Below, in pieces: positions 1 to 64,000 of a DNA stretch of 64,000 nt. Each line of letters begins with the position of its first letter. Position 1 is the stretch's first letter. The stretch is from Pyropia yezoensis (lineage: Eukaryota > Rhodophyta > Bangiophyceae > Bangiales > Bangiaceae). A program made the translations under genes and the position numbers. The stretch covers positions 32,588,894 through 32,652,893 of the forward strand of contig CM020618.1 of NCBI GenBank assembly GCA_009829735.1, given 5' to 3'. Under the pieces are notes generated by a model. It worked only from the letters and a program-made list of their open reading frames with translations, did no database searches and was not told the DNA's origin.

Positions 1-942
1 GCGTATGGCATTCCGGATAGTACACTATCGGACAATGGACCGCAATTTGCGTCTGTACTGTTTCAGGTAGTGCTGGATATGTTGGGGGTTAAGGCAAACT
101 ATGCCACCCCCTACCACCCACAAACTAATGGGAAGGTGGAGCGCTTCAACAAAACTATTGTTAGGCAGCTGCGCCACTATGTGAGTGAGCACGTGAAGAC
201 GTGGGACCAATACATTTCTATTCTTACTACTGCCTACAATTCGCAGGTTTACTCATCTACCGGGGAAGTACCCCTCGCTTTTGTGACCCCCCGTCGCGTG
301 CGGTCTACTGCTGTGCGGCGGTCGCTCCCAACTAGGGAGGATGGTGGCAGTACGCCTACTTCTACTGAGAGTAAGGCGGAGTTCGCTGCTAGGCTTGAAC
401 AACTCATCCCTAAAGTCAGGGCTGAGATGGACAAAGCACAAAAGCGCTACAAGCGTACCTTTGACAAAAAGGTGCGCAATGCTAAGCATGTCCCCGAGCA
501 GGGTGACTGGGTGCCGGTTCACTCACACACCCCAACTGGGGGTAAGTTGGTATTCCAGACGAAGGGGCCGTACCAGGTCCTTCGTACTGATGGGCGGCGC
601 TTCACCATCGAAAGTGACGATGTGGTCCGGACAGTGAACGGACAGGACGTGGTCAAAGTTGCACAACCGCCTGCAGGCGACCCAGCTTGGGCGCGTGCTT
701 TGGAAGCGTGGCGCCTCCCCTCACTGCCTGCGGCCAAACAGGGTCCGCAGGAGTACGTGTTCGATAAGTTCATCGACCACGGCTGGGATGAGGACACTGA
801 CCGCCTCATGTTGAGGGTGCGTTGGTTTGGCTACAAAGCCAAGGATGATACGTGGGAGTATGTGGAGGACCTTCCCGCTGAGAAGGTCCGGGCCTACTGT
901 GCCCGGAATGAGATAGACCCTAACAGCCCTCCGTCAACGTGA
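1..942 (+). CDS. Element A pol C-terminus: integrase core end plus chromodomain (partial)
   Basis: The frame is open from base 1 to a stop at 942, so the true start lies upstream of the window. The first residues hold the integrase DNGPQF block, followed by the HPQTNGKVERFN block around the catalytic glutamate of the D,D(35)E core. An SH3-like C-terminal region follows (GDWVPV ... KGPYQVL), and then a chromodomain near residues 250–300 with the aromatic WFGYKAKDDTWE stretch. Integrase inserts the cDNA, and the chromodomain is known in chromoviruses to guide insertion by binding modified histones. The sequence clearly belongs to Ty3/gypsy pol and differs greatly from the pol of elements B and C. 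Confidence 0.92.
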   Translation, partial: AYGIPDSTLSDNGPQFASVLFQVVLDMLGVKANYATPYHPQTNGKVERFNKTIVRQLRHYVSEHVKTWDQYISILTTAYNSQVYSSTGEVPLAFVTPRRVRSTAVRRSLPTREDGGSTPTSTESKAEFAARLEQLIPKVRAEMDKAQKRYKRTFDKKVRNAKHVPEQGDWVPVHSHTPTGGKLVFQTKGPYQVLRTDGRRFTIESDDVVRTVNGQDVVKVAQPPAGDPAWARALEAWRLPSLPAAKQGPQEYVFDKFIDHGWDEDTDRLMLRVRWFGYKAKDDTWEYVEDLPAEKVRAYCARNEIDPNSPPST

Positions 943-1053
943 GGGAAGGCCGAGCAACAGTGCCAAGAGAGTGCTTCAAGTCGAAGTGGTACGCAGAGTG
1001 GCTTTTAACTACAGCCCTAACCCTCACACTCTCACAACAAAGGCAGCTGCCAA

Positions 1054-3222
1054 CTAGGCATGCATGCTAGACTCTCCAACCCCACGGCCCTCGCCCTCAC
1101 GTAGAGGCGAGTGGCGAGACCCACGGCGATAACGCTCCCCACCAGTCGGCGGGGCCGGCGGCTCCAAGTCGGACCCGTCGCGCCCCTCACGGTCACGCAA
1201 GTGGCGACGACCGCGGCTGCTCTTCGGCTTAGTCTTGCGCGCAAGTTGGCGACGCAGACGCCGGACCGACTCCGACTCTGACGGAGTCGAGGACTCCGAG
1301 ACGGAGTAAGACAACTCGTCTTCCGACACAGAGGGAGAGCGCCGCGAGTGTCAGCGACGACGGCGAGGAGGCGAGTATGCCCGGCTCGCACGACGTTTGC
1401 CACGCCCAAGTGGGGCTGGCTGGGGCATAATAGCCCCAATGCGAGCCAACTCGGCCGTCATAAACTCCGCCACCGACTCGCAACTCGCGGTCGCCACTGC
1501 AGTACGAACGCGCTCCTCAAGTTGACGAGTCTCGGAAGTTTGAAGGGTTGCGGTCGACGCGGCCAACCAGGAAATGATGCGCACCAACGTGGTGATCATC
1601 ATCTCTGAGGTTAGAGGCGTGGGCGGTCACACCAACTTGGGGTATACCGTCAGGAGGGTGGCCCCCAAGTTGGGGGACACCGGGGTGGACGACTCAACGG
1701 CCACGCTAATCGGGATGTCCCCGTGCGGCTGGTAGGGGACAGGAGGAAGCTGAGGGGCACGCCGAGGTGGCGGGACCCGGGTGTAACTGCGACCCCGACT
1801 TGGGGCCCCCGCAGTAGGTTGAGTCATATGGTCATCATATGAGGGCACGGCCATAACAATGGGCTTGTCCGGGGGTGGCGCAGTGTGGCGATCCACTCCC
1901 GGGGCATACGGGTAGTCCCCGATGCCCAACCCCTCGCGTAGGACCACACGGCCGTCGTGAAGTTCACGAGCGACCCACACGAACTGGCGAAGTGCGCCAT
2001 CGTCCTTGGGCCCACGAGTGGGGCGGCGCAACCTGTGCTCAATGCTCTCCCACTCGATAAACTTGTGGAGGCGGAGCATCTCCTCAAGTAGAGTGAGTTG
2101 TCCTGATGAGCACCCCTCAGCAACTAGCTGAGGGGGGAGCTGTTCCAAACCTTGGATAAGCCGGAGGGGGAGATGCCAGAGCATCCCCCGCCGCTGAACA
2201 CAAGACACCCAGGTCGACATGACCTCGAGGAGCCACTGGGTGGCCAACATGGCCCACACCAGGTGATCAGGGCCAGCCGTCAACATGACGGAGCCGAAGT
2301 GGTCAAACAACCGTGGCAGCAACGCCGGGAACCCGTAGGGGACCTCAACTTGAGGCCACCACTCGGGCTTCTTCGGATAGTATTGCTCCTTACTGGCAGC
2401 AGACTGCTGAGGGAACTCAAGTTGAGCCGAGGTCACCAAGTAGGGACCTCGCCGGAAGTCCTTCTCCATCCGCTCATCAAAGTGATGAGTGTGCGGATCG
2501 GCCTCGTGAAGGTACGGGGGGCGAGTTGCCACCGCGTCCCAAGTAAAGGTCGGCAAGTCGCCGGGACCCGGGATAGTTCCCCCGCGGTCCACCATGGCCT
2601 TGGCACGCTGTACATCTTCGACCTCCTCGTCGTCCAGGAAGGCAAACTGGTCCGTCCTGAAGCCGGCAGGGAACCCGACCCTACGGGGATACTTCTCCCG
2701 TAGGCGGTCCCATACCCGACCCATCGCTGCGCCAAGTCGGCCACAGCGAAGAACAGTCAACCCCTCCTCATAGAGAGGCCAAGCGGGGTAAAACCACCGC
2801 CCCAAGGCCTCACGCGGGACAACTTGTCCCGCCTCCGGGGGAGATCCCGCCGTCAACCCAAAGCTGGGTGACGCGGGAGTCCCATCCCCCGGAGCGATCG
2901 CGGAGCCCCCGCCGGAAGTCCCGGCGGGTGCTGCACCGTAGGAGGTGTCCTCCATACGCTCGTCAAGAGAGTCCGTCTCCACTCCCGGGGTCGCCATTGC
3001 TCTCCCCAAGTTTGGGAGAGACGCCCTGGCTACAGCGGCACGAGACCCGCCTCGAGTTGAGGGGGACTCGGATCGGGGGGTAGACGGGTGGCCTCTCCAG
3101 CGTGGGGCGGCCCCGTGGAAGGTGAAGGGGAGGTGGTGGTGATGGTGAAGTGTGAACCGAGGAGAGCAAGCTGCCGAGTGGGCAAGCTTGAGGAGAGGGG
3201 CGGTCAACGTGACCGCCTCCAC
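1054..3222 (-). pseudogene. Element A antisense coding region (env position, opposite strand)
   Basis: Downstream of pol but on the other strand lies a coding region whose main open frame spans 3222–1627. The likely start is the ATG at 2997, because the following residues (MED-rich acidic N-terminus) resemble the start of the element B protein. Coding-like sequence continues toward 1054 with a helical, then Arg/Ser-rich, tail. The region is broken, with about two breaks. Core motifs shared with element B and with the free-standing gene at 49333–50361 are LPTF, PPYL, FRR, WWPQVEVPYGFP, HFGSV, LWHLP and GRVVLREG. I recognise no named domain. It is not an envelope gene by any visible sign (no signal peptide or membrane anchor) and function is unknown. 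Confidence 0.65.
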
Positions 3223-3848
3223 ATCCGCGTTACGTACTCAAGGGGGGGACAGCAAGTCGCGCCCCCCCAACGCCGAGACGTGCGTTTACGCACCCCCTCA
3301 CAGGGCCGACCGGGTCGGTCGGAACTGAGGAGAGGGGAGTGTGGCAGTATTGACCCCCAGGTAGGGGGGCAACACGCGCCATGCAAGGGGCGGCAGGCCA
3401 CTAGCCTGGTCCGTTCCTCCCCCTGCATGTGGGTCCATATTCCCTAAGTTTGGGATAGTTAGCTTAGTAGTAAATCCAACTTGGATTTGAGGGTTTTCTG
3501 CATTTATCGTCTTGAATTTTCGTGTGGCCCGGTGGGCAGGTGCTGGGGTGGGAGATTCTGAGTGGCGAGATTCTGAGTGGACCCTGGGGGGATAAGGGGA
3601 GGGACAGCGGGGCTTGGCCCTGCGTCCCCGTCCCGACCAAGAAACTGTTGGACCACACACCATCCTCTTGTTTGTCCGTGGGGGGTTTGCCCCACAACAG
3701 GGACAGCGTGTGTGGGACTTGCACTTTTTCCGGTTCCCCCGACACGGGAGGCAGCCCTTGTACACCGCCCCAACTTGGGTGTCGTGTGTGCAAGTGGTTT
3801 TTGCCACACTAATGTAAGGCTTTTACCCCCATTTGAGGGGGGCTACTC
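3223..3848. other. Element A non-coding stretch between antisense region and 3' LTR
   Basis: About 0.6 kb with no supported gene. It lies upstream of the antisense frame and could carry its promoter. A purine tract (GAGGGGGG, 3835–3842) just before the probable LTR fits a plus-strand primer site. Element B has a stretch of similar length in the same place. Confidence 0.4.
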
Positions 3849-4243
3849 TGTTCTTGAATTTCTGCATTGTTCAGGGATTTGTTGTTGTATTTGCTTTGGG
3901 GCCAGTCCCCCGCTGGCTGGGATGATCCGTGGGAGGAGGGCGGAGAGCTTCCTGCTGGCACCGCTGGCCTGGAATATGATTGGCCCGCACGTGGCCCGGG
4001 GTGTAGGGTCGCTGGGTGCGGGGTGTGAGGGGTATATGTGCGCATGGGGGTGCTCGTTGCTTGTCCCCTTCGTAAAGGCAGACTTGTGTGTGCGTGAATA
4101 CTGCCGCTGTGGTGCGTGCTCGCCACGTCTTGGACAGCCAGACGGTTGGGGTCTCCACATCTCACCGGTCTCCCTGTGTTTCTCCACGGTAAAGTTCTCT
4201 GATTTATCTGGGTGCCAGACGCCTATACCTTCAAACCACTACA
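3849..4243 (+). repeat. Probable 3' LTR of element A
   Basis: The right edge is firm: the sequence ends in CTACA at 4243 and E's pol homology begins at 4244. The left edge at a TG just after the purine tract is a guess. A TATA-like stretch lies near 4033. The partner LTR is outside the window, so length and age cannot be measured. Confidence 0.45.
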
Positions 4244-4572
4244 CCCCGTATCCAGTACGGGGTAGTATGATCGCGTCGACTGGGGGCCAACCCCCAGTGT
4301 GGCCGATACCTTGAAGTTCTCCAAGATCAACAGCACATGGCCTACACCGATATCCGGTGTACCTCGGGCGCCCTGTACAGGGCCCTTGGCTGGTTCCAAG
4401 TGACGGGTCTTCCCGTGCCTACCTCCCCGTCTTCGTGGAGGTCGGTACTCGCTCGCCTGATGCCGTGTCGTAGGGGTACGAAGGTGTACCCGGGGATCGA
4501 TGCGGCGTCGGCTCGGCCGTGCTCTCCGTGGAGCTTTCCCCGCGGCCGTACGGGAAAGTGCGCTCGGGTTGC
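4244..4572 (-). pseudogene. Element E pol N-terminal remnant (up to the protease motif)
   Basis: On the minus strand this matches the first ~115 residues of the element B pol, including APRRAR-SRRRI, ATPDIGVGHVL-like and LENFKVSATLG stretches and the aspartic protease LDTG. It ends at the edge of element A's LTR on one side and at the B/C block on the other. It is a fossil piece with no independent function expected. Confidence 0.8.
4568..4572. repeat. Target-site duplication, left copy (gttgc)
   Basis: The 5 bp directly before the left LTR of element B equal the 5 bp directly after the right LTR of element C (26708–26712). Five bp is the usual duplication length for Ty3/gypsy integrases. 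Confidence 0.85.
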
Positions 4573-4935
4573 TGTAGCACAATAGGAATCCGTCGCACGT
4601 CCACTCTCAGGGAACACTCACCAAGGGGGATCGGCACCAACGTCACCGGGAGGCCAAGGTTGCTGTCCTTGGAGCGCAAGCCACGGGACCAAGATGGGAG
4701 CCCAAATGGGAGGGGTTTGTTGTTCTACCTTGGCCGGCGGTGGATTCGCCACCGGCCCCCTCGTTATAAACCCTCGGAGACACTACTAACTACCCTCCAC
4801 CCCAAGATGCAAGTCCCTCTGGTCATACGTAACTTATAGATACCGTGACCAGTACGAACTATCAAATTGAAAGTTAAGGGTTAGAAGTAGCCCCCCTGAT
4901 ATTAGGGTCACAATACGGACAACCATATTGCTACA
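4573..4935 (-). repeat. LTR of element B (3' LTR on the minus strand), 363 bp
   Basis: On the minus strand it starts TGTAGCAATATGG and ends TTGTGCTACA, so it has TG...CA ends with a short inverted repeat. A TATA-like TTTATAA lies in the middle. It matches 15031–15393 without a difference by eye. Confidence 0.95.
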
Positions 4936-4949
4936 TATCCCCCCCTTAG
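4936..4949 (-). promoter_or_regulatory. Polypurine tract of element B
   Basis: On the minus strand CTAAGGGGGGGATA directly abuts the 3' LTR, the usual place for the plus-strand DNA primer. Confidence 0.85.
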
Positions 4950-5522
4950 ATTCGGCCCGTCCTCGGGTCGAGTTGCATTCGGGGTACCGAATGTAAGTGG
5001 GTCGCGTGACCGTTTACCCGTCGGGTGGGGCTTTGCGCCCCGTCGCGACAGACACCCCTTTTCGAGGTTGTCTCAGGGGGGTGCCCCCCTTTGCGTGGTA
5101 CACACACACGATCCGTTTTCCGGACCGTTAAATTCCCGATGCGGGTTGCTGTTCACGCCCCCCCTTTCCGAGGGGTGGTGCAAGCGGATCCGCCACCAGG
5201 TGCCTGGTGGTAGGGGGGCCCCTCTCGTGTGGACGATTGAGTGGGGGGCGGGGGCTGCCCGCGTTGCGTGGGGGCGGTTGGGGGTGACCCCCTTTACTTA
5301 CCCCGTGTGTGGGTGTGGCCCCGTCCCGCCCAGGTGCCTGGGTGGAGCGCGGTCGTAGCCCCGTGGGGCGCGGGTCGACCCGCGTGCCTGCGGCGCTTCT
5401 CGTGGCCGTTTGTGGTCATAAGCGCGGGTGCCTGCGCTTCCCTGGCTCGTCCCGGTTATCCCACCGTACCGGGTTGTAGCCGTCGACGGCTTGTGGGCGC
5501 GGGGGACTCCGCACCCGTTATC
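4950..5522 (+). other. Non-coding leader upstream of the antisense gene of element B
   Basis: About 570 bp between the polypurine tract and the start of the antisense gene. It is GC-rich and has no supported gene. Its place makes it the likely promoter and leader for plus-strand transcription of the antisense gene, possibly together with antisense activity of the LTR. No clear TATA motif is seen. Confidence 0.4.
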
Positions 5523-7970
5523 ATGTCCTATCCCCAGGTGCTTGAAGAGGAGGAAGACCTCCTGATCGGGGAGGAGATGGAGGACGACGCGCCTGTCGGT
5601 CCCGACGCCGCGCGTTACGGGGTGAGCTCGTCTGACGACGACGGGCCTACGGTGTCCGTCCGTCTGTCGGCCGGAGGACTGTCGTCCGTGTGCAGCGGCA
5701 CGACGGTGCCGTCGGCCGGAGGTCAACCCGGCGGTCAACCGCGCGTGGCGGCTTCTACCCCCTCTCTGCCGGCTGCCCGGATGGAGCCTGGTGCCGGTGC
5801 CGGCTCACCGCAGGTACCTCAAGATGGTCCGCCCTGCGGCGGAGGTGGCGACCCGCAGCCGACTCCGGCTGGTCAAGGTGGTCCGGGGGTCCGGGCGGTG
5901 ACTCCTCGAGGCGGTCCCGACGTTGACGCGGGTGGTGGTGGCGGTGCGACACCCGGTGCGGTGGGTCAAGACGGTGCGGGTGTCCGCACGGCCGGGGCCC
6001 CGGCTCCGGAGGCTGTCCAAGTGCCTTCCACTTCCGAGGCGGGGGCTACGCCGACGGGTGGTGCCGGCGCCGGTACCATACCTGCGGTGCCGCGGGTGTC
6101 GAGCGGTCAAGACGCTCCCTCTCCCATGGCGGTTGACACCGGGAGTTACTCCGGGCGGGCGCCCGCCCTTCTTCTTCCTCCTCGGCCTCGTCCATCTCCG
6201 ACGTCGGCCCCTCTGCCGGTGGTGCGTCCCCCGGCGCCCCCGATTCTTCCTGGTCCTGCCCGGGTTGCCCCGTTGGGTGGCGGCGTCGCCGTGGCGGCGG
6301 GTCAACCCGCCATGTCGGTGTCCGACTTGGTGGCTCGGGTTCGAGGCCTCACGGTGCAAGAGTCGATGGAGTCCGATGGGCGTATGCGGGTGGACTTCCA
6401 CCTGGTGCATCCCCGTGGAGAATCCTCCCGGCGCGTCAAGGTGGACCCGTGCTGGGAGCGGGAGTTGGTGCGGCTGGTCAACCAGCCGAACGCGGTCCGG
6501 GTGGAACACCATTGGATCCTGAGTCAGCCGGACGACCGGCATGCGCAGCTCTGGCGCACCCGGGTGGGACGGGGTGAGGTCTACCTCGACCCCAACTTCG
6601 GGGTCTGCGACTTGATTGCCCCCGCGTTGCCGCGGGAGATTGACTACCCGGCTAGTGCTCGGGGGATTGCGGCGGCGGCGGAGCCGGTTGCGTTTGGGGA
6701 GACGGTGAGCCGTACCGGTCGGTATCCCGACTTTGACTACTACCCGGGGGTACCCCCGTATTTGTCGTTGACGGCTCTCTACCCGCCCATGGCGGGGTTG
6801 AAGTCGGCGTCGAGTTGGCGACGTAACCATGGTGTCATGGCCGATGCGTTCCGCACGGATATAACGTGTGCGTTGCAGACCGGCAACGGTCGTGCTCCGG
6901 TATACACTCCCGTGCGCCCGCCGCTATGGCAGGAGGGGTGGGAACCCGCCCCTGCTTTCCGGTTTGACACCGGCTCCTGCCTTCGCTACTTCGGGAGTGT
7001 GTTGGCCTCGCGACCGGTCCACCCGTTGCAGGGTACCTTCACCCTTGAGGTTACCTTCGGGCAGGCTTCATCCTTCTTGCTGTCCGTCCGCCGGCAGGGT
7101 CGTCTGTTTCATCTTCCGACGGGTGTCCGTCGGCACATCGCGCAGTTGGGCGTGGATCTGATAGCCGCCAAGACCGGGTTGGCCCGGGAGTTCGAAGCCC
7201 TGCTGGCTGTTCACGATGCCGTGAACTGGGCTGGGGTGTTGGCCCTTCCCCCGTACCGGGACCCGCAGGCTGGGGCTTCCCCCTTGCCTCGTCACTCGTT
7301 GCGTGTCCGGCGTACTCAGCCGGGTGAGCCCAGTTGCCATGGGTGGGCATCCACCGAGGCTGTTGCTGACCTGGGTATTCCCATGGTTATCCATGACCCT
7401 CTTCAGGTCCTTGCTCCGTGGTTCGGCAACCCGATGCCGGCGGCGGTAGGCCGTCGTCCCCGAGAGTGGGGCTCTGTGGGTGGGGAGCGTGCGGTGTCCC
7501 GTCGTCGGGCGGAGTACCGCCGTGGTTACGGTGGAGCCCCTTCGGTAGGGTCCTACCGGGCCTCGTATCAGGTGCCACCGGCTCCGGTGGTAGCCGTGTC
7601 GGCTCCTGTGGCTCCTCTGGCTGCGCCAGTGTCACCTCCCGCCCCTGTCCTACATGACGGGGGTCCCCGTCTCTGGTATGAAGGCGTTGACGCCCTTGTT
7701 ACCCGCGCAATGCGTGGGGGTCTCTCTGTTAGCTGGGGGGATATCCCCCCAGGTGCTGCGCTGGTTGGGTCAGCGCGTTGCTTCGGTGGCGTGCTGGACC
7801 GCCTCCAGAAAGCTCTGGAGGACGTGGAGGCTGGCCGCAGCACCCTCGTCCAGCTATGCACCGAGGTAACTCGGGTGGTCGACCGTCGTGACGTTGCCGA
7901 CCGGTGGAGCACGGAGGTCTACGCGCTTACGCGTGAGTGGCCTCCCTCGGGCAGTGGGTCTACCCACTGA
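5523..7970 (+). CDS. Antisense gene of element B: unknown protein, 815 residues
   Basis: The product is unknown. The frame runs on the strand opposite gag-pol, between the end of pol and the 3' LTR. The ATG at 5523 is chosen because the acidic start that follows (LEEEEDLLIGEEMEDD) has a counterpart in element A; the frame itself is open further upstream. Residues ~1–260 are disordered and rich in Gly, Pro, Ala and Ser. A folded core of ~330 residues follows, with the motifs GRYPDFDYYPG, PPYLSL, FRTD, PLWQEGW, YFGSV, LFHLP and DAVNW. A basic Arg/Tyr stretch and a Pro/Val linker precede a helical C-terminal ~90 residues. There is no signal peptide, membrane span or known catalytic motif. Diverged relatives occur in element A and as a free-standing gene at 49333–50361. 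A nucleic-acid-binding or regulatory role is possible but unsupported. Confidence 0.75.
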   Translation: MSYPQVLEEEEDLLIGEEMEDDAPVGPDAARYGVSSSDDDGPTVSVRLSAGGLSSVCSGTTVPSAGGQPGGQPRVAASTPSLPAARMEPGAGAGSPQVPQDGPPCGGGGDPQPTPAGQGGPGVRAVTPRGGPDVDAGGGGGATPGAVGQDGAGVRTAGAPAPEAVQVPSTSEAGATPTGGAGAGTIPAVPRVSSGQDAPSPMAVDTGSYSGRAPALLLPPRPRPSPTSAPLPVVRPPAPPILPGPARVAPLGGGVAVAAGQPAMSVSDLVARVRGLTVQESMESDGRMRVDFHLVHPRGESSRRVKVDPCWERELVRLVNQPNAVRVEHHWILSQPDDRHAQLWRTRVGRGEVYLDPNFGVCDLIAPALPREIDYPASARGIAAAAEPVAFGETVSRTGRYPDFDYYPGVPPYLSLTALYPPMAGLKSASSWRRNHGVMADAFRTDITCALQTGNGRAPVYTPVRPPLWQEGWEPAPAFRFDTGSCLRYFGSVLASRPVHPLQGTFTLEVTFGQASSFLLSVRRQGRLFHLPTGVRRHIAQLGVDLIAAKTGLAREFEALLAVHDAVNWAGVLALPPYRDPQAGASPLPRHSLRVRRTQPGEPSCHGWASTEAVADLGIPMVIHDPLQVLAPWFGNPMPAAVGRRPREWGSVGGERAVSRRRAEYRRGYGGAPSVGSYRASYQVPPAPVVAVSAPVAPLAAPVSPPAPVLHDGGPRLWYEGVDALVTRAMRGGLSVSWGDIPPGAALVGSARCFGGVLDRLQKALEDVEAGRSTLVQLCTEVTRVVDRRDVADRWSTEVYALTREWPPSGSGSTH

Positions 7971-8151
7971 GGAGTGCTATTGTTTGTGCGGGAGAGGGCC
8001 CCGGCAACCCTTATGGTAGCCGGGTAGTAGTGAGTATAAACTCATCCCCTTTGGGGGCATTGCTTGCCTCTGTTTGCTGCCCTGGGGAGTACCCCTTCTG
8101 GCGCAGTGGTGCCTTGCCTCCCGTCCAACTTCTTCCGGTAGGTTCATGCTT

Positions 8152-8204
8152 GGGGAGGTCATCCTCCCTCACTTGGTGTCTTGGCTTGGGGAGGTCATCC
8201 TCCC
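8152..8204. repeat. Two copies of a short hairpin (GGGAGG-TCAT-CCTCCC)
   Basis: The unit ggggaggtcatcctccc occurs at 8152–8168 and again at 8188–8204. Each copy can fold into a 6-bp stem with a 4-base loop. The same pair is present in element C. Confidence 0.7.
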
Positions 8205-8280
8205 GTGTAAGCTCCCTAGTTACTTCGATATTATCGGAGTTAGCCTTTACCTTTAAGTTAACTTATTAAGGTTCAGGTTT

Positions 8281-8376
8281 TACTTAGTTACCTAAGCTTA
8301 GCTCTACTTAGTTACCTAAGCTTGGTTCGACTTAGAAACCTAAGTCTGATTTGACTTAGAAACCTAAGTCTGCCGT
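8281..8376. repeat. 24-bp tandem repeat, four units, each with an inverted CTTAG/CTAAG
   Basis: Four consecutive 24-bp units each contain acttag, four to five bases, then cctaag. The first two units resemble each other most, as do the last two. The array is preserved in element C at 19593–19688. Confidence 0.8.
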
Positions 8377-8448
8377 AACCCTGTCACACCCTACTAAGTA
8401 GGTATAAGCCTCACCCCCCAACAGCCGAAGTCGGTGTCGGTTGGGTTG

Positions 8449-11400
8449 TTACAGTAGACGTCGTCGCCTCATGTAAGGCATGAGTAGTTGGCGGGGTATA
8501 TTCGCCGCCTGTTCCCAGGTGGGTGAATCGTATCCGACCCACATAACCTTGACGTACCAGCGTCCTGGTAGGTCCGGGTCGGTGTGTCCGACCACGCTCT
8601 CTACTTGGTATGGAATCCCATCCGGTCCCACCGGGTCATCTGACCGGTGGGTTGTAAGAGCTTCATGTAGCAACCCAGCCGGTACCGGCTGAGGCTGTTC
8701 CGGCATCGGAGCAGGTGTGACGTCATTCATGCTGATGCGTTGAATCTCCGTATCGGAGTGTAAGATAACAGAGTGGTCATCTCTGTGGAGGATCTGGTAC
8801 GGTCCCTTGACCGGTTGCATAAGCTTGTTCCCTCGGAACTTCTGGTGTCTGATATAAACCCAGTCACCTGTTACCAGGGTTGCGTTGCGCACCCGTAGTC
8901 GGGCGTCGAAGTTCTTCTTGTATCGAAGTTGTGTTCTGTCAAGGGCACCCTTGAGCTTAGGAATCATCCACGATAGCTTGGCCAACCAAGCTAGGTGGAT
9001 GCGTTCGGCGGGTCGGCCCTTCGGTGTATCATACCGAGTGCACCTGCCTGGCGGCAGCGTCAGGTTACCGACGCCTAGTGGCATGACCCATTCCAGTGGG
9101 GCGATGTTGGTACTCCGATGTGGCCTGGCATTGTATGCCAGGGTGAGTACGGACAGAAGCCTGTCCCAAGTGTTCGTGTGCTCTGCCACGTAGCACTGTA
9201 GCATCTTGACGATGGTGCGGTTGAACCGCTCCACCTGCCCGTTGGACTGCGGGTGGTAGTCGGATGCCCGACGTGGTTCGATACCGAACATGCCCAGGAC
9301 CTTAGTGCAGAATGCCGACGTAAGGTTTGCTCCGTTATCGGAGAGGAGTTGCTTCATGACTCCGTATGCACTGATCCAGTGGTCAACCACTGCGTTCATA
9401 ATCGTGTATGCCGTATCATTCGGGATGGCTGCCGCTCGTGACAGCTTGGTGAATCGGTCAGACATGACCAGGATGTACCTGTTCCCTTCTTCCGTTACCG
9501 GAAGTGGCCCGAGTATGTCGATAGCGACTTGCTCGTTGGGCCCATCGGGTGGGAATAGCTTCATGGCAGACGCCTGCCTATGTAGACTCATGCGGTTACG
9601 CGCACAGGGGTGGCATCCCCTTACGTGGTCGACCACGTCGACGGCCATTGCTGGCCAGTAGAAGAACCTTCGCATTGCTGCGAACATACGTGAACCCCCC
9701 GGGTGTCCGGCTGTAGGGTTCTCATGTTCTCGTTCCATGACGGCTTGCCGTAAGGACACGGGAACCACGACTTGATGTCGTCCATCGGCGGGTGCCCGCC
9801 GGTATATGAGTCCGTCTTCGTTCTCGGAGAAGATGCCGGCCGTACCGGCCAGGAGGTTAGCACGATGACGTCTACAGTCATCGTCGTTGGCCTGTGCCTC
9901 GCGGAAGTCCGCGAGGGTCAATGGGCACGCAAGGTGTGCCATGGTATGGTCAGCCATACCCTGGGTAGCATTACCCACCATGCACACCGGTACCACCGGG
10001 ATGTCCTCGTCCACCGGGCGGGTATCCCCGCTCGGGGTGTCGAGTCGAGACAACGCGTCTCCGAGGTGGTGGGTTGACCCAGCCTTATACACCGTGCGGT
10101 AGTCGTGCTCGGCCATCTTCAGCCTCCATCGGGCTAGCCTCCCATGGCTATCGGAATCCTTGTCACCAAGGTTGAGGAGCCATCGTAGGGGTTCGTGGTC
10201 GGACCTCACGATGAACCTGGAGCCCTCCAGGTATGGACGGAGCAGTTGCACTGCCCATATAACTCCGAGGCATTCACGCTCGGTGGCACTATAGTTCCGC
10301 TCAGCCGGGTTGAGTGTCCGGCTGAAGTACCCTACCGGACGTAGGTCCGGGATAACGTTGTCGGTACCTATCAACGTCTCTCCCTGTAACAGGGTGCATC
10401 CCACTTGTGTATCACACGCATCGACATCGATGACGAAGGTACCCCGTCTATGCGGTAACGCAAGGACGGGTGGGGCTAGTAGGGCTCGCTTCAGCGACTC
10501 GAATGCCTCCTCTTCGCTAGGCGAAGGGGGTTGGAGTACCTTGGGTAAGGTACTGCTCGTAAGAACCGTTAACGGTTTAGCTATCCGAGCGAAGTCCTTG
10601 ACGAACCGTCGGTATACATTGCACATTCCCAGGAAGCTCTTGAGCTGCGTCTGGGTGTTAGGGAACCGGGCATCCCGGAGTGCCCGGGTATTGGCTTCGA
10701 GTACCCCTAGTTTACCAGGGGTTATCTGGTGGCCCAGATATTCGACCGTCTGTTGGAAGAAGGCGCACTTCTTCCGACGCAGGGTTACCCCGGCGTTCCT
10801 CAAGAGGGTGAGTACCTCGTCAACATGTTGTACATGGTCATCCATGTTACGCGAGAAGACGATGACGTCATCGAGGTACACTAGGCAGTTACGCCACTTC
10901 ACCCCCGACAGTATGATGTCGATAGCCCGCTGGAATGTAGCGGGGGCGTTGGACAATCCGAAGGGCATCCTTAGGAACTCGTACACGCCACTGTGACAGA
11001 CGAATGCCGTCTTGGGGATATCCTCGTCCGCCACCGGGATCTGCCAGTATCCGGCGTTGCAGTCGATGGTGGTAAACACCGTAGCCTCCCCCAGGGAGTC
11101 GATGCATTCATCCATCCTTGGTAAAGGGTATGAGTCCTTCTTGGTAACCAAGTTGAGGCGTCGATAATCGATGCAAAACCGAGGGGTTTGATCCTTCTTC
11201 GGCACAATAACGACTGGGGCACCCCATTCCGACATCGAAGGTCGGATCACCTTAGCTTCACTCATCCTCTTCACTTCTCCATCAACGATCTCTCGTTGCA
11301 TAGGTCCCGCTCGGTGCGGTTGTGAGCGGGCGGGTCGTGCGCCTGGTACCAGGTCTATACGATGTTGGGTTGCCCCAATGGTCCCCAAGGCCCCGCCTGT

Positions 11401-12615
11401 CCACATAACGTCATGCTTTCTTAGCATCCGTCGTACCCCTTCGGCTACCGAAGGGTGAAGGTGGTCGAGGTCAGCCTCGGCCAGTGCCATCAAGGCCTCT
11501 TGGTCCTTTGGCGGCAGGTCCGCCGGCGCCGCCGATGGGTTAGGCTTCCCGTCATCGGGTTGCTGTCGCTCGGTGGTCTCGGCGACCGCCAGTACTTCAA
11601 GTGGTTCCACTTGACCTTCCTTATCAGGGGTAAGGATATCTCCTTCGTAGAGTTCGGCAATCCCGAGGATAGTTCCCTTCGGGAGGGTGACTGCCTTACG
11701 GCGGTAGTTCGCCATCACTAGGAGGGACGACCCTCCTGCTGGGAGGTCTATGAGACCGTTGGCCATGGTCAACCCATGGCGCTTGTACGTCCGTAGGTTG
11801 GACTGGACTCTGCAGATGCCTGCGAGGTCGCAGTTAACCGGGAGGACTGTCTCTGACAACGGCTCAAAGCGAGTTCGCTTGGCCAATCGAAGTGTCTTCG
11901 GCTCGACGCTTGCGTACACCTCAGCCACGTTAACGTGGCTTCCTTGTAGCGTCAGATCCCTGACGATAGCCGTGTGTCCTCGCTTCGTCCCGTCGGCTTC
12001 TTGAAGCTCGACGGTCCTCCGGCCTGGCCGGATTGCATCAACGTGAACGTTGATGAAGGTGCACCCCAGTATGCAGGGCACCGATAGCGTTTCACATACC
12101 AGGAAGTCAACTTCCGTGGTAAGATCCCCGATGGTAACCCGCAGCGACATCGCTGCGGTCGTACGAATGAGTCGACCATTCGCGTCCTTGATGGTGGGTC
12201 CCCGAGTCACTCTGACTCGTGGAAGCCACTTGTCCGGGAGGGTATCCTTCCGGATAAGGTTGGGTCCAGCCCCTGTATCCAGTACAGGGTAGTACGATCG
12301 TGTCGACTGGGGGTCAACCCCCAGTGTGGCTGATACCTTGAAGTTCTCCAAGGTAAACAACACATGTCCTACACCGATATCCGGTGTAGCTCGGGCATCC
12401 TGAACAGGGCCCTTGTCTGGTTCAACGTGACGGGGCTTCCCGTCCTCTCCTCCCAACCTTGGAGGTTGGTCATCAATCCCCTGACGCCGTGTCGTCGGGG
12501 CCGGAAGGTGTACCCGGGGGTTGATGCGGCGTCGGCTCAACCGCGCTCTCCGTGGGGCTTTCCCCGCGGTACTCCGGGGTGGCTTGCTTGGGTAACCCCA
12601 GCGCCCCCCGGTCAT
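8449..12615 (-). CDS. pol: Element B pol polyprotein: protease, RT, RNase H, integrase, chromodomain
   Basis: The frame of 1388 residues looks whole. The order of domains is that of Ty3/gypsy: aspartic protease LDTGA near residue 112, reverse transcriptase with FCIDYRRLN and the catalytic YLDD near 580, RNase H with VIDVDACD near 730 and SDHEPLRW, a His/Cys integrase zinc finger (GHPGGSRMF ... CHPCARN) near 970–1000, and the integrase core with DNGAN near 1095 and HPQSNGQVERFN. A chromodomain closes the protein (WYVKVMWVGYDSPTWEQA). It starts a few bases beyond the gag stop in a different frame. Ty3-type elements commonly make Gag-Pol by ribosomal frameshifting, which is likely but unproven here. 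The upstream limit of the translated frame is uncertain. Confidence 0.95.
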   Translation of the reverse strand: MTGGRWGYPSKPPRSTAGKAPRRARLSRRRINPRVHLPAPTTRRQGIDDQPPRLGGEDGKPRHVEPDKGPVQDARATPDIGVGHVLFTLENFKVSATLGVDPQSTRSYYPVLDTGAGPNLIRKDTLPDKWLPRVRVTRGPTIKDANGRLIRTTAAMSLRVTIGDLTTEVDFLVCETLSVPCILGCTFINVHVDAIRPGRRTVELQEADGTKRGHTAIVRDLTLQGSHVNVAEVYASVEPKTLRLAKRTRFEPLSETVLPVNCDLAGICRVQSNLRTYKRHGLTMANGLIDLPAGGSSLLVMANYRRKAVTLPKGTILGIAELYEGDILTPDKEGQVEPLEVLAVAETTERQQPDDGKPNPSAAPADLPPKDQEALMALAEADLDHLHPSVAEGVRRMLRKHDVMWTGGALGTIGATQHRIDLVPGARPARSQPHRAGPMQREIVDGEVKRMSEAKVIRPSMSEWGAPVVIVPKKDQTPRFCIDYRRLNLVTKKDSYPLPRMDECIDSLGEATVFTTIDCNAGYWQIPVADEDIPKTAFVCHSGVYEFLRMPFGLSNAPATFQRAIDIILSGVKWRNCLVYLDDVIVFSRNMDDHVQHVDEVLTLLRNAGVTLRRKKCAFFQQTVEYLGHQITPGKLGVLEANTRALRDARFPNTQTQLKSFLGMCNVYRRFVKDFARIAKPLTVLTSSTLPKVLQPPSPSEEEAFESLKRALLAPPVLALPHRRGTFVIDVDACDTQVGCTLLQGETLIGTDNVIPDLRPVGYFSRTLNPAERNYSATERECLGVIWAVQLLRPYLEGSRFIVRSDHEPLRWLLNLGDKDSDSHGRLARWRLKMAEHDYRTVYKAGSTHHLGDALSRLDTPSGDTRPVDEDIPVVPVCMVGNATQGMADHTMAHLACPLTLADFREAQANDDDCRRHRANLLAGTAGIFSENEDGLIYRRAPADGRHQVVVPVSLRQAVMEREHENPTAGHPGGSRMFAAMRRFFYWPAMAVDVVDHVRGCHPCARNRMSLHRQASAMKLFPPDGPNEQVAIDILGPLPVTEEGNRYILVMSDRFTKLSRAAAIPNDTAYTIMNAVVDHWISAYGVMKQLLSDNGANLTSAFCTKVLGMFGIEPRRASDYHPQSNGQVERFNRTIVKMLQCYVAEHTNTWDRLLSVLTLAYNARPHRSTNIAPLEWVMPLGVGNLTLPPGRCTRYDTPKGRPAERIHLAWLAKLSWMIPKLKGALDRTQLRYKKNFDARLRVRNATLVTGDWVYIRHQKFRGNKLMQPVKGPYQILHRDDHSVILHSDTEIQRISMNDVTPAPMPEQPQPVPAGLLHEALTTHRSDDPVGPDGIPYQVESVVGHTDPDLPGRWYVKVMWVGYDSPTWEQAANIPRQLLMPYMRRRRLL

Positions 12616-12623
12616 CCTTCCTC

Positions 12624-14805
12624 TTACTCGTTTCCCGCCCTTGGTAGGGTGCTGTCCGCCGGGACATCCGGCTGAGGAGGTGCCCCCTCGACGGCCAGTA
12701 CTCCCCCTGGAGCTGGCTGCCTACCCGGTGCGGGTCCGGGTGCTCGGGCGGGATATCCCCCAGTAGATGCCTTGCGTTGCGCCGCTGCCCGCCGAGACTC
12801 CTCGGGGATGAGTGGGCAGGAAGACACCCAGTGCTGGGGATCCCCACACAACATACACCCGGACGTGCCGGTCCCCCCTTGAGTTCGCATCGGGGTAGCC
12901 CCGTAGCTACGGTTGCCTCCCTCGGGCGCCCGAGTGCCTGCTCCCTGGTAGGCCTTGGGTCCTTGGGTCAACCGGAACATGGATTCCCCCAACCGGTTGG
13001 GTCGGCCCGCAATCTGCGGAGGTGCCTCCGTGCGCACCGCCCATGTTGGCAAGGGTTGGTGAGGGTTACCCGTCACCGGGGAGTACCCCGTAGTCCGCAC
13101 ATACGGGACGCGCCGTCCCGTGCCTTCGTTGACCTGGAACTGGGTTCCAGCCGGGGCGATGTACGCTACCGTACCATGTTCATCAATCACCGGCGTCGCC
13201 GGTAGCAACAGGTGGCCCTGTTGGTCGACTAGAGGGTCATCCTCACCAATAGGGGTATGTTCGGTCGCCACCAGTACTGGTGCGGCCTTACGTTCCACCT
13301 TCTCTTGCCTCGGTACCGGGGTAAGACTGGGCTTGCCTCCCTCACCCTTGGGCTTCGGGGCCAAGGCACACTCCGGGTGTAGAACCCGGTAGGCGTCCCC
13401 TAGGGACTTGCACATATGCATCAGTCGACTGAAGTTCGTCCGTGCCGTGTTGGCGCCCCGTGCGGATATCCGCACGTAGTTGGGTACTCCTGCGAACAGG
13501 ATGGCCCGTAGCTCCCCTTCTCCGAGGAGCTTCCCCAGCTCGTAGTCGAGCTCTTGGATCCGGCGTCCAAACATCTCCTCATCCTCCCAGGACTGGGCGG
13601 TGGCAGTGCGAAGGGCCCGATAGTGGTCCTCGCACTTGTCCTCACTGAGGTAGCTGCTCAGCAGCTCCTTCAATATCCCACGGTAATCCATGGGGGTGGC
13701 CGCGACCCTCATTCCCGGCATCGGGGATGCCTGGCGAAGAATGCCTCGCACCCGTCATCAACAAAGAACGGGAGGAGCTCCAGAGCCAGCCCCTCGTTAA
13801 CGAGCGCCTTGTCTGCGGCTGCCTTGAAGCTAGTCAAGAAGCCGATGACTGCCAACGGGCGTCCGTTCGGCCCCCCGAACATAGGGACTCCCTTCATAAG
13901 GGTCTGCATAGAGCGGATCGCCCGATGCGACGTATTACGCATCGATTCCGATACGGTGGTAGAGCGGTCCTCCAAACGATAACGTTCCGGAGTAAGAACC
14001 GACCGGAAGACCTCGTTGACGATCTCCGTGTCAGCGTCCTGGATATCCAGTCGCTTAGCCAGTTGATGAGCGAACTCATCGGACTCCATCCGCTTCAGTA
14101 GGCTCGCAGTTACCTGCGCGGTCATAGCTTCCACCACTGAAGATGGTACTTCAGGCGTCGGCACCTCGGGAACCCGAGTTGCCTGGCCTCCTTCGTCGTG
14201 GGGTACTGCGAGAGGGTACCTCCTCCCCCAATAACCGACTCTCCCCCGGCGTACGTATCCGCCGGGTCGTGTCCGCGGAGTCCGCTTCGGGTGCTCCGAG
14301 CGTATCGCTCCGTGTGACTCCGTTCCAACTCTGCCGACGAGTCGGACCCATACCCCATTGTGTCCGGGGGTTGTCCAGGAGTAGCAACACCGGGGTTGAC
14401 CCTGGTGGACTCCGAAAGTAGTCCGGCCGGTTCGAACCGTACCGGTGTGGGAGGAACACGACGGGGTCCCGTCGTGTGCCGTGTTGACATCAACACTGCC
14501 ATTGCGTCCTCCGTCCGATCTTGACGGGCGTCGAGCCCGGAAAACCGGGCCTCGATGCGGGCCAATGATGCCATCAGGGAATCCCCTGGTGAAGGAGGCG
14601 GCGGAGTGAGGTCGGTCGACGACAGTTGAGGCGGGCCCCCGCCTCCTGCCGTCCGAGCCGTGCCAAACGTCGATCCGGCACCGGAAAGCATTGGCGTCTC
14701 AATGTTATCGATCGGGTTCCCGATCCCGGTTCCCGTAGTCACCTCCGGGGTCGGCGTCGACGCCGATCCGTCATCTTGAACGTTCCCCGTCTCTTGGGTA
14801 GACAT
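12624..14805 (-). pseudogene. gag: Element B gag
   Basis: The region corresponds along its whole length to the 727-residue gag of element C. It has an N-terminal Ser/Thr/Pro/Gly-rich part, a helical capsid-like centre (YRGILKELLSSYLSEDK, EMFGRRIQELDYELGKLL) and a C-terminal CCHC zinc knuckle (CMLCGDPQHWVSSC). It is broken, with about two breaks. Since element C is otherwise nearly identical, some breaks may be sequencing errors. The ATG at 14805 is preferred over an upstream GTG. Confidence 0.85.
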
Positions 14806-15030
14806 GGTCACAATCAGTCAACCGACGTATCAATCACCACGAACAAGAGAGCGAGGGGGTAGATTGGGGAGAGTAACAGTAGATCACAGTCACAGGTAAA
14901 ATCTCAACACAATCGATCAGGTCGCAACACCACGAGTACAAGAAAAGGACCAGATCCCTATCCGTGTGCCAGGGCCGAAGACGGCGTCACCACAAGGGTG
15001 ACGGAAACCCGTCCCCTGCTGCTCCACCAA
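14806..15030 (-). other. 5' leader of element B with primer-binding site
   Basis: About 225 bp between the 5' LTR and gag. The primer site is TGGTGGAGCAG (minus strand, 15029–15019), one base after the LTR. It begins with the TGG that pairs with a tRNA CCA end. It does not resemble the initiator-Met site (TGGTATCAGAG) that I expect in many plant elements. The tRNA could not be assigned. Confidence 0.65.
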
Positions 15031-15393
15031 TGTAGCACAATAGGAATCCGTCGCACGTCCACTCTCAGGGAACACTCACCAAGGGGGATCGGCACCAACG
15101 TCACCGGGAGGCCAAGGTTGCTGTCCTTGGAGCGCAAGCCACGGGACCAAGATGGGAGCCCAAATGGGAGGGGTTTGTTGTTCTACCTTGGCCGGCGGTG
15201 GATTCGCCACCGGCCCCCTCGTTATAAACCCTCGGAGACACTACTAACTACCCTCCACCCCAAGATGCAAGTCCCTCTGGTCATACGTAACTTATAGATA
15301 CCGTGACCAGTACGAACTATCAAATTGAAAGTTAAGGGTTAGAAGTAGCCCCCCTGATATTAGGGTCACAATACGGACAACCATATTGCTACA
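15031..15393 (-). repeat. LTR of element B (5' LTR on the minus strand), 363 bp
   Basis: It has the same TG...CA ends as 4573–4935 and ends exactly at the start of the N gap. Confidence 0.95.
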
Positions 15394-15893
15394 NNNNNNN
15401 NNNNNNNNNNNNNNNNNNNNNNNNNNNNNNNNNNNNNNNNNNNNNNNNNNNNNNNNNNNNNNNNNNNNNNNNNNNNNNNNNNNNNNNNNNNNNNNNNNNN
15501 NNNNNNNNNNNNNNNNNNNNNNNNNNNNNNNNNNNNNNNNNNNNNNNNNNNNNNNNNNNNNNNNNNNNNNNNNNNNNNNNNNNNNNNNNNNNNNNNNNNN
15601 NNNNNNNNNNNNNNNNNNNNNNNNNNNNNNNNNNNNNNNNNNNNNNNNNNNNNNNNNNNNNNNNNNNNNNNNNNNNNNNNNNNNNNNNNNNNNNNNNNNN
15701 NNNNNNNNNNNNNNNNNNNNNNNNNNNNNNNNNNNNNNNNNNNNNNNNNNNNNNNNNNNNNNNNNNNNNNNNNNNNNNNNNNNNNNNNNNNNNNNNNNNN
15801 NNNNNNNNNNNNNNNNNNNNNNNNNNNNNNNNNNNNNNNNNNNNNNNNNNNNNNNNNNNNNNNNNNNNNNNNNNNNNNNNNNNNNNNNNNNNN
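15394..15893. other. Assembly gap of exactly 500 N
   Basis: The gap begins at the last base of one LTR and ends three bases into the next. A round 500 suggests a placeholder of unknown true size. Open frames that cross it are meaningless. Confidence 0.98.
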
Positions 15894-16252
15894 AGCACAA
15901 TAGGAATCCGTCGCACGTCCACTCTCAGGGAACACTCACCAAGGGGGATCGGCACCAACGTCACCGGGAGGCCAAGGTTGCTGTCCTTGGAGCGCAAGCC
16001 ACGGGACCAAGATGGGAGCCCAAATGGGAGGGGTTTGTTGTTCTACCTTGGCCGGCGGTGGATTCGCCACCGGCCCCCTCGTTATAAACCCTCGGAGACA
16101 CTACTAACTACCCTCCACCCCAAGATGCAAGTCCCTCTGGTCATACGTAACTTATAGATACCGTGACCAGTACGAACTATCAAATTGAAAGTTAAGGGTT
16201 AGAAGTAGCCCCCTGATATTAGGGTCACAATACGGACAACCATATTGCTACA
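15894..16252 (-). repeat. LTR of element C (3' LTR on the minus strand)
   Basis: Same sequence as the LTRs of B apart from one base of length in a C run. The first three bases fall inside the N gap. A polypurine tract follows at 16253–16265. Confidence 0.93.
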
Positions 16253-16265
16253 TATCCCCCCCTTA

Positions 16266-16840
16266 GATTCGGCCCGTCCTCGGGTCGAGTTGCATTCGGG
16301 GTACCGAATGTAAGTGGGTCGCGTGACCGTTTACCCGTCGGGTGGGGCTTTGCGCCCCGTCGCGACAGACACCCCTTTTCGAGGTTGTCTCAGGGGGGTG
16401 CCCCCCTTTGCGTGGTACACACACACGATCCGTTTTCCGGACCGTTAAATTCCCGATGCGGGTTGCTGTTCACGCCCCCCCTTTCCGAGGGGTGGTGCAA
16501 GCGGATCCGCCACCAGGTGCCTGGTGGTAGGGGGGCCCTCTCTCGTGTGGACGATTGAGTGGGGGGCGGGGCTGCCCGCGTTGCGTGGGGGGCGGTTGGG
16601 GGTGACCCCCTTTACTTACCCCGTGTGTGGGTGTGGCCCCGTCCCGCCCAGGTGCCTGGGTGGAGCGCGGTCGTAGCCCCGTGGGGCGCGGGTCGACCCG
16701 CGTGCCTGCGGCGCTTCTCGTGGCCGTTTGTGGTCATAAGCGCGGGTGCCTGCGCTTCCCTGGCTCGTCCCGGTTATCCCACCGTACCGGGTTGTAGCCG
16801 TCGACGGCTTGTGGGCGCGGGGGACTCCGCACCCGTTATC
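16266..16840 (+). other. Non-coding leader upstream of the antisense region of element C
   Basis: Counterpart of 4950–5522 in B. No gene is supported. Confidence 0.4.
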
Positions 16841-19282
16841 ATGTCCTATCCCCAGGTGCTTGAAGAGGAGGAAGACCTCCTGATCGGGGAGGAGATGGAG
16901 GACGACGCGCCTGTCGGTCCCGACGCCGCGCGTTACGGGGTGAGCTCGTCTGACGACGACGGGCCTACGGTGTCCGTCCGTCTGTCGGCCGGAGGACTGT
17001 CGTCCGTGTGCAGCGGCACGACGGTGCCGTCGGCCGGAGGTCAACCCGGCGGTCAACCGCGCGTGGCGGCTTCTACCCCCTCTCTGCCGGCTGCCCGGAT
17101 GGAGCCTGGTGCCGGTGCCGGCTCACCGCAGGTACCTCAAGATGGTCCGCCCTGCGGCGGAGGTGGCGACCCGCAGCCGACTCCGGCTGGTCAAGGTGGT
17201 CCGGGGGTCCGGGCGGTGACTCCTCGAGGCGGTCCCGACGTTGACGCGGGTGGTGGTGGCGGTGCGACACCCGGTGCGGTGGGTCAAGACGGTGCGGGTG
17301 TCCGCACGGCCGGGGCCCCGGCTCCGGAGGCTGTCCAAGTGCCTTCCACTTCCGAGGCGGGGGCTACGCCGACGGGTGGTGCCGGCGCCGGGTACCATAC
17401 CTGCGGTGCCGCGGGTGTCGAGCGGTCAAGACGCTCCCTCTCCCATGGCGGTTGACACCGGGGTTACTCCGGGCGGGCGCCCGCCCTTCTTCTTCCTCCT
17501 CGGCCTCGTCCATCTCCGACGTCGGCCCCTCTGCCGGTGTGCGTCCCCCGGCGCCCCCGATTCTCCTGGTCCTGCCCGGGTTGCCCCGTTGGGTGGCGGC
17601 GTCGCCGTGGCGGCGGGTCAACCCGCCATGTCGGTGTCCGACTTGGTGGCTCGGGTTCGAGGCCTCACGGTGCAAGAGTCGATGGAGTCCGATGGGCGTA
17701 TGCGGGTGGACTTCCACCTGGTGCATCCCCGTGGAGAATCCTCCCGGCGCGTCAAGGTGGACCCGTGCTGGGAGCGGGAGTTGGTGCGGCTGGTCAACCA
17801 GCCGAACGCGGTCCGGGTGGAACACCATTGGATCCTGAGTCAGCCGGACGACCGGCATGCGCAGCTCTGGCGCACCCGGGTGGGACGGGGTGAGGTCTAC
17901 CTCGACCCCAACTTCGGGGTCTGCGACTTGATTGCCCCCGCGTTGCCGCGGGAGATTGACTACCCGGCTAGTGCTCGGGGATTGCGGCGGCGGCGGAGCC
18001 GGTTGCGTTTGGGGAGACGGTGAGCCGTACCGGTCGGTATCCCGACTTTGACTACTACCCGGGGTACCCCCGTATTTGTCGTTGACGGCTCTCTACCGCC
18101 CATGGCGGGTTGAAGTCGGCGTCGAGTTGGCGACGTAACCATGGTGTCATGGCCGATGCGTTCCGCACGGATATAACGTGTGCGTTGCAGACCGGCAACG
18201 GTCGTGCTCCGGTATACACTCCCGTGCGCCCGCCGCTATGGCAGGAGGGGTGGGAACCCGCCCCTGCTTTCCGGTTTGACACCGGCTCCTGCCTTCGCTA
18301 CTTCGGGAGTGTGTTGGCCTCGCGACCGGTCCACCCGTTGCAGGGTACCTTCACCCTTGAGGTTACCTTCGGGCAGGCTTCATCCTTCTTGCTGTCCGTC
18401 CGCCGGCAGGGTCGTCTGTTTCATCTTCCGACGGGTGTCCGTCGGCACATCGCGCAGTTGGGCGTGGATCTGATAGCCGCCAAGACCGGGTTGGCCCGGG
18501 AGTTCGAAGCCCTGCTGGCTGTTCACGATGCCGTGAACTGGGCTGGGGTGTTGGCCCTTCCCCCGTACCGGGACCCGCAGGCTGGGGCTTCCCCCTTGCC
18601 TCGTCACTCGTTGCGTGTCCGGCGTACTCAGCCGGGTGAGCCCAGTTGCCATGGGTGGGCATCCACCGAGGCTGTTGCTGACCTGGGTATTCCCATGGTT
18701 ATCCATGACCCTCTTCAGGTCCTTGCTCCGTGGTTCGGCAACCCGATGCCGGCGGCGGTAGGCCGTCGTCCCCGAGAGTGGGGCTCTGTGGGTGGGGAGC
18801 GTGCGGTGTCCCGTCGTCGGGCGGAGTACCGCCGTGGTTACGGTGGAGCCCCTTCGGTAGGGTCCTACCGGGCCTCGTATCAGGTGCCACCGGCTCCGGT
18901 GGTAGCCGTGTCGGCTCCTGTGGCTCCTCTGGCTGCGCCAGTGTCACCTCCCGCCCCTGTCCTACATGACGGGGGTCCCCGTCTCTGGTATGAAGGCGTT
19001 GACGCCCTTGTTACCCGCGCAATGCGTGGGGGTCTCTCTGTTAGCTGGGGGGATATCCCCCCAGGTGCTGCGCTGGTTGGGTCAGCGCGTTGCTTCGGTG
19101 GCGTGCTGGACCGCCTCCAGAAAGCTCTGGAGGACGTGGAGGCTGGCCGCAGCACCCTCGTCCAGCTATGCACCGAGGTAACTCGGGTGGTCGACCGTCG
19201 TGACGTTGCCGACCGGTGGAGCACGGAGGTCTACGCGCTTACGCGTGAGTGGCCTCCCTCGGGCAGTGGGTCTACCCACTGA
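16841..19282 (+). pseudogene. Antisense region of element C
   Basis: It matches the antisense gene of element B over its whole length, from the ATG at 16841 to the same C-terminal end. It is broken, with several breaks, all apparently of the small length-change type. The second half keeps the core motifs PLWQEGW, YFGSV and LFHLP. Because gag and pol next to it are open, either the antisense product is not needed in cis or the breaks are consensus errors in G/C runs. Confidence 0.8.
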
Positions 19283-19760
19283 GGAGTGCTATTGTTTGTG
19301 CGGGAGAGGGCCCCGGCAACCCTTATGGTAGCCGGGTAGTAGTGAGTATAAACTCATCCCCTTTGGGGGCATTGCTTGCCTCTGTTTGCTGCCCTGGGGA
19401 GTACCCCTTCTGGCGCAGTGGTGCCTTGCCTCCCGTCCAACTTCTTCCGGTAGGTTCATGCTTGGGGAGGTCATCCTCCCTCACTTGGTGTCTTGGCTTG
19501 GGGAGGTCATCCTCCCGTGTAAGCTCCCTAGTTACTTCGATATTATCGGAGTTAGCCTTTACCTTTAAGTTAACTTATTAAGGTTCAGGTTTTACTTAGT
19601 TACCTAAGCTTAGCTCTACTTAGTTACCTAAGCTTGGTTCGACTTAGAAACCTAAGTCTGATTTGACTTAGAAACCTAAGTCTGCCGTAACCCTGTCACA
19701 CCCTACTAAGTAGGTATAAGCCTCACCCCCCAACAGCCGAAGTCGGTGTCGGTTGGGTTG
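19283..19760. other. Convergent gap of element C with the hairpin pair and 24-bp repeats
   Basis: Same content as 7971–8448. The four 24-bp units lie at 19593–19688. Confidence 0.6.
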
Positions 19761-22700
19761 TTACAGTAGACGTCGTCGCCTCATGTAAGGCATGAGTAGT
19801 TGGCGGGGTATATTCGCCGCCTGTTCCCAGGTGGGTGAATCGTATCCGACCCACATAACCTTGACGTACCAGCGTCCTGGTAGGTCCGGGTCGGTGTGTC
19901 CGACCACGCTCTCTACTTGGTATGGAATCCCATCCGGTCCCACCGGGTCATCTGACCGGTGGGTTGTAAGAGCTTCATGTAGCAACCCAGCCGGTACCGG
20001 CTGAGGCTGTTCCGGCATCGGAGCAGGTGTGACGTCATTCATGCTGATGCGTTGAATCTCCGTATCGGAGTGTAAGATAACAGAGTGGTCATCTCTGTGG
20101 AGGATCTGGTACGGTCCCTTGACCGGTTGCATAAGCTTGTTCCCTCGGAACTTCTGGTGTCTGATATAAACCCAGTCACCTGTTACCAGGGTTGCGTTGC
20201 GCACCCGTAGTCGGGCGTCGAAGTTCTTCTTGTATCGAAGTTGTGTTCTGTCAAGGGCACCCTTGAGCTTAGGAATCATCCACGATAGCTTGGCCAACCA
20301 AGCTAGGTGGATGCGTTCGGCGGGTCGGCCCTTCGGTGTATCATACCGAGTGCACCTGCCTGGCGGCAGCGTCAGGTTACCGACGCCTAGTGGCATGACC
20401 CATTCCAGTGGGGCGATGTTGGTACTCCGATGTGGCCTGGCATTGTATGCCAGGGTGAGTACGGACAGAAGCCTGTCCCAAGTGTTCGTGTGCTCTGCCA
20501 CGTAGCACTGTAGCATCTTGACGATGGTGCGGTTGAACCGCTCCACCTGCCCGTTGGACTGCGGGTGGTAGTCGGATGCCCGACGTGGTTCGATACCGAA
20601 CATGCCCAGGACCTTAGTGCAGAATGCCGACGTAAGGTTTGCTCCGTTATCGGAGAGGAGTTGCTTCATGACTCCGTATGCACTGATCCAGTGGTCAACC
20701 ACTGCGTTCATAATCGTGTATGCCGTATCATTCGGGATGGCTGCCGCTCGTGACAGCTTGGTGAATCGGTCAGACATGACCAGGATGTACCTGTTCCCTT
20801 CTTCCGTTACCGGAAGTGGCCCGAGTATGTCGATAGCGACTTGCTCGTTGGGCCCATCGGGTGGGAATAGCTTCATGGCAGACGCCTGCCTATGTAGACT
20901 CATGCGGTTACGCGCACAGGGGTGGCATCCCCTTACGTGGTCGACCACGTCGACGGCCATTGCTGGCCAGTAGAAGAACCTTCGCATTGCTGCGAACATA
21001 CGTGAACCCCCCGGGTGTCCGGCTGTAGGGTTCTCATGTTCTCGTTCCATGACGGCTTGCCGTAAGGACACGGGAACCACGACTTGATGTCGTCCATCGG
21101 CGGGTGCCCGCCGGTATATGAGTCCGTCTTCGTTCTCGGAGAAGATGCCGGCCGTACCGGCCAGGAGGTTAGCACGATGACGTCTACAGTCATCGTCGTT
21201 GGCCTGTGCCTCGCGGAAGTCCGCGAGGGTCAATGGGCACGCAAGGTGTGCCATGGTATGGTCAGCCATACCCTGGGTAGCATTACCCACCATGCACACC
21301 GGTACCACCGGGATGTCCTCGTCCACCGGGCGGGTATCCCCGCTCGGGGTGTCGAGTCGAGACAACGCGTCTCCGAGGTGGTGGGTTGACCCAGCCTTAT
21401 ACACCGTGCGGTAGTCGTGCTCGGCCATCTTCAGCCTCCATCGGGCTAGCCTCCCATGGCTATCGGAATCCTTGTCACCAAGGTTGAGGAGCCATCGTAG
21501 GGGTTCGTGGTCGGACCTCACGATGAACCTGGAGCCCTCCAGGTATGGACGGAGCAGTTGCACTGCCCATATAACTCCGAGGCATTCACGCTCGGTGGCA
21601 CTATAGTTCCGCTCAGCCGGGTTGAGTGTCCGGCTGAAGTACCCTACCGGACGTAGGTCCGGGATAACGTTGTCGGTACCTATCAACGTCTCTCCCTGTA
21701 ACAGGGTGCATCCCACTTGTGTATCACACGCATCGACATCGATGACGAAGGTACCCCGTCTATGCGGTAACGCAAGGACGGGTGGGGCTAGTAGGGCTCG
21801 CTTCAGCGACTCGAATGCCTCCTCTTCGCTAGGCGAAGGGGGTTGGAGTACCTTGGGTAAGGTACTGCTCGTAAGAACCGTTAACGGTTTAGCTATCCGA
21901 GCGAAGTCCTTGACGAACCGTCGGTATACATTGCACATTCCCAGGAAGCTCTTGAGCTGCGTCTGGGTGTTAGGGAACCGGGCATCCCGGAGTGCCCGGG
22001 TATTGGCTTCGAGTACCCCTAGTTTACCAGGGGTTATCTGGTGGCCCAGATATTCGACCGTCTGTTGGAAGAAGGCGCACTTCTTCCGACGCAGGGTTAC
22101 CCCGGCGTTCCTCAAGAGGGTGAGTACCTCGTCAACATGTTGTACATGGTCATCCATGTTACGCGAGAAGACGATGACGTCATCGAGGTACACTAGGCAG
22201 TTACGCCACTTCACCCCCGACAGTATGATGTCGATAGCCCGCTGGAATGTAGCGGGGGCGTTGGACAATCCGAAGGGCATCCTTAGGAACTCGTACACGC
22301 CACTGTGACAGACGAATGCCGTCTTGGGGATATCCTCGTCCGCCACCGGGATCTGCCAGTATCCGGCGTTGCAGTCGATGGTGGTAAACACCGTAGCCTC
22401 CCCCAGGGAGTCGATGCATTCATCCATCCTTGGTAAAGGGTATGAGTCCTTCTTGGTAACCAAGTTGAGGCGTCGATAATCGATGCAAAACCGAGGGGTT
22501 TGATCCTTCTTCGGCACAATAACGACTGGGGCACCCCATTCCGACATCGAAGGTCGGATCACCTTAGCTTCACTCATCCTCTTCACTTCTCCATCAACGA
22601 TCTCTCGTTGCATAGGTCCCGCTCGGTGCGGTTGTGAGCGGGCGGGTCGTGCGCCTGGTACCAGGTCTATACGATGTTGGGTTGCCCCAATGGTCCCCAA

Positions 22701-23927
22701 GGCCCCGCCTGTCCACATAACGTCATGCTTTCTTAGCATCCGTCGTACCCCTTCGGCTACCGAAGGGTGAAGGTGGTCGAGGTCAGCCTCGGCCAGTGCC
22801 ATCAAGGCCTCTTGGTCCTTTGGCGGCAGGTCCGCCGGCGCCGCCGATGGGTTAGGCTTCCCGTCATCGGGTTGCTGTCGCTCGGTGGTCTCGGCGACCG
22901 CCAGTACTTCAAGTGGTTCCACTTGACCTTCCTTATCAGGGGTAAGGATATCTCCTTCGTAGAGTTCGGCAATCCCGAGGATAGTTCCCTTCGGGAGGGT
23001 GACTGCCTTACGGCGGTAGTTCGCCATCACTAGGAGGGACGACCCTCCTGCTGGGAGGTCTATGAGACCGTTGGCCATGGTCAACCCATGGCGCTTGTAC
23101 GTCCGTAGGTTGGACTGGACTCTGCAGATGCCTGCGAGGTCGCAGTTAACCGGGAGGACTGTCTCTGACAACGGCTCAAAGCGAGTTCGCTTGGCCAATC
23201 GAAGTGTCTTCGGCTCGACGCTTGCGTACACCTCAGCCACGTTAACGTGGCTTCCTTGTAGCGTCAGATCCCTGACGATAGCCGTGTGTCCTCGCTTCGT
23301 CCCGTCGGCTTCTTGAAGCTCGACGGTCCTCCGGCCTGGCCGGATTGCATCAACGTGAACGTTGATGAAGGTGCACCCCAGTATGCAGGGCACCGATAGC
23401 GTTTCACATACCAGGAAGTCAACTTCCGTGGTAAGATCCCCGATGGTAACCCGCAGCGACATCGCTGCGGTCGTACGAATGAGTCGACCATTCGCGTCCT
23501 TGATGGTGGGTCCCCGAGTCACTCTGACCCGTGGAAGCCACTTGTCCGGGAGGGTATCCTTCCGGATAAGGTTGGGTCCAGCCCCTGTATCCAGTACAGG
23601 GTAGTACGATCGTGTCGACTGGGGGTCAACCCCCAGTGTGGCTGATACCTTGAAGTTCTCCAAGGTAAACAACACATGTCCTACACCGATATCCGGTGTA
23701 GCTCGGGCATCCTGAACAGGGCCCTTGTCTGGTTCAACGTGACGGGGCTTCCCGTCCTCTCCCCCCAACCTTGGAGGTTGGTCATCAATCCCCTGACGCC
23801 GTGTCGTCGGGGCCGGAAGGTGTACCCGGGGGTTGATGCGGCGTCGGCTCAACCGCGCTCTCCGTGGGGCTTTCCCCGCGGTACTCCGGGGTGGCTTGCT
23901 TGGGTAACCCCAGCGCCCCCCGGTCAT
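19761..23927 (-). CDS. pol: Element C pol polyprotein
   Basis: A frame of 1388 residues that appears the same as the pol of element B, with protease LDTGA, RT YLDD, RNase H, zinc-finger integrase and terminal chromodomain all present. It looks whole. With an open gag directly upstream in another frame, this copy could supply proteins for itself and for relatives. Confidence 0.95.
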   Translation of the reverse strand: MTGGRWGYPSKPPRSTAGKAPRRARLSRRRINPRVHLPAPTTRRQGIDDQPPRLGGEDGKPRHVEPDKGPVQDARATPDIGVGHVLFTLENFKVSATLGVDPQSTRSYYPVLDTGAGPNLIRKDTLPDKWLPRVRVTRGPTIKDANGRLIRTTAAMSLRVTIGDLTTEVDFLVCETLSVPCILGCTFINVHVDAIRPGRRTVELQEADGTKRGHTAIVRDLTLQGSHVNVAEVYASVEPKTLRLAKRTRFEPLSETVLPVNCDLAGICRVQSNLRTYKRHGLTMANGLIDLPAGGSSLLVMANYRRKAVTLPKGTILGIAELYEGDILTPDKEGQVEPLEVLAVAETTERQQPDDGKPNPSAAPADLPPKDQEALMALAEADLDHLHPSVAEGVRRMLRKHDVMWTGGALGTIGATQHRIDLVPGARPARSQPHRAGPMQREIVDGEVKRMSEAKVIRPSMSEWGAPVVIVPKKDQTPRFCIDYRRLNLVTKKDSYPLPRMDECIDSLGEATVFTTIDCNAGYWQIPVADEDIPKTAFVCHSGVYEFLRMPFGLSNAPATFQRAIDIILSGVKWRNCLVYLDDVIVFSRNMDDHVQHVDEVLTLLRNAGVTLRRKKCAFFQQTVEYLGHQITPGKLGVLEANTRALRDARFPNTQTQLKSFLGMCNVYRRFVKDFARIAKPLTVLTSSTLPKVLQPPSPSEEEAFESLKRALLAPPVLALPHRRGTFVIDVDACDTQVGCTLLQGETLIGTDNVIPDLRPVGYFSRTLNPAERNYSATERECLGVIWAVQLLRPYLEGSRFIVRSDHEPLRWLLNLGDKDSDSHGRLARWRLKMAEHDYRTVYKAGSTHHLGDALSRLDTPSGDTRPVDEDIPVVPVCMVGNATQGMADHTMAHLACPLTLADFREAQANDDDCRRHRANLLAGTAGIFSENEDGLIYRRAPADGRHQVVVPVSLRQAVMEREHENPTAGHPGGSRMFAAMRRFFYWPAMAVDVVDHVRGCHPCARNRMSLHRQASAMKLFPPDGPNEQVAIDILGPLPVTEEGNRYILVMSDRFTKLSRAAAIPNDTAYTIMNAVVDHWISAYGVMKQLLSDNGANLTSAFCTKVLGMFGIEPRRASDYHPQSNGQVERFNRTIVKMLQCYVAEHTNTWDRLLSVLTLAYNARPHRSTNIAPLEWVMPLGVGNLTLPPGRCTRYDTPKGRPAERIHLAWLAKLSWMIPKLKGALDRTQLRYKKNFDARLRVRNATLVTGDWVYIRHQKFRGNKLMQPVKGPYQILHRDDHSVILHSDTEIQRISMNDVTPAPMPEQPQPVPAGLLHEALTTHRSDDPVGPDGIPYQVESVVGHTDPDLPGRWYVKVMWVGYDSPTWEQAANIPRQLLMPYMRRRRLL

Positions 23928-23935
23928 CCTTCCTC

Positions 23936-26119
23936 TTACTCGTTTCCCGCCCTTGGTAGGGTGCTGTCCGCCGGGACATCCGGCTGAGGAGGTGCCCCCT
24001 CGACGGCCAGTACTCCCCCTGGAGCTGGCTGCCTACCCGGTGCGGGTCCGGGTGCTCGGGCGGGATATCCCCCAGTAGATGCCTTGCGTTGCGCCGCTGC
24101 CCGCCGAGACTCCTCGGGGATGAGTGGGCAGGAAGACACCCAGTGCTGGGGATCCCCACACAACATACACCCGGACGTGCCGGTCCCCCCTTGAGTTCGC
24201 ATCGGGGTAGCCCCGTAGCTACGGTTGCCTCCCTCGGGCGCCCGAGTGCCTGCTCCCTGGTAGGCCTTGGGTCCTTGGGTCAACCGGAACATGGATTCCC
24301 CCAACCGGTTGGGTCGGCCCGCAATCTGCGGAGGTGCCTCCGTGCGCACCGCCCATGTTGGCAAGGGTTGGTGAGGGTTACCCGTCACCGGGGAGTACCC
24401 CGTAGTCCGCACATACGGGACGCGCCGTCCCGTGCCTTCGTTGACCTGGAACTGGGTTCCAGCCGGGGCGATGTACGCTACCGTACCATGTTCATCAATC
24501 ACCGGCGTCGCCGGTAGCAACAGGTGGCCCTGTTGGTCGACTAGAGGGTCATCCTCACCAATAGGGGTATGTTCGGTCGCCACCAGTACTGGTGCGGCCT
24601 TACGTTCCACCTTCTCTTGCCTCGGTACCGGGGTAAGACTGGGCTTGCCTCCCTCACCCTTGGGCTTCGGGGCCAAGGCACACTCCGGGTGTAGAACCCG
24701 GTAGGCGTCCCCTAGGGACTTGCACATATGCATCAGTCGACTGAAGTTCGTCCGTGCCGTGTTGGCGCCCCGTGCGGATATCCGCACGTAGTTGGGTACT
24801 CCTGCGAACAGGATGGCCCGTAGCTCCCCTTCTCGGAGGAGCTTCCCCAGCTCGTAGTCGAGCTCTTGGATCCGGCGTCCAAACATCTCCTCATCCTCCC
24901 AGGACTGGGCGGTGGCAGTGCGAAGGGCCCGATAGTGGTCCTCGCACTTGTCCTCACTGAGGTAGCTGCTCAGCAGCTCCTTCAATATCCCACGGTAATC
25001 CATGGGGGTGGCCGCGACCCTCATTCCCGGCATCGGGGATGCCTGGCGAAGAATGCCTCGCACCCGTTCATCAACAAAGAACGGGAGGAGCTCCAGAGCC
25101 AGCCCCTCGTTAACGAGCGCCTTGTCTGCGGCTGCCTTGAAGCTAGTCAAGAAGCCGATGACTGCCAACGGGCGTCCGTTCGGCCCCCCGAACATAGGGA
25201 CTCCCTTCATAAGGGTCTGCATAGAGCGGATCGCCCGATGCGACGTATTACGCATCGATTCCGATACGGTGGTAGAGCGGTCCTCCAAACGATAACGTTC
25301 CGGAGTAAGAACCGACCGGAAGACCTCGTTGACGATCTCCGTGTCAGCGTCCTGGATATCCAGTCGCTTAGCCAGTTGATGAGCGAACTCATCGGACTCC
25401 ATCCGCTTCAGTAGGCTCGCAGTTACCTGCGCGGTCATAGCTTCTACCACTGAAGATGGTACTTCAGGCGTCGGCACCTCGGGAACCCGAGTTGCCTGGC
25501 CTCCTTCGTCGTGGGGGTACTGCGAGAGGGTACCTCCTCCCCCAATAACCGACTCTCCCCCGGCGTACGTATCCGCCGGGTCGTGTCCGCGGAGTCCGCT
25601 TCGGGTGCTCCGAGCGTATCGCTCCGTGTGACTCCGTTCCAACTCTGCCGACGAGTCGGACCCATACCCCATTGTGTCCGGGGGTTGTCCAGGAGTAGCA
25701 ACACCGGGGTTGACCCTGGTGGACTCCGAAAGTAGTCCGGCCGGTTCGAACCGTACCGGTGTGGGAGGAACACGACGGGGTCCCGTCGTGTGCCGTGTTG
25801 ACATCAACACTGCCATTGCGTCCTCCGTCCGATCTTGACGGGCGTCGAGCCCGGAAAACCGGGCCTCGATGCGGGCCAATGATGCCATCAGGGAATCCCC
25901 TGGTGAAGGAGGCGGCGGAGTGAGGTCGGTCGACGACAGTTGAGGCGGGCCCCCGCCTCCTGCCGTCCGAGCCGTGCCAAACGTCGATCCGGCACCGGAA
26001 AGCATTGGCGTCTCAATGTTATCGATCGGGTTCCCGATCCCGGTTCCCGTAGTCACCTCCGGGGTCGGCGTCGACGCCGATCCGTCATCTTGAACGTTCC
26101 CCGTCTCTTGGGTAGACAT
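23936..26119 (-). CDS. gag: Element C gag, 727 residues
   Basis: One open frame that looks whole. The first ~220 residues are low-complexity (Thr, Pro, Gly, Ser). Residues ~220–470 are helical and capsid-like. The C-terminal quarter is Pro/Gly-rich with a single CCHC zinc knuckle (C-x2-C-x4-H-x4-C) for RNA binding. It forms the particle that packages element RNA. The ATG at 26119 is chosen; an in-frame GTG lies two codons upstream. The stop lies a few bases before the pol start. Confidence 0.93.
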   Translation of the reverse strand: MSTQETGNVQDDGSASTPTPEVTTGTGIGNPIDNIETPMLSGAGSTFGTARTAGGGGPPQLSSTDLTPPPPSPGDSLMASLARIEARFSGLDARQDRTEDAMAVLMSTRHTTGPRRVPPTPVRFEPAGLLSESTRVNPGVATPGQPPDTMGYGSDSSAELERSHTERYARSTRSGLRGHDPADTYAGGESVIGGGGTLSQYPHDEGGQATRVPEVPTPEVPSSVVEAMTAQVTASLLKRMESDEFAHQLAKRLDIQDADTEIVNEVFRSVLTPERYRLEDRSTTVSESMRNTSHRAIRSMQTLMKGVPMFGGPNGRPLAVIGFLTSFKAAADKALVNEGLALELLPFFVDERVRGILRQASPMPGMRVAATPMDYRGILKELLSSYLSEDKCEDHYRALRTATAQSWEDEEMFGRRIQELDYELGKLLREGELRAILFAGVPNYVRISARGANTARTNFSRLMHMCKSLGDAYRVLHPECALAPKPKGEGGKPSLTPVPRQEKVERKAAPVLVATEHTPIGEDDPLVDQQGHLLLPATPVIDEHGTVAYIAPAGTQFQVNEGTGRRVPYVRTTGYSPVTGNPHQPLPTWAVRTEAPPQIAGRPNRLGESMFRLTQGPKAYQGAGTRAPEGGNRSYGATPMRTQGGTGTSGCMLCGDPQHWVSSCPLIPEESRRAAAQRKASTGGYPARAPGPAPGRQPAPGGVLAVEGAPPQPDVPADSTLPRAGNE

Positions 26120-26344
26120 GGTCACAATCAGTCAACCGACGTATCAATCACCACGAACAAGAGAGCGAGGGGGTAGATTGGGGAGAGTAACAGTAGATCA
26201 CAGTCACAGGTAAAATCTCAACACAATCGATCAGGTCGCAACACCACGAGTACAAGAAAAGGACCAGATCCCTATCCGTGTGCCAGGGCCGAAGACGGCG
26301 TCACCACAAGGGTGACGGAAACCCGTCCCCTGCTCCTCCACCAA
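26120..26344 (-). other. 5' leader of element C with primer-binding site
   Basis: Same as the leader of B. The primer site (26343–26333, TGGTGGAGGAG) differs by one base from B. Confidence 0.6.
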
Positions 26345-26707
26345 TGTAGCACAATAGGAATCCGTCGCACGTCCACTCTCAGGGAACACTCACCAAGGGG
26401 GATCGGCACCAACGTCACCGGGAGGCCAAGGTTGCTGTCCTTGGAGCGCAAGCCACGGGACCAAGATGGGAGCCCAAATGGGAGGGGTTTGTTGTTCTAC
26501 CTTGGCCGGCGGTGGATTCGCCACCGGCCCCCTCGTTATAAACCCTCGGAGACACTACTAACTACCCTCCACCCCAAGATGCAAGTCCCTCTGGTCATAC
26601 GTAACTTATAGATACCGTGACCAGTACGAACTATCAAATTGAAAGTTAAGGGTTAGAAGTAGCCCCCCTGATATTAGGGTCACAATACGGACAACCATAT
26701 TGCTACA
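26345..26707 (-). repeat. LTR of element C (5' LTR on the minus strand), 363 bp
   Basis: TG...CA ends as in the other copies. It is followed directly by gttgc, the right copy of the target duplication. Confidence 0.95.
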
Positions 26708-26712
26708 GTTGC
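26708..26712. repeat. Target-site duplication, right copy (gttgc)
   Basis: Matches 4568–4572 exactly and marks the outer ends of the whole B–gap–C block. Confidence 0.85.
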
Positions 26713-28930
26713 CCCCGCGACTCCGTGTTACCCTTCCTCTTACTCGTTTCCCGCACTTGGCTGGGTCGCTGCTTCCGTGGTATCCGGTGGAGGTGCCTCC
26801 TCAACAGCCAGTACTCCTCCGGGGGGTTTCTGCCTGCCTTGTGCTGGTCCTGGTGCTCTGGCGGGATAACCCCTATTGGCTGCCTTGCGTTGCGCTGCTG
26901 CCCGTCGAGACTCCTCCGGGATGAGTGGGCATGGGGACACCCATTGCTGGGGGTCTCCGCACAACATACATCCGGATGTACCGGCCGTGCCGGGTGTCCG
27001 CGTCGGCGTGGCTCCATAGCTCCGGGTGACTGCATTGGGCGCCCGGGTGCCTGCTCTTCGGTAGGCCTTGGGTCCTTGGGTGAAGCGGAACATGGACTCC
27101 CCCAACCGGTTGGGCCTGCCCGCTATCTGCGGAGGTGCCTCCGTGCGTACCGCGCACGTTGGCATGGGTTGATGGGGATTCCCCGTAATCGGGGAGTACC
27201 CTGTAGTCCGTACATACGGGACGCGCCGTCCGGCGAACTCGTTGACCTGGAACTGGGTCCAAGAAGAGGCGATGTACGCCACCGTACCCTGCTCAGCAAT
27301 CACAGGCGTAGCCGGTAGCAACAGGTGGACCTGTTCATCGACCAGGGGTTCCTCCTCGCCAAGGGGGGATACCCAGTCGCCACCAGTTCTGATGCAGCTT
27401 GACGATCCGCTTTGTTTTTCTTCGGTACCGGGGTAAGACTCAGCATGCTCCCTTCACCCTTGGGATTCGGGGCAAGGGCACACTCCGGGTGAAGCACGCG
27501 GTAGGCGTCCCCAGTGACTTGCACATGTGCATCAGGCGACTGAAGTTCGTCCGTGCCGTATTGGCTCCTCGTGCGGATATCCGCACGTAGTTGGGTTCTC
27601 CCGCAAACAAGATGGCCCGTAGCTCCCCTTCTCCGTAGCTCCTCTTCTCCTAGGAGTTTCCCGAGCTCGTAGTCGAGCTCTTGGATCCGGCGTCCGAACA
27701 TCTTCTCATCCTCCCAGGACTGGGTGGTGGCGGGGCGAGGAGCCCAATAGTGGTCTTCGCACTTGTCCGCACTGCGTTAGCTGCTCAGCAGCTCCTTGAG
27801 AATCCCACGGAAGTCCATGGGAGTGGCTGCGACTCTCATTCCCGGCATCGGGGATGCCTGGCGAAGAATGCCTCGTACCCGTTCATCAACAAAGAACGGG
27901 AGGATCTCCAGGGCTAACCCCTCGTTGTCGAGTTCCTTGTCTGCGGCTGCCTTGAAGCTGGTCAAGAAGCCAATGACTGCCCGCGGACGTCCGTTCGGGC
28001 CTCCGAACATGGGGACTCTCTTCATAAGGGTCTGCATCGATCGGATAGCCCGAAGCGAGGTGTTACGCATCGATTCCGATACGATAGTAGTACGGTCTTC
28101 CAAACGATAACGTTCTGGAGTCAGTACCGATCAGAAGAATTCGTTGACAATCTCCGTATCAGCGTCCTGGGTATCCAGTCGCTTGGCCAGTTGGTGAGTG
28201 AAGTCATCCGACTCCATGCGCTTCAGTAGGTTAGCAGTTACCTGCGCGGTCATGGCCTGAACCAGTAAGGCTCGTACTTCTTGCGTGGTCGCCTCGGGCT
28301 CCCGAGTCGCTTGACTTCCTCCTTCTTGGGGATACTGCGAAAGGGTACCACCCCCTCCGATGGCGGATTCTGCTCCGGCGTACGTGTCTGCCGGGGTGTA
28401 TGCGCAGATTCCGCTCCGGGTACTCCGGGCGTTTCGCTCCGTATGGCTCCGTTCCAACACGGCAGATGAGTCGGATCCATAACCCGCCGTGTCCGGGGGT
28501 TGTCCGGGAGTCGCTGCGCCCGGGCCAACCCCGGTGGAGAGATTAGTCCGGCCGGTTCGAACCGTACCGGTGTGGGAGGGATACGACGCGGTCCCGTCGT
28601 GTGGCGTGTTGACATCAACTATGCCATTGCGTCCTCCGTCCACTCGTGACGGGCGTCGAGTCCGGAAAACCGGGCTTCGATGCGAGCCAACGATGCCATT
28701 AGGAAATCCCCTGGTGAAGGTGGAGGCGGAGTGATCTCCGCCGACGACAGTCGACGTGGCCCTCCGCCTCCTGCCGTCCGAGCCGTACCTAACGTCGATC
28801 CGGCACCGGATGGCATCGACGTCTCAATGTTGTCGATCGGGGTGCCGGTCCCGGTTCCCGTGATCGCCTCCGGGATCCGTGTCGACCCCGATCCGTCATC
28901 TTGCACGTTCCCTGTCTCTTGGGTAGGCAT
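26713..28930 (-). pseudogene. Element E gag
   Basis: A diverged relative of the gag of element C along its whole length, including capsid-like stretches and the CCHC knuckle (CMLCGDPQQWVSPC). It is broken in several places. The ATG at 28930 corresponds to the gag start of C. Divergence from B/C is far greater than that between B and C, which fits an older insertion. Confidence 0.85.
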
Positions 28931-29154
28931 AGTCACAATCAGTCAACCGACGTAACAGTCATCAAAAGGCAGAGAACCAGGGGGCAGGTTGAGGGACGTA
29001 ACCACTCAGCACAGTCACACGTAACTCTCAACACAGTCAAACAGATAGCATCACCATGAATACAAGAAAAGGACCGACTCCGTATCCGTGTGCCAGGGCC
29101 GAAGACGGCATCACCACTAGGGTGACCGAAACCCGTCTCCTACTGCTCCACCAA
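28931..29154 (-). other. 5' leader of element E with primer-binding site
   Basis: It aligns with the leaders of B and C. The primer site TGGTGGAGCAG is kept (29153–29143). Confidence 0.6.
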
Positions 29155-29516
29155 TGTAGCACAATAGACATCCGTTACTTGTCCACTCTCAGGGAACACT
29201 CACCAGGGGGGATCGGCAGCGAAGTCACCGGGAGGCCAAGGTTGCTGTTCTTGGAGCGCAAGCCACAGCACCAAGATGGGAGCCCAAGTGTGAGGGGTTT
29301 CTTGTTCTACCATGGCCGGCGGTGGATTCGCCGCCGGCCCCCTCGTTATAAACCCTCGGAGAGACCACTAACTACCCTCCACCCCAAGATGCAAGTCCCT
29401 CTGGTCATACGTAACTCGTAGGTACCTTAACTAAAGTGAACTCCCAACTTGACAGTTGCGGATTAGAGGTAGTCCCCCTAGTTTAGGGTCGCCATACGGT
29501 CACCCATATTGCTACA
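29155..29516 (-). repeat. 5' LTR of element E, 362 bp
   Basis: Clearly homologous to the 363-bp LTRs of B and C, with TG...CA ends and the TTTATAA motif kept, but with many differences. The five bases after it (ccacg) should be one copy of E's target duplication; the other is outside the window. Confidence 0.9.
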
Positions 29517-30047
29517 CCACGGCGACTGGGCCCACGGCCTCCTCCCGAGCCAGCACCCCGGCCATCGTGTCGCCCTGGGGACTCCTCTGTCCATCACGGT
29601 GCACAGCGACGGGGCGGTGGCTCACGCGGCGGGGCGGGACGCGCGACCCCACCCCCCGCGTACCGCTTCGTGAAAAGGGGCGTCTTCAGGCACCACTCGG
29701 CCTCCCTACCCCCCCTGACCACTGTCGCCGTTGCCACCGCCACCACCGCGCTCGACATCGGCACTGTCGCCGCCGTCTTGCTCGCCGCCGGCCCTGTCGC
29801 CGCCGCCACCGCTGCCGCCGCCGCTGCCGCTGCCACCACCACCGCCGCTGCCGTCGCCGCTGATTTTGTCGCCGCCACCGGCACCGCCACTGCCGCCACC
29901 CCCCCCGCCCCCAGCCTCCGACCCGGTCTTCACCAGCGCATGCTTGACCGTCGCCCCCCCCGCCGCAAGATGCTGGCGGTGGCAGTCCGCGACGGCGGCG
30001 GCGGCGGCCAGCGCCGCCGCCTTCTCCGGGGCCAGCACGTCGGCCAC
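29517..30047 (-). pseudogene. 5' part of an unknown Gly-rich host gene, cut by element E
   Basis: On the minus strand an ATG at 30047 opens a frame that begins MADVLAPEKAAALAAAA, with the motif HRQHLAAGGATVKHALVKTG. A run of about 60 Gly/Ser/Asp residues follows. The frame stops at 29706, in a seven-base G run, while a neighbouring frame carries coding-like sequence further on (EAEWCLKTPLFTKRYA). One base fewer in that run would keep the first frame open, so a sequencing slip is possible. Coding-like sequence reaches the edge of element E's LTR at 29517, so the rest of the gene is probably displaced beyond the window. I do not recognise the family. The strand choice rests on these non-repetitive peptides, since GCC repeats open all frames here. 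Confidence 0.4.
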
Positions 30048-31419
30048 GGTGATGCCGCAGAGGGGGGGGATGGGGACAGTGGGGTGTCCATCCTACAGAA
30101 TGGGCCAGCCTTCGTGGCTCGGCGGCGGAGGGGGTGGGGAAGCCGGCGGCTGTGAGAAAGGACAGGGAAATCGAGTTGGGCAGGGAGAGGGAGGGTTGGG
30201 CGCCATGTTCTTTGTGTCGAATCCGTTTAAGCTAATGCGCGATTCAGAGCCCTAATTGACGGTCCAGTCTCGTGGACTCTCGGGCAACGATCGGATGAAA
30301 GTTTGGTCTCCACACGAAATGCAATCGACGCCATGGCCGCATTCCGCGGGGGGCTACCTGTCGGACCGACCGGTCCGACGCCCCTCCGAACGCGATGCAG
30401 GGACACCCTTTTTGAATAGATTCATATCCGGACATGGTACATATCTCTCCTGTTTGAACGAAGTCCCGTTCTCATTGGCCGTTGCTGCGGCAGGGGATGA
30501 TCTGCACCCAAATTGGGCACGCCCAACGGGCCGCGTGCGCGAGGCGATGCTGCATCACCCTCTGGTCTGCACCTGGCGACCACGCCTGGCCGGCTCCGGA
30601 CAGCCTCACATTCGCACCCGTGACAGTGACAGCCGACGGCGCAGCCGGTCGGCCAGGCCGCCGTGGCCGCACAGTCCCCCAAAACCCCCCCACCCCCGCC
30701 CCGTCTTCCCTGCTTCTCCCCCGCGGGGCGCGTGCGCTTGGCGGGGGCCGCAGCTCCCGGCGCCTCCTCGCAGCGCGGGGGCCCCGCCCGGCGCGCGCTA
30801 CACAGTGCCTCTGCGGGGGGCGTGGGGGAGGCGGAGGTGCTGGCAGCGCTTTGCACACCGCCGAGCCGCCACGTCGTCATTGTGCGCGGGGCGTGGCCGG
30901 CACACAACCAGCGCCGGCCGCGTCGGCGCCACGCGGTTGCCGGGGTGTAGCAGCGTCGCCCCCACCTCTTCTCCCCCTCGTCGCCCTTTACGGCCACCCC
31001 CTGTTCCTGCCGGCGGTGGGGCCGCACCCCGGTGAGCCTGTGCCTCCCCGAGTCCCCGCCCCCGCGCCGGCCCGCGGTCGGTGGCCGCCCCTTCCCCCGC
31101 CCGCGCGCGTGTGGCGGGTCGGGCGGGTGGGACACGCTGTCGCTGCCGCCCGTCGCGCGGGTGCACCTGCACCGGTACTGTACGGGGTAGGTGCGTGGTG
31201 CGCGGTGCAGCGCGGTGGCGAATCCCCTGTTGGTGTGGCGGCCCCTCTTCGCGTGGCCACTCCTCTCCACGCCCCCACTGTCGCCGTCCTCTACTGCCTC
31301 CGCACTGTCCGTGCCCACCTCCCCCATTGCCCGGCTCCTCCTTCCGTGACGTGACTGTCTCTCGCCCGCTCATTGTCCCCCCTCTCGGTCTGGTGCTCCT
31401 CCCCCTTCTTCGCCACACG
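30048..31419. other. Intergenic, divergent promoter region
   Basis: It lies between the start of the minus-strand gene ending at 30047 and the PP2A-type gene. The first ~400 bp is less GC-rich and includes an inverted GTCGGACC/GGTCCGAC near 30360–30380. The many long open frames here overlap on both strands and look like GC artefacts. Confidence 0.5.
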
Positions 31420-33723
31420 ATGGAGACCTCTGAGCCGCCCACTCCGCCCGCGCGGCGACGGCGGCGGCCGCCGTCCCGCAAGGCTCCCGTCGGGATGATG
31501 TCCCTGCTGACGGCGGTCAACACGACGGTAGCCCGGCGGGGCTTCTCGACGTCCCACGCGCACCTGCTGTCGGACATCCTTGGCGCCTCCCACACGTCGC
31601 GGAGCAGCACAGCGACCAAGCTCCGGCGCCTCCGCGAGTTGGCCGCCGCCGCTAAGGCAGAGGGGGAGAGCAGCGCCGTCGGCGCCGCCACGGCCGCCGG
31701 CACTGCGGCGGGCGGTCTGGAAGGCCATGGCGCCACCACGGCCACCCCCGGAGACGGCGCGAACGCGGCGGCGGCCACTGTCGGGCCCGCGCCAGCTCCC
31801 GCCCCCGCCGTGCGCGCCGCGTTTGCGGCCGTCGCGGTGGAAGCGGCGGCGACGGCGCGGGCAACCACCGCGGTCCGCTGTGCGCTCGCCCACAAGCTGC
31901 GCGCCGCCCGCGCGGCGGTGGCAGCGAGCGGCCCGCCCGTGCGGGTGGGTGGGCGTGGCGGGGGGGGCGGCGGGCGTGGCGGGGGGGTCGGCTCTGAGGG
32001 CCGCTCCAAGTACGAGGCCCGTGCGATTGGCAGCGTGTTTGCCAGTGGCTGCCACTCGCTGGAGCGCCTCGCCACGCTGGTGGGCTTGCCGGTGGTGGCG
32101 GCGCCTGAGCTGGGAGCCGCGGGGGGGGTCGACGCCGGGGGCGGGGTCGACGCGTTCAAGGCGTTTTACGAGCGCCACGTGCGGGTATACGACGCGGATG
32201 AGCGGTTTTTCAACGTGCTGCGGGTGGCGGCCGAGATGGAGCGCAAGCCCCGGGAGAGCTTGTCCCCGAAACGGGGTGGCATCGGCGTCGCTGTCGGCAA
32301 GGCGCCCACCTATGCCCGTCCTACCGTTCCCCGGGCCGTCGTGGCGCGTGTCGTGGAGCGCCTGATCTCGTCGCGGGGCTCCCCACTCTACATGGACAAT
32401 ATGGACGTGGCGGTGGAGTGCGTGCTGTATCGCGTCAATGCGCATCCCCATACCGAACGGTACTCGGCACGGGAGCTGCGTGACGCGGGCCTGGCGCAGT
32501 CATTGCTCAACTATGAGAGCTGCGGCATCTTTGCGGGCACCCTCGGGGGACTGGACGCGGCCCGCTTTGGGGGACTCCTCATGGACTGGAACGACGCGCT
32601 CGAGGGCGCCGCCCCCCGCAGCCCGGAAACCAGCACGGGTGGGGACGATGGAGATTCTTTGTCCATGGGTGGGGGTGGTGGTGACGCTGCTGCTTCGGAT
32701 GATGGTGGGTGGACGAGCGATAGTAGCGCGGGCAACGAGTCGGTGGTGTCGACAGCGGAGCCTTCTGTCCCGGGCCTTGACGGGGACGATGCGGCGGCGC
32801 TCCAGACGACGACAGTGGGTGACACAGGCGAGGCGGAGCTGCGCGCCATGTTTGGGGACGCCTATGACCCGCCTGGGATGAGTGGGGTGGACAGTGACAG
32901 CGAGTTGGGTGGCGACGTGGACGAAGGGGTGCCGCTGGCGGTGAGCGGTGACGCCAACGGCATTGGCGACGATGCCAACGGAGCTGTCAGCAAAGGAGTG
33001 GACGATGGCGACACGAACGGCAGCGGATACAGGGCATCCTTCCCACCCGTGACGCAGCCTCCCCCCCCGTCGTCACCCATTGAGTCCCCGTCGGCGTCAC
33101 CATCTCGATCAGTCGTGTCTCGACTTCCTCCTCTGGAAGAAGATTCCATCTCAGCGGGCGCCTTGCACGCATTTTGCGCGTCCAAGTCTCTGCTCACCCC
33201 CAGGGCCATCGCGGCGGTGGTCCGCGCGTATGGCCATTCGGCCACCCGGCGGCTGTCAGTCACGGCGTTTGCGCGCCTCTTCCTTGCGCTCACCGACTGT
33301 GGCGACCAAGGGGCGGTGGGCTTTTGGTTCCCCATTGTCGACCACGACGGCGACGGGGTGCTTGGTCTGGGCGACGTCACCCACTTTTACAAGCAGAAGC
33401 GGGTGATTGGCATGCGCGAGGAAGGCGGGGTGGTCCTCGCGTGTGTGCGCGACGTGTGGACCCGGCTCGTTGGGATGACGGCGGGGGCGGCGTCGAGCGG
33501 CGAGGGCTGCGGTGGCATCGGCGGTGGTGGCGTCGGCGGTGGCGCCCGGCGTCGCACACCGGGGATGAGTATGCGCGACTTTCGGCTGCTGACTCCCAAA
33601 GAGCGGGAGTTTATCCTGTGCGCGCTGCTCGTGCGGCGCGTCGACGACGCGGCGATTGTAAATGTGCGGGCCACGATGCTAGCGGGCGGGGGGGAGGCGG
33701 GTGGACGGCTAGCCGCCATGTAG
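31420..33723 (+). CDS. PP2A regulatory subunit B''-type protein with EF-hand
   Basis: A 767-residue protein from the ATG at 31420; the frame is open further upstream, but codon content before this Met looks random. In the B'' family this subunit binds the PP2A scaffold–catalytic core and directs it to substrates, with calcium sensing through EF-hands. A conserved central part (~250–395) includes FYERHVRVYDADERFFNVL. It is followed by an acidic, Ser/Asp/Gly-rich insertion (~400–570). The C-terminal domain holds LTPRAIAAVV, AFARLFLAL and a clear EF-hand loop DHDGDGVLGLGD near residues 641–652, with a FWFPIVD helix before it as in B'' proteins. The N-terminal ~150 residues are low-complexity. 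The acidic insertion is not typical. A plant TON2/FASS-like member is possible. Confidence 0.75.
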   Translation: METSEPPTPPARRRRRPPSRKAPVGMMSLLTAVNTTVARRGFSTSHAHLLSDILGASHTSRSSTATKLRRLRELAAAAKAEGESSAVGAATAAGTAAGGLEGHGATTATPGDGANAAAATVGPAPAPAPAVRAAFAAVAVEAAATARATTAVRCALAHKLRAARAAVAASGPPVRVGGRGGGGGGRGGGVGSEGRSKYEARAIGSVFASGCHSLERLATLVGLPVVAAPELGAAGGVDAGGGVDAFKAFYERHVRVYDADERFFNVLRVAAEMERKPRESLSPKRGGIGVAVGKAPTYARPTVPRAVVARVVERLISSRGSPLYMDNMDVAVECVLYRVNAHPHTERYSARELRDAGLAQSLLNYESCGIFAGTLGGLDAARFGGLLMDWNDALEGAAPRSPETSTGGDDGDSLSMGGGGGDAAASDDGGWTSDSSAGNESVVSTAEPSVPGLDGDDAAALQTTTVGDTGEAELRAMFGDAYDPPGMSGVDSDSELGGDVDEGVPLAVSGDANGIGDDANGAVSKGVDDGDTNGSGYRASFPPVTQPPPPSSPIESPSASPSRSVVSRLPPLEEDSISAGALHAFCASKSLLTPRAIAAVVRAYGHSATRRLSVTAFARLFLALTDCGDQGAVGFWFPIVDHDGDGVLGLGDVTHFYKQKRVIGMREEGGVVLACVRDVWTRLVGMTAGAASSGEGCGGIGGGGVGGGARRRTPGMSMRDFRLLTPKEREFILCALLVRRVDDAAIVNVRATMLAGGGEAGGRLAAM

Positions 33724-34887
33724 GGGCATGGCGGAAAGGTTGCATGGGGGGGGGCTTGGTCGATTCTTTCACCGCCGTTCGTGAACGCCTTTGCTGTCGC
33801 AGGCACACCCCGCCCATGCAGCGCGGCCGACGCCGTCTCACTGCGCTGGTTCGCGTCGGGCTGGTTGTGGCACGGTGCGTCGGCTATCTGGTGTGCTTCC
33901 TGCGGCGAGTGACGACTGGTGGTTTTCGGTGTGGTGGTCGGCGCACGTGGATATGAGGCGGTGAGCGTTGTGCGTCCTTGCCTGGAAGGGCTTTGCCGGT
34001 GGGCACGCGCGTGGAGCAGGAACCAGAGGTCGCCGCTGTTTGCTCACATCCGTAGCGGTTGTGGGGCGTATGCGTGCCCCTGTGGTCGGCGGATGAGGAG
34101 GCTGCAAGCCCAAAGGGCTCATACCTGGCGGCGACTTTTCTTTCCGGTGGCGACAGCAGCGGCGACGGTAGCGTCGACGACAGCGGCAGCGGCGAACCGA
34201 GGCAGCAGCGGTGGTGGCGACACGCCTTGGGCTGTCCTGCCACTGGCACAACCGTTGGCCGTGCGCGCCCGTGCCGGATAAGGGGGCGGCCGACGGGTGC
34301 GCACGCCGCCATGCAGTGCGTGTGGTACGCGGCAGGCGCAAAGACTGCGCGTGGACCAGTACGTTGCGCCGCACGTGCCATTCAGTCTGTTGCACCGCTT
34401 CGGAAAAGGTATGCTCCACAGGGGGGCCTGCACCGCGCGCCGAGGCCGTGCCGCCAGCGGCAGAAGCGGCGGCTCATGCCGGTGTGTCCCTGCGATGTCG
34501 GGTCGTCCCCGGGCGCCGCGACGGCCTCCGACGCTCGTAGCAAGGCACCGTAGGTGCGGGGGCGGTCGGTGACCAAGGTGCGCTCTACTGCTGGTGGCTC
34601 CAGAGGTGGTGGGCGTGGTGGTCAGCCTCGCTTTCACCACGCGCTACGTTTTTGTTGTTGTCGTCCTTGTTTGCCACAACCCGGCTGTACCATATTGGAT
34701 TGTCATGCGTGAGCCCCAGTGAGGGGCGGACGGACCCGGCGTGCTCGCCTGTGTGCTCCGAGCGTCGCCTTTCCTCACCCACAGACACATGGACCCGCGG
34801 GCACCCCCGCCCGTGGGCCTACTTTGGCGCGAGCCGCGACTGAAGGCGGGCTGCGCGGCAGGAGAGCACCCCCATCTCCCCCGCTCA
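33724..34887. other. Intergenic between two convergent genes
   Basis: About 1.2 kb with no supported gene. Open frames on both strands have no recognisable motif. It must hold the 3' ends of the PP2A-type and BASS genes. Confidence 0.5.
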
Positions 34888-36178
34888 TCACACCCCCCCC
34901 ACTTCGGCTCCCTTCTTCCCTGTGCGCGCGGCGCCCCCCCCCGCCCCCCCCCCCGCGGCCGCCTCCTGGCGGTCCCGCCAGCGCCACCACGCAGCGACCG
35001 CCGCGCCCATCACACTGTGCAGCGACGCGCTGATGGCGGCGGGCAGGGCGGCGACCCCCCCAAAGTGGGCGCCCGCCAGCGCGGCGGCGAGCCCACTATT
35101 CTGCATGCACACCTCCACCGCCACCGCCCGGGCGGCGCGGCGGGGCAGCCGCCCCACCCGGCGGGCGACGGCGTAGCCCGCCACCAGCCCCCCCCCGTGG
35201 AGGGCGGCAAGGACGCCCACCAGCACCGGGAGGACGCCCGCGGGGAGGGCGCCCGCGGACGTTGCGGCGGTGGCCACGACGCCCCCACAGATGGCGGCCA
35301 CCCCCACCACCGACGCGGGGGCGGTGGCGGGGAGGAGCGCCCGCACAGCGGCGGGCGCCACGCGCTGGGCGGTGACGCCCACCGCCAGCGGCGCCAGCAC
35401 CATCTGCGCGGTGGACGCGAGGAGCGCCCCCGCGGGGACGGGCACGAGCGTGCCGGCGAGGAGGCGGGTGAGGGCGGGGGTGACGCCCGCCGCGGCGGCG
35501 AGGGTGGTGGCCAGCGTCATGAGCACCGACAGCGCCACGTCCCCCCCCGACAGGAGGACCACCAGGTTGGACGCCGCCCCCCCGGGGCAGCACGCGACGA
35601 GCAGCACGCCCAGCGCGAGCGCCGGCGGCAGCGCCCGCCCGGCGGCGGTGACGAGCACCCAGCCGAGGGTGGGCATGAGGAGGAACTGGGCGGCGGCGCC
35701 AAAGAGGACGACCCGCGGGCGGGCGGCGGCGGCGGCCACGTCGGCCAGCGGGAGGGATAGGCCCATGCCGAGCATAATGAGGGAGAGGGTGGTGATGACC
35801 CACCGGCCGGTGAACCAGGCCAGCGCGGGGGCGTGGGCGGCGCCCACCGCCGCGGCGCCCACCACCCACAGGGGGAAGAGGGTGGTGAACCGGTCGAGCG
35901 CCCGCAGCAGCGCGGGCGGCCAGCCGGGGGCGACCGCCGCAGCGGCGGGGGCGGCGGCGGGGGCGGGGCGCTCTGGGGAAGAGGGCGGGGGGGGGGGGGG
36001 GGGGGGGGTGCCGGTCGCCCCCGCCCGGCACCACCACCCCGCCGCCCATTGGGGGGGGGCGGCGGCGGCCCGGCCGGGGCGGCGGCGGGCCACCACCCCA
36101 CCGCGGCCAGCCCGCCCGCCACAGACGCCCCGACGGGCACGTGGGGTGGCGGCGGGGACGGCCGCGCCGCCCCCCGTC

Positions 36179-36221
<43 letters not shown>

Positions 36222-36249
36222 GGGTCACAAAGGCGGTCGCGGCGGCCAT
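34888..36249 (-). CDS. Bile acid:sodium symporter (BASS) family transporter, probably plastid envelope
   Basis: A 453-residue membrane protein. The start at 36249 (MAAATAFVTP) is preferred over one 17 codons upstream. The first ~110 residues are Ala/Arg/Pro-rich with poly-Ala and poly-Pro runs and resemble a plastid transit peptide. About nine hydrophobic segments follow from residue ~120. Family signatures are ITTLSLIMLGMGLSL, CCPGGAASNLVVLLSGGDVALSVLMT (near 220–245, split sodium/substrate site) and EVCMQNSGLAAAL near the end. Known plastid members exchange sodium with pyruvate or other organic acids; the substrate here is unknown. The poly-Pro part coincides with a 22-base G run (35987–36008) on the plus strand, so local length may be misassembled. 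Confidence 0.88.
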
Positions 36250-36753
36250 GGCGGGTGGGCGCCCTCCGGCTGCGTGGCGCCGCCACCCACACCCCCGCAC
36301 ACAGACGCCCGCGACGGGGTGGGCGGAAGAAGAATGAGGGGGGGGAAAGGAAGGGGGAGGGGGGGGGGGTGGGGTGGGGTGGGGCGGGAGTGGCGCGCGG
36401 TGGGGTGGCGGAGTGGACCCGGTGCGTGGGGACTTGGCAGCCGTCCGCCGCCGTCTGCGCGCTCGCGCGCGACGGGCGGTGGCGGCGGCGGCGGGTGGTG
36501 GTGGTGGGGGCGGGGGTGGCGGGGGTGGGGGCGAGGGTGGGGGAGGGATCTCTCTCCGGAGAGCGGCAGTAGGGGGGAGGGTGGGAGGCCAGGGCGGGCG
36601 TCACCGTCACAGGGTGGTGGGCGGGGGGAGGGCGCTAGCGGGCGGGGGTGGCGGTGGCGGTGAGCGCAATGGGACCGACCGGATCGGCGCAGTCGATGGG
36701 CCCATCGAGGGGGGGGGGGGGTTGTGATCCCACGACCGTGGCCCGGAGGTACC
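36250..36753. other. GC-rich upstream region of the BASS gene
   Basis: About 500 bp dominated by G runs and GGC/GGT repeats on the plus strand. No gene is supported. It should hold the promoter of the minus-strand gene. Confidence 0.5.
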
Positions 36754-36761
36754 GTACCAAA
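36754..36761. repeat. 8-bp target duplication gtaccaaa (left)
   Basis: Identical to 37416–37423 on the other side of the element. Confidence 0.9.
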
Positions 36762-37415
36762 CAGGGTTGAGAGGTAATAATTATCATGTCAAAAACATTA
36801 TTGAGTAAATTATCGCGAAAAGAAACGATCACGAGGCTGCGTGTTCATAATTATCAAACGGTCGACTACGTGTCCCTGGATCCGTGTGAGCCCTACGTTG
36901 AGCCATCGTGCTCGACGGGAAAGACGCGATAGCCATGAACGCGACCACCGTGGCGGCGACAGTCACCTGTGACAGTCCTGTCCCCCACTCGAAGGCACTT
37001 CGCAGCGAAGGCGAGGAGGTGCCTATCAGCTACATGGTCGCCACCGATGTTGGCGTCCTTTCCACCGCCGACGTTGTCCCGCGCATCGACGGCCACATCG
37101 GCGAACAGGCTGCACTCCGCGCGAGGGCGGCGAGGCCCGACGCCGTGCGCGTGGCAACCTCCCTGAAGGCGATGCGCCCTTCATCGGCTGGGAAAAAGGG
37201 TGGGACGTTGGTGCGAATGTCGGGAGGGCGGTCGCAGTCACCATCAGGCGGATCATCCACGTCACCACGGACAAGGTCACCCATCTCCAGTCGGCCTGTG
37301 CTTCACTTTGAGGAACACGTGTCAAGAAACGTGGCGATAGTTATCATTTGATAATTTTGATCATTATCGCATATTTTACTAACGATCGATGGTTTCTTGA
37401 AATATAACAACCCTG
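36762..37415. mobile_element. Non-autonomous hAT-type DNA transposon, 654 bp
   Basis: The ends are CAGGGTTG and CAACCCTG, perfect 8-bp inverted repeats. The flanks carry a perfect 8-bp direct repeat gtaccaaa, the duplication length typical of hAT transposases. The subterminal ~80 bp at both ends are AT-rich with ATTATCA-like motifs, in contrast to the GC-rich surroundings. The middle is GC-richer and has open frames on both strands but no transposase motif that I recognise. It would need a transposase from elsewhere. Confidence 0.85.
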
Positions 37416-37423
37416 GTACCAAA
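37416..37423. repeat. 8-bp target duplication gtaccaaa (right)
   Basis: Second copy of 36754–36761. Confidence 0.9.
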
Positions 37424-38737
37424 CCCGGGGCGGCGGCACGGGCGGCGGCCTCTGTCAGCGGCGGCTGCCCCGCACCTGCCGACGCCCCGGTCGCCGCATC
37501 CGCCCCCGCCTGCCGCCTGCCGCCGCCGCCGCCACCGGCCATACACCCCACCGCCAGGGGGTACTGTGTGGTGTGGCCGCGCCTGCGCTCCCGCGTCGTC
37601 GGCCACTAGTAGCGTTGACGTGCCCATCGGTGGGCAGCGCCCCCCCGCCCTCACCCGGTCCTCTTTTTTTTTTGTGGTACACGCGCCACGGAACGAATGA
37701 CGCGGGCGGTGGCGGCGGGGCGGGAAAAGAGGGGGGGTGGCGGGGGGGGGGGAGCGCGTCGACGAGTGGGCCTGGTCAAGGGGGCCGCCGCCGCCGTCGC
37801 CGCGACAGCGACGGCGACGGTGACGACGACGACGGCGGCGGCGGCGGCGGCGGCGGCGGCCACCGGCCACCGCGTGCAACCGCGGGTAAAGACAGCGGCG
37901 ACCGCGGCGGGGGTTATGACGACGGCCGCTCGTGTGCGGCAGCGGGTGTGCCGGCGGGTGGGGGTGTCGCGGCGGTGGGGACACGGGGCCGCGACGCCGC
38001 CAACCGCGCCGGTGGCCAGTGCCCGTCAATACACGGTGCTTCCCCGCCGGCGCCTCCCCACTCTGAGGGTACTAAAAAAACTTTACGCTGTCGCCCCGCT
38101 GCAGCGGCCGAGGCGGCGATCGACCAGAAGACAACCCCGCCGACGCATTGACCGCCACGCATGCGCAGGCATGGATGAAGGCCCCCGTGGGGACCGTCCT
38201 GTCTTTCCCCCCCTCCCTGCCTGGTGGCCCACCCCCGACGCGCGCCGGTCGCGCGACGGCGTCCTCGCACGGGCGCCAAGACCCGCTGGCGCAGGGGGCG
38301 GGACACCCGGGGGCGGACTTGTCCCACAAGAAGGAGCCACCGTCGCGTGCGGCGCCTACTGGCGCCGGCGGCCGCCGTCGTGGACCTCGTTGTGTGGGGC
38401 GTCCTCCACAACGCGTGCACGTCCGCGGGGGGGGAACACCGTGCGGGGAGAGTGGCGGCGGTGGTCCCGTCTTGTCTTGGACGCGCCCCGCCTGGCGCGG
38501 CAGAAGCTCGTCGACGTGCCCGCCTTGGCCACTGTGTGCACCACACATTGGTAGGTACACCCGCTTGGGGGCGTGCGGCCGGCACTTCGAAGCGGCGGCG
38601 ATGGGGGTGGCAATGGCCAAAGCCGGCCGGTCGATGGGATGCCCCTTTGGCGACGTTGAACGTGACCGTCGTGCGGGTGGCGGCGGCGGGGTGGTGTGCT
38701 GCACGCGCCCGGGACCCGTGCAGCGCACCACCCCGCG

Positions 38738-38781
38738 CACGGCCGCGCCCTCTCCGGCGCCTCGGAGAGGGCGCGGCCGTG
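38738..38781. repeat. Perfect 18-bp inverted repeat (hairpin)
   Basis: The arms at 38738–38755 and 38764–38781 are exact reverse complements (cacggccgcgccctctcc) around an 8-base loop. The stem is 15 of 18 GC pairs. Confidence 0.9.
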
Positions 38782-38800
38782 AGCCCGTGGGCGACGACCC

Positions 38801-38846
38801 CAGCCGGCTACCGCGGCTGCTGCCAGCCGGCTACCGCGGCTGCTAC
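38801..38846. repeat. 23-bp direct tandem duplication
   Basis: The unit cagccggctaccgcggctgc plus three bases is repeated once, 20 bp after the hairpin. Confidence 0.8.
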
Positions 38847-39543
38847 TAGCGCCGACTATGGTGTGTCGTGTCGTCTGCACGAGAGGGGGGGGGAAGGGCG
38901 GCACCTTGCCTGGACCACCGCTCGCCGCTGCGGCCGTCGCCGCCACCGCGCGACGCCCGCAATGGCCGCCGCCACCGCTGCCGCCGCCGCCGCCACCGCT
39001 GGAACGGGCGGTGGGTGGTGGCCGCTACGGCTGCCCCTCCCGCAGGCCAGCTGGCCATGCGCTGTACGTGTGCCCTAGCACCGGGTGGAGCTTTTCTTCA
39101 ATGGCCGCGGCAACAGCGTGTGCTGCCGGGTGACGGCGGGTCGCCCCCTCGCTGGGCCGCTGCGTTGGCGCCCTGCAGGGTGCCAGCAGGTAGACTCCCC
39201 GGCCCGTGTGGTGGCTTGCGATAGAACGGGGTCTGCTACTCTTCCCCAATGGGTACGCATCCAGCCGTGGCTCGGCCAAGGGGCCCCGACCGGGCCGCCG
39301 CGGGTGCGCGTCGGAGGCGCGCCGACCCGGCTGCACCCCCGCGACTCCCTACGGGTCTTGTCCCGCAGAGAGAAACGCGGTGGTCAGGTCGGCCGTTGGC
39401 GCGGCCGTTGGCAGTTTGTCACCGTCTCGCTCCTCTCCTTAGTCATCGCTGTGCGCCCCCCCCATCCCCCTCCCCGCCCATCACCCTCTGCTCTGTCATT
39501 TTCTGGAAACCGCGGGGGATTCTCTGGTCGAGTGAGCCGGGGC

Positions 39544-39594
39544 GGAGATACAGGCGGTGAGGAGATACAGACGGTGAGGAGATACAGGCGGTGG
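39544..39594. repeat. 17-bp tandem repeat, three units
   Basis: The unit ggagatacaggcggtga occurs three times with one or two changes. Confidence 0.8.
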
Positions 39595-40266
39595 AGAGGG
39601 CACCAAACCAGGTGTCCCCCTATTGGGCGGCGGCGGCATTCGCCGTCGCGGCGCGGGGGGCACGCCAACGGCGGCGGGGGTGTCCATCCGCCTCCACGCG
39701 GGTACCACTGGAGGGACCACCAATTTCGACGGCAGGGTCTGGGGCAGGGGGAGCGGCGACGACGCCACGTGGCCACGAGCTTGACTTGTCCTTTTGCACC
39801 GCCAGCGGCGGCCGTGAGGGCCTCTCTCTCTCGCTACTAGGTAGGCCCAGCGGTGCCGCTCCTGTAACTGCTGTCCCAGCGGTGCCGCACCGCAGGGGTC
39901 CCTCTCGGAGCACCCCCAGCGGGGCCCCCCGCCCTAAACGGCAGAGAGCGAGGCGCGGTCTGGGCCACGCGGCGGCAGCCCGCGCGGCTCCGTTGGTGCA
40001 TGTCTTTTGACAGTTTTTTTTTTGTTTTTTTTGATTGGACACCGTGGCGGATCACCGCGGGTCCTCACCGAATGATGTCCTGTAGCGAGCTACCGGCAAC
40101 GCACGTTTTTTTGCCAGCGTGTGGTCGGACCAGGGGCGGCCTACCCGCCGCAGCTGATTGGTGGTGGTCGCGGCGGAGCTCGACAGACGGCCACGGTGCG
40201 CCCGGGTGCTGCGCTGTCTCGCCGTTGCTAGCACACGGGTTGTGGCCATGAACTGGTGTGTAGGCA

Positions 40267-40274
40267 GTGTAGAC
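40267..40274. repeat. 8-bp target duplication gtgtagac (left)
   Basis: Identical to 40955–40962. Confidence 0.9.
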
Positions 40275-40954
40275 CATGGTTGGCAAAAACGTAACGTTTT
40301 TTGATTTTGACTTGATTGATCTATAGATTAGATCAATACGTTTTTTAGTTTTTTAGTTTTATTACGTTAATCAACGTTGATAAGTAGAATAATAAGTCAC
40401 GTCCAGGATGAACTGAATTCGCGCTGTGGAGAGATCCTTCTCAACGCAGAAGTCTATCCACTCCCTCATCCGGAACAGGTTGGCCCATGACAAGGTGGCC
40501 AAGCTAATGTTTGTGCAATTGAACCTCAAGCTCCTGGACGGCGTCAACATGAGCGAGGACGACCTCGACTTCTTTGGTTCAGTTGGTGCAGAGGAAGGCG
40601 AGATTGGTGGTGCAACCGATAGTGTGGGTGAGGGCGGGCGCGGTATGGATGGGCTGAAGGAAGAATGAGTTCCTTGTGTCACTGGGAGCTACCCCGTGAC
40701 GCCGACAATGTTGGCCCGCTGGCGCTCCGACGGGGGACTTTTGTGCGATGAGAAGGGTTCAGGTGAGACAACAGCCAGTCTCAGTCGAACAATTGTGGCC
40801 GCAATTGTCTCAGAAATCAGAAATGTACGTGGTATCAATACAAGAATTGTCCTTGATTAATCTAAAAGCGCAGAGCCCCAGATAGATGAACCTATAGATC
40901 AGTCTATATATTCATTAAAAATTAAACGTACACGTTTTTCTCGCGACAATCCTG
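40275..40954 (+). mobile_element. hAT-type DNA transposon remnant, 680 bp
   Basis: The ends CATGGTTG and CAATCCTG form an imperfect inverted repeat related to that of the element at 36762–37415. Similarity between the two ends continues inward for ~50 bp (AAAAACGT ... GATCTATAG on one side, its diverged complement on the other). A perfect 8-bp duplication gtgtagac flanks it. Inside lies a transposase C-terminal fragment, so this is an internal-deletion copy of an autonomous hAT element. Confidence 0.88.
40417..40668 (+). pseudogene. hAT transposase C-terminal dimerisation fragment
   Basis: About 83 codons from just after an in-frame stop to a stop at 40668. The stretch AVERSFSTQKSIHSLIRNRL, followed by KVAKLMFVQLNLKLL, matches the conserved hAT C-terminal dimerisation block (ERxFS...RNRL...KLxFVxxN). 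An acidic tail (SEDDLDFFGSVGAEEGE) follows. The catalytic and zinc-finger parts are absent, so the piece cannot transpose. It shows which superfamily mobilised the element. Confidence 0.85.
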
Positions 40955-40962
40955 GTGTAGAC
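40955..40962. repeat. 8-bp target duplication gtgtagac (right)
   Basis: Second copy of 40267–40274. Confidence 0.9.
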
Positions 40963-41503
40963 GGTCACCCTCTAAAGAGATGAGCTGGAAAATACACGCC
41001 GCTGGACCCCAAGCGGCTGGGGGCGGAGGCGCCAGCCCAGGGAGCCTGTGCCAGGCGCCCCGTTGGGGGGTGTCACCCCCATGAGCCGCGGCGGAGGCGT
41101 TGCCCGCAGCTGGCGGCCGCCCAACACCCCATCGCAGGGGGAAGGAGGGGGGGGGGGCGCTGGGAGAAAGTCCCAGTCGGCGTCGTTTCTCTCGACCTTG
41201 GTCGCTGCCCCGGGTCATATCAAGAGCGCACACAGGGCGAGCGGCATCGCTCTCCGCTGCCCATTTAAAAGGCAGCCGTCGCGGCCTCGCAACGGAGCGG
41301 AGCACCCTGAGGCGGACCGTGGGTCCCACAGCGAGCGCCCGTTTCTGCCTGCCCGACCGCAAGGGGAGCTCGTCGCCAAAACTGCCACCAACTCTGACTC
41401 TGTTGCCACACCCTCCACCCCCCACCCCCCCCTCGGCCATCTGCCAGCCGCCTGCCCCATCCCGTGGCGTACGGACCTGTGGTGACCCCCACTAGCCATT
41501 ACT
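40963..41503. other. Upstream region of the amine-oxidase-like gene
   Basis: About 540 bp of GC-rich sequence with no gene of its own. A TTTAAAAG stretch near 41265 could act as a core promoter element about 240 bp before the start codon, but this is a guess. Confidence 0.4.
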
Positions 41504-43778
41504 ATGGCGCGCGGGCGCGTGTTTCGCGGGCTGGCGTCGACTGCCGCCGCGGTGCTGCTCGCCTCCGCCGCGCTCGGCCGCCGCGTCGACGGCACGTCTT
41601 CCGACGGCGCCCCGCCGCCCGACAACTGCAAGGTGGTCATTGTCGGGGGCGGCATTGGCGGCGCCTACACCGCCTGGCGGCTGGCGGTGGATGCGCGGGC
41701 CGTGGCGGGGCGGGACGTGTGCCTATTTGAGGCGGCGAACCGCTTTGGCGGTCGCATCCTCACCGTCAACGACGTGCCAGGCTTTGAGGGCTACACGGTG
41801 GTAAGTGGAAAGGGGCGGGTGGGAAGGGAGAAAGGTGCTGCCTGCCGACAAGAAAAGGACGTGAGGAAGAGGGGCAGCGCCCTTTTTGCCGGCGAGTCGC
41901 TGCTAGGGTGTCCACTGGCGGTTCTATCAGATACAGAGCCAGCACTCACGCGTCGGTCCTGGCAATTTTTTTTTCCATGGATCACTGTGCATACCGCCTG
42001 CCCCGTTATTCTCTCCCTTTTTCTCGGTGGTCCTCTTGGTGCAATTGCCTGGTATGGGCACTGCCTTTCCCCAACAGGACCTCGGCGCATACCGCTTCCA
42101 CCGGACTGCCCACACGCACACGCGCTCGCTCGTCGAGGACGGCCTCCAAATCCCTGTGCACTGCTACACAGACCCGCTCAACCGGGACGACGGCGAGTGC
42201 CACCCCGAGTCCCGCTGGCTTGTCACCGCCCGCGGCGCCCGCTGGGTGTCGAACACCGTGACAAACCAGACGGTGGACGACCAGCTGGCCACGTGGTCCA
42301 AGCGCATTCCATACGCCATCCCCCGAAAGTTCCGTTGGGGCAAGGGGCAGCCGCTGGCGGAACGCCGACAGCTCACAGACTTTCTCCTCTCCGCCTCATC
42401 GGGCGTACCCGCCGTGGCCGCGCGCTGGAAGGAGCTTGAAGAGACCGATGACTACGCGACGGCCATGAAGATTGTGGACGAGGTGCTGTCTGCTGTCCGG
42501 GAGGACTCGTACAAGGGCACCCCGTGGTCTGAGATCAGCATGATTACATTTGCCGCAGAGCACGGCGGCCTCTCGCGTGAGGAGCTGAACTATTTCCTGG
42601 AAACCGATCAGTCCATTGGGGACAACCTGGTGGTCGGTCCCGTGTCGGTGTACTGGCTGTTGCGGAATCTGCTCCGAGCAGAAGCGCTGAAGAAGCAGGA
42701 CATTGACGGCTTCAAGGCCATGGTCGTGCCTGTCAAGAATGACGAGGCCAAAACGCGCGCGGGCATGGTGACCATCATTCACACCATGCTCGACGCTGCC
42801 GCAGACGCGGGCGTCCGCATCTACAAGGGCCACAAGGCCGACCGTATCACCCGCGTGGCGGGCGGTGGTGGTGGGCGCGGCGGCAAGCGCATGCGCGTGG
42901 CGTTTGCCAATGGCGTGTCGGTGACGGCCGACCGGCTGTTCCTCAACATGGGCCGCCCCGATCTAGTCTCCCTCGGCCGCACGTCGCTTCCCCTCTCCGA
43001 AGCGTCACCCGCGTTTGTTCGCTCTGTCGAGGCAACGCTCCCGTTTGCCCTCTCAAAGATGTACTGCTTCTGGCGCGATGCGTGGTGGCTGTCCATCCTC
43101 AAGCAGACCGTCGGCCGCACGCGGACACATCTGCCCATTGCATCGGCGCGCTGGCACGACGGCGCCATGCGCTGCCGCGACCGCCGCGCCCTGACCGGCT
43201 GCTCGGGGTCCATGCTCGTCTCCTACGCCCTGTCAGACGACACCCTCGGCACGTCATCGGCGCTGGAGCACGGCCTGCACGACCCGACGCCCTACTCGCC
43301 CCTGTCGGACGAGGACCAGGGGCGGGTGCTGGTGGCGGGGAGCCTCACCCCGCGGCAGCGGGTGCTGTGGCGGAGCGTCCTCCGCCAGCTGCGGACGCTG
43401 TACGACCCCGCGCTGGCCGCGGCGGGCGCCCGCGCTGGCGTCCCCGCCCCGGACGCGTGCGTATCAGCCACGTGGACGCACGTCGGCATCCACATCCGCC
43501 TGCCGTACGAGGCGGTCGGCAAGCGCGGCGGGCGGCGGGGGGACGGTGGCGGTGCCTCGGTGGTGGACGACGACCCGCGGGCGGCGGCCGTCTTCCCCGT
43601 CCCTGGACTGGACGTGCACATGGTCAACGAGGCGTGGGGGGTGCACCACGGCTGGGCAGAGTCGTCCTTGAGCACCGCCGAGGTGGCGCTCTACCACGCG
43701 ATGGGCCTCCCCCGGCCGGCGTGGATGGATGAGACCTTCCACCGCAGCACCATTGTGCAAATGAACAATGGGGTGTGA
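41504..43778 (+). CDS. FAD-dependent amine-oxidase-like oxidoreductase, secretory, one intron
   Basis: Exon 1 is 41504–41800 (99 codons) and exon 2 is 42078–43778; together they encode 665 residues. The intron (41801–42077, 277 bp) starts GTAAGT, ends CAACAG and is phase 0. The start gives a signal-peptide-like N-terminus (VFRGLASTAAAVLLASAALG). The Rossmann FAD motif VVIVGGGIGGAY lies at residues ~45–55, and an acidic strand end with FGGRI follows near 75–85. Exon 2 opens with DLGAYRFH, the usual next block of flavin amine oxidases. The C-terminus has GVHHGWAESSLSTAEVAL, the FAD-contacting block. Such enzymes oxidise amines or amino acids and release peroxide, here probably in the secretory pathway. 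The substrate is unknown; L-amino-acid oxidase or prenylcysteine-oxidase-like roles are alternatives. Confidence 0.88.
41801..42077 (+). other. Spliceosomal intron in the amine-oxidase-like gene
   Basis: Donor GTAAGT, acceptor CCCAACAG after a pyrimidine-rich stretch. Splicing joins VPGFEGYTV to DLGAYRFH in frame. It is the only intron I can support in the window. Confidence 0.9.
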
Positions 43779-46124
43779 GGGGTTCACAACTCTGGTGCTT
43801 TGCTGGCTGATGCTTTGCGGGTGGGTGGTGACCGAGGTGGGCACAGAGAGACAGGGACAGGGAGCACCGCCTCGTTTGTTCTGAGTCAGAAACGGGGTTG
43901 GGAACAAGCAGCAAGCGCACGAGTCGCCGTCGCCACCACGGTCAAAGGGGAACACGAGCAGACGCACGAGGGGAAGAACTGCGCGGGGGCCCCTGGGTGT
44001 GTAAGCAAATACGAGGGCAACGGACACCGTCACTGTTCGAGTCAAGCGTCTCACCCCGGCAGTTCAGTGCTCGTCGACGCGTCGGCGTGTTGACGAGGCG
44101 GCGGCAACGACCATCCAACGGGACAGCGGGAAATCCCCCCGCGGACTTCCCCGCTAAGCGATATAGGAGAGGCGGCCGAAGAGGCGGTCGCGGCGTCCAT
44201 GTCGTAAGGTCGCGCCGCACGGCGGCGCCGCCAGCCCCACCCACCGGCCCATCAATGCAAAGTAGAGGGGAGCCCGTCAGCGAGCTCTCTCTAGCTACCT
44301 GTTTGCCTCAGCCGGTAGCAGCAGCCCCGCCCGCCACGCGCGGCAGTGGGCGGTGGGCGCGCCGGTCATGCACAGGCAGTCGAGAGGCGCCTCTGCCGTC
44401 AGGCCGCCAACCCTCGGGGTGGGCGGTGCAACGGCAGCAGCCCGCCCGCCCGGGAACGACCGTTTGCCGTCGGTAGCCGGCGCCCGTGCTGGGGGGGGGG
44501 GCACACCCGCCAGTGCGCCGGCGGCATCGAGTGGGGAGGGGCCGCGCGCGCGCCCGCCGCCCGCCCCCCCCCCAAGGGGAATGGACAAGGGCGGCAGATG
44601 CCATCCATGGGTGCCGGGGATGACTGGGACCCCCCTTTGCAAGCACAAAGCGTCGGCCAGTGTCGAGAAAAATATATTGCGCGCATCCAGGGGGGGGGGG
44701 GGGGGGTGGGGGGTGGAGGGCGGAGCCGGTTGGGCAAGTGCCGCATGCTTGGAGCGGCCGTTCAAATCCGCCCCGCTGCATGTCGGCGTCTGTGTGGGCG
44801 GACTTTGTAGGGCCACCGAGTGACTCTCGCGATAGAACGAGCCGAGGGGCACGGCCCTCCCGTTGATTGGACAGGACGGGCCAGGGGGTCTGGCACCCTG
44901 GGACCCTTTCCCCTTCCCTTCCGCCGCCACCGTGGGGGTGACCCCCCTCCACGGATCTGTGGGATCACGCCGGGCCCGCCCTCATCGCCTCCACCCCCCC
45001 TTTCCACGGCGGCCAGCGACCCAGGCGGCCGCGCACACCCCCCGCCATCGAGATCCAGGGGGGAGTGCATCCGCGAGGCTTTCAACTGCAGGCCGGGGGG
45101 GGAGGGGGCGGGGGAGGATGGCAGCGGATGTGCAGAAGGGGGGGGCTATATTTGACTAGTAGTGGGTACGTGCCAGGCGGCACCCAACGTGCTGTGCGGG
45201 TCCCCTCCACGGCCACCAGCACACCACCAGCACACCACCACCACACCACCACCACACCACCACCACTAACCACGGGAGCGTGGGTGCGGTTGCTGCTGTG
45301 CGCAGAGCTGCTGCAGTGGCGCTGCCCCCAAGGCGAGTCTGTTTCTTTCCTCGACGTCTTTTGGTTGTTGCCGTCCAGGATGGTGGTCTGCCGAGTGCTG
45401 GGACACGGGGTGATGGTGTGTGTGAAGAGGGTGACGGGAGGGGGGGGCAATGTCAAGTTCCTCCTGCCCTCGAGACGCGGGTGTGTCAGTTCGTACATTT
45501 TCATAAACCCACGACCACTGGGGCAGGCGTAAGGTCCCTGGAAGCCGCCAAACAGCCCCATGTGGTCGTAGGACCCAGAAATTTGTCTGCGGCCCCAAGT
45601 CAGAGAGCAAACAAGCGTGCAATCGCGTGGAGAGGCACGGCAACAAAGATAGAAAAGAGAGACAAAGTCAGGCGCGCGCGCGCCCCCTGCGAGCGCCAAG
45701 AGCTGCAAGCCGGGATGGCAGGCGGGGCGCGAAAGCAAACGAACGTGCCAGCCGTCGCCGGCCGGCGGCTGCGCCCTCACACCACACATCATATCCCCTG
45801 TTTGGGACAGGAGCCTTGGCGGGTGCCGGAGATCACCCGGCCGCCCGCGTCCCAATCCAATTACAAGAAGAGAGAAAAGAAGAGGCTTCCGCTAGGACAT
45901 GAACCGTAACCCCTTATCACACAAAACGCACCACAGAGGTGGTCGGTTCACGATTTTTGAGTGGCACGCATGCGCCGAAAGCCGCTATCCCGCACGGTTT
46001 CTGCTATCCATCTCACGATACCTCTGCTGGCACACAATACCCCTGCTGGAAGCCTTCCAGTGAAATATCCGGAGGGGCTTGCCCACGGGGTGCCTGAAAA
46101 CCAAGAAAGGGGTACCCGCCGTCA
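43779..46124. other. Intergenic region, 2.3 kb
   Basis: No supported gene. Contents include a G run (about 44691–44706), a CCA-rich microsatellite (45213–45266) and scattered GC-artefact frames. Confidence 0.5.
45213..45266. repeat. CCACCACA/CCAGCACA microsatellite
   Basis: Tandem accaccac-type units, about 54 bp in all. Confidence 0.8.
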
Positions 46125-46928
46125 TCAAAACGCCCCCCGACGGTGGCGGAAGAAGTCGCGCAACGCGTCCACGGCGCCCTCCAAAACCAGCTCCCCGTGG
46201 CACGGGATGACACGGCGAGGCGCCCAGCGGACGAGCGCAGCCGCCTCGGCACGGCAGGTGGCCTTGGCACCCCACGCCAGCGCGCTGTGCAGTGGAATGG
46301 CCAGCGTGCGGAGGTACCAGAAGAAAAGGCGTGCGCCCAGCGGAAAGCCCCCCGGCGGCGGGGCCGGGATGCGGAAGAAGGAGTCGGTAACGACCAGGGT
46401 AGCCGACGGGTGATGAAAAAAGGCAACCTCCTGGAAGCCGCGCTCCGCGCCAAGGAACACCCAGCTCAGCACCTCTGGCACCAGTACTCCCATTGGGACA
46501 GAGACGCCGGCATCCCCGCTAGCGTCGGTCGAAGCAACGGCCTCCCCTCCCCCAGCCGCCCCCGCAGCACCCCCCGCGGAGCTCCCCAACTCTGTCGCGT
46601 CAGAGAGGCACGCCAGGCGCTGGCGCGCGCCCGGGAAGGCAACGCACGTGGCAGCGGGGAAGATGGCCCGCCATTGCTCGGCAAACGCCACGTGATGACC
46701 GGTCGGCACAGCCAGGAAGCGAACGGGCCCAAGCGCGGCAAGGGCGGTGCGCAAACCCGCCGTGAGCAGTACAGGAGAATGGACGAACAGACCGCCATCG
46801 GGCAGGCGGATGACGGTGCAGCGGGCGCCAAAGTCCGTCCCATACCCCTCGACTGTGAACCGAGTCAAGCTCCAGACATAGCAGAACAACGGCGAAACGA
46901 AATCCACGACCCAAAACACACGCACCAC
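46125..46928 (-). CDS. DUF4336-family protein (metallo-beta-lactamase-like fold)
   Basis: A 267-residue intronless frame. After a hydrophobic N-terminal stretch (VFWVVDFVSPLFCYVWSL) the family pattern appears: TVIRLPDGGLFVHSPVLL near residue 40, then LGPVRFLAVPTGHHVAFAEQW, FPAATCVAFPGARQRL, and near the end PRRVIPCHGELVLEGA. The spaced His residues fit a reduced metallo-hydrolase-like fold. The family is frequent in cyanobacteria, algae and plants, and its biochemical role is not settled. A Gly/Ala/Ser-rich loop (residues ~115–145) looks like a lineage-specific insertion. The first Met is kept since the hydrophobic start may be a targeting or anchor segment. Confidence 0.8.
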   Translation of the reverse strand: MVRVFWVVDFVSPLFCYVWSLTRFTVEGYGTDFGARCTVIRLPDGGLFVHSPVLLTAGLRTALAALGPVRFLAVPTGHHVAFAEQWRAIFPAATCVAFPGARQRLACLSDATELGSSAGGAAGAAGGGEAVASTDASGDAGVSVPMGVLVPEVLSWVFLGAERGFQEVAFFHHPSATLVVTDSFFRIPAPPPGGFPLGARLFFWYLRTLAIPLHSALAWGAKATCRAEAAALVRWAPRRVIPCHGELVLEGAVDALRDFFRHRRGAF

Positions 46929-48044
46929 GCTGGTTCAGAGCTGAGCCGGAAAAAGTTATCCTGGTGGGGAAAGGGTGGTTGAGCCCCCGGGAAACACTAT
47001 ATCATTCTATGCATGTATTAGGCACAAGTCTTTCCCTAAGCATGACGTTTAAGTCAGCTCCCGCCCCAGTCTATAGGAGTTAGAATCGTCCCATTCGTGG
47101 ATATACTGGACAGGAAAGGTAGTCTCATCTACGTGAAGTTCATGACGAAGAGAGCTGCCTACAAGTCATCCTGTCCATTGAACTATTTACTGTCAACCAG
47201 ACGCATGCTGGATGCTCCTGCCGCTTCGCCTGCAGCATCTCGTCGGATCTGAACCTGACGTAAGCCCGAGCCCGGAACGCCCGGGTGTCTGCTCGACATA
47301 TGCGCGTCCCGCCGCGTTCGGACAGCCCGGCGTCGAGTCGGGGCGTTTCTCGGGAGCGCATCCGAGACGTTCTGTGCAACCGAACCGTCAGTGCTGGATA
47401 GTGGCGTCACTGCCGCGTTCTTTCATTACAGATGCTCCCGAGGACAGCATACGTCATGTTCTCTGCTCTGGTGTACTCTCAACGGCGTTTCGTTATCGAT
47501 TCGTTGTCTCATTGAGAGGGTTTCCTGGGCGTTTCCTGGCCTGCAATGTGTATTTCCTGGGCCAAATGACCAGCATAAAAACCGGGTTATTGTCCGCAGG
47601 AAACGGTCCGCGGCCGACGCCGCCGACGCGGTGCCGACCGCGATCGCCAGCTCAGGCTGAAACGTTGCGCACCAGCTGGCACCGCGTGGCGGCGTGGCGG
47701 CGCCGCGCCGCGGTGGCGGCGTGGCGGCAACCGTAGCTGTGGAGGCGGCAACGGAGTCGGCTGGCCTCTGGCCCCCACCGCCACCACCACCACCACCAAC
47801 CCCACTCTCGACGCACACCAACAATGCGCGGCTCACAACCCCCCTCCCCCCCCCCCCATCCCCCCCCCCCCCCCACTCACCCACCCCCTACCCCCACCCC
47901 CACCTCCGCCCCGCACCCACGCGGATCCACAGAGGTGAAGTGATCTGATAGCAAAAACTCCTAGATAAACTTACCTCTTAATTCTCCAAGTACTTACAGA
48001 ACTCATACTGCACTCAGGCGGACCGACCACAGCGACGGGGTCGC

Positions 48045-48058
48045 GTTATGTACATAAC
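48045..48058. repeat. 14-bp perfect palindrome GTTATGTACATAAC, copy 1
   Basis: The sequence equals its own reverse complement. Pair partner 337 bp away at 48382–48395. Confidence 0.85.
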
Positions 48059-48381
48059 AAGATGCCAAGAGATCTCACCGGGCCGCGACTATTTTCATGT
48101 GCGTTCGCGAGGATCGCGAACGGTACACACTGAAACAGTTGGACGGAAATGTGGTTTACCTGTCAACTAAGAAGTGGTCCTCGCCATCAGTTGAAAAAGT
48201 AACCTGAACACTATCATATGATATGGTGGCATGATTCATCAAAAATCGGATCACGTCATCGATCGCACGATTTCGTACGTGGGAATTGGCACTCGTGAAC
48301 AAAGTTTGTCTTTTTGTCTATCACGATCTCATTGGTTACCGACATGCCCCGACAGCGGTCGAGGTCACTCCCACCCGTCTT

Positions 48382-48395
48382 GTTATGTACATAAC
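48382..48395. repeat. 14-bp perfect palindrome GTTATGTACATAAC, copy 2
   Basis: Second copy of the first pair. The 330 bp between the copies has lower GC than the surroundings. Confidence 0.85.
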
Positions 48396-49332
48396 GGAGC
48401 GCTGCGCGGCACTCGCAGGAAATATATTTCAAAGTACACGCACAACTGATAAAGTAGACGGTGTTGGTCACTTGAATGTTGAGAATTCCTCTCAAATACT
48501 GTGCAATGGGTTTGTCAAGGTGGTGTATCGCGGCTTCACTAGACGGTTTCCTTTGCCCTTGCCATGGCGGGGTGGCTGCGCCGCACGCCAGTCAGGCGTA
48601 CCGGTGCCGCTGTCGACCGGCGTTGGGCGTACGTACCGGTGCTGATGTCGACCGCCGAAGTCGCGACGGCCGCCCGCCTAGACATGCCCAGTCCTACCAC
48701 CTCCCCCACCCCTTTTTGCCACCACCCCCACCATCGCCGCCGACTCGGTAGTGACGGGCGCGAGCACGTGCCCGCGCCAAGTGGGTGGTTGCCGATCCCC
48801 ATCCGCGTGCTGTCCCATTTGGAGACGGTCGGCCCAGCTCATTCGGACACGTTTGTGCTGTCCATTTCCCCTGTCCCTGGTATACAGGCCGCTTCAGTGC
48901 CCGGTCACCCTTTTTCGCCAGTACGGCTGTTGGGGCGGTGACAGTGGCGACGGGACAGCAGGTGCTCCACCCACTCGCATCGGAGGGGCCATATAGTGCG
49001 GCACTGTGGCTGATGTTCTGGCCGGCCGTTGGCATGCAAGTATGCTTGTTTTTCCACAACCACAATGACCCCTTTTTCTAAATCTACACACGACAACCCG
49101 TCATGGCAGGGGACCACAGAAAACATCTGGACACGCAAACACAAGGCCACCCGACCCACAGGACAAGCAAACGTTGACGCACAGGCGGTGCCAGCCCACC
49201 TACTCACGAACCCCCCCCTGCTGTCAGGGCACGCACTCGGCTACCACATGCCCGCCTCGTGTACACGAGGCGAGCCAGCCACTGCTGCCACCACCTCCGT
49301 CACCACTCGACTACATGCTGGCGGGGAAGCCC

Positions 49333-50361
49333 TCACCAAAGCTCATGGGGGGGGGGCGGAATGATAGGCACCGGCGCCACGCTAGGCATCGCGACGTCCG
49401 CCAGCACGTCCGAGGTACAGGGCAGGCCCGGGAGATCCACGCTTTCCCGCAGGCACACACGGCCAGCGCCGCCCTCTGGGCGGTACTCGCAGCGCAAGGC
49501 GCGCCGCTCGTCTAGGGTTTCCTTGAGGAATGCCTCCACCGCGTACTGATCGATCCACAGCACGCGTAGAAGCTCGAGGGCTGCCCCCAAGACGTGGCGC
49601 AGCGTGTCGTCCCCGTTGCACAGCGCCGCATAGTCGGCGTCGGCGAGGATGTCCACCAAGGCTTGAGGGATGAGCCACAGAATCTTTTTCGATACGACGG
49701 ACCCCGCCAGCACGACGGCAACGCTCAGCAGCCACGAACTGGACAAGGCGGCTGCGGCCCCATTTTCAGGCCGGTCGGACTGTATCAGACTACCGCGGAG
49801 GGAGACGACGTTGTGGAGTGCCACGGGCATGCCGTACGGAACCTCCACCTGGAACCACCACAAGTGAAGCGCCGGACACAGGGCAGTGAGGTTGTCGTGC
49901 GACATGGACACACACTCGACCTGGGAGGCACACACCAGTACCCGGTGCTTGCGACGGAAGAAGCGCTCGAGGTGGGCGGCACTCTCCTTGTACTCGAGCG
50001 CCTCGCGGACCGCCGTCGGGATGTCGCCCGGGTAGTTGTCCGGGTCAAAGGACGGCAGGCTACCTACCGGCAGGTCGGCCTTGTCGCAGACGTGCTGCAT
50101 GACCATCAACTCCACCCGCTCTGACGGAGTGTGCAAGAACAGCCCGTCCGTTGCCACGCCATTGGACGGTACCGGCGCGGCCAAAGGGAAGAGGGACGTG
50201 AAACGCGACCACGCAAAAAAGGCGACGTGCGTCGGCAGAGTCGCCCAGCGGTCGCGAGCACGGCAGTCGCGCAGGGTCGCGGTCCACGACGGGCCGCGAG
50301 CGGCGGGGGGGGCGGCCATCATGGGCATAGTAGGGGAGTTGGGCGCGTCTTGGTTCTCCAT
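49333..50361 (-). CDS. Free-standing homologue of the retroelement antisense protein, 342 residues
   Basis: Function unknown. The ATG at 50361 (MENQDAPNSP) is chosen because the frame upstream is a poly-Pro artefact of a 34-base G run. The core is colinear with the antisense proteins of elements A and B: LPSFDPDNYPG, FFRRKHRVLV, WWFQVEVPYGMP, WLLSV, ILWLIPQALV, LLRVLWIDQYAVEAF and GRVCLRESVDLPGLP. The link to A is closest (WW-x-QVEVPYG and GRV-x-LRE identical). It lacks the long disordered N-terminus and the basic C-terminal tail. No LTR, integrase or RT is visible within several kb. It may be a host gene that was the source of the element gene, or an element gene kept by the host. The single open frame suggests it is maintained. 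Confidence 0.65.
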   Translation of the reverse strand: MENQDAPNSPTMPMMAAPPAARGPSWTATLRDCRARDRWATLPTHVAFFAWSRFTSLFPLAAPVPSNGVATDGLFLHTPSERVELMVMQHVCDKADLPVGSLPSFDPDNYPGDIPTAVREALEYKESAAHLERFFRRKHRVLVCASQVECVSMSHDNLTALCPALHLWWFQVEVPYGMPVALHNVVSLRGSLIQSDRPENGAAAALSSSWLLSVAVVLAGSVVSKKILWLIPQALVDILADADYAALCNGDDTLRHVLGAALELLRVLWIDQYAVEAFLKETLDERRALRCEYRPEGGAGRVCLRESVDLPGLPCTSDVLADVAMPSVAPVPIIPPPPHELW

Positions 50362-50397
50362 CAGGGCCGGATGCCGGGCGGAAGGCACCGGCGATGT

Positions 50398-50431
<34 letters not shown>
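50398..50431 (+). repeat. Poly(G) run, 34 bases
   Basis: Uninterrupted G run 36 bp upstream of the start codon of the antisense-family homologue. Confidence 0.9.
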
Positions 50432-50434
<3 letters not shown>

Positions 50435-51699
50435 GCGGGGAACCAATCGAGGGGCGGGGGTCGCGGTGAGGCGGGACCGGGGAACGGGCAAGAGGTGCCA
50501 GGACGACAGGGGTGGAGCACACCCGTGAGGCCCGCCTGTCTCTTTGCCGTGAGGGCGTGTGCGGGGCGGGCGGTGGGTGGGGGAGCCTGCGACGCCCCCG
50601 TGCCGAGGCACACCCGCGGCAGGGCTTTAATAGCCCGCGGGGATAGAAGGGGGTGGGGCAGGGTTGTGATGGGGGCGCGGCGGCCTTGGCGGGTGGGCGC
50701 GGGGAAGGGCGCATCCACCAACAGTGTGAGTGCGGGTTTGGTTGAGTTGGAGGCTGCCTGTGCACAGGCGTGTGTCACAGAGAGTGCGTCCGTAAGGGCG
50801 GATCGGCTACACTAGCGCCCCTCCAGGAGCACGTTCCTCGACCACGCACAGCACCCTCCCGTGCGTGACCATTTTTTTCACGCCACGCGTTTGTCCACCT
50901 TGCCCGCGGGCCCCGCCCATGGTGGAGGGAGGAGGGGAGCTGCAGGGCCCGGGCACGCCCGCCCGCCCCCTGCGCTGCAGGGTGCTGGCCGCGGCCGCCC
51001 CCAATACTAGTCAAGCCCCCCCTTCACCCGCCATGGGCGGCTGGGGATTAGTGCGAAGCCGCGCGCCCCCGGCGCCGCGAGGCACATACCTGGGCCGTCC
51101 GCAGTGCTCGACAAGCGCACCCATCATCCGTCACGGGCAAAAAAAACCGGGACGGGGTGCGCCTCCAATGACGGTTGAGAGAGAAGGGCCGGGCGGGGCG
51201 CTCTCCGGGAAGCGTCTAACCCCGGGAGCGAGTTGTGTGTGGGTGGGGGTGGGGACCAGGCCGCCCCAGGCGGCTGAGGCGACATGCTCTATGTGTGTGC
51301 AACGGCCCCCCCGCGACAAGGGCCAGCACTGTATGCCCCCCACTGCAGCCGTGCCCCACATTGGTTGGCAGTATCGGCGATCGTGACCGTGTCGCCGCTG
51401 AGGTGCAAAGAGATGCGATTTGTGGCCGTGTGCTCGCGTTTTTACCGTGCGCATCGCGACGCGCGCTCGAGCCGCGCGCATGTGGACCGATTGACGATCC
51501 ACGTACAGTGTGCGTGTGGGGCCTGTCCACAGCCTCCCAGGACGCGGGTGCGCGGGTGGCCTGTGAAGCCGCGTTTTTGGACGGTGCATGGGAGAGAGGG
51601 TTCCAGAGCTCCATTGACAACAGACTCACGCGAGACCAGCACGGACGCGCGCCCGATGATGTGGAAGCAAGCGCTGCTTGCTCGGACACCCATACGCGA

Positions 51700-51724
51700 C
51701 CCCCCCCCCCCCCCCCCCCCCCCC
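51700..51724 (+). repeat. Poly(C) run, 25 bases
   Basis: Uninterrupted C run in non-coding sequence. Confidence 0.9.
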
Positions 51725-51974
51725 GTGTCAGTCGGAGGCGGGCGTGGGAGCGTGCCCCGGACGCCCCTTTGCCTTCTCCAGGGGCCCCGTCCCGCAGAGA
51801 CGGGTAATTTCGTACCATCCAATCAGGGTGTGGCTTTGCTTTTCACGTGGCGCGTCTCGTCGCCCGCTGTGGTGCACCAGAGCCAACGGGGGGGTACAAT
51901 TTCGACGCGGGTGCCACTCCAAGCCGTTGTGGTAACAGGCCTCGGACAATGCACACGAGCGGTACCACCTGCCG

Positions 51975-52110
51975 ATGGACACGTGGGGCACGGGGAATCG
52001 CGGTTTGTAGATACGACCCTCACCCACCCCTCAGCCGCTGCAATGGACACGTGGGGCACGGGGAATCGCGGTTAGTAGATACGACCCTCACCCACCCATT
52101 AGCCGCTGCT
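51975..52110. repeat. 68-bp direct tandem duplication
   Basis: Two copies starting atggacacgtggggcacggg, differing at only a few positions. Confidence 0.85.
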
Positions 52111-52136
52111 GTGGTCCCCGGGGATGGGGGGCGGGC

Positions 52137-52137
<1 letters not shown>

Positions 52138-52173
<36 letters not shown>
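52138..52173 (+). repeat. Poly(C) run, 36 bases
   Basis: Uninterrupted C run shortly after the 68-bp duplication. Confidence 0.9.
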
Positions 52174-52176
<3 letters not shown>

Positions 52177-53845
52177 CCCACGCTTCCCGCCCCGTCCCGC
52201 CCGAGGGCCGCCTTGCTTTGCCATCATCGCATGATGTCGTCGATATTATTTACACACGGTGCGGACGCACGGCCCACACAACCCCCCACTCCACCCCACC
52301 CTTCGGCCCTGCGCGGGTGCCCGGCCGATGACATTTAATCAGGAACGGGCCAACTTTTTCGCTAGAAGACGCCGTGTCCGGCTGGGCGCCTCCACACCGC
52401 CCCGCCTCAACCCCCCCCCCACCAACGTCGCCGCCCCGCCACGCCCAGTAAAGAGTACCTGTTTGCGGACGTCTGGCTTGCTACCCCATGAAGCAACGTG
52501 AAGCACAGCAGCTCAGGACACAAAAAAACGCGCTTCTGTCTCCAGGTACCCGTTGGTGCCTGTCTGGCGCGTCTCTCTGCGCATTTTCTCGGTGTTGTGG
52601 AGAGTTTTCAACCAATGAGATACACCCGTTCTGACCCAGATGTCCGCCCTTAACTGGGCGTGCCGCACACTCCCTCCCACCGACCTAACCGCCCCGTCTG
52701 TGTAGCCACAGCCCGGCCCCGCCACCGCCATCACAGCCCGACCCGCACCTCGGAGGATCCCCCGTGGCGGTGCGCACGTCCTTGACCGAGGGCGAGACAC
52801 GGCTGGCCATTTGCGATCACGATAACTCTCGACTACACCGCGCTCTCGCGATGCGCGGCAGGCTGTTGCGCGGTCGTCGCCGCCTGTGGAACGGCTGGCA
52901 GCGGAACGGCCTCGTGCAGGGGAGCATCAGTGTAGGGATGGTAAATCTGGTCCGGACAACGTCACGGAATGAGTTCCCATTGGCTGAGAGACTGGATGCA
53001 GGTGGCACCCAGCTGGGCCCTCGCCCGCCCCAGTCGGCTGATCTTCGACCGCTGTGCTGTAGCATACTGTATCCCAAACCAGGACACCGCATTGGCCGCT
53101 GAGGAGGCCATGCACATACAGTGTTCTGTACTGTATGTACAGGTCACCTCGTTGGAAATCCAGCCCAAACAAAAAAAACAAAAAAAAAAACAAGACAACA
53201 CTTGCTCGGATTTCTGGCTGGGGCTCCCCGCGCCTCCGTACATACAGTACTGTAACCTCTGTTGACTTCCACGTTTTGGTCCACCCCCTATTTACACCCC
53301 GCGAGGACGCCACGAGGAGCTCCTCGCCTGTGCGGGTCTAATATTTTTATTTAGCGGCCACGGCGATCATTGGTCGCCCTTCTGCCTCTCCCTTTGCGCG
53401 CTTTGAAGGTCCATGGGGGACCTCGTGGACCATCTGACGGACGTAGGTTCCTATGTAAACACTATGAAACTGGTGATTCTCTGGCCTGTCCTATTTACCC
53501 GCCGTGGTCAGATTGTCCCGCGAGAAGGATACAGTGCCAGCGCCTCACGGCCATCCCGAATACCGACAAGTCATCCGCGGTCAGGCTACGTACCGACACT
53601 CCCCCGGCGAAAAAATGGACCAATCAGGCTGCGACTCGGACTGGGGCGACCGGGCAAACGCTGACGTGGTGCTGGACGGATGCTTGCTTTGTGGAAAGGG
53701 TGTCAACAAGGTGCAAGGCGAGACGACAGACGCGATCATCCTGTTGGATTAAATATCCCTATTATCTTCCTGTGTGCTGTGTGCCCTGTCCCTGGTGCAT
53801 TCCCTGTGTGCCCTGTCCGCGCGCCGCGGGGGGGTACTCGTGACG

Positions 53846-54502
53846 ATGCCGCGTCGGTCCATCCATACCGCCAATGGTGGCGCCCTGCACGGTGCCGTCG
53901 AGACGTTAGTGCTCGTGCTGCTGTTTTTTGGCCTGCTGACGGGCGTCCCCGGCGCCGCCTCCTCCCCCGTCGACGACCTCACGGCGGGGAGGAGCCGTAG
54001 CGGAATGGCTGCGGCGGCGATCTTTATTGCCCTTGAGTGGGACAACACGTACTCCGTTCCTGGCCGTCTCAACAACCCCCGGCCGGCGGCGCGGCCAGAG
54101 CCTGTGGCCGCCCAGTATGTACCGACTGCCATGCTTATTGCCTGTAGGGCCGCTTGTGACCGCCTGCAGGGATCGGGTCTGACACCCCGAGGGGCGGCAG
54201 CCGACGAAGAGCCCCTGCGGCTGATCTCCTCTGTGGTGGCACTCAACGCGGCCGACGGACTCGCTGTTGCGGTTGCAGAGCTCGCCCTCCGGGCGATGTG
54301 GCAAGACGCTCACCCGCCAGTGGCACACGTGGCACCGGCGTTTGCGGCGGACGTCTCTGCAATGCGACACTGTGTGGACGCTGCCAAGGCCCCTATCGGA
54401 GACAATGGGGACCCGCCCGCGTCGGCGCTGGACCCCCCCGCCGGCTTGTTCAGTGCGAGTGGGTATCCCGAGGGGGATCATTTTTCGAATGTCCCTTTGT
54501 AG
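53846..54502 (+). CDS. Unknown protein, paralogue 1 of a convergent pair, 218 residues
   Basis: I do not recognise the family. The ATG at 53846 is chosen because the paralogue at 56266–55481 aligns from the same Met (MPRRSIHTANGGALHGAVE against MPGHAAHSLHGGAAHFAVD). Shared blocks include FFGLLTG, VPTAMLIACRA, EEPLRLISS and VAELALRAMWQDAHP. It is mainly Ala-rich helices without a signal peptide; the hydrophobic stretch LVLVLLFFGLLTG could be a buried helix or a membrane segment. It is shorter than its partner at the C-terminus. A very distant link to the antisense-protein family (FG, then xVPT, then a Leu-rich helix) is speculative. Confidence 0.6.
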   Translation: MPRRSIHTANGGALHGAVETLVLVLLFFGLLTGVPGAASSPVDDLTAGRSRSGMAAAAIFIALEWDNTYSVPGRLNNPRPAARPEPVAAQYVPTAMLIACRAACDRLQGSGLTPRGAAADEEPLRLISSVVALNAADGLAVAVAELALRAMWQDAHPPVAHVAPAFAADVSAMRHCVDAAKAPIGDNGDPPASALDPPAGLFSASGYPEGDHFSNVPL

Positions 54503-55480
54503 GAGGTCCACGGCCCCGGCAGTGTGTGGGTGGTTTGTCTGTACGACGGGTACTGGGGTGCGTGGGGACGTATGGGTGGTTCTTGTACAAATTGTTTTCC
54601 ATCGCGTTGTCCATCACGTGTCCAGGCCCCCACACGGGTGCCTGGGAAGCCCATTGCGGGCGCCCCCCCCTCCCCCCCCCCCCCCCCCCCCCCTCCCTAT
54701 CTGGCGGCTACTGTGCGCCATGGCCTCGTCGGGGTCCCCGGTCTTTTGTTTCTGGTCCATGGGACGGACACGGAGTACCCCAGACGCCCTCGGCCCGTGT
54801 GGAGGTCCCATTTCGAGGCGCAAGAGGGCAGTGACGGCCAAGCAGGTCAGCACGGGCGCCTGGACGTGGGCCGACGTGTCTGTCGCGTCGCCCATTGTGG
54901 CGCGGCAGCTCGCGTAGCGTAGCTGCGCGAGGACAAGAAGGTGAAAAAGTACTTGTCTGCCTGCCCCCCCCCCCCCCCCCCCCCCATTGTGGCCCGCATT
55001 GGTGAGTAGGGCACGTGGACGATACGGTTTTTTGTACAGGTGGTGGGCCGGGGGCACGCTACACAACGCCAACGCACGGTCGGCCAATGACACGACCACG
55101 GACACGACGTGTAGAAACATGGGAATGAGCTATGCAAAACATGACACGCCTCCAACCCGCCCACATCTCTTTCACCATTGACAGAACATGTGGTCAAGTG
55201 TTGGCACAGAGGCGTTCCACATGCGACAAAGTAGCTCTCATTGGTGGGGCATGAGAAATCGCCCCCCCCCCCCCCCCCGAACAGAAAAGGCAGCATCCTT
55301 TACATGCTTACCGCACACACGACCAAGAGAGTCGTCGTGTGAGCTCCCGTAGGCGCTCTCCAAACGGGCGTTTCCCGACACGGCGTGGATGTACCGGGTG
55401 ATGCACGGCACAGGGTCAAAGACAAAAGAAGGCGGGAGAGGTTTCTTGGGCGGGAGAGGTTTCTTGGGCCCTTACGTCCA
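54503..55480. other. Spacer between the convergent paralogues
   Basis: About 1 kb with no supported gene. C runs lie at 54672–54693, 54964–54985 and 55262–55278. An 18–19-bp duplication (gggagaggtttcttgggc) sits near 55432–55470. Confidence 0.5.
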
Positions 55481-56266
55481 CTATCGCCCCCGTGTGCTGC
55501 GCATGGCCAGGCGCAGACTCCGGCGACGGGACGGCGGGGAGGCTTCCGGGACCGCCGCCTCCTCAACGTGCTGCCCCGTAGCCTCTCCCGCGACAACGGC
55601 CGCTGTCGCGGTGGTGCCAGCTTCCAATACGAGGTGCATGTCAGGGTACTTACTGACAACGGCCAGGTCCGCCGGGATACAAACCGCAGACGGCCATGCA
55701 CCCGTGCCCGTGCCGGTGGGAGCCATTGCCGCGTCCACGCAACGCCGCATGGACGCAACGTCTGCGACGGAAACGAACGAAGCGGCGCGCACGGTGGGAT
55801 GAGCGTCCTGCCACACCGCGCGGAGGGCCAGCTCGGCAATGGTGACGGACAGCCCCTCAGCCTCGTTGAACGCCATCAGAGAGTAGATCAGCCGCACGGG
55901 CTCTTGATCGGCTTCCGCCGCGTCCGCCGCCAGGCCACAACTCTGCAGCCGCCGACAGACGGCGCGACACGCAATGAGCAAGGCCGTGGGCACGTGCTCG
56001 CAGGCCACCGGCTTCTCCCGAGCCGGAGGGCGCCCGACACTCGCACGGGCAGCCACACAGTACAGGTTTTCCCACTGGACAGCCACGGCCACCGCTGCTA
56101 GGGCCATTCCTCCGTGACACATTGCCGCGCCGTCCTCGCTGTTACGGGAAGCGGCGGCGCCGAGGGCACCCGTGAGCAAGCCAAAAAAGCGCAAGTAGTC
56201 TACAAACACATCGACAGCAAAGTGAGCCGCCCCACCATGAAGGCTGTGCGCCGCATGCCCCGGCAT
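55481..56266 (-). CDS. Unknown protein, paralogue 2 of a convergent pair, 261 residues
   Basis: It is homologous to the product of 53846–54502 over ~190 residues: FFGLLTGALGAAAS, HVPTALLIACRAVCRRLQ, DQEPVRLIYSLMAFNEAEG, IAELALRAVWQDAHPTV and SMRRCVDAA are shared or nearly so. A C-terminal extension ends in a basic stretch (SRRRSLRLAMRSTRGR) that could bind nucleic acid or act as a nuclear signal. Conservation at the protein level with different DNA, in a single open frame each, suggests that both copies have been under selection. No known domain is recognised and the role is unknown. The pair arose by an inverted duplication. Confidence 0.65.
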   Translation of the reverse strand: MPGHAAHSLHGGAAHFAVDVFVDYLRFFGLLTGALGAAASRNSEDGAAMCHGGMALAAVAVAVQWENLYCVAARASVGRPPAREKPVACEHVPTALLIACRAVCRRLQSCGLAADAAEADQEPVRLIYSLMAFNEAEGLSVTIAELALRAVWQDAHPTVRAASFVSVADVASMRRCVDAAMAPTGTGTGAWPSAVCIPADLAVVSKYPDMHLVLEAGTTATAAVVAGEATGQHVEEAAVPEASPPSRRRSLRLAMRSTRGR

Positions 56267-57319
56267 GACGGCAACGTTCCCCGGGGGGGCTGCTGCTCTC
56301 GAAAACCCGTCTCACAGGCGACACACGCACCGCACCGCCACCACCACCCGCCGACTTGGCCACCACCCCGGGAGGCGGGCGAGGGGGGGAAGGGCAAGGA
56401 GCAACGAAGAGGCCACGCGGCTGTGGGGCGGGGGCGCGGCTCGGGGGCGGCACGCCAGCAGCGGTGCCGGCGCCGTTTGAAAAACCGCGCCGACCGTGCT
56501 GGCGCGATCCGCTCCCCTCCCCCAACAGAGCCGCCGCGCCCGTGGTCCCCCCTACGGCCAAGCCGCCGATCCACCTCCCTGGCGACGCCCTCTCCCCCCC
56601 CCCCCCCCCCCCCCCCCCCTCCCCCCCCCGCCCCAACCAACCCTGGTCACCAACCCAGCCCAGACGACGATCGGGCAAGTCGCAAAGGAGGGTCGTGGTG
56701 GCGCGACGGCGTGGGTGAGCGGGCGTCCCGACAATGGCGCGTGGTGGTGCGGCTTCACGGTGAGGGGGCGGCGTGCGTGCGGGCCGCTTCAATATACAGA
56801 CATCGCTGGCAGGGTAGGGGGCCGGAACGAGTGTCGCATCTTGCCACTGCGAGACGTGTCCGCAGTTTCCATGGGCGACCCGACCGCGCTTACAGCAGTG
56901 CCGGACGGCGTCCAAGATCTCTCGATTAGGCAGGCCACGTGTGCTGCTCAGCGCTCAGCGTGTCCACGCACTTTGTAGCGTAGCCAGTCTGGACCTAATG
57001 TCGACCACTCTCGATGCGATCCTTGGTCTCTGTGTACTACATGAGATGTACGACATACCACGTTGTAGAGGAGACTGGGGGGAGTCAAATGGTATTTGTC
57101 ATTTTCTGAGGCCTCTTGTTCTCTCTAAACTATGAGGAGGGAAGGCAAAAGTACGGTCAGTTATGTGCTCCCCAAAGTCGACCACGTGTTGGGGCCAATG
57201 AGGGCACCCGATGTGCTCACCGTCGCGGGCTGGGTGGGTGCCGGCGCGCGTGTGGGCGGGCGTCCTTTGCCGCCCATCGGAACGGGACCGTTGCGCGCGC
57301 GGGCGCTTTTAGCTGCATT
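56267..57319. other. Intergenic region
   Basis: No supported gene in about 1 kb. A C run lies at 56594–56619. The stretch 56930–57130 has lower GC. Confidence 0.45.
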
Positions 57320-57950
57320 GCCGGCGGCTTGCCACTGGTGCGCCGTCGCTTTTTGGCTGTCCGCCGCGTCGCGGCGGGTGCTCGGCCACTTTCGGCCGGC
57401 GGTCGGGTGGCGGCGGGTGCTCGGCCGCTTGTGGTCTCTCGTCTGGTCGCCGCGGGTGCGCTGGTGCTTTTGGCTGGCCGTCGGGTAACCGCTGGTGCCC
57501 CACCGCTATTGGACGGCCGTTGGTTCCTCGCGGATCAATCCACGGCTCCTTTTTGGGCGGCCGTCTGGTTGCGGCGGGTAGCGGTGCGTGCCTGGCCGCG
57601 ATTCACCTTTTGGGTGGTCGCGGCGGGTTCTCGGCCTGGCTGTTCTGTCTGGCAGTCTGCCACGGGTGCTCGGCCGCTCCTGGCTCCCCGCCCGGTCGTA
57701 GCGGTGGAGCGGGTGCATTTTGCCACCCGGCTGGTCGCCGCTGGTGCCCCGCTGCTTTCAGCCAGCCGTGGGGTCCTGGCGGATCATGCCACGGGTGCGT
57801 TTGGCCCGCCGTTGGGCCGCCGCTGGTGCGCCGCCGCGTTTGGCTGGTGGTCGGGTCGCCGCGGAGTGCTCGGCCGCATCTGGCGTCCCGCCCGGTCGTG
57901 GCGGGTGCGCGCGCGTCCTTGGCCTCCCGGCGGCGGGTCGCGGCGCGTGC
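57320..57950 (+). repeat. Degenerate 39-bp minisatellite
   Basis: Units at 57371, 57410, 57449 and 57488 begin gcggcgggtgctcggcc-like and are 39 bp each. More diverged units extend to either side. As 39 is a multiple of three, a frame stays open through the array and reads a 13-residue unit (VAAGARPL...). I regard the array as a repeat rather than a gene, since the amino-acid pattern follows the DNA repeat and no non-repeat domain is attached. Confidence 0.75.
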
Positions 57951-58472
57951 GCAGGCGTGCTTGGCAAGTGTGCACGGCAGAAGCTATGGACGAACTCCCG
58001 TCGCCGGTCGACGCTGCAAGACTGCTGGGCTTCTCCCCAACGCATCCGCTGGTGTACCTTGCTCGTATCCTACAGGGGACGTGTGAGCAGTTGGCGTTGT
58101 GCACCAATCACGAGGTAACTTGTGCACAGAACCGACAGGACTGGCGCGTGGACACTCTCACACCCAAGCGACGTATGCGCTCACGGTTCTGTCCACGGCG
58201 GGCGTGGTACCTCGTCCAGTGCACTGGCCATACACCTGCTGCTACAACTGTGTGGGGCGCGGCCCGCGTATCCACACAGACACGCACCGGGTAGAGATGT
58301 CGGATGGTTAACGATGCCAGTGCTTCGTTCTTGCTCAGTGAACACAAGTGATCCAAGTACGCGTCCAGCATTCAAGTACTCACGTTGGACGCCACGTGGC
58401 ATGAAATGCGTACCACGATCAATTACTACGTGTTCCGACGTTCTCCAAGAAAGGGAACCAGGGCGGGTCCGT

Positions 58473-58486
58473 GTTATGTACATAAC
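58473..58486. repeat. 14-bp perfect palindrome GTTATGTACATAAC, copy 3
   Basis: Pair partner 327 bp away at 58800–58813. Confidence 0.85.
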
Positions 58487-58799
58487 GACACCAGTGCGTG
58501 TTGGTCCTCCAGGTCGCTCTTTGCGGCCGCACTCGTTTTGTACAAAACACAACCACATGAACCGTTCTTCAATAAACCGCAAAGAAATCCGTGCCGCATC
58601 ATGCGCCATCGTCATCGACTGCAAAAATGGGCACGATCGTCCGAATGTTTTATGTCTGTCGATTTCGTTCGCGAGATCAGTCCGCGTGATTTGCCACCGA
58701 ATAAACGGTCATGCCGCCTGTAAACCACATTCATGTGATCGAGTGCCCGATCCGCTGTGTTGACAAGTCTTGGGGTTGGGGCCAGCCGATCTGTGTCGC

Positions 58800-58813
58800 G
58801 TTATGTACATAAC
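58800..58813. repeat. 14-bp perfect palindrome GTTATGTACATAAC, copy 4
   Basis: Its left context tcgc equals that of copy 1. Confidence 0.85.
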
Positions 58814-58982
58814 AGCACCCCCCCCCCCCCTGATCTTGATGGCTTCCTGCCCGGCACACTCGTCCGTGTATGTCGCGGTACTTGTTACTGTCAAATACCC
58901 CCTGAAATGGTTGTGTAATAGCATGAGCAGCTTTGTTTGTTGTTGATTTTTTCACACCCCACAAATCGTTTGTCGGATGCGC

Positions 58983-59146
58983 TGGCGGGTCTTGTGAACA
59001 GGGCGCTGAGTGACACGTACAGTTGTGCGCGTCCCGTTCCTGTTCACTCCCGCCAACCGCGCGGTGGCGGGTCTTGTGATCAGGGCGCTGAGTGACACGT
59101 ACAGTTGTGCGCGTCCCGTTCCTGTTCACTCCCACCAACCGCCGTC
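58983..59146. repeat. 82-bp direct tandem duplication
   Basis: Two copies starting tggcgggtcttgtga (58983 and 59065) that differ at a few positions. Confidence 0.85.
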
Positions 59147-59636
59147 GTCCTGCCGGACAGTTCCCCCTCTACTCGACGGACGTCCCCCGCCTTTCCACAC
59201 CGCCTTTTTCCGGCTGGCGATTTTCTCCAGCCGAAGAACAATCCTTCCCGGCTTCCTGTTGTCCTCGACGGCAACCTGAGGCCTCTGGGCGGTTCGGGTG
59301 CATATCGACGGTGATGGAAGCCAATGGTGGTGGCCATCATGACCACGAACGCGACCACAGCACCGGTAGCTCTGGTTGTGGCCGTGTTGGTCACGACGGT
59401 GGTCCATACGGCGGATGCACTCCTGTCGGTGTCAGCGGCGGTGGTGGCGGTGATGACCGCAACGGGGGTGGATCTGGTAGTGGTACCGGCGAAGGACACC
59501 GCCACCGTCCGTCCTATGGCGGTGATCGCAACGGTGGCAACGAGGACCGCGACGTCGCTCCACTCTTGTCGTTCCATGGAGCTGGCTACGCGGCCTCGAT
59601 TGACACTATGTGCGTGCATCGAGAGTTTGGTCGCTC
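59147..59636. other. Region without a supported gene between the 82-bp and 87-bp repeats
   Basis: Weakly repetitive GGTGG/ACGG-rich sequence around 59320–59560. All open frames follow the repeat pattern. Confidence 0.4.
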
Positions 59637-59800
59637 CGCCCACGACCATGCCTTTCCTGTGGTGGACGGCTCTCATCGCCTGTACACGCTGCGGCGTATG
59701 CTGGTGGGGGCGGACAGTGCGCCCGCCCACGACCATGCTTTTCCTGTGGTGGACGGCTCTCACCGCCCTTAGCTCTCATCGCCTTTACACAATGCAGAGG
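59637..59800. repeat. 87-bp direct repeat
   Basis: The block cgcccacgaccatgc ... gtggacggctctca starts at 59637 and again at 59724. A short further piece (gctctcatcgcct) follows. Confidence 0.8.
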
Positions 59801-60130
59801 CTGGTCGCTGGTACAGCGTTTCGGTTGTGGTAGGACCCCCCAAATCCCATTCGATTCTACTCTGGTACGATGGGTTTTCTATACATTGACCACCCGACGC
59901 GCCCGTTTGGGCGATGGCGACTGCCCTGTACGCGCTGTACAACTCGGACCGGGCGTCTTTGTTTGATTCATCTCTGCCCCCCCTTGCCGTCAACTTAACT
60001 TTGCTTCCCCACCACGACGCTGCTCCAGCCGGAGGGCCTTCCCGGGTCGTGTAGGCAACAACTGCCAAGACAGTCACTGAGGGAACTTCAGGAATGCGGG
60101 CTGGGATGGAGGGGGGAGGGGGACAGCTTC

Positions 60131-60159
60131 GGGGGGGGGGGGGGGGGGGGGGGGGGGGG
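60131..60159 (+). repeat. Poly(G) run, 29 bases
   Basis: Uninterrupted G run. Confidence 0.9.
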
Positions 60160-61107
60160 CGGGCACATTGGCACGTGGAAACCCCAAGCACTGTGCCGCC
60201 CGCCTGACTGCAGCAGCCGCAGCCTCCGCCGGTACCAGCGGCCCCCCATCGGTAGCAGTCACTCCACACGCGTACCAACAGCCCCCCCCTCCCCCCCCCC
60301 CCCCCCTCCCCGGCTGCAGCAGCGGGAGGAGCCGTCTCGCTCTCAGTAGCAACGGCCCACCACCGGAAGAAGCTACCCACCACCGGTGGCACCCACCGAC
60401 CCCCCTCCCCCGCCAGTGTTGTTAGCCACCGCCCCCCCCCCCCACAGCAGCAGCCGCCGCCCCGGCCACAGCAGACGCCCCTCTATGCCGGTATCAGCCG
60501 CACCCACGCCGGTAGCAGCCGCTCTTTCCCGGCTACATCAGCCGCTTCCCGCCGCAACCACCGGCCATCCTGGCCAGCAACCCTCACCGACCATCCGCAC
60601 CGGTTACCGCCGCATGAAACCTCAGGTCGCCATCGCCACCGCTGACCATCGCCATCAGCCACCCCCGCGGCCACAGCCTCCTGTCCCCGCCGCTGGCAGC
60701 CACCCCACGCCACTGCCGCCAGCCACCACCGCCGGCCAACCACGCCAGCCATCCCGGAGGCCACTGCCGCATGCAAAAGCCGTCGAGCGCCGCCGCCGGC
60801 CACCCCCACCGGCCACCCCAGCAGGCCACCGCCTCCGCAGCCGCCGCAGGCCACCTCCGCAGGCAATCTCCGCCGGTTACCCATGTCGGCCACCCTCACC
60901 TGCCCCCGTCGCAAGGCACACCCGCCGGCCACTGCCGCAGGCTGCTGCTGCCCGCCATCTTCTCGCACCACTCCTCCCGGTTGCACCTGGGGTGCGGTGC
61001 GGCAGCTCGCCTCTGCCGCCTACGTGCACGACGCGTGCAGGGACTGGCACACTCTGGGCTTTTAGCTGGCTCTATAATGGCTCCTCGAGTGGTCGAGCCC
61101 TTAAAAC

Positions 61108-61110
<3 letters not shown>

Positions 61111-61158
<48 letters not shown>
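61111..61158 (+). repeat. Poly(C) run, 48 bases
   Basis: The longest homopolymer in the window. Confidence 0.9.
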
Positions 61159-61159
<1 letters not shown>

Positions 61160-61449
61160 TTAGCAGGCATTTAACAATGAACCTGGCACCGAGAGTTGTT
61201 ATATGCAGACTCCTTTTGCACGGCGGAAGTAAACGGATAAAGTGATGGGGACAGGGGTGGCCCATCTGAAAGAGCTTCTTAGTCGCTCTTGTTAACTTCC
61301 TCAACCCCCAGACTGCCGCTACCCACCGCCACAGGCCACCCCGCATTGACCGCTGCCGAGAGGCGTCACAGCTGGCCCCCACCGCTGGCCCCTGTCGCCG
61401 GCCACGAAGGCGGCCCCCTGCAGCGGCCCACCACCGCAGTGCACCACCG

Positions 61450-61812
61450 TGTAGCAATATGGTTGTCCGTATTGTGACCCTAATATCAGGGGGGCTACTT
61501 CTAACCCTTATCTTTCAATTTGATAGTTCGTACTGGTCACGGTATCTATAAGTTACGTATGACCAGAGGGACTTGCATCTTGGGGTGGAGGGTAGTTAGT
61601 AGTGTCTCCGAGGGTTTATAACGAGGGGGCCGGTGGCGAATCCACCGCCGGCCAAGGTAGAACAACAAACCCCTCCCATTTGGGCTCCCATCTTGGTCCC
61701 GTGGCTTGCGCTCCAAGGACAGCAACCTTGGCCTCCCGGTGACGTTGGTGCCGATCCCCCTTGGTGAGTGATCCCTGAGAGTGGACGTGCGACGGATTCC
61801 TATTGTGCTACA
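61450..61812 (+). repeat. 5' LTR of element D, 363 bp
   Basis: Starts TGTAGCAATATGG and ends TTGTGCTACA. The core promoter motif TTTATAA lies at 61615–61621, about 165 bp into the LTR. Confidence 0.95.
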
Positions 61813-61813
61813 T

Positions 61814-61824
61814 TGGTGGAGCAG
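61814..61824 (+). promoter_or_regulatory. Primer-binding site of element D
   Basis: TGGTGGAGCAG, one base after the LTR. It begins with the complement of a tRNA CCA end. The tRNA is not assigned. Confidence 0.65.
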
Positions 61825-62037
61825 CGGGGGACGGGTTTCCGTCACCCTTGTGGTGACGCCGTCTTCGGCCCTGGCACACGGATAGGGATCTGGTCCTTTT
61901 CTTGTACTCGTGGTGTTGCGACCTGATCGATTGTGTTGAGATCTTACCTGTGACTGTGATCTACTGTTACTCTCCCCAATCTACCCCCTCGCTCTCTTGT
62001 TCGTGGTGATTGATACGTCGGTTGACTGATTGTGACC
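61825..62037 (+). other. 5' leader of element D
   Basis: About 210 bp of untranslated leader equal to that of B and C. It probably carries the packaging signal. Confidence 0.5.
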
Positions 62038-64000
62038 ATGTCTACCCAAGAGACGGGGAACGTTCAAGATGACGGATCGGCGTCGACGCCGACCCCGGAG
62101 GTGACTACGGGAACCGGGATCGGGAACCCGATCGATAACATTGAGACGCCAATGCTTTCCGGTGCCGGATCGACGTTTGGCACGGCTCGGACGGCAGGAG
62201 GCGGGGGCCCGCCTCAACTGTCGTCGACCGACCTCACTCCGCCGCCTCCTTCACCAGGGGATTCCCTGATGGCATCATTGGCCCGCATCGAGGCCCGGTT
62301 TTCCGGGCTCGACGCCCGTCAAGATCGGACGGAGGACGCAATGGCAGTGTTGATGTCAACACGGCACACGACGGGACCCCGTCGTGTTCCTCCCACACCG
62401 GTACGGTTCGAACCGGCCGGACTACTTTCGGAGTCCACCAGGGTCAACCCCGGTGTTGCTACTCCGGGACAACCCCCGGACACAATGGGGTATGGGTCCG
62501 ACTCGTCGGCAGAGTTGGAACGGAGTCACACGGAGCGATACGCTCGGAGCACCCGAAGCGGACTCCGCGGACACGACCCGGCGGATACGTACGCCGGGGG
62601 AGAGTCGGTTATTGGGGGAGGAGGTACCCTCTCGCAGTACCCCCACGACGAAGGAGGCCAGGCAACTCGGGTTCCCGAGGTGCCGACGCCTGAAGTACCA
62701 TCTTCAGTGGTGGAAGCTATGACCGCGCAGGTAACTGCGAGCCTACTGAAGCGGACGGAGTCCGATGAGTTCGCTCATCAACTGGCTAAGCGACTGGATA
62801 TCCAGGACGCTGACACGGAGATCGTCAACGAGGTCTTCCGGTCGGTTCTTACTCCGGAACGTTATCGTTTGGAGGACCGCTCTACCACCGTATCGGAATC
62901 GATGCGTAATACGTCGCATCGGGCGATCCGCTCTATGCAGACCCTTATGAAGGGAGTCCCTATGTTCGGGGGGCCGAACGGACGCCCGTTGGCAGTCATC
63001 GGCTTCTTGACTAGCTTCAAGGCAGCCGCAGACAAGGCGCTCGTTAACGAGGGGCTGGCTCTGGAGCTCCTCCCGTTCTTTGTTGATGAGCGGGTGCGAG
63101 GCATTCTTCGCCAGGCATCCCCGATGCCGGGAATGAGGGTCGCGGCCACCCCCATGGATTACCGTGGGATATTGAAGGAGCTGCTGAGCAGCTACCTCAG
63201 TGAGGACAAGTGCGAGGACCACTATCGGGCCCTTCGCACTGCCACCGCCCAGTCCTGGGAGGATGAGGAGATGTTTGGACGCCGGATCCAAGAGCTCGAC
63301 TACGAGCTGGGGAAGCTCCTCGGAGAAGGGGAGCTACGGGCCATCCTGTTCGCAGGAGTACCCAACTACGTGCGGATATCCGCACGGGGCGCCAACACGG
63401 CACGGACGAACTTCAGTCGACTGATGCATATGTGCAAGTCCCTAGGGGACGCCTACCGGGTTCTACACCCGGAGTGTGCCTTGGCCCCGAAGCCCAAGGG
63501 TGAGGGAGGCAAGCCCAGTCTTACCCCGGTACCGAGGCAAGAGAAGGTGGAACGTAAGGCCGCACCAGTACTGGTGGCGACCGAACATACCCCTATTGGT
63601 GAGGATGACCCTCTAGTCGACCAACAGGGCCACCTGTTGCTACCGGCGACGCCGGTGATTGATGAACATGGTACGGTAGCGTACATCGCCCCGGCTGGAA
63701 CCCAGTTCCAGGTCAACGAAGGCACGGGACGGCGCGTCCCGTATGTGCGGACTACGGGGTACTCCCGGTGACGGGTAACCCTCACCAACCCTTGCCAACA
63801 TGGGCGGTGCGCACGGAGGCACCTCCGCAGATTGCGGGCCGACCCAACCGGTTGGGGGAATCCATGTTCCGGTTGACCCAAGGACCCAAGGCCTACCAGG
63901 GAGCAGGCACTCGGGCGCCCGAGGGAGGCAACCGTAGCTACGGGGCTACCCCGATGCGAACTCAAGGGGGGACCGGCACGTCCGGGTGTATGTTGTGTGG
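62038..64000 (+). pseudogene. Element D gag (partial)
   Basis: Nearly identical to the gag of element C from the ATG at 62038, through the capsid-like part, to the start of the zinc knuckle at the window end. It is broken, with about one break in view, and continues outside the window. Confidence 0.9.

Follow-up and report, generated by a model that had tools for sequence, protein, structure and literature searches.

A conserved antisense gene between pol and the 3' LTR of a Ty3/gypsy element in the red alga Pyropia yezoensis

A Ty3/gypsy element of Pyropia yezoensis carries an 815-codon gene on its antisense strand, between pol and the 3' LTR, and the core of this gene is under purifying selection in the copies we sampled. 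By analogy with antisense genes of other retroelements, the gene probably encodes an accessory protein of the element that acts as a nuclear regulator. The full reading, of an accessory gene that selection keeps in a replicating element and that encodes a nuclear regulator, stands in our view at about even chances. We call the gene A and its carrier element A. Both lie in a window of 64,000 nucleotides, the whole stretch of DNA analysed, and the positions given below are those of the window.

Gene A and its carrier element

Gene A (5523-7970, plus strand) reads from M to STH and a stop codon, with 815 codons before the stop and no internal stop, and its frame is open upstream of the ATG as far as a GTG at 5241. 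The original prediction of an 815-codon antisense frame lying after pol and before the 3' LTR came through intact. In 4,500 Markov sequences (2000, 2000 and 500) modelled on 4936-8448 with the same composition, the longest ATG frame had 515 codons and none reached 560 or 815. As the simulated sequences never reached 560 codons, the frame is not a product of chance. Overlapping coding on the sense strand was also ruled out as the source of the gene's conservation, the three sense frames opposite it holding 7, 15 and 26 stops.

Element A runs on the minus strand. Its pol (8449-12615) contains reverse transcriptase (Pfam RVT_1), RNase H and integrase domains and a weak match to the chromodomain; its gag (12624-14811) is interrupted in the frame list, and comparison of the copies shows it open in the second copy (23936-26125). 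Self-comparison of the window located the 3' LTR (4573-4935), which is adjoined by a polypurine tract (4936-4949, AAGGGGGGGATA on the sense strand), and the 5' LTR (15031-15393), which is adjoined by a primer-binding-site-like stretch (15013-15030, beginning TTGGTGGAGC). The two LTRs agree at every one of 363 bp (100% identity), which makes a young insertion probable. The order PR-RT-RH-INT, the LTRs, the PBS-like match, the polypurine tract and a 5-bp target site duplication are those of a Ty3/gypsy element; the protease match is weak (4.2e-5, below cut-off). The Chromo matches are weak throughout, at E 0.25 in A, 1.8e-4 in B and 8.4e-4 in D (the last two being elements described below), all below the curated cut-off. 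Gene A, antisense in the interval between the pol end and the 3' LTR, has the placement of a plant-type aORF-3R. Scanning the window for Rfam families (gathering cut-off) and for tRNAs gave no match.

The sole plus-strand TATA box within 4573-5523 forms a palindrome with a sense-strand TATA box. This plus-strand TATAAA of the LTR is a candidate antisense promoter.

A second copy of the element (15894-26707) sits after a gap of 500 N and is 99.8% identical to the first. Its antisense gene (16841-19282, plus strand) has a frame broken by eight 1-base indels, and with zero substitutions between the two copies of the gene these indels look like sequencing error. A single pair of GTTGC target site duplications (4568-4572 on the left and 26708-26712 past the second copy, from the flank letters) encloses both copies, and an older related element, cut close to its gag-pol junction, lies on both outer sides of the pair. 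As the duplication surrounds the whole pair and the split older element lies outside it, one insertion event explains both copies, which are possibly a doubled assembly across the gap or a tandem. Being probably a single insertion assembled twice, the nearly identical second copy lends gene A no independent support, and we gave the pair no weight; independent support comes from the remainder of the genome.

Protein layout and selection among genome copies

The A protein falls into four parts. An N-terminal part (residues 1-262; 5523-6308, plus strand) starts acidic, its most acidic 30-residue stretch carrying a charge of -11, and then becomes Gly/Pro-rich. A conserved core (residues 263-640; 6309-7442, plus strand), delimited by profile and by comparison with protein P0002, is followed by an Arg-rich linker (residues 641-710; 7443-7652, plus strand), which the charge scan marks as a candidate nuclear-localisation or nucleic-acid-binding stretch. 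The C-terminal part (residues 711-815; 7653-7967, plus strand) is predicted to be helical from blocks of the AlphaFold model. The N-terminal part evolves fast: against P0002 it is 63.3% identical with 48 gap columns, while the core is 94.2% identical with none. A test for conservative replacement gave 35 of 5000 null draws as high in the comparison with P0003, and failed in that with P0002 (1804 of 5000).

The core had also been described as structured. It is the conserved part of the protein, but the AlphaFold models have mean pLDDT of just 37 and 32, and we therefore claim no fold; the best blocks are model residues 481-540 (pLDDT 50-77), the basis for the helical C-terminal part, and model residues 241-310 (47-65), with the remainder mostly below 50. 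Foldseek with this poor model returned nothing at E 0.001 or better, a result that we do not interpret, and a search of solved structures (PDB) by sequence with the A protein gave no match. The claim that the protein has no known domain agrees with our Pfam profile search, in which no family scored above the cut-off for gene A or its relatives. With E allowed up to 10, 13 family members gave DUF6214 in two (best 0.014, below cut-off; in the A protein it falls in the linker, at about residues 620-692) and two weak matches that occurred once each. On this search a Pfam domain above the cut-off was ruled out. Neither TRP28/Transposase_28 (PF04195) was matched by the 13 members and D at E up to 10, a setting at which HMMER filters may hide very weak matches, nor the plant mobile domain (PF10536) by A, the family members or D.

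We searched the genome (107,475,971 bases) by protein. Of 35,540 candidate places from a first look, the best-scoring 55, among them the gene in the window, all span residues 1-815 at 98-100% identity, and 50 of the 55 have no internal stop; they set a lower bound on the copy number of gene A. Each of the 30 copies fetched from these 55 (positions given for six) is accompanied by an LTR match and a match to the pol end, and in all 30 the pol end lies in the 3' flank, behind the antisense gene.

Selection was measured in these 30 copies by counting variants against the commonest codon, the expected ratio of nonsynonymous (N) to synonymous (S) changes being taken from the observed mutation spectrum and hence from the same variants. 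The copies are the best-scoring places, and using the best protein matches for omega lowers N, above all for gene B below. Variants found in at least two copies are likely to have been through transposition; across gene A these shared variants numbered S 32 and N 20 (omega 0.28, p 7.6e-6), and in the core S 19 and N 5 (omega 0.12). Outside the core omega was 0.66 (residues 1-262) and 0.46 (residues 641-815), neither significant. Private variants, found in single copies, were near neutral (S 38, N 61, omega 0.73, p 0.13). The pol end of the same copies, used as a control, gave shared S 30 and N 3 (omega 0.04) and a private omega of 0.40, and the whole of gene A is less constrained than this pol end (Fisher p 0.003). 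On the evidence of its shared variants, the antisense core of gene A is under purifying selection in the sampled copies. A dN/dS near 1 among copies had been named as the result that should sink the idea of a conserved, element-borne antisense gene; the shared variants depart from it both over the gene and in the core, and for the copies sampled the idea is borne out.

Relatives B, C and D

Gene B (1627-2997, minus strand), recognised by homology, is the antisense gene of another Ty3/gypsy element. The window holds the pol end of this element (1-942, plus strand; Pfam integrase and weak chromodomain) and, at 3327-3347 on the plus strand, a purine tract (3327-3339) with a putative 3' LTR start (TGTGGCAG, at 3340), read from the letters; the other LTR lies outside the window. 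The window frame of B closes early compared with most of the scored genome copies. All 30 loci fetched, of 93 scored, contain the pol end of element B. In these 30 copies gene B is constrained, with shared S 72 and N 4 (omega 0.02) and private S 30 and N 12 (omega 0.17), and its pol end gave shared S 46 and N 9 (omega 0.09) and a private omega of 0.59. The window copy of B differs from the commonest codons of the other 29 by S 37 and N 9.

Relative C (49333-50361, minus strand), found by homology to B, has a different setting. The DNA around it is a long repeat in which no pol was detected; this repeat runs from 46954 to at least 61449 (at least 14.5 kb) and has about 20 genome copies, mostly at 91-98% identity (20 and 19 places scored). 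The DNA of the repeat gave no match to gag or pol of element A, nor to the pol end of B. C looks unconstrained: at the amino-acid level it has diverged roughly two to three times as far as at the DNA level (one example being 97% DNA and 93% protein identity, in whole percents), and 7 of its 22 first places have inner stops. As it is multicopy in the genome, a single-copy host gene was ruled out. From its sequence, C appears to be a drifting member of the group that travels with the long repeat.

A fourth gene, D, comes from a place at 31% identity picked from the genome search with C (118 scored places), at which pol was expected on a given side and strand. In the one place fetched, pol (L061) was on that side and strand, opposite to the D gene (L062), and is 40% identical to the pol of A over 769 columns. 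The pols of the element families are 34-46% identical where compared.

The links among these genes are of unequal strength. Shuffle scores were highest for C with D (z 56.5) and B with D (z 32.2), strong for B with C (z 24.7, 0 of 500 shuffles as high) and moderate for A with B (z 10.2, 0 of 500). A with D scored z 3.8 (1 of 500), and two pairs were not significant alone, A with C (z 0.9, 86 of 500) and protein P0004 with D (z 1.2). With a profile of B, C and D, all of the six A-family proteins compared scored higher than 1,200 shuffles. Alignment by hhalign gave a probability of 70% for A against B and 57% for A against B/C/D, and no match for A against C; the A profile run on the window finds neither B nor C. 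The DNA of A, B and C gave no match to each other in the window self-comparison, despite the similarity of their proteins. Membership of a superfamily is firm for B, C and D, and A is likely its most distant member, so that common ancestry of gene A with B and D is likely on the protein comparisons. The earlier statement that gene A has conserved relatives in the window holds for B with C and, moderately, for A with B; it does not hold for A with C taken alone, nor for the second copy as an independent relative. Six of the eight protein matches outside were named, all from Pyropia vietnamensis, the best-scoring at 60% identity over 93% of the query region. Viral contigs (in which pol was also scanned) and prokaryote genome contigs, searched with a few peptide patterns, gave no relatives.

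The arrangement of the D element recurs through the genome. Among the matches listed, 106 places found with the D query were compared by coordinates with 89 D-type pol places. At least 39 of the 106 places are paired tail-to-tail with a D-type pol that lies within 5 kb, across gaps of 820-2633 bases, and among the places listed none of the 106 has such a neighbour in same-strand or head-to-head orientation. When places were distributed at random, tail-to-tail pairs averaged 0.28 and never exceeded 3 in 500 runs. Among the places listed, 67 of the 106 have no D-type pol partner, an absence that carries little weight in such lists, and 22 of these are C-type; no C-type place (0 of 22) has a D-type pol nearby, the pol list consisting of D-type pols and nearer relatives only. 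When ten further places are added to the 106 (nine of the 93 scored with B and one of the 118 scored with C), at least 44 of the 89 D-type pols have an antisense homologue. Antisense relatives beside other LTR elements, which the original prediction had looked for as support, are thus present: B and D both lie antisense behind pol, and the tail-to-tail pairs repeat the pattern.

Possible roles and known antisense genes

We propose that gene A, placed antisense between pol and the 3' LTR, serves a replicating Ty3/gypsy element as an accessory gene. At least three element families of this alga would have inherited an antisense gene of this kind from a shared ancestor, and selection on elements that keep replicating would retain it. 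Transcription of an antisense RNA may begin within the leader (4936-5522) or the 3' LTR, and the protein would then be made from an RNA other than the genomic one. The protein may enter the nucleus and there affect how its own element is transcribed, packed into chromatin or integrated; a role of this sort is suspected for Grande gene 23 and Retand TRP28. Transcription, translation, nuclear place and regulatory activity are what we infer for gene A, and the analogy with gene 23 and TRP28 makes a nuclear role the favoured one. That the protein silences, chaperones or targets the element is a guess.

The protein might instead work in the particle or the pre-integration complex, as a chaperone, a nuclear import factor or a tether that joins the integrase chromodomain at the target site, and not as a regulator of transcription. 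The gene co-occurs with pol in elements with weak chromodomain matches, and the Arg-rich stretches (+6 for the most basic 30 residues of A, starting at residue 656, and +12 in 30 residues of P0010) fit nucleic-acid binding or import, which PMC7264820 also raises. Against such a role, antisense coding parts the protein from the Gag-Pol RNA, and neither a fold nor a domain supports it. We consider it unlikely, though the most serious competitor to a nuclear regulator.

A distinctly weaker case can be made that the gene was captured from the host, or rides as a passenger from the repeat that bears C, and has no present function. C does lie in a long repeat of some 20 copies without detected pol, and its GC3 of 0.82 is closer to the range of 0.77-0.94 in four adjacent frames assumed to belong to the host, of which two match Pfam above cut-off, than are the values for A (0.69), B (0.71) and pol (0.65). 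However, A and B are constrained, C itself looks unconstrained and is multicopy instead of a single host gene, and the tail-to-tail arrangement with pol recurs, all of which make capture or passage rather improbable.

It is more improbable still that the antisense RNA alone matters, through double-stranded RNA or promoter interference, with the open frame as a by-product. Control by antisense RNA is discussed for other retrotransposons (PMC7264820) and gene A is near the 3' LTR. An RNA of this sort, however, leaves the shared-variant replacements far below expectation to be accounted for, together with the 50 of 55 scored places that lack an inner stop and the similarity of A, B and C as proteins where their DNA is unmatched in the window self-comparison. 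An envelope-like protein, for which the place between pol and the 3' LTR might speak, can practically be dismissed, as gene A is on the opposite strand, where a retroviral-type env lies on the sense strand and has a membrane anchor, and a convincing membrane span is absent (maximum 19-residue hydropathy 1.37 in A, 1.39 in P0004 and 1.23 in P0010; C reaches 1.91).

A nuclear regulator encoded antisense would have company. The architecture is already known from land plants and one fungus: antisense genes of Grande, RIRE2, PvRetro13 and the fungal Boty have been reviewed, the Grande GENE23 product being nuclear and its gene having its own promoter (PMC7264820). The Retand elements of angiosperms have an antisense ORF in every representative studied, and in 97% of clusters it encodes TRP28, which PMC11963269 reports from flowering plants only. 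The original prediction called the architecture rare but not without precedent; precedents do exist, and the Retand elements show that their frequency was understated. In a plant survey, the extra ORFs of LTR elements varied so much within lineages that its authors questioned any function (PMC6317226). PMD (PF10536) is common to the extra ORFs of Ty3/gypsy elements (Ogre) and to the host genes MAIL1/MAIN (PMC6317226, PMC7156037). Nearly half of the Pyropia yezoensis genome (48%) is repeats, mostly LTR elements (PMC7423979). A word search of that paper did not find 'antisense', and among the titles listed by our searches for such a gene in red algae none describes it, which does not prove it unpublished.

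Gene A resembles these systems in arrangement and differs in protein and carrier. TRP28 of Retand, gene 23 of Grande and the RIRE2 gene are likewise antisense ORFs, but gene A had no PF04195 match in the Pfam search, and its family likewise had no match to the PF10536 of Ogre and MAIL1/MAIN. Retand is a non-chromovirus of flowering plants, whereas the elements here have weak chromodomain matches and a red-algal host. Boty, from the fungus Botrytis and so not a land-plant element, also codes an antisense ORF in the interval from pol to the 3' LTR (PMC7264820), and we liken it to element A by arrangement only. HBZ/APH-2 of HTLV are nuclear proteins of a retroelement that are antisense-coded like gene A (PMC11963269), with the antisense promoter in the 3' LTR (PMC7264820); this is an analogy only.

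What we searched gave no match for the protein superfamily, the red-algal host, the chromodomain-type carriers or the distribution across three or more element families and a repeat without detected pol. More tentatively, and with chances that we put somewhat short of even, the superfamily may be a previously undescribed one whose members, coded antisense, have regulated most of the chromodomain-type Ty3/gypsy lineages in the red-algal order Bangiales from a time before the pols of these lineages diverged. It would also have entered a long non-LTR repeat, and it would form a regulatory class with an origin separate from that of TRP28 and PMD in land plants. One superfamily lies antisense across families whose pols have diverged to the extent given above, and its variants are marked by selection. 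If the A protein regulates its element, it would add another family of antisense accessory proteins, in a lineage only distantly related to land plants, and the question of why such genes are antisense-coded would become testable by comparison.

Second copy and older host of element A

Element A, the Ty3/gypsy element with the 815-codon antisense gene, inserted inside an older related element, close to the gag-pol junction. Remnants of this older element (LTR, gag and the start of pol) lie at 26732-29516 and 4244-4572, with a DNA identity of about 84-86%. A second copy of element A follows at 15894-26707, behind a 500-N gap (15394-15893), and a single target site duplication encloses both gap and copy. 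The pair is probably one insertion that was assembled twice, or else a tandem.

The long repeat carrying gene C and its neighbours

Gene C, a probable relative of the antisense gene, is carried by a long repeat that measures at least 14.5 kb and to which 46954-61449 belongs. The repeat has about 20 copies across the genome, mostly 91-98% identical, and no Ty3 gag or pol was detected in it. Two of its frames (53774-54502 and 55481-56266) have an inverted DNA match in common, and neither gave a convincing match in Pfam. At 61450 the repeat abuts another A-type element (LTR and gag, 61450-64000, plus strand), which is about 99.6% identical and extends beyond the end of the window. Ordinary host genes in the window encode an SBF-type transporter (34888-36300), the start of an FAD/NAD-binding oxidoreductase (41504-42439) and a DUF4336 protein (46125-46928).

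Gene B and the breadth of the superfamily

The window copy of gene B, the antisense gene behind another Ty3/gypsy pol, is interrupted, since it runs on at 1057-1626 in other frames. Of the 93 copies scored across the genome, the majority show an open frame of 724 codons.

The proposed antisense superfamily extends beyond A, B and D, the last being a further element family in this genome. Genome places found with D as query include more antisense families, whose identity to D is 43-75% or about 35%, and at some of their places a pol lies tail-to-tail with the antisense gene.
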